This document shows, piece by piece, positions 1 through 64,000 of a stretch of DNA of 64,000 nt. Origin of the DNA: Bolinopsis microptera (lineage: Eukaryota > Ctenophora > Tentaculata > Lobata > Bolinopsidae); contig NC_087076.1 of the NCBI RefSeq assembly GCF_026151205.1, positions 15,832,419 to 15,896,418 of the forward strand, in the 5' to 3' direction. Both the position numbers and the translations under genes were made by a program. The notes below the pieces were generated by a model, which saw only the letters and a program-made list of their open reading frames with translations, ran no database searches and had not been told where the DNA came from. The stretch's first letter is position 1. Each line of letters starts with the position of its first letter.

Positions 1-818
1 GAGGACATGCGGTCTTTGGCATATTTAACAGATTTTCTGTACAGCTTATTAATCATAACCGAATCCTTTAGAGTTAGCTGCACGAGATTCTCTAAAGTAT
101 CAAACACCTCCTCAAAAAGTGCTTCGTTATCGGTGATACATAAAGAGAGGTTTATATTCTGCAGCAGGAATCGGGAGGTTTCATCAAGCACCATTCCTTG
201 CTTCTCTATATTTTGTTTTACAATGTGCAGCAGAGAAGATGGACTGTTTTGAGTAATCTGAATGATACAATTCAGTTGAATAGCATCTAGTCCAACATAG
301 TTCAGCTTCATGTAGGGTTCAACAAATATCTCAGCTCTGTTCTCCAGACCACAAATCTTCTGTACCACCACGTCCACAAACTTGTCACATTTCATCACTC
401 TCATACAAAACCTGGCCTCCTCAAACAAGAACAACAAAGTCTGGTAGTCAGTGTGAACACTAACATCACCCACCAGACCAGTGAAGTAGTCCCAACATCT
501 CCCTGACAACCACTCCACTTTGAAGACGTGACAGAGCTTGTTGACATCTCTGAACAAGTGCCTCACTAGTTGGATCTCCCCGCTGTACAGGGCCCCCAGG
601 AAACTCTTCACCGCCTCCCCCACAAAGTCCTCCATCTCCAGAACAGACTGTTGTAGTTCCAGGAACAGGTGAACAAACACTGAACTGTGGTAAGACAGGA
701 TTAGAGAGTTTGCTTTTATGTCCTCTCCTCCTCGTAACTTTAGGACCACGTTACCGTGAAACTGAGAGTGTAGGTTCTCTATACCAAAATCTGCCGGTAC
801 CACCACTTTAGGAGCCAT
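1..818 (-). CDS. BTB/POZ-BACK family protein, array copy A (partial, C-terminus beyond window)
   Basis: The reading frame is open from the ATG (reverse strand, 816-818) to the window edge, about 272 codons, with no intron. It begins MAPKVVVPADFGIENLHSQF. A BTB fold occupies roughly residues 18-112 (motifs LILSYHSSVF, FLGALYSGEI, LCHVFKVEWL), followed by a helical BACK-like stretch. BTB proteins usually dimerise and often serve as Cullin-3 adaptors; that role is family knowledge, not shown here. The first ~170 residues match copies B-E almost exactly at DNA level. From about position 305 leftwards (after EIFVEPYMK) the sequence diverges sharply from the others (it reads LNYVGLDAIQLN). No frameshift or stop is visible, so this may be a functional paralogue. 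Its C-terminal domain lies outside the window. Confidence 0.85.
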   Translation of the reverse strand, partial: MAPKVVVPADFGIENLHSQFHGNVVLKLRGGEDIKANSLILSYHSSVFVHLFLELQQSVLEMEDFVGEAVKSFLGALYSGEIQLVRHLFRDVNKLCHVFKVEWLSGRCWDYFTGLVGDVSVHTDYQTLLFLFEEARFCMRVMKCDKFVDVVVQKICGLENRAEIFVEPYMKLNYVGLDAIQLNCIIQITQNSPSSLLHIVKQNIEKQGMVLDETSRFLLQNINLSLCITDNEALFEEVFDTLENLVQLTLKDSVMINKLYRKSVKYAKDRMS

Positions 819-1189
819 GATATTCTAGTGGATTGATATTGTTAGTAAACAACACATTTTTGAGCTATTTTATAAAGAAAACGTTTAAGCACAAACTTGA
901 AGAGCTATTGTGCTGTTTAATATCTAATGACAGTTATAATAACATCAATCATTGATGAAAACAAAGAAGATTTGACAAAAAAAAACACTATTGAAAATTA
1001 TTCAATTTTATTTAAACGTATTAGATTCCCTGATATAAATGATTCACAGGGTACGGTGTTTCAAAAGTAGATTGGTATAAAGTGGTAAAGTTATTCAACA
1101 TAAATCGTAATTTCACCTACGAATCTGAGGATCTATAGCCACTCCAAACCAGTGGAATATCTAAAACTCGTAAAAATTGCTCAAAAGAA
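819..1189. other. spacer between BTB copies A and B
   Basis: This non-coding spacer holds the 5' flank of copy A and the 3' flank of copy B. It is closely similar over its whole length to the spacer between copies D and E at 13815-14183, showing that the two gene pairs derive from one duplicated block. No other gene is visible. Confidence 0.7.
1007..1012 (-). terminator. possible poly(A) signal AATAAA for BTB copy B
   Basis: AATAAA on the reverse strand lies about 180 bases after the copy B stop codon. It is conserved at the equivalent place after copy E (13993-13998). It sits in an AT-rich stretch, so the motif alone is weak evidence. Confidence 0.35.
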
Positions 1190-1437
1190 TCACAAAGTTA
1201 TGAACGCAGACAGCTTAAGAAAGTCACCAGGGGATAAGTATACACCACCTACTTTCCATGCTAACATTGATCCCTCATCATATTTTATCACAATACCGAA
1301 CTCATTCCAGGTAAAACTGGCTAAGAAGTATCTCATTCCATGGTCATACTCAAACAAAGGCACCAAATGAATTTTGTCCGCTTTCACAAAGTCAGGATGA
1401 ATATGAAGTCCCTCAGGATATTCTTCTTGATCTAACA
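1190..1437 (-). pseudogene. C-terminal fragment of BTB copy B, cut off by a LINE
   Basis: Reverse-strand translation gives DQEEYPEGLHIHPDFVKADK, then a segment ending LKLSAFITL and a stop at 1190-1192. This is the C-terminal ~80 residues of the family (compare copy C: DQEDYPEGLHIHPEFVKADK and LKLCAFITL). The match stops at about 1437, exactly where reverse-transcriptase sequence starts on the other strand. The missing upstream part of the same gene is at 8035-9449, with a 25-base remnant at 3396-3420. The fragment is therefore the 3' end of a gene split by two insertions, not an independent gene. Confidence 0.85.
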
Positions 1438-2644
1438 ACAATACGGTTTTCGGCCGGGTCGGTCGTGTGAGCATGCGCTCCTTGATGCAACCAACACGAT
1501 TAGACACGACCTCTCCAAAAAAGAGGTCTCTCTACTCCTCCTACTTGATTTTAGCAAAGCGTTTGATGTAATTTCCCACGATATTCTCTTAGACAAACTG
1601 TATCATTATGGCATAAGAGGACTAGCACACCAATGGTTCAAGTCTTATCTAAGTTCCAGGAGTCAGTATGTTTCAATAGGGGGCACAAATTCTTCCTCAC
1701 AGTCCATGAGACACGGAGTGCCGCAAGGCAGTATTCTAGGACCTTTACTTTTCATAATATATATCAATGACATGCCAAAAATCAAATCGTACGCAAAATT
1801 TGTTTTATATGCTGACGACGCAAACATAATTATCTCAGGTAAAAATCATCAAGAAATACTACAAAAGATGACAGAATTTTCACCTTTATTGATAAACTGG
1901 GTAGATCAAAATGGTCTTTCGTTAAACCTTAAGAAAACGTGCTACATGCTCCTCTCACCCAACAGAACCTCAACACCTGACGTAAATATTCAAATTGCAG
2001 GCACCACTATTGAGCGAAAAACTGAGGCCCGATTTCTTGGCGTAATTGTTGACGAAAAATTGACCTGGACCAGTCACATTACTGCTCTTAAAGCGAAAAT
2101 GATGCGGTATATTGGTATTATGTACAAAATAAAAAGTCGGCTGCCGATTAAAGTTAGACTCCAGATATACCAAAGCTTTGTACAGTCTCATATAAACTAT
2201 TGTTCATTGATATGGGGTTTTGCTGCAAAAAGCCATATAGATGCTTTATTCAGCAAACAGAAGCAAGGAATAAGGGCTATTATGCCTGGCTTCGTAAACT
2301 ACTACTTTAAGGAAGGTGCCTTACCACAACACACAAAGCCATTTTTCAGTGAACATGAAATTCTCACTGTGCATGGTCTTATCGTTTACAACACAATTAT
2401 CTTGATGCATAAAGTTAAAAACATGCCACAATTAGTCCCCAAAAACATCTCTCAAGCTTTTCCCGCCGACATACCCACAAAACTTTCTGATCACACGTCA
2501 GCCTGCTCCTGGCTCCAGTTATACGGGAAAAAAACACTTTCAAAACAGTATTTTCTACAAGGGACCACTGCTCTCTGTCTTCGCAGACAAAGCAGACGTT
2601 ACTACACTTCCGACATTATTTTCGATAAATCTGTTCAAGACTAG
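1436..2644 (+). pseudogene. reverse transcriptase fragment of the LINE
   Basis: The frame is open for 402 codons from the truncation point to TAG at 2642-2644. RT landmarks appear in order: YGFRPGRSCEHALLDA, LLLLLDFSKAFDVISHD (motif A aspartate), RHGVPQGSILGPLLF (motif B), FVLYADDANII (the YADD catalytic motif) and FLGVIVDEKLTW (downstream conserved block), then a C-terminal connection region. In an intact element this enzyme copies the element's RNA at a nicked target. The N-terminal endonuclease domain and any ORF1 are missing, so this copy cannot move by itself. The catalytic residues are intact, which suggests a fairly recent insertion. Confidence 0.9.
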
Positions 2645-3395
2645 TGCCAAGAAAATGCTACTTAATCTTCAAAGTGATGGTGATGTTAACGAGTGGCAAC
2701 CATTCCTACTGCACAATGTTCCTGGCCTAAGACAGTCTAGACGTGAAATTTAAACTTTTAACATTTAACCTGAATCGAATTTCAACTGAAACGAATATAA
2801 TCTAAGTTTAAATTAAGTCTATTGTCTAATTAATGGCTTGCAACAGGGAGCAGTATGAAAATCACACAACCCAACACATAGAAACTACACTAAATGACAC
2901 AAATTTAAATAACAACTTGCAATTCCTGACTACCAATATAATAACCGCTCGCATAACTACCCCCACTTAGCGTAGATAAGCAAGCATTTCACTGCCGCTA
3001 AATTCTTTTTCCATACATTAATCTCAATCGCGCACTCATAATTACTGTAAGCGCTGAGTTACCGGCCAAAATCATTAATCACTGATGGTAAAATTTTGCA
3101 CAAAATTTTAAAAACAATAGTCTAAGCTGTTCAGTGCAATTCTAAACTTCTTAACCTATAGGATCGATATTATGGATGTGTAATATCATGTGTTGGTGAA
3201 GCGTTGTGTTTTTAAATCTGTAGTTCATAGTACTTCATGATCACAGTGTACTTTTTGATAAACCGTGTGCAGTGCCCTTTCCAGAGGGTTTTTTTAAAAA
3301 GAATTCTTTAACGTTACTATTTTCTATCTATTACTGTTTGTATTATAATTTTGAGTAAACATTAATCGAGTATACCGCTCGATTCCCAATCAAAT
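1436..3395 (+). mobile_element. 5'-truncated non-LTR retrotransposon (LINE, Jockey/CR1-like)
   Basis: The element begins abruptly inside the reverse-transcriptase domain and continues into a ~750-base 3' region with no further ORF and no poly(A) tail. BTB copy B sequence resumes at 3396. The hexamer ATCTAA occurs at both junctions (about 1430-1435 and 3396-3401) and fits a short target-site duplication. The lack of a 5' end is typical of target-primed insertion. The Jockey/CR1 placement rests on general RT motif resemblance only. Confidence 0.8.
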
Positions 3396-3420
3396 CTAAA
3401 CAAAGGTTTACTTTAAAGTG
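3396..3420 (-). pseudogene. 25-base remnant of BTB copy B between two insertions
   Basis: The bases match the segment encoding FKVNLCLD in copies C and E. This joins the C-terminal fragment (ending at 1437) to the 8035-9449 part. It shows that the LINE and the large repeat-bearing insertion entered the same gene only ~20 bases apart. Confidence 0.75.
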
Positions 3421-3631
3421 ACTAAGGTTTTTTTTTAACATATTTGATAGATTTACAGATCTGGCTTGACAAAAATTTTCAGAAAAAATCATGTTCGCGG
3501 GAAGCAAAAATCCGATGAGTTTTTTAGGGGGAGGGGTAGGGGGTTGAGGGGGGTTGGGAAGGGTTGTCACATGACGAAAAATTTTTTGCAAAAATTAAAC
3601 AATCTTTATTTGTTGATATTATTCACCCCTG

Positions 3632-4120
3632 TTGCCTAGAGTGGTGGGTCTGCACTTGAGAAGAGTGGGTCTGGCCGCTAGAATGGTGGGTCTGCAATCT
3701 AGAAGTGGGTCTGGCAACCAGAATGATGGGTCTGTACCCTTAAAGAGTGGTCTGACAACCAGAGTGGTGGGTGTGCACTTGAGAATAGTGGGTCTGGCAG
3801 CTAGAATGGTGGGTATGCAATCTAGAAGTGGGTCTGTTAACCAGAATTGTGGGTCTACACCCTTGAAGAGTGGGTCTGGCAGCTAGAATGTTGGGTCTGC
3901 AATCTAGAAGTGGGTCTGGCAGTTAGAATGGTGGGTCTGCAATCTAGACGTGGGTCAGGCAACATGAATGGTGGGTCTGCACCCTTCAGGCTTAAAGAGT
4001 GGGTCTGACAACCAGAGTGGTGGGTCTGCACTTGAGAAGAGTGGGTCTGGCAGCTAGAATGTTGGGTCTGCAATCTATAAGTGGGTCTGGCAACCAGAAC
4101 GGTCGGTCTGCAGTCTGCAC
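3632..4120. repeat. GTGGGTCTGG satellite array, block 1
   Basis: Imperfect tandem repetition of two related half-units, 'agagtgggtctggcaaccag' and 'aatggtgggtctgcaatcta', together about 40-50 bases. Reverse-strand frames stay open (reading like GCQTHSSRVQTHHS), which follows from the repeat composition rather than a gene. Confidence 0.9.
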
Positions 4121-4429
4121 CACCCCTGCAGATTTCGTCGATTTCAGGTGCCGTCGGCACCATAAAAATTAAAAGCAAACATAAATTTTTTCCCCTAAAA
4201 TCAAACGCTTTCTGCGCAAAAAATCGACCTCAACAGAAAAAATTAAACATGGCTTCAAATCCAAATTTGAACCAGAGATTTTTCACTTCCTCTCGATAAA
4301 CTTAATTTTCAACCCAAAATAAAGTCTCAAAGGGGTAAATTACTCAGGTCAGGATTGTAGGCAATGATTATGCCAAACCATACATTTTTGTAAATTCATT
4401 AAACTTTCAATTTAGCCTAAAACACCCTA

Positions 4430-4605
4430 TTTCGCAAAATTTTTCCGGGGGGCTGCGCCCCCCTAGCCCCCGCCAATGTGGTCCGCCCCTTACCTGGACC
4501 CCGCTGGGGGCCGCGCCCCCAGACCCCTGCCACAGCTTGCAGCTTCGCTTGCCGACAGCCCCCCCCCCCCCCCCAAAGAAAAATCCTGGCTACGTGCCTG
4601 AGCAA
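4430..4605. repeat. GC-rich hairpin-bearing block
   Basis: A G-run/C-run inverted segment (CCGGGGGGCTGCGCCCCCC) is followed by a second GC-rich part and a C-run at 4559-4574. It resembles one unit of the array at 6240-7790, so the two satellites may come from one element type. Confidence 0.6.
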
Positions 4606-4796
4606 AATATAGGTTAAGGGCTTTTCAGATGATTTGGCTCCTCAACAGATACCGACGTACATAACGGTCAATATGTAGTCTAGGTTTACCTGGCCCGTAG
4701 GTTACGAATGTGCCCGAGGAGGAAAAAAAGCAAACTTAAGAAAATTTCTCGGGAACTTAAAAGTTCACCTCAAAACGAAATCTGCACCTATGGTCT

Positions 4797-6062
4797 GCAC
4801 CCTTAAAGAGTGGGTCTGACAACCAGAGTGGTAAATATGCACTTGAGAAGAGTGGGTCTGGCAGCTGGAATGGTGGGTCTGCAATCTAGAAGTTGGTCTG
4901 GCAACCAGAATGGTGGGTGTACGTACACCCTTGAAGAGTGGGTCTGACAACCCGAGTGGTGGGTCTGGACTTGAGAAGAGTGGGTCTGGCAGCTGGAATG
5001 GTGGGTCTGCAATCTAGAAGTTGGTCTGGCAACCAGAATGGTGGCCGGTGGGTGTACGTACACCCTTGAAGAATGGGTCTGACAACCAGAGTAGTGGGTC
5101 TGGACTTGAGAAGAGAGGGTATGGCAGCTGGAATGGTGGGTCTGCAATCTAGAAGTTGGTCTGGCAACCAGAATGGTGGGTGTACGTACACCCTTGAAGA
5201 GTGAGTCTGACAACCCGAATGGTGGGTCTTCACTCTAGAATAATAGGTCTGGTGGGTCTACACTTTAGAAGAGTGGGTCTGGCAACTAGATTGGTGTGTC
5301 TGCAATCTATAAGAGTGGGTCTGGCAACCAGAATAGTGGGTCTGCACTCTGCAATCAAGGGAATCAAGATGAGTGAGTCTGGCAATCAGAATGGTGGGTC
5401 TGCACCTTAGGGTAGTGGGTCTGGAAACAAGAATGGTGGGTCAGAATTCTTGAATAGTGGGTCTTCACTCTAGCTAAGAGTGGGTCTGGCAACAAGAATG
5501 GTGGGTAAGAATTCTAGAATAGTGGGTCTTCACTCTAGAAGAGTGGGTCTGGCAACCAGAATGGTAAGTCTACACTCTGTCAAGTGTCAACCAGAATTGG
5601 GGGTCTAAACTAGAATATAGGATATATGGCAACCAGAATTGTGCGTCTGGAGTCTAGAGTCTAGAATAGTGGGTCCGGCAACCCGAAAGGTGAGTGTTCA
5701 CTCAAGAATAGTGGGTCTGGCAATCGGAATGGTGCGTCTACACTCTAGAAGAGTGGGGCTGGCAACCAGAATGGTAGGTCTTCGCCTTAGAAGAGTGGGT
5801 CTGGCAACCAGAATGGTGGGTCTGCATTTTAGAATAGTGGGTCTTGACTCTGTACCTACTAGAAGAGTGGGTCTCCTCTCTAGAAGAGTGAATCTGGCAA
5901 CCAGAATGGTAATTCTTCACTCTGTCAACCAGAATTGGGGGTCTATGAACTAGAATATAGGAGATATGACAACCAGAATTGTGGGTCTGGACTCTAGAAT
6001 AGTGGGTCTGGCAACCAAAATGTTGAGTCTGCACTCTAATAGAGTGGGTCTGGCAACTAGAA
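4797..6062. repeat. GTGGGTCTGG satellite array, block 2
   Basis: This is the same satellite as 3632-4120. A higher-order repeat of about 130 bases is visible at 4905-5230, where units share an insert reading 'gtgtacgtacacccttgaag'. Later units are more degenerate. Confidence 0.9.
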
Positions 6063-6239
6063 TGCAGACACGTAGCCAAGGGGAAGACCCCCGGAAAAAA
6101 ATTGAACCCCAAAAAAAATAAGCCCCCTAGTCCCCATGGTCGCCTGGTAAGTGGGCTGTGTTTATGACTGTTTGATTAAACGACACGACAGGCAATCGAC
6201 TTTAGCATTTCGTAAATTATTCCCAAATCCCACTATACA

Positions 6240-7790
6240 ATATGTACTTATTCCATTCAATGTGACAAGTACTGAGTTCCCCCCTAGCCCCCAACTTTGT
6301 ATTATTGTGATGTCTGAAATTACAAATTTCTAATGCCAAATGTCGTCTGAAACACCCTATTTCTCAAAAATTTTCCGGGGGCTGCACCGGGCACCCCCAA
6401 CTTTGTATTATCGCCGTCCTACAAATTTCTTTAATGCCTAATGTCGTCTAAAACAAATAATTTCTAAAAATTTTCTTGGGGGCTGCGCCCCCCCCCAGTC
6501 CCCCAACTTTATATTATTGTGATGTCTGATTATTACTGCGCCCCCCCCCCAGCCCACCAATCTTGTATTATTGTAATGTCTGATTATTGCTGTCTCACAA
6601 ATGTCGTCTGGAACACCCTATTTCTCAAAAATTTTCCGGGGGCTGCACCCCCAACTTTGTATTATCGCCGTCCTACAAATTTCTTTAATGCCTAATGTCG
6701 TCTAAAACAAATAATTTCTAAAAATTTTCTTGGGGGCTGCGCCCCCCCCCAGTCCCCCAACTTTATATTATTGTGATGTCTGATTATTACTGCCCCCCCC
6801 CCAGCCCACCAACCTTGTATTATTGTAATGTCTGATTATTGCTGTCCCACAAATGTCGTCTGGAACACCCTATTTCTCAAAAAGTTTCCGAAGGCCAGGG
6901 CTGCGCCTGCCTAGCCCTCCAACTTTGTATTAATGTGATGTCTGATTATAATTACTGTCCTACAAATTTCTTTAATGTCAAATGTCGTCTAAAACACATA
7001 ATTTCTCAAAAATTTTCTGATTGGCTGCGCCCCCCCCCCTCCCTAGCCAACCAACTTTATATTATTGTGATGTCTCAGGATTATTACTGCCCTACTAATT
7101 TCTTTAATGCCTAATGTCGTCTGAATCACCCTATTTCTCAAAAATTTTCCGGGGGGTGCGCCCCCCTAGCCTCCCAACTTTGTATTATTAGATTATTGTG
7201 ATGTCTGATTATTACTGTCCTACAAATTTCTTTAATGCCAAATGTCGTCTAAAACACATTATTTCTCAAAAATTTTCTGGGGGTTGCGCCCCCCCGGCCC
7301 CCCAACTTTATATTATTGTGATGTCTGATTATTACTATCCCCAAATTTCTTTAATGCCAAATGCCGTTTTAATCACCCTATTTCTCAAAAATTTTCCTGG
7401 GGGTTCGCTCCCCTAGCCCACCAACTTTATATTATTCTGATGTATGATTATTGCTCTCCTACAAATTTCTTTAATGCCAAATGTCGTCTGAATCACCCTA
7501 TTTCTCAAAAATTTTCCGGGGGTTGCGCCCCCCCCCCCCCCCAGCCCACCAACCTTGTATTATTGTAATGTCTGATTATTGCTGTCCTACAAATGTCGTC
7601 TGGAACACCCTATTTCTCAAAAATTTTCCGAAGGCCAGGGCTGCGCCCCCCTAGCCCCCCAACTTTGTATTATTGTGATGTCTGATTATTACTGTCCTAA
7701 AAATTTCTTTAATGCCAAATGTCGTCTAAAACACATAATTTCTCAAAAATTTTCTGGGGGGCTGCGCCTTCCCCCCTCCCTAGCCAACCA
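6240..7790. repeat. ~95-160-bp satellite with G/C hairpins
   Basis: Roughly a dozen tandem units each contain 'tgtattattgtgatgtctga', 'tacaaatttctttaatgcc', 'atttctcaaaaattttc' and a G-run/CTGCG/C-run hairpin. A ~260-base higher-order duplication is visible (about 6345-6600 against 6605-6845). Short ORFs across it are incidental. Confidence 0.9.
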
Positions 7791-8034
7791 AAGGAGCTTC
7801 GCCCCGGCTACGTGTCGTGTCGGGCTACGTGCCGAGAATCGAAAAAACTTAATCTTTAAATGAATAACGGAACCTTCATTATGAAGTTACGAGATGATAA
7901 TATAATTGGGAGGCAAAGTGGGTATCGGGCTTGGGGCTCATAATGCGCAAAATTTGGCCGCTGTCGAGTGGGTCTGCCTAAAATTCACAGATCTAGCTAT
8001 GGGTCTGAGACATTTGTAAAAAAAAAACCTTTAA

Positions 8035-9449
8035 AGTTTAAACTTGTGTGGTTCACCAGACTTCATATCAGGGGTACTTTTTAGAAGGAACCCACATTTT
8101 CCAGGTAAACAACAATCAATCGTGTTAGGGTGTTTGAAATGAAAAGAAAAAGATAGTGGTCTGTAAAACAGATCTCTAACTTTGAACTTATTTACCTTTG
8201 ATATTTTGTTATCAATTCCGACTGTCTTTCCAACCCGTCTCACACTCTCTTCCTTAGACGTAAGATCACAACCGTTTTCTTTTATAATATCAGCCTCTAT
8301 GACATCATTGTCATTCCATAATTCAAGGAATTCTGGTGATAATCGGCTCCATCCTCTCTTGCGACGAATCTGCTCTATTTTATGTACCATATTAGGTGTC
8401 AGCAATACTTTAAAATTGGAATTATCTTTGAATGCCAAAAATCCCTCGATGAGCATGTACAAGTTTCTAACAAGAGGAGACTCTTCTGTCACATCTAGAA
8501 ATTCACGTTTATTAAGTCCTCGAAATGACTTAAATGAACAAAAGATATTCGGAATTTATGTTGAACTTGAGGGAACTACAGAGACAGAGTATACTATATT
8601 TGATAGTCCTGATGAACAGCTTGAAGGCTGGCTTTTCTGTCTTTTCTTGAACTCTTTTACAGACTTCCTGTACAATGTGTTAACAAATAGTGCATCTGTA
8701 TCAGATGATTTCGTTGCACTATCTAAAACATCAAACAGCTCTTCAAAAAGAGCTTCGTCATCAGCAATACATTTACAAAGATCAACATTTTCTAACAGGT
8801 AACGAGAGGCTACATTGAATACTTCTCCCTCATTCTCCAGATTCTTTTTCATTATCTTCAGCAAGAACATTGGATTATCATATTTTGTTATCTGTATCAT
8901 GAGATCCAGTTGACTAGTTTCCAGTTCAGAGTAGTTCCTCATGTAGGGTTCAACAAATATCTCAGCTCTGTTCTCCAGACCACAAATCTTCTGTACCACC
9001 AGGTCCATAAACTTGTCACATTTCATCACTCTCATACAAAACCTGGCCTCCTCAAACAAGAAAAATAAGGTCTGGTAGTCAGTGTGAACACTAACATCAC
9101 CCACCAGACCAGTGAAGTAGTCCCAACATCTCCCTGCTAACCACTCCACTTTGAAGACGTGACAGAGCTTGTTGACATCTCTGAACAAGTGCCTCACTAG
9201 TTGGATCTCCCCGCTGTACAGGGCCCCCAGGAAACTCTTCACCGCCTCCCCCACAAAGTCCTCCATCTCTAGAACAGACTGTTGTAGTTCCAGGAACAGG
9301 TGAACAAACACTGAACTGTGGTAGGATAGGATCAGAGAGTTTGCTTTCATGTCCTCTCCTCCTTGTAACTTTAGGACCACGTTACCATGAAACTGAGAGT
9401 GTAGGTTCTCATTACTAAAATCTGCGGGTACCACCACTTTAGGAGCCAT
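8035..9449 (-). pseudogene. BTB copy B, N-terminal and middle part (nonsense codon, split by insertions)
   Basis: The ATG is at 9447-9449. The first 297 codons match copy C. A TAA then stands at 8556-8558, where copies C and D have GAA (the E of SSSTEIAHIF). The same frame stays open beyond it through RNLYMLIEGFLAF, RRKRGWSRLSPEFLELW and GKCGFLLKSTPDMKSGEPHK. It stops matching at about 8035, where the 4.6-kb insertion begins. The last ~80 codons are displaced to 1190-1437. Two large insertions plus a nonsense codon make this a pseudogene, although a truncated BTB-BACK protein of ~297 residues could still be expressed. Confidence 0.85.
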
Positions 9450-10063
9450 GGTGTTCTAGTGGATTAACATTGTTAGCATCTTTCAAATTAAGTGTTTAAA
9501 ATTAAGAGAAGAAAAAAAAATTATTCTTGACTGAGCTGGGTCGGCTATAAAAGGAATTGATAAACGGTAAGGAAAATTATGAAATTATGAGAGTTATCAT
9601 TACTCCTTTTGTTAATTGGTTCATCACTAAACACGAAGTAACGTACATGTATAAAACGAAGGTAATATTTATAAATATTACCTTCGTGATATAAATATCA
9701 AAAAGTCCAATAACGGGTACACAATTTCTTTTTTAACAATTAGCAAATAAATAAAATTTCGTGAGAAATATTTTATACACGTGATGAGGAAATCAACACT
9801 GATTTAATAGCACGATTATTAGAAAGTAACATTAATGGAATGTAATAACTGAATTTATGAACTTATATGTTCCTCAAACTCAATGATTTATGCAGGCTGT
9901 AAAAAGAGTGCATGAATTAACACATGTCTATTCACGATAGTAGATATAACGTAAATCGTAGGTTTGTCAAAGAATTTTGGAATTAATAACCACTCCACGA
10001 TATAATATTTATATGAAACACGTTGAGTATTTTAATCTCGTAAACTTTCTGTTTCATATTGGA
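9450..10063. other. spacer between BTB copies B and C
   Basis: AT-rich and non-coding apart from the 5' flank of copy B next to its ATG. It holds a perfect 32-base palindrome at 9656-9687. No gene or RNA gene is seen. Confidence 0.6.
9656..9687. repeat. perfect 32-bp palindrome
   Basis: Two 16-base arms (acgaaggtaatattta and its exact complement) meet without a spacer. It lies in the spacer between BTB copies B and C. It could be the relic of a fold-back element or a protein-binding dyad. Confidence 0.9.
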
Positions 10064-11728
10064 TCATAACGTTATGAACGCACACAACTTCAAAGGTGTA
10101 TCTGAGTATATTTTAAAACTGCCGATATCCCAAACTGACAAAGATCCCTCACCTGTCACATTATTTACACCGTAGTCATTCCAAGTGAACATTGCTAAGC
10201 TGTATCTCATCCCAGAGTTGAATTCAATCAAAGGCACCAAATGAATTTTGTCCGCTTTTACAAACTCAGGATGAATATGAAGTCCCTCAGGATAATCTTC
10301 TTGATCAAAACAAAGGTTTACTTTAAACTTGTGTGGTTCACCAGACTTCATATCAGGGGTACATTTTAGAAGGAACCCACATTTTCCAGGTAAACAACAA
10401 TCAATCGTGTTAGGGTGTTTGAAATAGAAAGCAAAAGAGTGTGGTTTGTAAAACAGATCGTTAAGTCTACACTTATTTATCTTTGATATTTTATTATCCA
10501 GCCCGAATGTTTTTCCAACCCTTGGCCTTCTAACACTCTCTTCCTTAGACGTAAGATCAAAACCGTTCTCTTTTATAGTATCAGCCTCTTTGACATCAGC
10601 GTCATGCCACAATTCAAGGAACTCAGGTGATATTCTGCTCCATCCTCTCTTGCGACGAATCTGGTACATTTCATGTACCATATCGGGAGTTATCAACTGA
10701 TAATGACCATTATAACATTTGAAAGCTACAATTACTTCAATCAGCATGTACAAGTTTGATATAAGAGGAGATTCTTTAACAGCATCAAGAAATTCCTGGG
10801 TATTCAGTCCTTCAAACATCTCATACGAACAAAAAATATGAGCAATTTCTGTTGAACTTGAGGGTACTACAGATAAAGAGGAAGACACAGTTGATGAGTT
10901 TGGAGAACTTACAGGTGGTTTTTTCTTGAACTCTCTTACAGATTTTCTGTACAATGTGTTAACAAATAGTGCACATGAATCAGATGATTTAGTTGCACTA
11001 GTATCTAAAACATCAAACAGCTTCTCAAAAAAAGCTTCATCATCAGCAATGCATTTACAAAGATCAATATTTTCTAGCAGGTAACGAGAAGCTGCATTGA
11101 ATACTCCTCCCTCATTCTCCAGATTCTTCTTCATTATCTTCAGCAAGAGCTTAGGATTATGATTGGTGATCTGTATTATAAGATCCAGTTGACTAGTTTC
11201 CAGTTCAGAGTAGTTCTTCATGTAGGGTTCAACAAATATCTCAGCTCTGTTCTCCAGACCACAAATCTTCTGTACCACCAGGTCCACAAACTTGTCACAT
11301 TTCATCACTCTCATACAAAACCTGGCCTCCTCAAACAAGAACAACAAAGTCTGGTAGTCAGTGTGAACACTAACATCACCCACCAGACCAGTGAAGTAGT
11401 CCCAACATCTCCCTGACAACCACTCCACTTTGAAGACGTGACAGAGCTTGTTGACATCTCTGAACAAGTGCCTCACTAGTTGGATCTCCCCGCTGTACAG
11501 GGCCCCCAGGAAACTCTTCACCGCCTCCCCCACAAAGTCCTCCATCTCTAGAACAGACTGTTGTAGTTCCAGGAACAGGTGAACAAACACTGAACTGTGG
11601 TAAGACAGGATCAGAGAGTTTGCTTTCATTTCCTCTCCTCCTTGTAACTTTAGGACCACGTTACCGTGAAACTGAGAGTGTAGGTTCTCTATACCAAAAT
11701 CTGCTGGTACCACCACTTTAGGAGCCAT
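10064..11728 (-). CDS. BTB/POZ-BACK family protein, array copy C (intact, 554 aa)
   Basis: This is the only complete, undamaged member of the array: a single exon of 554 codons with ATG at 11726-11728. The BTB domain covers roughly residues 18-112 (FHGNVVLKL, LILSYHSSVFVHLF, FLGALYSGEIQ, LCHVFKVEWL). A helical BACK-like region runs to about 245. A Ser/Pro-rich linker (about 275-300) follows, then a ~250-residue C-terminal module with GKCGFLLKCTPDMKSGEPHK, DQEDYPEGLHIHPEFVKADK and a final LKLCAFITL. I do not recognise that module. BTB-BACK proteins with a C-terminal binding module are commonly Cullin-3 substrate adaptors, so substrate recognition by the tail is an inference. Lack of introns beside intron-bearing neighbours suggests origin by retroposition followed by tandem duplication. 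Confidence 0.9.
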   Translation of the reverse strand: MAPKVVVPADFGIENLHSQFHGNVVLKLQGGEEMKANSLILSYHSSVFVHLFLELQQSVLEMEDFVGEAVKSFLGALYSGEIQLVRHLFRDVNKLCHVFKVEWLSGRCWDYFTGLVGDVSVHTDYQTLLFLFEEARFCMRVMKCDKFVDLVVQKICGLENRAEIFVEPYMKNYSELETSQLDLIIQITNHNPKLLLKIMKKNLENEGGVFNAASRYLLENIDLCKCIADDEAFFEKLFDVLDTSATKSSDSCALFVNTLYRKSVREFKKKPPVSSPNSSTVSSSLSVVPSSSTEIAHIFCSYEMFEGLNTQEFLDAVKESPLISNLYMLIEVIVAFKCYNGHYQLITPDMVHEMYQIRRKRGWSRISPEFLELWHDADVKEADTIKENGFDLTSKEESVRRPRVGKTFGLDNKISKINKCRLNDLFYKPHSFAFYFKHPNTIDCCLPGKCGFLLKCTPDMKSGEPHKFKVNLCFDQEDYPEGLHIHPEFVKADKIHLVPLIEFNSGMRYSLAMFTWNDYGVNNVTGEGSLSVWDIGSFKIYSDTPLKLCAFITL

Positions 11729-12057
11729 GGTGTTCTAGTAGATTAACATTGTTAGTAACCTTAACATTTTTGAGCTATTTTTTAGAAACATTCTGTAATT
11801 ATTTGTACATCACTTTTAAAAGTAAGATAAAATTATGGGGTTTCAATGGGGTTTCAATACTTGAATGCAATGACAAAGGTCAGCGCTTATGAGTAATTGT
11901 ATTGCACAAGCGATTTTCAATCGCGCGTACTGGAAAATGAGCTAGGGTGAATGCACATAAACTGTAGACTCAACAGACATAATTAGGTTACTACATTTTC
12001 AAGAGATCATAACAAAAATTATCAAAAATTACAAATAGAAATGAAACACAATACAAA
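11729..12057. other. spacer between BTB copies C and D
   Basis: AT-rich and non-coding. The ~30 bases next to the copy C ATG (gtgttctagtagattaacatt) are shared with other copies and probably belong to the conserved 5' leader or promoter. Nothing else is seen. Confidence 0.55.
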
Positions 12058-13814
12058 TTATGCGATAACGCAATCTCTGTTATTAGTTGGTGCAATTACG
12101 CAATCTCCAGAACTAGCTGGCGGGTCTGATATTGTGATGAAAGCGATCAACTTCAAACTAGTTACACACTGTATGTTGGCGTTACCTAATTGAAAATGTA
12201 GGGAATTAAAAAAAGAACCATACAGTTCGTAAAAAGCCGGCTGAAAAATGTCGCGTATACCAAACTCATTCCACGTAAAACTGGCTAAGCAATATGAGTA
12301 TTCCGACTCGCTAACTGTTTTAAGCATGGGAACCAAATGAAGTCTCTCCGCTTTCACAAACTCTGGATGAATATGAAGTCCCTCGGGATATTCTCTTTGG
12401 TCATAACAAATGTTTACTTTAAACTTGTGTGGTTTATTAAACTTCAAAATAGGCGTGCTTTTCAGTAGGAACCCACACTTTCCAGGTAGATTACAATCAG
12501 TAGTGTCAGGATGTTTGAAATGATAAGCAAAGGATTGAGGGTAAGAAAACAGGTCTGAAATTGTACAGACACTATTATTTGATAACTTATAGTCTGTTCC
12601 AACTATCTTCCCAACTCTCCTGACACTCTCCTCTTGAGAAATAAGATCTTGGCTGTTTTCCTTAATATTATCAGCCACTTTGACATCAAAATCAAGCCAC
12701 GATGCCAGGAATTCAGGTGATATTCTGCTCCATCTCTCTTGCGACGAATCTCCTCTATTTTATGTACCATATCGGGAGTCATTAACTGAGCATGACCATT
12801 ACAATATGTAAAAGCTACAATTGCTTCAATCAGCATGTACAGGTTTAATATAAGAGGAGATGTTTTTACTGCCTCAAGAAATTCCTTGTCACTAAACTCA
12901 CGAAAATACTCAAATGAACAAAAGATATGAGCAATTTCTGATGATTTTGAGGGACTTAATTGGATAGCGGGAACTGAAGTTGATGGGTCAGGGAAACTTA
13001 CAGGTGGTCTTTTCTTGAGCTCTCTCACAGACTTTCTGTACAATGTGTTAACAAATAGTGCATCTGAATCAGATGATTTAGTTGCACTATCTAAAACATC
13101 AAACAGCTCCTCAAAGAAAGCTTCATCATCAGCAATGCATTTACAAAGATCAATATTTTCTAGCAGGTAACGAGAAGATTTATTGAATATTCCTCCCTCA
13201 TCCTCCAGACTATTTTTCATTATTTTCAGTAAGAACATTGGATTATTATTGGTGATCTGTATCATTGTGTCCATTTGACTAGTTTCCAGTTCAGTGTAGT
13301 TCTTCATGTAGGGTTCAACAAATATCTCAGCTCTGTTCTCCAGACCACAAATCTTCTGTACCACCAGGTCCACAAACTTGTCACATTTCATCACTCTCAT
13401 ACAAAACCTGGCCTCCTCAAACAAGAACAACAAAGTTTGGTAGTCAGTGTGAACACTAACATCACCCACCAGACCAGTGAAGTAGTCCCAACATCTCCCT
13501 GCTAACCACTCTACTTTGAAGACGTGACAGAGCTTGTTGACATCTCTGAACAAGTGCCTCACTAGTTGGATCTCCCCGCTGTACAGGGCCCCCAGGAAAC
13601 TCTTCACCGCCTCCCCCACAAAGTCCTCCATCTCCAGAACAGACTGTTGTAGTTCCAGGAACAGGTGAACAAACACTAAACTGTGGTAAGATAGGATCAG
13701 AGAGTTTGCTTTCATGTCCTCTCCTCCTTGTAACTTTAGGACCACGTTACCGTGAAACTGAGAGTGTAGGTTCTCTATACCAAAATCTGCTGGTACCACC
13801 ACTTTAGGAGCCAT
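12058..13814 (-). pseudogene. BTB copy D, one-base frameshift
   Basis: The ATG is at 13812-13814. The first ~360 codons match copy C closely through EEIRRKR. There copy D lacks one C found in copies B and C (near 12734, 'catctctctt' against 'catcctctctt'). The original frame then runs on with unrelated residues to 12603. The true C-terminal module continues in the next frame from about 12678 to 12058 and is intact (GKCGFLLKSTPILKFNKPHK, DQREYPEGLHIHPEFVKAER). Its very end is longer than in other copies (ITISDPPASSGDCVIAPTNN). A single-base difference could also be a sequencing error. If so, this is a functional gene with a distinct tail. Confidence 0.8.
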
Positions 13815-14183
13815 TCTATAACTCTATTAGATTAATATTGTTAGTACCGTAAACAACACATTTTTGAACTATTTTATAGAGAAAACTTTTAAGCACAAAC
13901 TTTAGGAGCCATTGTGCTGTTTAATATTTAAAGACAGTTATTGATGAAAACAAAGAAGATTTGACAGAAAAACATTATTGAAATTATTCAATTTTATTTA
14001 AACGTATTTGATTCCCCGATATAAATGATTCACAGGCTCACAGGGTACGTTGTTTCAAAAGTAGATTGGTATAAAGTGGTAAAGTAATTCAACATAAATC
14101 GTAACTTCTCCTACGAATTTAGGGATCTATAGCCACTCCAAACCCGTGGAATATCTAAAACTCGTAAAATTTGCTGAAACGAA
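13815..14183. other. spacer between BTB copies D and E
   Basis: Homologous to the A-B spacer at 819-1189 along nearly its full length, including the leader next to the ATG, 'gatataaatgattcacagg' and the AATAAA (reverse strand) at 13993-13998. No gene is present. Confidence 0.7.
13993..13998 (-). terminator. possible poly(A) signal AATAAA for BTB copy E
   Basis: Reverse-strand AATAAA about 190 bases past the copy E stop, conserved with the one at 1007-1012. Confidence 0.35.
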
Positions 14184-15846
14184 TCACAAAGTTATGAACG
14201 CAGACAGCTTAAAATAGTTATCAGGGAATATGTATGCATCACCTACTACCCATTTTAATGATGATCCCTCATCATCATTTATCACCTCACTTATACCAAA
14301 CTCATTCCAGGTGAAAGTGGCTAAGCAGTATCTCATTCCAGAGTCGATTCAAACAAAGGCACCAAATGAATTTTGTCCGCTTTCACAAACTCAGGATGAA
14401 TATGAAGTCCCTCAGGATATACTTCTTGATCTAAACAAAGGCTTACTTTAAACTTGTGTGGTTCACCAGACTTCATATCAGGGGTACATTTTAGAAGGAA
14501 CCCACATTTTCCAGGTAAACAACAATCAATCGTGTTAGGGTGTTTGAAATGAAAAGCAAAAGATAGTGGTCTGTAAAACAGATCTCTAACTTTGCACTTA
14601 TTTACCTTTGATATTTTATTATCCATCCCGACTGTCTTTCCAACCCTTCGAACACTCTCTTCCTTAGACGTAAGATCGCAACCGTTTTCTTTTATAATAT
14701 TAGCCTCTTCGACATCAATGTCATGCCAAAATTCAAGGAATTCAGGTGATATTCTGCTCCATCCTCTCTTGCGACCGAATCTGCTCTATTTTATGTACCA
14801 TATTAGGTGTCAGCAATACTTCAAAATTGGAATTATATTGGAATGCAAAAAATCCCTCGATGAGCATGTACAAGTTTCTAACAAGAGGAGACTCTCCAGT
14901 CACATCTAGAAATTCACGTTCATTAAGTCCTCGAAATGATCGAATGAACAAAAGATATTCGGAATTTCTGCTGCACTTGAGGAACTACAGTGACAGAGTA
15001 TGCTACATTTGATAGTCCTGATGAACAACTTGAAGGCTGTCTTTTCTTGAGTTCTCTTACAGATTTCCTGTACAATGTGTTAACAAATAGTGCATCAGAA
15101 TCAGATGATTTAGTTGCACTATCTAAAACATCAAACAGATCCTCAAAAAGAGCTTCATCATCAGCAATGCATTTACAAAGATCAATATTTTCCAGCAGAT
15201 AACGAGAAGCTTCATTGAATACTCCTCCTTCATTCTCCAGATTCTTCTTCATTATTTTCAGCAAGAACATTGGATTACTTAATGTAATCTGCAACATTAA
15301 ATCTAGTTGGCTAGTTTCTAGTTCAGTGTAGTTCTTCATGTAGGGTTCAACAAATATCTCAGCTCTGTTCTCCAGACCACAAATCTTCTGTACCACCAGG
15401 TCCACAAACTTGTCACATTTCATCACTCTCATACAAAACCTGGCCTCCTCAAACAAGAACAACAAAGTCTGGTAGTCAGTGTGAACACTAACATCACCCA
15501 CCAGACCAGTGAAGTAGTCCCAACATCTCCCTGACAACCACTCCACTTTGAAGACGTGACAGAGCTTGTTGACATCTCTGAACAAGTGCCTCACTAGTTG
15601 GATCTCCCCGCTGTACAGGGCCCCCAGGAAACTCTTCACCGCCTCCCCCACAAAGTCCTCCATCTCCAGAACAGACTGTTGTAGTTCCAGGAACAGGTGA
15701 ACAAACACTGAACTGTGGTAAGACAGGATCAGAGAGTTTGCTTTCATGTCCTCTCCTCCTTGTAACTTTAGGACCACGTTACCGTGAAACTGAGAGTGTA
15801 GGTTCTCTATACCAAAATCTGCTGGTACCACCACTTTAGGAGCCAT
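14184..15846 (-). pseudogene. BTB copy E, three frameshifts
   Basis: The ATG is at 15844-15846. About 290 codons match copies B and C (MAPKVVVPADFGIENLHSQF onwards). Three single-base indels follow relative to copies B and C: a loss near 14938-14943 (before FCSF), an extra C near 14775 ('gcgaccgaatc'), and a loss near 14341-14349 (after HLVPLFES). The pieces between stay recognisable (RNLYMLIEGFFAF, GKCGFLLKCTPDMKSGEPHK, LKLSAFITL, stop at 14184-14186). Downstream sequence and spacer match copy B, so E and B are closest relatives. Confidence 0.85.
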
Positions 15847-16332
15847 TTCTGTTCTAGTGGATTAACATTGTTAGCCTTTCATACAATTTTATGAAACTAT
15901 TTTCAATGAACATTAGAGTCAATATTCTGTATAGTATTAAGAGCCAAAGTATACCATCACTTGAAGATTTAAAACGTTAAGTTGGCTGAGTTATGCCAAA
16001 CGAATAAAATCAAATTAATTTATAATTTGAGGTCGTAAGGTACAGAAATGTATCTTCACTAAAAAGATAAATTATTAGTGTGATTTGAAGAGATATTAAA
16101 ACTTGAACCACTTAGAAACGTAGAGCGTTATAATAAAACAATACAGAATGTATACAGCATGGTGGAATCTTCAAATAGAGACAACAGTGAATGAATGTCA
16201 ATGTTCTTCGCTTGATTGCATGGGTGGCTCATTAATAAGTCATAATAACCTCTTTAACCTCATTTTACCTTAGCTCATTATGAGAGGAAGTTCATATTCA
16301 TAATTACAGTCAATGTGTACTTATATTCTTGA
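15847..16332. other. spacer between BTB copy E and MED6
   Basis: AT-rich and non-coding. It contains the copy E leader and the 3' flank of MED6. The two genes lie head to tail on the minus strand. No additional gene is seen. Confidence 0.5.
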
Positions 16333-19300
16333 TCACCTTTGAGGCTCATCTTTTGTCTCCTGTTTGATGTTTGATTGTTCTGTGACAACTGGCCCAGTGC
16401 GCAGCATAAAATGTTGATACTTCTTAGTTAAAATGTCCATCAGCTTATCAATACTGAAAATAATGTATGTGATCAGTAATTTTAGAAACAGTTCAAGGCA
16501 TATTTGAATAATCAGAAATGAAAGAACATCACGATCAACTGCATCAACGAGATAAAGAGAGAAAATAAATACCTAAAAATCACAATCTACATAACCAATT
16601 ACTACCTTTCCTTTTGGAACTGTGAACAAGGTTCACTTCGTAGCTTCTCCTCCTTTGATGGTTCAGGAGGATCAAATGACCAGTAATGCCCTTTATTAGG
16701 ATCATACCTGAAATTTATTCGAGGTTCTCAAAACGTTGACATAAAGTTTCGTATACATTGATGAAATCAAAGGCTGCATCTCACTGTCAAATGTTCACTT
16801 CTATATTACAATAAATTGCAAAAAAATTGACTCTATGTGTGGAGGTAACTCAATAGAATAGGCAGGATGAGCACTTGTAGGTAGGATTGCACATTCATTA
16901 CTACAAAGGGGGGGGGGGGGGGGGGGGTGTCACGTCCGTCTATGTCCGCCTATGTCCTGTCCTTTTTGGATTCTATGAGACAACGGACGTGTTTTTTGGG
17001 ACATTGGCGGACACGGACGGACATTGGCGGACTCGGACGGACATTGGAATCCTTTTTGGATTCTATGAGACAACGGACGTGTTTTTTGGGACATTGGCGG
17101 ACACGGACGGACATTGGCGGACTCGGACGGAAATTGGCGGACTCGTACTCTGTTTTATAGATCTGGTACATTGTTGGCTCGGAATATTTGTTCAATATAA
17201 CACATACGGGGTGATGAAGTGATCACTGTGGATTAGTCTACCCAGCGGTCTCCAGTAATCTGTCTCTATCGGGTCCTTCAACGTTAAGCTGTTAAGCTGA
17301 TGTTGTCGTTCTATTGTTTATATTATCTCTATAATAGACGAAATAACGTACGCTCATTGGTCAGATATTTAATTGATAAACCAATGGACGCGGCGATCTG
17401 AACAGCGAGTCTCTTAACTTTAGGGGGGGAGGGGGGGTGTCACGTCCGTCTATGTCCGCCTATGTCCTGTCCTTTTTGGATTCTATTCTTTTTCGCAACT
17501 TCTATGTATTATAATTTTGTACAAAACAAAAGACTTATTTATCACACTAAAGCTATTAATAGCTTTAACTTATATCAAATTATATAGGGATCCAGGAAAA
17601 GGCCCCAGGAGGAGGAGGAGGAGGAGGACTGGGGAGGAGGAGGACTGTTGAGGACTGATGAGGAGGACTGAGGACGAGGAAGAGGAGTAGGAGGAGGACT
17701 GAGGAGGGGAGGAGGAAGAGGACTGGGGAGGATCAGGAAGACCCAGGAGGAGGACCCAGGAGGAGGACCCAGGAGGAGGACCTAGGAGGAGGAGGAGAAC
17801 TGAGGAGGATGACTGAGGAGGAGAAGGACTCAGGAGGAGGACTCAGGAGGACTGAGAAGGAGGAGGACTGAGGAGGATGGCTGAGGAGGATGGCTGAGGA
17901 GGATGACTGATAGGGAGGAGGAGGAGGAAGAGGAGGAAGAGGACTGAGGAGGAGGAGGGGAAGGACCCAGGAGGAGAAGGAGGACCCAGGAGGAGAAGGA
18001 GGACCCAGGAGGAGGACCCAGGAAAAGGCCCCAGGAGGAGGAGGAGGACCTAGGAGGAGGAGGAGAACTGAGGAGGATGACTGAGGAGGAGAAGGACTCA
18101 GGAGGAGGACTCAGGAGGACTGAGAAGGAGGAGGACTGAGGAGGATGGCTGAGGAGGATGGCTGAGGAGGATGACTGATAGGGAGGAGGAGGAGGAAGAG
18201 GAGGAAGAGGACTGAGGAGGAGGAGGGGAAGGACCCAGGAGGAGAAGGAGGACCCAGGAGGAGAAGGAGGACCCAGGAGGAGGACCCAGGAAAAGGCCCC
18301 AGGAGGAGGAGGAGGACTGGGGAGGAGGAGGACTGAGGAGGACTGAGGAGGAGGACTGACGATGACTGAGAAGGAGGAGTACTGAGGAGTACTGAGGAGG
18401 ATGGCTGAGGAGGATGGCTGAGGAGGATGACTGAGGAGGATGACTGAGAGGGAGGAGGAGAAGAACTCAGGAGGAGGACTCAGGAGGAAGAGGAGGAGGA
18501 GGGGAGGAGGAAGAGGACTGGGGAGGATCAGGAAGACCCAGGAGGAGGACCCAGTAGGAGGAGGAGGAGGAGGACCCAGGAGGAGGAGGAGGACTGAGGA
18601 GGACTGAGGAGGAGGACTGACGATGACTGAGAAGGAGGAGTACTGAGGAGTACTGAGGAGGATGGCTGAGGAGGATGGCTGAGGAGGATGACTGAGGAGG
18701 ATGACTGAGAGGGAGGAGGAGAAGAACTCAGGAGGAGGACTCAGGAGGAAGAGGAGGAGGAGGACTCAGGAGGAGGACTTAGGAGAAATGAGAAGGAGGA
18801 CTGAGGAGAACTGAGGCGGAGGAGGAGAAGGACTGAATAGGAGGAGAAGGAGGGGGACTGGGAGAGGACTGAGGAGGAGGAGGACTGATGAGAAGGATGA
18901 GGAGGAGGACTGAGGAGGAGGACTGAGGACCGAGGAGGAAGAGGAGGATGAAGAGGAGGAGGAGGACCCAGGAGGAGGAGGACTGAGGAGGACTGAGTAG
19001 GATGGCTGAGGAGGATGATTGAGAGGGAAGAGGAGGAGGACTGAGGAGGAGGAGGAAGACTGAATAGGAGGAGGAGGGGGACTAGGGGAGGACTGAGGAG
19101 GAGGATGGAGGACTGAGGAGAAGGATGAGGAGGAGGACTGAGGTGGACTGAGGAGGACTGAGAAGGAGGAGGACTGAGGAGGAGGACTGGGGAGGAGGAG
19201 GACTGTTGAGGACTGATGAGGAGGACTGAGGACGAGGAAGAGGAGTAGGAGGAGGACTGAGGAGGGGAGGAGGAAGAGGACTGGGGAGGATCAGGAAGAC

Positions 19301-22222
19301 CCAGGAGGAGGACCCAGGAGGAGGACCCAGGAGGAGGACCTAGGAGGAGGAGGAGAACTGAGGAGGATGACTGAGGAGGAGAAGGACTCAGGAGGAGGAC
19401 TCAGGAGGACTGAGAAGGAGGAGGACTGAGGAGGATGGCTGAGGAGGATGGCTGAGGAGGATGACTGATAGGGAGGAGGAGGAGGAAGAGGAGGAAGAGG
19501 ACTGAGGAGGAGGAGGGGAAGGACCCAGGAGGAGAAGGAGGACCCAGGAGGAGAAGGAGGACCCAGGAGGAGGACCCAGGAAAAGGCCCCAGGAGGAGGA
19601 GGAGGACCTAGGAGGAGGAGGAGAACTGAGGAGGATGACTGAGGAGGAGAAGGACTCAGGAGGAGGACTCAGGAGGACTGAGAAGGAGGAGGACTGAGGA
19701 GGATGGCTGAGGAGGATGGCTGAGGAGGATGACTGATAGGGAGGAGGAGGAGGAAGAGGAGGAAGAGGACTGAGGAGGAGGAGGGGAAGGACCCAGGAGG
19801 AGAAGGAGGACCCAGGAGGAGAAGGAGGACCCAGGAGGAGGACCCAGGAAAAGGCCCCAGGAGGAGGAGGAGGACTGGGGAGGAGGAGGACTGAGGAGGA
19901 CTGAGGAGGAGGACTGACGATGACTGAGAAGGAGGAGTACTGAGGAGTACTGAGGAGGATGGCTGAGGAGGATGGCTGAGGAGGATGACTGAGGAGGATG
20001 ACTGAGAGGGAGGAGGAGAAGAACTCAGGAGGAGGACTCAGGAGGAAGAGGAGGAGGAGGGGAGGAGGAAGAGGACTGGGGAGGATCAGGAAGACCCAGG
20101 AGGAGGACCCAGTAGGAGGAGGAGGAGGAGGACCCAGGAGGAGGAGGAGGACTGAGGAGGACTGAGGAGGAGGACTGACGATGACTGAGAAGGAGGAGTA
20201 CTGAGGAGTACTGAGGAGGATGGCTGAGGAGGATGGCTGAGGAGGATGACTGAGGAGGATGACTGAGAGGGAGGAGGAGAAGAACTCAGGAGGAGGACTC
20301 AGGAGGAAGAGGAGGAGGAGGACTCAGGAGGAGGACTTAGGAGAAATGAGAAGGAGGACTGAGGAGAACTGAGGCGGAGGAGGAGAAGGACTGAATAGGA
20401 GGAGAAGGAGGGGGACTGGGAGAGGACTGAGGAGGAGGAGGACTGATGAGAAGGATGAGGAGGAGGACTGAGGAGGAGGACTGAGGACCGAGGAGGAAGA
20501 GGAGGATGAAGAGGAGGAGGAGGACCCAGGAGGAGGAGGACTGAGGAGGACTGAGTAGGATGGCTGAGGAGGATGATTGAGAGGGAAGAGGAGGAGGACT
20601 GAGGAGGAGGAGGAAGACTGAATAGGAGGAGGAGGGGGACTAGGGGAGGACTGAGGAGGAGGATGGAGGACTGAGGAGAAGGATGAGGAGGAGGACTGAG
20701 GTGGACTGAGGAGGACTGAGAAGGAGGAGGACTGAGGAGGAGGAGGACTGAATAGGAGGACGAGGGGGACTGGGGGAGGACTGAGGAGGAGGATGGAGGA
20801 CTGAGGAGAAGGATGAGGAGGAGGACTGAGGACTGAGGAAGACTGAGGAGGACTGAGGAGGACTGAGGAGGAAGAGGAGGAGGATGAAGAGGAGGAGGAG
20901 GACCCAGGAGGAGGACCCAGGAGAACTAAAGAGGAGGAGGAGGACTGGGGAGGAGGAGGACTGTTGAGGACTGATGAGGAGGACTGAGGACGAGGAGGAG
21001 GAGTAGGAGGACTGAGGAGGGGAGGAGGAAGAGGACTGAGGAAGATCAGGAAGACCCAGGAGGAGGAGGTGGAAGAGTAGGAGGAAGCATCTAAATGTTA
21101 TTTCCATTTTTGTCCGTTTTTGTCCATTTTTGTCAGTTTTTGTCCGCTCTATTTTTTGTCCGTTTTGAAAACATAGGGTACCGAACGGACGAAACTACAT
21201 GATCCCCCTATAACAGCAAAAATTGAACATTTTATTTAGCAATTTAGGTGTCCATTAATGTCCGCTAATGTCCGTATATGTCCGTCAATGTCCGTCTATG
21301 TCCGCCTATGTCCGCCTATGTCCGTCTATGTGCGCCTATGTCCGCCTATGTCCTGTCCTTTTTGGATTCTATGAGACAAGCGGACATAGACGGACGTGAC
21401 ACCCCCCCCTACAAAACAAACTTCTAGTCTGTTCGATTGGTCAACTCCAAGAGCTGTTCAAAATTCCAAACAAGATCAGGTCACTTACCGACTCATTGTC
21501 AGAGTTTTATCCAAGGCTTCTTGAAGATGAAATAGTGTCCCAGCAAGCCGAGAATTGAGCACATGATGGAGATCAGGTGCTTGGTAAATAGTTCCTTGGA
21601 GGACGTAGTAATTAGCGAGTGGGACAACCTGAAGAATATTTATCATCTAAATAGTTTGTGAGTTAGGGTATTTAAGCCATTAAATCTACAATCATTTCTC
21701 ATCATAATTTGCATTTTATTATATTGTGTCATAAAATAGTTGACAGACTTACATGAGATGGGCTATGTCTTTCTTGTTTTCGGATTATCATGAGATCACT
21801 TGCTTCATCAACGTGAAGAAGAGTATATTCAATCCCTGAAATTGTATAGCATAGAAATAGAGCATAAATACTCAAATAGGTTTTGGAACTTGGAAAATAT
21901 TCAAGAGATTTGATTGCTGCAGCATTTGGTTGCAATTTGGTTCAGAAAAATCAGGAAAAAGGGCAGATTAACAACTAGTGTTACTACCCCCATAACTCTA
22001 CGCAATTACCCAGCAGTAAAATTAAAATTTTTGAGAAAAACCTTTCATGTGAAGAAGTTGATTTGGATTTAATCTTTGCATCTTTGCTATTTCGTTGTTA
22101 CATGTCTTATCATAAAAAAGATTGCTGCGTTGACAAAAGTAAGCAAGGACATTGTGAGGATTAAGTTGTTGGTTCCAGTTACTGTCCTTCCAAGATTTTG
22201 TCATAGGATTTTCATTAGCCAT
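16333..22222 (-). CDS. MED6: Mediator complex subunit 6 (5 coding exons, 208 aa)
   Basis: Mediator links transcription activators to RNA polymerase II in the nucleus; MED6 is a head-module subunit. Exons on the minus strand are 22222-22042, 21835-21753, 21628-21489, 16707-16606 and 16453-16333. All have GT-AG borders and phases that join cleanly, giving 208 codons plus TGA. Diagnostic family stretches are FYDKTCNNEIAKMQRL (exon 1), GIEYTLLHVDEASDLMIIRK (exon 2), VVPLANYYVLQGTIYQAPDL and LNSRLAG (exon 3), YDPNKGHYWSF (exon 4) and SIDKLMDILTKKYQ (exon 5). From memory the human protein is about 246 residues; the shortage is in the poorly conserved C-terminal tail. ATG at 22220-22222 is the first in frame. 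Intron 4 (16708-21488) is 4.8 kb and carries a transposable element full of GGA repeats. Confidence 0.93.
17425..17487 (+). repeat. second internal copy of the TIR-element left terminus
   Basis: G-run, TGTCACGTCCGTCTATGTCC and 'tcctttttggattctat' repeat the left end at 16908-16975. The copy indicates nesting or an internal duplication within the MED6 intronic element. Confidence 0.8.
17598..21085. repeat. ~3.5-kb GGA-rich higher-order repeat
   Basis: The plus strand is almost entirely G and A with sparse C and T, built from GGAGGA, GACTGAGGA, GACCCAGGA and GATGGCTGA words. A higher-order unit of 1558 bases is directly visible: 'gactgttgaggactgatgag' recurs at 17643 and 19201, and 'aggagaaatgagaaggagga' at 18781 and 20339. 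A third partial copy starts near 20959. Within each unit a ~270-base sub-block is also doubled. It is transcribed as CCT-rich RNA in the MED6 intron. Apparent serine/proline-rich ORFs on the minus strand are by-products. Confidence 0.9.
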
Positions 22223-23181
22223 AGTCAATCAATTTTAAAGACTGTCTGAGAGTAATAATTAATGGTTTTAAAGTTAAAACCGTTTTTTCATTTAAGATAA
22301 ATATATTATTACAGTCAAAACTCTATATTATATACTGTGCCTCTCTACACCAGGTACCTTAACGTACCAGGCCTCTTCTTTCCCCCAAACTTTTAGTTAA
22401 TTAGCCCGTTTTGTGCAAGGAAAAGTGACTTATCATACTTCATAGTTCATATCGCATTTTATTGGTGATTTGAGTACATGATATAGAGCTGTCTTGCATC
22501 ACAATATATGCATACAAGGCCTGTATATGAGACACTTAATAGGTTATTTGAGAGACTGCAGATGCTGGAGATTAAGATCATGTGCGCCTCAGCATACCAG
22601 GTTTTAGTCTATATGTGCACTTTTCTTTCTCCTGAGAAGCCGATTTATAGAGGTTTGACTGTCCCAGGAAATCACAAGACAGGGAATTAACACAGGAATT
22701 AAGAATATACACATAAATTCAGCAATGATTATTAGTTCTATGTTAACAGTACACTACAAAGCAGATGTATAGATCTCCAACAAAACTCTAGATCCTACCA
22801 CACTCACTGCCACAGCAAGAGCAATCCATTCAATTCTCTCTGTGAACTAACAATATACAGCCTATTATAAGAGCCCAGATTTCCACTCAAATACTGGCAA
22901 GTGCATAATGCTATAGGACCTTAAAATAAAATTGAACTATACAAACTCGATTTATCTAATTTTCTAAAACTAGCATTATATAACATTTCTAAATTATCCC
23001 TACACACTTGTAAATAATTAGAATTGTGTAACTTAAATTATTTCAGAATTACAACTATTGTGTACTCAGTAAAGTAATTATCACTATTGTATCCTTGTAT
23101 CCTAGAAGGGGTATCCTAGGATGATTCTTGATATTTTAGTAAGGCCCTCCTCATTTAACCTTCGATCTCGTTTTCCATTAA
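22223..23181. other. MED6 upstream region, no gene seen
   Basis: AT-rich DNA containing the presumed MED6 promoter and 5' UTR next to 22222. No TATA box position can be assigned with confidence. No ORF resembles a known protein. Confidence 0.4.
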
Positions 23182-23703
23182 TCGGCTGAGTCAGCCGAGG
23201 AGACATTACACTTATGTGTCAACGGGAGAGAACTTCCTGCAGGGGCCAACAAAGCAGATGGAGCTAGATTAGATGTTAGTGCTAGGAGTGTATGGAACCC
23301 ATTGGAAAGGGCATTTTTAGATGTAAGAGTATTTCATGCTCAAGCTCCTTCCAATAAGGCTCTTGGATCTCCAACCACTATGTACAATAGCCACGAGAGA
23401 CAGAAAAAGAATTTATACAATAAAAGGATTGTAGAAGTGGAACATGGGACGTTTACACCAATAGTCCTATCAACCACTGGGGGTATGGGAAGGGAAGCTA
23501 ATAAGTTCTTCAAGAAATTAGCAGATAAACTTTCTAGGAAATCAGGCCAACGATATAGTGAGGCAATGACATTTATTAGGAAGAGAGTAAGATTTGACCT
23601 TTTGAGAACAACAGTTATAGCTCTTAGAGGAGAGAGAGGGTTAAAAAGTAGTAGTGCAGTAAAAATAGCAGAATTAGATATAAATTTGGAGCCAGTTCTT
23701 TAA
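23182..23703 (+). pseudogene. repeat-associated ORF fragment (GTFTPIVLSTTGGMGREA family)
   Basis: The frame is open from just after a stop at 23179-23181 to TAA at 23701-23703, with no ATG in the first 60 codons. Translation contains ARLDVSARSVWNPLERAFLD, VRVFHAQAPSN, GTFTPIVLSTTGGMGREANK and RKRVRFDLLRTTVIALRG. From memory, very similar stretches (RLDI-ARGFW, FFDVRVFNP, F-PLVFS--GGMG) recur in multicopy sequences of cnidarians and other invertebrates, often beside retroelement genes. The biochemical function is unknown to me. The missing start and isolated position suggest a decayed repeat copy rather than a host gene. Confidence 0.6.
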
Positions 23704-26700
23704 ACTGGCTTACTTATACTACTTAAAGGGTGTTTATTTAGTTTTCTATTGAATTTTTATTGAATTTTTATATAGGGTAATTGTTATATTATGTGTATAT
23801 TGTTTGAATAATCTTACTACTACTTATGTGTAATTTTGCGTAGATGAAATTTATTGCCTAACTGAATAAATATGCACTTATGCTTTTATCTTGAAAAATA
23901 CGTCAGTTACATTTATCATCAGACAAGATGTAGCTCACGATTTTCTCAAATGAATAGCTGCTACAAGATGCAACACGGTTTTTTTGAGGCACGGTACTTT
24001 GGGTTTGCAAAAAATCAACCTTTGTATTGTGATTTCAGGGATGGTTTAACAGTTTTAAAGTAAATATTGTGGAGATCACACTCAGCTCTGCAAAATAAAT
24101 GTCAGTACTAGTCATCATTAAACCACGCTTTCAGTCACACATGATCAACAAAAAACAAGCACACATTCATTAAGGTGGAATAGTAATACCAAATCTGATT
24201 TATTTGATTATATTAGATGGGTTGATAACAGGTAAATTTTTATTGATAAAATTGTATAATAATAAAATAGTTTGGATGCATGAGCTGAGAAATAGTTCTT
24301 CGGCCGCGCGCTTGTTATTTCGTCATATCTTCAATCGATGCAATGTGTATAAAAATTTTATTATTAATAAACCTTCGAAAATCCTTAAAAACTCCTTTCT
24401 TCATTCTTACTAGCAACTTTTATAACAAACAACAAAGTTGCAAACGGCGCGCGTAATGCGTGGGCGCAATTGCATCAGTTAGCATCAATTAATAGCAGTG
24501 AGTAGCAATGAGTAGCAGTGATTAGCAGTTGGCAGCAGTTTATTTCCACGTTGGTCCGCCTTGTCATACGTTGTATGACCCGCCGCGCACGAGTGCGCGG
24601 CTCCCCTAGCTGTATCGTAGAAACTCTACCATTGTGAAACGACCGTGGGGGTCACAACATGATACAAGGTCCGCCTGTGAGGTACAATGAAATTTATAAA
24701 CTATCATACACATTATCACACATTATATTCATTTTTATAAACACACAATTATCATCACATTAGTTTAAAATACAAATAATTCTTTACCAACATAATAGTT
24801 CATTAAATACAATTTTATTAATCTCATATTATCAAATCTATAATAATCTATAAAAATTGAAAACCCTGATATTACTTATTTTGCGGCGCGGTGTAATACA
24901 AATTTATTCAAGCTTTTCATTTGAAATTTAATCAAGTCCTTGGCCTTTGCCCTTTATGCTTCAATTTTGTAAGTTTATAACTTACCAGGACGCGCGCCGA
25001 GTTGAACTCGTCGACGGTCATGTATAATATTGGAAACAAATATCTTACAAGTATCACTTGTTAACTTCAATTTAGTAGCCAGGGTGTGCAATGGCTGCAT
25101 TTAGTTTTCCTGAGTGCAAGTCCGAAATTGCTTACTTCGTACTGCGTAGTATTTAAGATTTTTGCCTGTGGTAAGCACATGCCAGCATAGCTAATGGCTT
25201 ACTAATGGCTTACTGAGGAACCTGGTGAGTATTTGAAATTGTAATTAATTGATATGTTGATATGCTCACATGACACTGGATCTGAGTTGATCTGATTTGA
25301 TACATGTTTCGTATCCCAATATCGGATACGCCTTCGGCGGCGCGCGCTTCACGCGCGAAAAGTGGCATGCAACGTATGTCATGATCTGATATGTTATGAG
25401 ACAATTAAAATTGCAAAATGATATAATAGGTCATTAAAACATTAAAATAAATTCATTTTGTCAATTCCTTATTTCCCACAAATTCAGCTTAATTTTAAAA
25501 ACTTTACAAACTTGTTGCACAAGGCTCATAAGTCATAGAATGAATAATATAATGACACTCTAAATATCACATCCTTTGATAAATACTACTGTTTAAGTCA
25601 ATATTTTATTCTATAATAAAATGTGCTAAAAATTAAATTTCTTGTTTCATTGAATATCACAAAATTTTCGAGCTGAAATATTTTCATTATTAACTATTAA
25701 CTATCATTTCTTTAGGATAGATATATTATATACTACTGTATAAGTAAAACAAAATTTTAAGTAAAACAAAATGTTGTTACTGTATATTTTTCTATATTTT
25801 ATGTGTCTCTCCGTAAAAATTACAATAACTTTTGTCGATGTGCGGTTATCATCATAAAAAGTTAAAAGGCAAAAGGCCCACATCCAGAAAGTTTATAATT
25901 TCCTCGCAGATACAAATTTTCTGTTTTCTGTGGCCCGCTCGCTTCGATCGCGAATTTTCCACTTTTGCAATTTGGGCGAGTGAAGCAAGACAGTCTTAAG
26001 CATTTGGAGCTAGGCCACAGAAAAAATGTTGGGTTTTTGCTTGGCCACATTAAAATCTACAATATCAAAATATCTGAAGTCCTTCAAAATAGTGTATTAC
26101 AAAACGGCTTTCTCCTACAACCCACAAGTAAAACATGGCCAGCTTGCATCATCTGTCGTAGTTATCACAAATTATTATATGTGCCTTGCAGAGTAGAGGC
26201 AACCATACCCTGAGAAATATAGAGTGCATACAACTTAAACTTTCGCACAGACAGGAATTGAAGATATGTTTGCCGCAGGTAAAAATTCTTGATGATTTTG
26301 CCCACACAGAAGGCCTAGAAGCAATTGGACAATAGAGATCACTTTCAAACACAGTTTCAAGAACGATTCGAAGAACTGTTAGTTTTTTCCGCTTTCATTT
26401 GTCAACAATTTTGGATTGTTTTTAGAAAATAAAACATATTTTTATCGGTATAAAATTTCACTAGATATTACCGAAAATACTGCCACAATACCATAAAATT
26501 GTAAAGAAATATTAGTGTTTTTGCCTTCCCAAGTAATCCAAGAAACAGTCCCAAACGTCTTCTAGCATGATAGAATAGGTAGTTTACTTAGATGTGAGCT
26601 TAAGAGGTTTATTTACATTTGTATACCTTTGGAACTGTAGAACTGTATGAACTGTTGAAATCCAGAGAAGGTTATTGACATTGTTCTCTTGAGGGTGCTG

Positions 26701-26906
26701 GCGTTTTACCTTATAATCATTCTGGAGACGGGAACGAGCATGTTACTGTTAACAAGAGTCAAAAATACCGGCTGGGCACTCAATTGAATTCCGTAAGTGT
26801 TCTGGGCGTGAAACATTGTCTTCAGGAGAAGGAATCTGTTGCTCCAAGTTATCAACAGGATAAGAAAATGGTTCACTGAATCACTTTAAATGCTTTACTG
26901 TATCTA
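23704..26906. other. gene-free AT-rich stretch
   Basis: I see no supported gene. Minor structures are a degenerate 'agtagcagtga' repeat (about 24490-24540), a GC-rich hairpin (gccgcgcac-ga-gtgcgcggc, about 24588-24609) within a GC island, and an inverted pair 'ttttctgtggcc'/'ggccacagaaaa' (near 25921 and 26013). Confidence 0.4.
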
Positions 26907-27850
26907 TTCGAGGAGAATTGGTATTTGGTGCACTACTGCAGTTCTCAGGAGAAAGAAACCCTTGGTCTACTGTTTTGAAGAGAGCTGGTGCACTACTGTT
27001 CTAAGGAGAAGGAAACCGTTGGTCTACTGTTTTGAAGAGAACTGGTGCATTACTGTTCTTAGGAGAAGAAAACCGTTGGTCTACTGTTTTGAAGAGAACA
27101 GGCGCACTACTGTTCTCAGGAGAAGGAAACCCTTAGTCTACTGTTTCGAAGAGAGCTGGTGCACTACTGTTCTAAGGAGAAGGAAACCGTTGGTCTACTG
27201 TTTTGAAGAGAACTGGTGCATTACTGTTCTTAGGAGAAGAAAACCGTTGGTCTTCTGTTTTGAAGAGAACAGGCGCACTACTGTTCTCAGGAGAAGGAAA
27301 CCCTTGGTCTACTGTTTTGAAGAGAACTGGTGCACTACTGTTCTCAGGAGAAGGAAACCGTTGGTCTACTGTTTTGGAGAGAACTGGTAATACACTACTG
27401 TTCTCAGGAGAAGGAAACCCTTTGTCTACTGTTTTGAAGAGAACAGGTGCACTACTGTTCTCAGGAGAAGGAAACCCTTGGTCTACTGTTTTGAAGAGAA
27501 CTGGTGCACTACTGTTCTCAGGAGAAGGAAACCGTAGGTCTACTGTTTTGAAGAGAACTGGTAGTACACTACTGTTCTCAGGAAAAGGAAACCCTTGGTC
27601 TACTGTTTTGAAGAGAACTGGTAGTACACTACTGTTCTCAGGAGAAGAAAACCGTTGGTCTACTGTTTTGAAGAGAACTAGTGCGTTACTACTTACTGTT
27701 CTCAGGAGAAGGAAACCCATGGTCTACTGTTTTGAAGAGAACTGGTACACTACTGTTCTTAGGAGAAGAAAACCGTTGGTCTACTGTTTTGAAGAAAACT
27801 GGTGCACTTCTCCCGGAGAAGAAAACTGATGCTCTAATATTTTCAAAAGA
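26907..27850. repeat. 57-bp minisatellite, about 15 copies
   Basis: The unit contains 'actggtgcactactgttctc', 'aggagaaggaaaccgttggt' and 'ctactgttttgaagaga'. Spacing between units is 57 bases (for example 26987 to 27044), with occasional 3-base insertions. Because 57 is a multiple of three, frames on both strands remain open for 160-200 codons. No start context, intron structure or family match supports a protein. Confidence 0.9.
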
Positions 27851-27986
27851 AAGGAAGTGGTACTTTAGCAAGATTACTGGTAAACAGTAATAAAAGTCGA
27901 CAATTAGTTTTTGCGAAATTTGGAGAAAAACATTTTGAGAAAACATTTAGGCTTTGGCCTTCAGCAGAAAAATTATCGGTTTTATC

Positions 27987-28006
27987 GGTTTTATCTAGAT
28001 AAAACC
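27987..28006. repeat. perfect 20-bp palindrome
   Basis: Reads ggttttatctagataaaacc. A similar 'ttatctagataa' follows 20 bases later, and 'ttatcgg'/'ccgataa' bracket the region (27973 to about 28050). It could be a small fold-back MITE. Confidence 0.6.
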
Positions 28007-28217
28007 TAAATTTTTATCTGTTTATCTAGATAAAAGATTTCATACCGATAATGGATTGCCTAATACCAGCACGAAAATCTGTGGAACCATACCTACCATA
28101 TCCCCAAATATAAAGTCAATTGGGTGAAAATTGAATATCTTCAATTTTTTAAAAGGGCATAATATATTAACATAGTCCTTTTTCAATAAACTGAACTGCT
28201 ACTGATATTTATAAAAT

Positions 28218-28405
28218 AAAAGGGCACATGTCGACATAGGCCCTAACAAATTGTTGGAATGTGATGTTTTTGATGATGTTTTTGAAAAGTAGAAAGGGCC
28301 TAAGTCAACAAATGCCCTAACAAATTTTTGGAATGTGATGTTTTTGAAAAGTGCAGAAAGGGCCTAAGTCAACAAATGCCCTAACAAATTGTTGGAATGT
28401 TTTGT
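28218..28405 (+). repeat. three-copy tandem repeat
   Basis: Units of about 60-75 bases share 'aaagggcctaagtcaacaaa', 'tgccctaacaaat' and 'ttggaatgtgatgtttttg'. The first copy has a 12-base expansion. No coding capacity. Confidence 0.8.
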
Positions 28406-29273
28406 TGGGTGTCCAATCGACGGACTGAGGAGGGGAGGGGGTGGGGGGACTTGGGGCCGGCCCAAGCTCCCTCAAAACTACCGATTACATTACACACATG
28501 CACAGGGCCTCATGTATGTAATGTGTCACACTTCACAGATGACAGCAAACAAAAACAAAAACTTATAATATGGTTGAAACAAGACACCCACGTGTACAAT
28601 CTCAGCCGCGCAGTATCATAACAGTCGATAGTTCAAATTGCAAGGTGTCCTGGACAAGCAAATCATATAGATTACCTGTAGTGGATGCGCTTGATGTGCT
28701 TTGTACGATTAACTATGTGTTAAAACTGCGTGGCTTAGTTGTCCAAACGTAGGATTGGACAACCAACAACACAAAATTTCACAAAGATCATGCTTGCGCT
28801 TTCATTCGAACGTTTGAGTGAATATAAAGAGCTTTATATTGCGATTAGATATTTCCGAACACTATTACTTTAAAGCACTATTTCTATTTTTAAGCACCAG
28901 CCACCAGATGATAATTTTAGGGCTTCCACAGACGCCTGGACGCCCTCAATAGCCGCCTCTGGGACCTATGTACACATAAGCCCTGTAACAATTCTCACAT
29001 GTAATATGTTTCAATTAATTAAGAGGGGCCTATGTATCAAATTTTGTTTTAAATGGGCCTATGTCAAAATTAAATCAATTACCCCAATTAATTGAAAAGC
29101 TTCAGGAACATTTTCAGAGTGTAGGCCAGTCATTCTTTCCATTTAGGATACATAGAAATCAAATTAAAATGCCTATCCTAAAGTTAATTTCCATAAATAG
29201 GTTTTTGTGCATTTTCTCAAAACGACTTTTTTGGCATATAATGCCATTTCTGTTTGTAGGTGACGGTATGTAG

Positions 29274-29422
29274 CAGGGACAAAAGGATTTCGCGGTAATT
29301 TTGGCCAAAAATCGCGATACCGTGAATTTCATTTCGCGGTATATTAAACTATACATAAAATTTGTCGCAAATAATGGGAAAAATCGCGATTCCGTACATG
29401 CCGCGATTTCCTTTTGTCCCTG
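29274..29422. mobile_element. 149-bp hAT-type MITE
   Basis: Terminal inverted repeats start CAGGGACAAAAGG and continue as TTTCGCGG-like sequence (left 29274-29297; right, reverse strand, 29422-29400). An exact 8-bp target-site duplication, GTATGTAG, flanks it (29266-29273 and 29423-29430). An 8-bp duplication with CAGGG-type ends is the classical hAT signature. There is no coding capacity, so mobilisation would need a transposase from elsewhere. It lies ~650 bp upstream of the kinase start. Confidence 0.93.
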
Positions 29423-30078
29423 GTATGTAGTATTGAAGTGATAAATACAATGCATAATTCATGCAGTCTAATAAGGTAACATCTCCACTTTTTTTCGTCC
29501 CTCTAGCGTTCTCTCTCTTGGAAGTGATACCTTGGTGAAACATTTTTAATTTCAAAGCTTTTAAAAGGGTTTGGTGATTCTTCTTCTTCTTCTTCGGGGG
29601 CTGTGGTCATTATCACTATAAGATAAAGCATGATCACTGTAAGATAGAGCATTGAAGCCCTGTGCTTACCCCAGTAAAATATTTATTAGTGGAAAAACGT
29701 TTAACTTTGTTTTTCCACATTTAGTAAATCGTTTTGTTGCTTATAGTAGAACAACTTTATAATACTCCTTAAGCCGATGATCTTTGGTAGTGAGAACTTG
29801 TCCACTATGTCTGTCACACTAGGGTTTGATGGTTATTTCATAATACTTCTATCATGAAGGAATTCCCCTGAAAAATGTCTCCCTGAATTTCGCATTGTCA
29901 TAAATCTCCATCCAGATCCCAAGATAAAAATGGATAATGGGAGGAATAGTATATTACCAAAGAATAGAATTAATCTGCTGACATAAACACATCATTCGTT
30001 TCATAGCGATCTATATGGGCAGAATTTAGCAGATGAGATGGAATAGATCATTTGACAAATTCGGAGAAAGTGAAGCAA

Positions 30079-47526
<17,448 letters not shown>

Positions 47527-47695
47527 CCATATCAAAACCATGTCATAACCATGTAATAACCATGTCAAAACCATGTAATAACCATGTCAAAACCATGTCA
47601 TAACCATGTAATAACCATGTCATAACCATGTCATAACCATGTCATAACCATGTCGCAACCATGCCGTCGGGGCTCTAGTCTATGACCCAAATGAA

Positions 47696-49777
47696 TGCGT
47701 CCAATCATTAACATTTCGTTCTTTCGTGGCTTTGACAATGTTTACTGCTTTAAAGGGAAAGCAGGGTTAATGTTGGGAAATTAATTTTATAATTAATCTT
47801 ATAAGAAATGCTTTTAGTTTCCGATTTAACGCCATATATATACAATATTGGTCGCGATCAAGTTTCCAAGTATAAACATTGTCATTTCCAGTGAAGATAA
47901 TGGGTCAAATCCTAACCTTCACCGTTTAATTACATTCATATGGATGTTGATAGATTTACTCTTCAAGCGAATTTTGAAATAGATTCAACGTAAGTTACCG
48001 TGACGAATCAATGCATTTGGAAGGTTTTGTAGATTGAAATTTAAATGTACGATTAAATCGAACCGTAACCCAACCATGTTCGCAGAATTTCATACACTGT
48101 AAATGCAAATGTTGGTTTGTAAAATACACAAAGATTAAAAAGCACGCAGCATTCTATCTAAATTCTACATTAAAAATCTTTATCGAATCTTTGGGTTTCT
48201 TTTCTTGTGTGATGATCAGTGTATGGAGACTAATTCTGAATGTTTATCATTTTTGTTTGCTTGCTTTTTGGGATACCTGGCCATGGGATGTTAACGTTAT
48301 TCGCCATTTAATGACATGATATTATAACGAAATGATGCATAAAAAGGATTATTATTCATGCAGAATTTTTGCTTGAATGAGTTGCATAACCCGCATTTAA
48401 CTTGCATAAAACATAGGTCGCACTTTTACCCATTTTTACCAAATTAAATCATTGCATCTATTAGCTGTGACCCTCAAAAATCCAAAATATAATCATTTAA
48501 TGCTGCTCAGGACTCGCTACAGAAGATCAGAAGTTCAGATTGACACGACAAAGCTGGTTATACCCAGCAACCACGCATAGCACCTAGCAACCACGTAGCA
48601 ACCTTGCATAGCACCTAGGACTAGGAACTAGTAGAATGTACATTGTCAAAGGAACTTCAAGGACCCTTGGCATGTAGGAGAGAGTGGGTAAATGTAAGCC
48701 CGCGTGGGTAAATGTGAGCCGCGCCGTTCAAGTAGACGAGTGGTCTTATCGTGACGATATGGATCTTATCTATTGACTTGTTTGATTTTATTGTATTATA
48801 TCTGTGAATTCACGGCCTGACTTTAAGTTTACTTTATTTAATTTAAATTACGTTCGAGCTGTAGTTCTATATTATAATGGTGTAATTCCTTTCAACAGGG
48901 ATGCAGGTTATGAAGTATACTTAGCAGTTAGATCATGATTCATGCTCATAGTTTATCAATAGCCCCTTTTTGTTTTCAATTCTGAAAACATGCGATCACT
49001 TGGACATAGCCTGTTGTAGATTTAATCTTTTTTATTGAACATTTTCTGAGCTTAATCGATGTTTGTATAACCTTGTTAAAAGAAATTGGACTTGGCTATT
49101 TTAGATATAGGTAGAAAAGATGCTTTCTTAATTTGATAAATTATTTCTATATTATTTAAAGTTATATGTTATGTATGTTCTTAGTTTGAATCGCACGATC
49201 TTAATATGGATGTCTGAACATTTCAGTTTAAGACCTGTTTCATAATTATTATAAGGCTGTTTTAGCTTAATGCCCTTTATTCTGACATTTTAGTTGGGCT
49301 GCTGCTTTCGGAGAAAAGGCCTTTAGCTTAAGTTCTATCAGTTATTCAAAACTATTCTAGACTGTTTGACCGAGTAATTTGCCAAAGCTTGTTTATATTT
49401 GATTGATTCTGATTGCTATTATTAAACCCTGTAACATATATTTCTGTTTTGTACAAATTATTACCATTTATTCCCTCCAATATTCATTTTATATGTTACA
49501 CAGAACTGACTTTGTTTTCGGAGTTTTGAAATAAAAACCGTCCGTCAAACAGATGTGACTGAAAATTTCACACAAAAAAAACAATTTTCCAGATCATTCC
49601 GCTAAAAACCCCATAATAACAGATAAACAATATCCAATTAACGTTTTTAACTCTTTCTAAACATCAGTATCTCAATTTAGCCGAAGGTAGTAGACAACAC
49701 ACCAATACAACCCAAGAAGAAGACAGCGCATATTTGGCACTTTTCCAGAAGTGCATATTTGTCACTTGTCCAGACAG
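47696..49777. other. region after kinase exon 10, no gene seen
   Basis: AT-rich. A short degenerate repeat 'agcaaccacgcatagcacct' lies at 48569-48620 and a doubled 'gtgggtaaatgt' at about 48686-48717. No supported gene. Confidence 0.4.
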
Positions 49778-49846
49778 TGGTGGTGATTCCTGGACGCTAT
49801 GGCTCCTCCGCTCAAACACTCCTCACACCTCCCATCTTGTCGATAG
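49778..49846 (+). CDS. candidate additional kinase C-terminal exon (weak)
   Basis: A 69-base open segment lies between an acag acceptor and a gataG|gtaagc donor. Spliced to exon 9 it keeps the phase shared by exons 7-9 and would read SGGDSWTLWLLRSNTPHTSH then LVDR. No homology supports it, and no continuing exon was found, so it may be chance. Confidence 0.25.
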
Positions 49847-51869
49847 GTAAGCGTGAAATATCAGCTTCAGAAAACCGAACTATCCCGAGTTTATCGCACA
49901 TGTTTTAGAAGGAATGCTGTAGGGGGTGGATTTGAGTGGCTCTGAGGATCATGTCGGCGGTATTCGGGGTGACTGACTGGCTGGCTGAGCTGGAGGTAAC
50001 GCTCAGGCCTGGTGTTGCTAGGAGACGGTGGCTCCCCCGTGCTCTGTGATAGTCTGGTGGCACCGCTCTCAAAAGAGTGGCGCATTCTCTGATCTGCTGA
50101 AATCTAGACAATAGTTGTGGGCATTTCGTTGTTTCTTGTTAGCTTTTGTCGTTGTGAGAGAACTGCCTGAAATCTAATGTCGAGGTCACTTTATGACCAT
50201 TTTCATTGTTATTTCTGGTTAATGTTGTCTTCAGGGACTATTTGGCTGTACTGATACGACAACATGGCTCTTATCCGTAAATTACGGGTGTTAACTGTAC
50301 GAATTTGACGTCAAACAATTGTGATAGAATAATAAACCAAGTGCAATTAGAGGATTTTCAGAGACTTCTTTCTCCCCTTAATTATAGTCTAGCACTAGTT
50401 ATAGTTCATACTTCTAATCAGTGGAACTATTTAGTAGTTGGGATATAAGCAGGCTAGTGGACAGAATATGTAATAACCACAGTGTATATTATGCTGACCA
50501 CGTACTAGTATACTAATAGGTTGGGTAGTCTGTAACATACCGAACATACTTATGTCATCATAATGGTGAGGTTTCTCGGAGATCATTAGAGTTACTCTCC
50601 AGGGAATCAGTGGGTTTACTACAGAGGAGAACAGAGTTTGATAGTGGTAAAGTGTACAGGGTGTTCCAAGACTCGTGTTCAAATTAGAAATTATCATCTT
50701 TCATTTTACGAAGGAGCAAATTATATGCAATCGGTTTTAGAATGCTTTTTAGGTTTTACATTTTATTTATTTCTTGCAAAATCGTTTCAAAACTAATTTT
50801 TTCACAAGTTTGCATTCTGAGTTCTTCTCTGGAACTCTGCTCTTTATTTTAGCAGGGTTTCAGTTTGAGGTTGATGCCTGAGGTAGTGATTTAAATTTTA
50901 AATTAGAGAGGAGACATGTCAAACTTAAAAGGTATAATCTTATGTTTTCCGTTATTACAACTAAATTGCCAGTAATAAGTTCCGTATCTCGAATATATAA
51001 AGATATTGTAGAGCTGTATGTACTACAGGCAGAATGAGATGCTGAATGGCAGAGTGCCAGTGTTATACAGATACAGAATGTACTGTGTATTATTATTATT
51101 GATTAATTACCCACGGATACACTTACAGAAGGGTAACTCCTCTCTTTTGGCCTACTTTTGATAAGTACATTATATCACGCCTCCTCTGGTCGTCTCGCCG
51201 TTATTACTTTTATATGTTGATTAAATTGTGTACTCAGTAGAACACGTGAAGTGTTTGCTTTTCTTTGTCGTCAGGTAGTCCGGATTCCACTACAGCAATA
51301 CCCTGCAGGTACACCCTGAACAAACTGTCTGAACGCCAGTCTTCAATTCTAATCTAATCATAGGTCGTACGTTTAAATATAATTGCTGGCATTATTTACT
51401 TGTTGCATTATAACCCATAAAAACTACTCCCGGCTCATAATAGAGCGTAAGCGTAGTTATTTTACAACCCTAGTCCCGGTTAAACTGTGTTAATAATTTG
51501 ACCGGCGGCTAGTTTGACGGCTCGTATGAGATGACTTTTTACAATATCCCGACGCACAGCTTGTCCTTTCTTTTTAAGTTTTCACCGACGAATCTCAGAT
51601 ATTTGAGATATTTGGTAGTGTCGTCAGGTCCCAGTACTGAGCTGAACAAAATGAGAACCTCTATCAAAGGAGTCAAGACCAGTGACAAATGACGTGTGCT
51701 CGAGTTAAAGAACGTTGCTTATACGTCCAGAAACAAGTTTCAATAATCGCAGGACACTTCTGATATTTACAATACCCTCTAAATCTAATATCCATCTCTC
51801 TCGTTTGAGTCGTTACCCCGCTCCATGCAGCATCGACCCGCTCACTAACTAACAGTAACAGTTAATACT
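49847..51869. other. no gene seen
   Basis: Non-coding on inspection; short ORFs lack splice context or family resemblance. Nothing repetitive of note. Confidence 0.35.
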
Positions 51870-52015
51870 GTCGGTACACTCGTCGGTACACTCGTCATAA
51901 CACACTTGTAAGTACACTTGCACTTGTCAGTACACTCGTCAGTACACTCGTCAGTACACTCGTCAGTACACTCGTCAGTACACTCGTCAGTACACTCGTC
52001 AGTACACTCGTCAGT
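51870..52015. repeat. 12-bp array CGTCAGTACACT
   Basis: About 11 units; the first few are degenerate (tcggtacactcg, aagtacacttgc), the last eight essentially perfect. Confidence 0.95.
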
Positions 52016-52371
52016 CATCTCTCGTGCATTAACAGATTAAAATCCAAAATAACGGTCACGACGTCACGTATAAAATCAAATATGGTTCACCTCCTCACGT
52101 CCACTGGGCAGATATATTGTTTGACATTATTTTATTCGTTGGACCATTATATCGTGGTTATTCTACAGAATGAGATTGGGTTGGTTCGGCCGTTAGAGAG
52201 TATCGTTTACTTGTTTGCCTTGATCTCTTAATATACATCATTGTTCATGACCAACCGAAAGTTCAGAGCTTTCGGGCATCATGATGACTCTATTGAATAT
52301 TCTGAATAAATACATGCTTAATATGCCATACTCTGTTTATGGGTATATGCTTGATGAATTAGATATATTAT

Positions 52372-52430
52372 ATATTGTGAGGGTGGTTCAACCTATATAT
52401 CATATATAGGTTGAACCACCCTCACAATAT
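52372..52430. repeat. 59-bp near-perfect palindrome
   Basis: Two exactly complementary 29-base arms (start atattgtgagggtggttcaa, then cctatatat) surround a single central C at 52401. No mismatch. Such long perfect dyads are usually unstable, so this is either recent, functionally kept, or an assembly fold-back. Confidence 0.95.
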
Positions 52431-52647
52431 CACTACTTGGTTGCCGACTGTAACATGTGTGTTGGTGTGCTGTTTTATTCAGGGTATTCTGCTGTATTCA
52501 GGATATTCACGAAACATTGGAACGGCTTTAAATATTATGTTGTTTCCTTTAAATATCTATACATCATTTTATGAGGGAGCAGTCCACTATATTTTCCACT
52601 CATTTTCTTTAATCTGTTAAGATTTTGTTACAACCAGTTCAGATGTA

Positions 52648-53169
52648 TCAATACTAATAATCCCAAAATGTGTGTCTGTCTGTCTGTCTGTGTGTGGGAA
52701 ATTTCCGAACGGTTTAATCTAGAAAACGGTAAGAGTTATGGGACTGGCATGGGTTTTCCGGTATAGTTTCAAACAAACTCTGTCGAAGCCAATGTGCAAA
52801 TTTTAAAAAAATCGGCCTGTGGTAAGTGGTTTAATTGATGGTTTTGTACTGCAAATGTGATATCAAAGTGACTCACTTTTTGTCCCTCTCACACTCTCTC
52901 CTTAATCACCCTCTCTTCCCATTTACAGCTCCCCTAATTACCGCTTTGTACATAATTAGGTAATTTGGCAGTGGAGCCTATTAAGTATTACTATTGGATA
53001 CTTATAGTATTACGTGATGGGCCTCTCAAAATTAAATTTACTCTATAAATGGGGTCGGTTTCAACTGAGCGAGTTTATACTTTTGCACAATTTTAACTTT
53101 TGCACTGTTCATACTTTTGCAAATCAACTGCGATAGCGAAATCCCTGCCGTAGGCACGGGTTACACTAG
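52648..53169 (+). mobile_element. non-autonomous Helitron-like element 2
   Basis: Begins TCAATACTAATAATCCCAAA after A (52647), followed by a TGTC microsatellite and 'ttccgaacggtttaatctag'. It ends with a hairpin (CCCTGCC-GTA-GGCACGGG) and TTACACTAG before T (53170). It has the TC start, CTRR end with subterminal hairpin, and A/T target expected of Helitrons. Homologous to 31359-31983 on the opposite strand, 522 against 625 bases. No ORF. Confidence 0.8.
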
Positions 53170-53170
53170 T

Positions 53171-54285
53171 ATTACATATTGTGAGCATGTATCTAAAATA
53201 TATACTTCATCTTGGCTTACTTGGTTTATAATTTAGCCACAGTAAATTATTTGCTCATTTCTCGTGCGGAATATATACCAGATATACATTCTGTACATGT
53301 ATGTAGTATGTTCTCTATGATATTATAATTTTATTTAATATTTCTTTGTATGTTACTTGTTCGTTTACAACATATAGTCTCATAATTTGTACGAAATAAG
53401 GTTTAAGTTTACCGTTAATTTTTCAGTAGATGCTTGGTCTGCCTGCTCCTAATTTTAGCTTTCAAAACGTGGCTATTACAAATAGGAAAACTTTCTGAGT
53501 AAATCAAATGTAAAATTAGAAACTGTAATTATGTCAATAAAACCATTAAAGTGAATATTCGCATAATTAAGGTGCCATTTAGTAGGGTGTGCATTGTGTA
53601 AATCTGGTGCTGGAAGAGGCAGCTGAGTTTAATACACTATAAGCACAATACACTGTGCAGTGTACATATAATACTGGGTTAAGTTCTCTTCAGTTGTGTC
53701 CCACAACGACAAGTTTTATGAAATAATGTATAAATTCGCTGAACCGAGCGCTTATCATCATCCACCACCTACACTTCTCTCTTGGCTCCTATTGGTTGAT
53801 ACCCCACACGTGGAGCTGTATGATCGTCTGATTGGAGGACCCCCAGCACACATGTGAACAGTAATAGTGCAGTAATTGTATATTAGAGAGACAGAGAGAG
53901 AGCGTATAACGATGTGTATAGTTGTCATGGTTACAATGGCAGTGTACTGGCTCACTACTGGGTGGGTATATGTGTAGTAGTTCAGCCTTGTACCTAATTC
54001 AGTTATTATATGTAGTATGCGTCTTTAAGTGAATATTACTGAAGTCTGAAGTCTGAACTCTTGTTGTTGTTGTTGTTGTTGTTCGAACGTGTGTTGACTT
54101 AGATTGTCATATTCGTGTCTAAGCGGGGCTAGTATTTCCTTCCTGTGTCCCATTATATGTCTCAGTCTGCTCTTAAAGATTATATTTTTATCATAAAGCT
54201 TACAGTTATAATCGTTCGTGTTATCAAATTTTACCTTGTAGCTGCATCAGTACTTTTAGCTATAATACTGTTATACAATACTAGG
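53171..54285. other. no gene seen
   Basis: AT-rich; short TTG run at 54061-54082 and a GA run near 53886. No supported gene. Confidence 0.35.
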
Positions 54286-54710
54286 TTCACCCTACACCCT
54301 ACACCCTACACCCTACACCCTACACCCTACACCCTACACCCTACACCCTACACCCTACACCCTACACCCTACACCCTACACCCTACACCCTACACCCTAC
54401 ACCCTACACCCTTCACCCTACACCCTACACCCTACACCCTACACCCTACACCCTACACCCTACACCCTACGCCCTACACCCTACACCCTACACCCTACAC
54501 CCTGCACCCTACACCTTACATCCTACACCCTACACCTTACATCCTACACCCTACACCATACACCTTACACCTTACACCTTACACCCTACACCCTACACCC
54601 TACACCCTACACCCTACACCCTACACCCTACACATTACACCTTACACCTTACACCTTACACCCTACACCTTACACCTTACACCTTACACCCTACACCCTA
54701 CACCCTACAC
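54286..54710. repeat. TACACCC 7-bp array (telomere-like variant)
   Basis: About 60 tandem 7-mers, with TACACCT and TACATCC variants increasing towards the right end. The complementary strand is GGGTGTA, a G-rich word similar to but distinct from TTAGGG. Seven codons per three units give an open frame (HPTPYTL), not a gene. Confidence 0.95.
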
Positions 54711-57110
54711 TGTTTAACACTATACAGATGTCTGCTTCCATCATCAGATCAATCTCATTGATTAAATAATCTCCCAGCTCTGCTATCTTGTGTCATGTGT
54801 GTGTGGCTCCTACACATTCAGTGTGTTGGTGAGGTGTGACACGTGTGTGCTCCTACACATTGAATGTGTTGGTGAGGTGTGACATATACTGGCAGCACTC
54901 TAATAATGCACTCTGTCTGTCTGTCTTAACACTGATCTTATTTGTGATTGTGTCGCCGCTAAATTGACGCCGTTTTAATTCGATTCCAGTGTTCCATTTA
55001 CATTTATGTGATTAAGAGACGGTATTTTATTCGGTAATTGTTGTGGAGATAGGTCTGGCAAATTACCAAGCAAAATACCTGGAAGTGAGAGTGGGAAAGA
55101 AGGCGTGGCAGGGGAACAAGCTAAGAAACAACCACATTCCTGAAGAGCAGTGTGACGTATCTTTAATTAGGGTAATTGTTATCCGCATTAATGAGGAGGA
55201 GGAGTGCCCACACTGTCCGCGGTTGCAGGTTTCAGTTTTACATTGTTCTAATAACTTAATAACTTAATAAGATTTGTAAGAGAGGTAGTGGGTAGGAGGT
55301 CTCCGATAATATAAGCTATTTTTAGTACCAGTATATTTACTGTAGTGATCTATTTTGAGATATATATATCAGTATCACGGTCTTCTTTATCGCGTTACTT
55401 TCATTCAATTTACCGGCCGTTTTACGTGATAATTGTGCGTATTTACTGTTCAGTGGTCCGAATAGGAATATCAGTTGCTTGTTTTAGTGTTGCAGATATT
55501 CTGTGTAGTGAACCTTTATATTCTCATGTCGGAGAGTGAGTGATACCAGGTGACATTTATAGCCATACTACAGCCTGTTATATACTACACTTTATATATC
55601 ATTACTATACACACTGGCTTACTCACATCATAGTTTAAAGCTGCAGATTTAACAGTTTGATATAGGCTTATTGTTCTGCACGCTCTAGCTGCTGTGTTCA
55701 CTGTACGTTGTATAGTGTATAAGTATACTGTATACCTTAGAATGTATACTTTATACTCTATATTGTATATTGTAAAATGTACAATACACTATACAGTATA
55801 GTGTATACAGTCTACAGTGTCCGATCACCGATATGCACAACAGTTTTCAGGTTGTCTGTATAATATGTACGGGGTTTTGTCCTCCCGTTTTCCTGGTATA
55901 TATATAGACTATTATAGAGAGTATACTCTTCTGGTAGCAGTCATCGTCATAATATTGTGGCGAGTACTAACTAGTACACAAAATAAGTAAATAAATTTTA
56001 AGTTTTTTATCCGCACACTGCACTCGTAAAAGAAACGATCGACTTCAAGACTTTCTGAAATCGAAGGAAACAATTAATTAAGGTTCGCGGCCGATGAAAA
56101 ATGGGGAATGTGTGAGAAGTGAGTTAATAGAGATGGTGAAAAGAAGTTGAGAGTTCTATTTAAGCGTTGTCTGAGTGGTGGCTGGGAAGTGTGTTCCCGT
56201 ACTGTGTCCTAGTTCATAAGGTGTTGAAGTCGCTCTACACCCCATTTCTCGACAGCTCCTCTTTTAATTATCCTCGTCTCCTCGTCTCCCAAACAGTCGA
56301 GAGTTCCCTCTCAAAGTCTGAGCACTGCTCACATACTGCTTACGCTTTTTTTAATTATATTCCTCTGAAAACATTTAATTTCCCTTCCTCTGGGGATTCG
56401 AAACACGTGTTATCGTGTTCTGCCACGTGTTGTGTTGCCATGGTTACTAGACCACGACGCTGTCTGTATCTAGAAGTGTAAGCATGTCACAATATCTCCA
56501 TTTCATGCCTACTGTATTTTGGTTCTCTTAATTCATCACCAGTTTCTGCTAACTCGTACGCCTGGGTAACCGTTAGTTTTCAACCGATATCTCATTGACC
56601 TATTAACTTATTAACTCATTAAATGTACGATATTGTTTTATCGAAATGTACTATTTATGTGGCTTCAAACTGTTTTGTAACGGTTTTTATAAACACTAAA
56701 CACTTGGTACATCTTGTCTCCTGATAGCAATTTACTATAATATTATATACTACTGTTATAATTTATATAAAGCTAATATTTATATAGTTTGTAGTTACTG
56801 CTAAGGACTACTGTATAACAACTATTTATTATATGATATATGCGTATTTCTCAACAGCTAGACGATTCAATTTGTCTGAATTTTTGCTAACTCGAGCTTG
56901 AGAAATTCTCAATGTTGCTGTCGTAAATTGAAGCCTTTTACTTAGTCTTTAACTTTCACTACCGATCAGATTTATTGACGATTCATATTAAGGGTCAGAT
57001 TGCCGAGGTATTTGTGGGAATTTAAGAGAATTTAAGAGTATTCCGTCATTGGATTCCAAGTCAACTTAAAAGTTAAACATTTCGTTTTTTGACCCACACC
57101 CAGCACAATA
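54711..57110. other. no gene seen
   Basis: Non-coding on inspection. A near-palindrome 'acactatacagtatagtgt' lies at about 55786-55804 among other TATACAC words. Open frames at 55043-55267 and 56167-56481 have no recognisable domains. Confidence 0.35.
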
Positions 57111-57111
57111 T

Positions 57112-58018
57112 TTACGCGTGTAGTTTATACACCTTGTACAGTTTACACACAATGCACGTGTAGTTTACATTGTACAATACACGTGTAGTTTACACTGTAC
57201 AATACACGTGTTGTTTACACTGTACAATACACGTGTTGTTTACACTGTACAATACACGTGTAGTTTACACACAATACACGTGTAGTTTACACACAATACA
57301 CGTGTAGTTTACACACAATACACGTGTAGTTTACACACAATGCACGTGTAGTTTACACACAATATACGTGTAGTTTACACTGTACAATACGCGTGTAGTT
57401 TACACACACTCACACAATACACGTGTAGTTTACACACAATACACGTGTAGTTTACACACAATACACGTGTAGTTTACACACAATACACGTGTAGTTTACA
57501 CTGTACAATGCACGTGTAGTTTACACACAATACACGTGTAGTTTACACACAATACACGTGTAGGTTACACTGTACAATACACGTGTAGTTTACACACAAT
57601 ACACGTGTAATTTACACACAATACACGTGTAGTTTACACACAATACACGTGTAGTTTACACACAATACACTTGTAGTTTACACACAATACACTTGTAGTT
57701 TACACACAATACACGTGTAGTTTACACACAATACACGTGTAGTTTACACACAATACACGTTTAGTTTACACTGTACAATTAACAATACACGTGTAGTTTA
57801 CACACAATACACGTGTTGTTTACACACAATGCACGTGTAGTTTACACACAATGCACGTGTAGGTTACACACAATGCACGTGTAGTTTACACACAATACAC
57901 GTGTAGTTTACACACAATGCACGTGTATTTTACACATAATACACGTGTAGTTTACACACAATACACGTGTAGTTTACACTGTACAATACACGTGTAGTTT
58001 ACACACAATGCACGTGCT
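57112..58018. repeat. 22-bp minisatellite with E-box in each unit (E-box array 3)
   Basis: Units read 'acacgtgtagtttacacaca' plus 'at', with some longer units containing 'ctgtacaat'. There are roughly 40 copies over 0.9 kb. Nearly every unit carries ACACGTGT, containing the palindromic CACGTG. Stop codons recur in all frames, so it is non-coding. Confidence 0.93.
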
Positions 58019-58369
58019 CGTTATGTAGCAATTTCCCACATTTCCTGGATCTCCTCATTACGGTCCACACTAACTATCTCATATCTGACGGACTCGCTTT
58101 ACTTCAGAGCTGCTATTGTCAGGATTGGTTTGCCCGGCAGAGTTTAGTTTATCCTAATCGTTTCACTAAACCTGGAGTTGCAACGCTTGATCGCCCTATA
58201 GAAATAAATGTAAAGCCCATATATATTGAGCTTGACTGTGGAATGAATTGAACGGTTTTAATTTTATCATATTATTTGTTAATCATATTACAGTTTGTAT
58301 TATAGTTGTAAGAATCATTGCTATTGTGCTGCATTGTGCTGCATTGCACAAGACATTGCCCAATAACTG

Positions 58370-59218
<849 letters not shown>

Positions 59219-59655
59219 TTACTCAATTAGTATTATACCGTGTATACACTGTATAATGATTACACAGTACTAGGTGATCCTTTTGGTTCTATTTACAGTA
59301 TAGTGATTGTTGGGTGGTTACATCATATGGTTAACTGATCAACAATTATCCAGCGTGGTTGCACGTTTTGCAAATTGTAACCAAAATGGTACAGAAATGG
59401 CATTTCCACTTCGGGTGTGATGAAAAACTTGGTTTTCCTCCCACGCGACCTTCTGCAGGAATCCGTATTAGCTGCGAAAAACTCTACTGTTTCAATTACA
59501 TCAGAGTTGCTAATTGGTATCTGAATATTTGAACCTAGCTCTCTTTGAGATCTCCTTAGCTCACTCTTGTTACTATAACATACCTGTCTTGAGGTCTACT
59601 CAGTCAGATCTCATTACTTACTTCTCAGTACACACTTGTGTCACCACTAGTGACT

Positions 59656-59822
59656 CACTACCCCTCCTGTACCCCTCCCGTACCCTCTTGTACCCCTCCC
59701 GTACCCTCTTGTACCCCTCCCGTACCCCTCCCGTACTCCATCCGTACCCCTCCCGTACCCCTCTTGTACCCCTCTTGTACCCCTCCTGTACCCCTCCTGT
59801 ACCCCTCCCGTACCCTCTTGTA
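59656..59822. repeat. GTACCCCTCC 10-11-bp array
   Basis: About 15 units of 'gtacccctcc(c/t)' or 'gtaccctctt'; C-rich on the plus strand. Confidence 0.93.
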
Positions 59823-60125
59823 AACGGTGAGCTTTGTATCGCTCTAACATCCCAATGTACTATGGTCCCCTAATAAAGTGTTGTACCAATAGACAGGGTG
59901 TATTGCGCCACACTGCCCCCTCATTTGCGGTTTACTAGGGCCTCTTAACCCGCTCATCTCTCGTAGAACTGTTATCAGTATATGGTTCGTTACCGCTAAG
60001 ATAAGGTTCCCGCTCGATTCTCTTAACAGTTTAAGTGATATATGAACAATATAACACCACTCCTTTTTAAACTTTTAGATCGGTATACATTTTATGTACA
60101 CTGTACATTGTACATTGTACATGAT

Positions 60126-60831
<706 letters not shown>

Positions 60832-60839
60832 TACATGAT

Positions 60840-62433
60840 ACTTGTAGTGGTGTGCTCATGCCCTCTTACATTAGTTCTCCAAATGTGATATTGATGACAG
60901 TTTTAATGAGCAAATTCTAAGTTGAGGACTGCTGATCACGCCATACATGGGCGTGTCCTCTTCGGTAAAATGTATTGTACATTGTACAATGTACATGTAC
61001 ATTGTACATGTTTATTGTACAAGAACAATCAGAAATAAAACATTCAACTTAAAGTTTCCTGAGAATCTGCATTTTGGTTGTTTTCTTATGCCCCACTTCA
61101 CTATCACATTAGAAGAAATGTTTTCAAAACTTGTCTAATTTAAAAATGCGTGTGCCGGAAATTTGTTTTAAAGTTATATATCAAAGTAAAGCGGAATCCT
61201 AGTGTCACAGTGACGTCAGTTTATTCTGACGTCAGTATAATATATTTCTTATTTGATGAGTGAATGTGTAACACTGCTCAGGTTACAAATTAGCATAGCT
61301 TCCAAACAATGATCCTCCCGACACGTATCATTTTTCAGTGGTTTCCTTTACTTCGACCTGTCATTTCATTCCTGAACTAAATCATTCAAATATTTCGCAT
61401 ATTCTTCCTTTTTGTTTGTATTTTTATTGGTTGTTTGTATGACTTCAGTTCTCAGTGCGTTAAAACTTGGTGTCAAAAATGTGGTTCCAATAGCATTCCA
61501 ATGGAGGTGCACATTATCGTATTATCAGCCCTATATATTCTAGAACATAATACTTCTACAATATGCATATATTCAGAATATTTAGTGATCATTATATTCA
61601 GAACATTTGCAGTGATCACGCATATTTCTAATTTCATGCCAGCTCGAATAGCGGGCCCGTCACAGCACATGTGTCTAAATATTTCGCTCGATTATAGCCA
61701 GCTTTATTACAATATGACTTATTGACAAGCTCTGCGGTGTCCGACAAGTTGCGCCATGTCTAGTTAACAGTTTGTAATGAAGTTACTGTAGTCGGTATTG
61801 CAGACTCATGTACAACATCTGTCAACCGCCCTCCCCACAAATTAGCCTTCTTCAGCTACTTTCATTTTAATGTTTTTTAAATTACTTGACGAGCAAACCG
61901 TTGCGAAGGGTAAAGCTTACATTAGCTTTGACACTAAGTAAATCGTTCATCGAGTTATGGATAATCTCCATACCAGTGCAAGGGACAGGGGTGTAAGAGT
62001 GTACTGATACTAGTAATACACTAGGAAGTTATTGCTGTTTGTCTTTAGTTTGGTGCCTGGATGGCGGCCACTAGTGGTTATAAGGTCGTTATAAGGTTCG
62101 CTGCTCTTTGATCACGGACGGCTGCATCGCTGCGATTCTGTCATAGTGATCTGTACAGGTGTTGCTCAACACCCTTTTTAAAATGTAGTTACCAATACCC
62201 ATAACTGCAGTGTGACCGAGTATTTGCAACGTTTTATAATTTGACATTTTCCACGCTACTTCATTGCAACACATCTCTCAGTAAAACTTATTTTCTAGCT
62301 CGATTGAACCCTCTCTGTCGTTATGGGCCTGAAACTCTGATCTTACTCGGGAGAACGAGCCACACCAACACACGTGCGAGACAAGACGAACATTGCACGT
62401 GGTAGAAGTACGGTAGAAAGTGCGGACGTGCGA
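60840..62433. other. region upstream of NAA60, no gene seen
   Basis: AT-rich. A cluster of 'attgtacaatgtacatgtac' palindromic words lies at 60972-61022, matching similar words at 60100-60125. Approaching 62350-62430 the DNA becomes richer in CG and probably contains the NAA60 promoter and 5' UTR (two CACGTG/GCACGTGG words near 62371 and 62396). Confidence 0.4.
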
Positions 62434-62499
62434 TAAAGTGAGAGCACAACGCTTCGCGAGGGAGCTGGGTGGTTGTGCGCTGTAGTGGAGGTGGACTGC

Positions 62500-63908
62500 A
62501 TGCGGAGTACTGCCGCCAAATATCCGGACTACAAGCTCCGACCTCTACGGGCTGATGACGTGACCCAGCTCAAATATCTCCACACTCAGGTATATTGACT
62601 ATTTTTATCTGGTTGTGAATATCAGCACAATTAGCTGTGTTACTATTACAGGTCTTATTATATAGTTATTGTTTGGGTTATTAAATTTTATATTCTACTC
62701 TATAGCATAGACTCGGAGTTTATATACTTTTTAATACTTTCAACACTACTATATAAAAAAATAATTTGAGGAAACGATGTAACAGAGTCGATGTATTTTA
62801 AGTTTCATTACGTCTCAATATACTTAGGTTTAAACCTCATTTCTTTAATTATGGTGGTAAAAATTACTTAGTACTAATAATGAAGGTGGTGATGAGCTTA
62901 CTGACGTATTTCTTGGAATAAGGCATTTTTCCTAAGGCTCGTACAGGCCGATCAACACTACTATATAAAAAAATAATTTGAGGAAACGATGTAACAGAGT
63001 CGATGTATTTTAAGTTTCATTACGTCTCAATATACTTAGGTTTAAACCTCATTTCTTTAATTATGGTGGTAAAAATTACTTAGTACTAATAATGAAGGTG
63101 GTGATGAGCTTACTGACGTATTTCTTGGAATAAGGCATTTTTCATAAGGCTCGTACAGGCCGATATGTGCTCTTTTATATTATCATCTATATAAGAGTAA
63201 CATATTAATGACATGATACATAGCAACATGTCCCATTATCTTACAGTGGTTTCCGGTGGAGTACCCGAACAGTTGGTATCATGATATTACCACTGACACG
63301 GAGAGGTACATGACACTAGCAGCCGTCCAGGAGGACACCATCATTGGACTTGTTGTCACCGAGGTAATTATCCGGTAATTACATAATTACATAATTACAT
63401 AATTGCATAATTACTTCATTACTGGAGCTATAATCTCTCCTAGCTCATCCAGGGTCTCATTTATTCGTTCTATAATTATTCAGTTCTGATGGAGTAATAA
63501 ACTACAATTTCATGGTATTCAGAATTTATCACTCCACGATCTACTATACCATAATTATCATTTTCGCTTTCTTTTCGGATGTGCACTAACTTTACAACTT
63601 TACAACAGGACATTGCTTCAAAAATCTTCATGATAGCTTACAATAGAATATCATTATGAACTTTAATAGGCTGATTATATCATACACAACCACCTTTAGT
63701 CTGGTCATTTAACATCTTCAAGGACATCTACCTGCAAATCTCATAAATGACTGGACTACTTAAATAACCTGATCCGACCCCTCTCAGTTGAGACAGAGTA
63801 AGTCTTGTTCTCCGGACGAGATAGCTCTCCTTGACAGAGCACAATTGAGGGATAGTATCCTGACTTATATCATGACACTTGGAGTCAGACAACCCTTCCG
63901 CCGTATGG
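62500..63908 (+). CDS. NAA60: N-alpha-acetyltransferase 60, exons 1-3 (partial, continues past window)
   Basis: NAA60 is a GNAT-fold enzyme at the Golgi that acetylates N-termini of membrane proteins facing the cytosol, using acetyl-CoA. Exons are 62500-62589, 63247-63363 and 63788-63908, with GT-AG borders and phases 0, 0 and 1. The protein starts MRSTAAKYPDYKLRPLRADD and continues KYLHTQWFPVEYPNSWYHDI and MTLAAVQEDTIIGLVVTE. It then reads LTYIMTLGVRQPFRRMG, matching the family core WFPIEYPDSWY and YILSLGV-EFR--GIG. The window ends just as the acetyl-CoA-binding R-x-x-G-x-G/A loop begins, so the C-terminal membrane-binding helices are not seen. An in-frame stop at 62434 precedes the first ATG (62500). 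Confidence 0.92.
62740..63163. repeat. 212-bp tandem duplication in NAA60 intron 1
   Basis: Two direct copies (about 62740-62951 and 62952-63163) begin 'tcaacactactatataaaaa' and end 'ggctcgtacaggccga'. One substitution is visible (cctaagg against cataagg), so the duplication is very recent or an assembly doubling. Confidence 0.95.
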
Positions 63909-64000
63909 GTACGTCTTCAAACACAAGGAAATATTATCTTAAGTCACGATTTTTACTTCAGCTATTGTACAGTTTATTGATAACAGATAACCTAAATCGT

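Follow-up and report, generated by a model that had tools for sequence, protein, structure and literature searches.

Proteins of the KLHL type have a BTB-BACK-Kelch architecture with the BTB domain at the N-terminus, and the nematode bath genes, with the selection acting on them, serve as the MATH-BTB comparison. MATH-BTB proteins are described as adaptors of cullin-3 ligases (PMC6883508). In the Parachlamydiaceae, the F-box and BTB-box families consist of bacterial effectors that carry LRR or TPR repeats; these families are reported to evolve by birth-and-death with minor recombination only and no homogenisation (PMC4209131). Regional gene conversion has been described in the clustered protocadherins of fugu, where >99% identity in one part of the exon contrasts with 57-80% in the rest; the boundary is discrete, silent sites included, and GC3 is raised in the uniform part (PMC1852091). 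Regional gene conversion is already known, and a discrete boundary that includes silent sites, as described there, is found in several of the ctenophore BTB arrays analysed here. The portion of the literature covered on BTB gene conversion, concerted evolution, tandem or intronless arrays and ctenophore BTB expansion contained nothing on this pattern, and the term 'BTB' is absent from the main text of one ctenophore immune-gene paper (PMC11797021).

A five-copy BTB array and its family

The window, which is the whole stretch of 64,000 nucleotides that was analysed, contains five BTB genes (A to E) arranged head to tail on the minus strand, with ATGs at positions 818, 9449, 11728, 13814 and 15846 (Table 1). 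The initial annotation had proposed five such copies with near-identical first ~500 bases; all five were found, and the near-identical coding bases common to them number 516. Only A (556 codons) and C (554 codons) are open throughout; B, D and E are broken. The A-B spacing is due to an insert of ~6.6 kb that divides gene B, not to a plain intergenic gap, and tandem repeats are also present in this insert. Both the broken state of B, D and E and the insert had been overlooked in the initial annotation.

Table 1. Positions of the array features within the window
Feature	Position	Strand	Remark
Gene A, first 272 codons	1..818	-	Open for 556 codons; ends outside the window (L009)
Constant block of A, codons 1-172	303..818	-	Identity to other copies stops there
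Acceptor-like motif (CTAAC ... TAG) before ATG of A	819..845	-	
Gene B 3' end, severed by insert	1190..1435	-	Matches 3' ends of C (75%) and E (88%)
Insert of ~6.6 kb splitting gene B	1436..8036	.	Edges uncertain by ~15 bases
Partial reverse transcriptase frame inside insert	1706-2644	+	PF00078, 4.1e-14
Gene B, 5' part	8037..9449	-	In-frame stop at codon 298 (8556-8558)
Constant block of B	8934..9449	-	Identity to other copies
Acceptor-like motif before ATG of B	9450..9476	-	
Gene C, open, 554 codons	10064..11728	-	BTB = residues 20-108
Variable C-terminal region of C, residues 290-554	10067..10861	-	Without Pfam or PDB match
Constant block of C	11213..11728	-	Identity to other copies
Acceptor-like motif before ATG of C	11729..11755	-	
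Gene D, one frameshift in C-terminal half	12058..13814	-	
Constant block of D	13299..13814	-	Identity to other copies
Acceptor-like motif before ATG of D	13815..13844	-	
Gene E, at least 3 frameshifts in C-terminal half	14184..15846	-	
Constant block of E	15331..15846	-	Identity to other copies
Acceptor-like motif before ATG of E	15847..15874	-	

Fifteen further copies of the module (86-88%) were found on four other contigs, giving a family of 20. The search returned 32 places, of which 12 were weak partial matches (E 1.1e-17 or weaker) that do not enter the copy count. The loci of some of these 12 are the other-array genes used for comparison of the step, from which L033 and L039 were excluded because their frames have no start. 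In all seven broken copies of the family the first lesion lies after codon 220; the chance that all seven spare codons 1-172 is ~0.07 on uniform placement by our own arithmetic, which is a hint only.

The BTB domain scored above the curated Pfam cut-off of 20.5 bits in gene C (35.2) and gene A (36.2), and was matched at E up to 1 in 17/17 aligned members (alignment A2, which holds 17 of the 23 frames listed). Six Pfam families were matched by any of these 17 members at E up to 1, with no BACK, Kelch or MATH among them. The region initially labelled BACK-like therefore corresponds to BACK by position only. For the C-terminal ~250 residues there was no Pfam match, and no PDB chain was matched by the C-terminal profile at E up to 10. 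A kinship of the C-terminus with glutathione transferases, suggested by four weak chains (E 0.17-0.25), was rejected as chance. The only PDB relatives of the full profile were BTB proteins such as KBTBD4, IVNS1ABP and SPOP (E 0.01-0.3), which are not informative on binding. Two AlphaFold models built from window-only alignments had a mean pLDDT of 45.2 each, and a helical stretch after the BTB domain is predicted at low confidence.

A branch-point-like and acceptor motif precedes the ATG in 20/20 copies, which are related and so not 20 independent cases; at control ATGs the same acceptor-like motif was present in 15/1382 and 10/1045. The ctenophore spliced leader is described as multicopy, ending AATTTGAG before a GT donor (PMC8527503). 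A leader-like sequence had 411 matches in this genome with up to 3 mismatches, compared to 0 for the reversed control, and this multicopy leader, which points to a ctenophore, has the same end before a GT donor as the one described. The motif suggests that a spliced leader would be added to the BTB messages at an acceptor lying a few bases ahead of the ATG.

The identity step and silent sites

Identity was computed for all 10 A-E pairs in 60-base bins from the ATG. It was 93-100% in all 10 pairs throughout the first eight bins, which extend to +479. At bin 480 it was 81-83% in the four A pairs and 93-98% in the other six; the A pairs then had 57-58% in bin 540 and 34-72% in bins 600-1440. The six B-E pairs showed a milder drop (55-100% in bins 540-1320). 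The fall in the A pairs after 480 is abrupt rather than smooth, and A departs from the other copies from codon 173 (window 302), in agreement with the break that the initial annotation had placed near 305. Its description of differing C-terminal halves holds most strongly for A and less so among B-E. Most of the sequence ahead of the ATG cannot be aligned between copies, so the block start is abrupt as well; the exception is the A-D flank, with 86% identity in an alignment of 699 columns that includes 60 coding ones. A constant 5' block with a diverged remainder is thus confirmed.

The step was also observed at silent sites. A and C differ silently at 3/161 same-residue codons up to codon 172 and at 82/152 thereafter (0/500 shuffles), and the step after codon 172 is present in all four A pairs with 0/500 shuffles each. 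In codons 69-172, A and C share 18 identical silent sites in a row (0/2000 shuffles). Median dS of A versus B-E was 0.042 in codons 1-170, 2.65 in codons 171-230 (with a value of 3 assigned to the 2/4 saturated pairs) and 1.18 in codons 231-270, such that divergence beyond the block is close to saturation in A. Broken copies entered the dS work with codons 1-275 (1-205 for C3_20401) and were excluded from codons 290-554. Silent sites as diverged in the N-terminal as in the C-terminal part had been named beforehand as an argument against conversion; by these values they are far less diverged in the N-terminal part. Among B-E the step is mild, and shuffles reach it in 4/6 pairs (15, 29, 4 and 72 of 500).

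A silent-site step was found in 19/28 pairs with 0/200 shuffles in the 10-copy array at C3:20.4 Mb, and also at the C3:4.06 Mb and C2:7.35 Mb arrays; the pair L032-L034 of the latter had no step. At C10:12.56 Mb, DNA similarity stops near base 850 in 6/6 neighbours. In the arrays at C8:15.24 and C2:9.84 Mb, similarity extends along the full length, with no gross step found. Among the ten pairs listed for group 2, one passes the global run test (5/500). Blocks on different contigs have dS of 0.08-0.11, and the C-terminal dS is 0.37-0.44. In each of the three groups for which the alignment included flanks, the block starts at the ATG; block ends vary (codons about 60, 160, 172 and 240; ~base 850 of the C10 query).

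N- and C-terminal trees were rooted with an outgroup of 10 other BTB genes. The N-terminal tree groups the five copies of the window (C5) array (98/96), and leaving A out was rejected (AU p 0.022). The C-terminal tree places A outside the array (82/67, not starred); the C-terminal data do not reject the array as one clade including A (AU p 0.25). A conflict between the two trees is therefore only partly supported. GC3 was 0.62 in the block versus 0.33, in 13/13 family genes. It was also 0.49-0.56 in L056, L057, L058 and L060, which are BTB genes outside these arrays, and only 0.22-0.26 in codons 173-270 of the C10 block. GC-biased conversion agrees with the values in this BTB family and is not specific.

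Variability in the C-terminal half is clustered on a conserved framework. The variable clusters, which were picked after viewing the data, have a pN/pS of 0.91 (0.73-1.16), and the framework has 0.37, suggesting that the C-terminal half is under selection of some kind. The cluster value of about 1 is no proof of diversifying selection.

Origin of the step

Since the step is present at silent sites, protein-level purifying selection cannot explain the identity, and exchange between copies can. It is very likely that the block has been exchanged between copies, keeping its silent sites near-identical. Purifying selection or codon constraint on the N-terminus alone would fit the BTB domain being the most conserved part between distant members too. 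The silent sites step nonetheless, although those of the block can change and differ between subfamilies (median dS 0.36, C5 array versus the other 15 copies). In 11 group-2 genes, the block does not have the lower pN/pS (0.27, versus 0.25 in the region that follows), and the broken copies B, D and E retain the block as well. Purifying selection alone is thus ruled out by the silent-site step, and we give hardly any weight to N-terminal constraint in either form. A decaying array without function is improbable: broken copies make up 3/5 of this array and 7/20 of the family, but frames of 540 codons or more are open in 13/20 copies (with an out-of-register end in C3_20404), pN/pS is well below 1 outside the clusters, and 51 of 54 further places found by a whole-protein search have no stop inside the match.

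Exchange could also be neutral throughout, starting preferentially at gene 5' ends and entering only the stretch that is still pairable, so that C-terminal diversity has no adaptive meaning. Once the 3' half has passed a divergence threshold and is no longer convertible, a sharp step forms by itself. Blocks that start at the ATG yet end at different places, as tracts would, are consistent with this account, as are the cluster pN/pS of about 1 and the arrays without a gross step. The clusters on a framework with pN/pS 0.37 indicate selection, with which the process itself is still compatible, and we regard a wholly neutral origin as a real, if tentative, possibility. In another account, the copies are chimaeras: instead of repeated conversion of the block, unequal crossing-over or 3' replacement attached an older, unrelated-looking 3' half to a unit made up of the 5' flank and the N-terminal block. 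The likeness of the A and D 5' flanks (86%) points this way, as does the L035-L032 flank, which is 95-98% identical over most of 600 bases in a pair that differs after ~base 190 of the gene. However, near-identical blocks are bordered by unrelated flanks on both sides in C-E and in the majority of C3 array pairs, and the A-D flank is older than the A-D block (pS about 0.04-0.06), suggesting that the block was renewed later. Chimaeras are a rather unlikely explanation. Repeated gene conversion of the 5' part, as initially proposed, is likely in view of the dS step and the other arrays, but is not the only form of exchange: the 5' flank travels with the block in A and in L035 (C2), so crossing-over or 3'-half replacement fits as well. 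The initial interpretation as a whole is partly supported.

Proposed function and comparison with known systems

The explanation that we favour combines an exchanged 5' block, a spliced leader and dimeric BTB adaptors with diverse targets, and we put its probability as a whole at roughly 0.55. The window array is one of a large family of single-exon BTB genes, very probably of a ctenophore, in which the 5' block, comprising the BTB domain and the stretch after it, is very probably exchanged between copies by gene conversion and the rest has escaped exchange. In some cases the 5' flank may be exchanged along with the block, as in crossing-over. Exchange is probably confined to an island of homology, because most copies have unrelated upstream DNA and C-terminal halves whose divergence would prevent pairing. 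The broken copies are probable participants, as they have this block too.

The products would act as dimeric adaptors. Their constant BTB end would contact a shared partner, for which a cullin-3 type ubiquitin ligase is the likeliest candidate, and the clustered variable segments on their conserved C-terminal framework would bind differing targets. Exchange would hold the partner end uniform without erasing target diversity. Judged from sequence, the adaptor role has an even chance, and diversified target binding by the C-terminal region is plausible but tentative. It is a doubtful further step that the family forms a large ctenophore repertoire of intracellular recognition proteins, for defence or self/non-self, built from a constant BTB end and an undescribed variable domain. 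In this reading, 5'-confined exchange that involves intact as well as broken copies, on the same and on different chromosomes, would keep the repertoire both functional and diverse. The arrays are a clear natural case of exchange limited to one gene half; it recurs in several of them within the same genome, and silent sites allow it to be dated. Should the C-terminal region bind a variety of targets, they would be a candidate ctenophore intracellular recognition family. They raise the question of whether exchange runs from gene 5' ends or selection spares the 3' half.

Compared to KLHL proteins, the family has the N-terminal BTB domain followed by a helical stretch (in the low-confidence prediction), whereas BACK and Kelch were not matched in 17 members. 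The arrays resemble the MATH-BTB adaptors, as described, in being expanded BTB families with a less conserved, putatively target-binding part; in contrast, no MATH was found here, the BTB domain is N-terminal and cullin binding is only predicted. With the Parachlamydiaceae families they share large size, a partly tandem arrangement and varied C-terminal modules, but the near-identical exchanged block differs from the absence of homogenisation reported there. In the fugu protocadherins, which are cell-surface receptors, it is the 3' part of the exon that is uniform, whereas the uniform part here is the 5' portion of entire single-exon genes encoding BTB proteins with an undescribed C-terminal region, and raised GC3 is not specific to the exchanged part. 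Like the fugu protocadherins as described, these genes are tandem paralogs in which a uniform and a diverged part meet at a discrete boundary that includes silent sites.

The shared 5' block of the five BTB genes

The five BTB genes of the window (C5:15832419-15896418) lie head-to-tail on the minus strand, with an ATG-to-ATG spacing of 2.0-2.3 kb once the insert in gene B is subtracted. The coordinates of the genes and related features are listed in the table. A reading of the A-B gap as a spacer was ruled out, as matches to C and E place the two pieces of gene B on either side of the insert. Long short-repeat arrays, GGA/GAGG-rich, were observed at 17593-20000 and 58248-59273 of the window.

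Coordinates of the BTB genes, the insert, related copies and leader-like arrays
Feature	Position	Strand	Description
Gene A	ATG 818	minus	open, 556 codons, end in locus L009
Gene B	ATG 9449	minus	stop at codon 298; cut in two; 3' piece 1190-1435
Gene C	ATG 11728	minus	open, 554 codons
Gene D	ATG 13814	minus	one frameshift
Gene E	ATG 15846	minus	at least 3 frameshifts
Insert splitting gene B	1436-8036		~6.6 kb; partial reverse transcriptase frame 1706-2644 (+); tandem repeats ~3600-7800; A-run at right edge
15 copies outside the window	C3:20.4 Mb (10); C3:7.65 Mb (2); C7, C10, C13 (1 each)
Leader-like tandem arrays (examples)	C3:13511055-13533413; C5:21341875-21348625

The array with a shared 5' part and a divergent 3' part proposed in the initial annotation is real: all 10 pairs were 93-100% identical per 60-base bin from the ATG to +479, and in the 540 bin the identity of A to the others was down to 57-58%. 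Median dS of A against B-E was 0.042 over codons 1-170, 2.65 over codons 171-230 (two of the four pairs were saturated and set to 3) and 1.18 over codons 231-270. A change-point test with shuffles was performed on same-residue codons. The best change point fell after codon 172 in all four A pairs (0/500 shuffles for each); between A and C, 3 of 161 such codons differed before it and 82 of 152 after. The six B-E pairs had their change point at codons 175-182; out of 500 shuffles, 15, 29, 4, 72, 0 and 0 were as extreme as the data. A and C also shared 18 identical silent sites in a run across codons 69-172 (0/2000 shuffles). When the run test was applied to the 11 intact genes among the copies outside the array (group 2), one pair reached 5/500 globally, and the other listed pairs were all at 149/500 or more.

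Block dS between the window array and the other 15 copies was 0.36, which shows that the block's silent sites can change freely. The pN/pS of the block (0.27) was no lower than that of the next region (0.25) in the 11 intact group-2 genes. The proposal thus survived the check on whether silent sites are as diverged in the N-terminal as in the C-terminal part. Within the limits of a single genome, exchange of the 5' block between copies is established.

Related copies and arrays in the genome

A search of the genome (264.65 Mb, 232 contigs) with 500 bases of the block returned 32 places: the five window copies (97-100%), 15 places that matched all 500 bases at 86-88%, and 12 that matched weakly and in part. 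Of the 20 copies in the first two sets, 13 had an open frame of 540 codons or more. Group-2 copies on different contigs had a median block dS of 0.08-0.11 and a C-terminal dS of 0.37-0.44. In the C3:20.4 Mb array, whose eight intact genes form 28 pairs, 19 pairs gave 0/200 shuffles, and the change point lay at codon 183-234 in 24 pairs, at codon 9 in three and at 366 in one.

Two more distant BTB arrays each step at their own position. At C3:4.06 Mb (three copies), pS was 0-0.07 to alignment column 160 and 0.53-0.95 thereafter; at C2:7.35 Mb (four copies), steps were near columns 60 and 240, and the pair L032-L034 from this array had no step. At C10:12.56 Mb, 6/6 neighbours were at 91-93% as far as query base 848-882, past which nothing matched except one 91-base piece; the query frame is open only to ~base 1260. 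The pattern is not general: both the C8:15.24 Mb array (81-88%) and the C2:9.84 Mb array (89-90%) were similar along their full length. The exchange hypothesis is supported and holds beyond the window for several of the arrays examined, not for all. Separately, the first 161 bases (C8:4011246-4011406 and C8:4016988-4017148) of two BTB gene fragments were 95-96% identical to another C8 gene at a distance of 11 Mb, with 65-71% beyond. With the whole of protein C as query, at least 54 further places matched at 27-34% identity; their open frames span 495-643 codons, and three have an internal stop.

Sequence upstream of the block

When three groups were aligned with their flanks, identity started at the ATG and the DNA upstream was mostly unrelated. 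Exceptions with a similar upstream flank included some pairs of the C3 array, A-D (86%) and L032-L035, the last at 95-98% across most of 600 bases. Directly 5' of the ATG, all 20 copies carried an acceptor-like CTAAY followed by YAG, an arrangement found ahead of 15/1382 other ATGs in window 20001-64000 and 10/1045 in the family flanks. Because the copies are related, they do not count as 20 independent instances, and the shared motif reflects common ancestry and conservation. Less uniform versions of it stood before genes of the other arrays. A leader-like sequence ending AATTTGAG then GTA had 411 genome matches (up to 3 mismatches; reversed control, 0); among the matches listed, many were in tandem units of ~591 and ~859 bases. 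Ctenophore leaders share the ending AATTTGAG, according to PMC8527503.

The variable C-terminal half and possible roles

Residues from ~290 onward matched no Pfam family and no PDB chain, and two AlphaFold predictions (pLDDT 45) gave no usable model. Over 17 superfamily members, otherwise 25-30% identical to gene C (alignment A2), C450 and H486 (gene C numbering) were invariant and C444 and H496 were at 90% or more; judged from this pattern, the four residues may form a metal site. The C7 copy (L018, 613 codons) has ~60 extra linker residues after codon ~290 that resemble an internal repeat of the sequence just ahead of them. Variable positions in the 11 intact group-2 genes were clustered near codons 332-346, 370-384, 500-511 and 520-547. 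The pN/pS was 0.91 (0.73-1.16) in these clusters versus 0.37 (0.29-0.47) in the framework, which is no proof of positive selection because the clusters were picked after viewing the data. The strongest rival explanation is a neutral process in which the sole stretch still similar enough keeps recombining, and this requires no selection on the C-terminus.

An adaptor role is common for BTB proteins, and by analogy we propose that the products of these genes could serve as adaptors. This usual role is consistent with PMC6883508. In C. elegans, ubiquitin components take part in responses to intracellular parasites, as described in PMC4063957, which is no more than a parallel to the BTB genes here.

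With regard to the exchange itself, whether it took place by conversion or by crossing-over appears to vary copy by copy. GC3 was 0.62 in the block versus 0.33 in the C-terminus in 13/13 family genes, a pattern that agrees with conversion. However, four BTB genes that belong to none of these arrays likewise had a GC3 of 0.49-0.56, and for part of the C10 block the value was low. GC3 in the fugu protocadherins is also in agreement with conversion, as stated in PMC1852091, and their layout is the mirror image of the one here: the uniform part is 3' in the protocadherins and 5' in the BTB genes.
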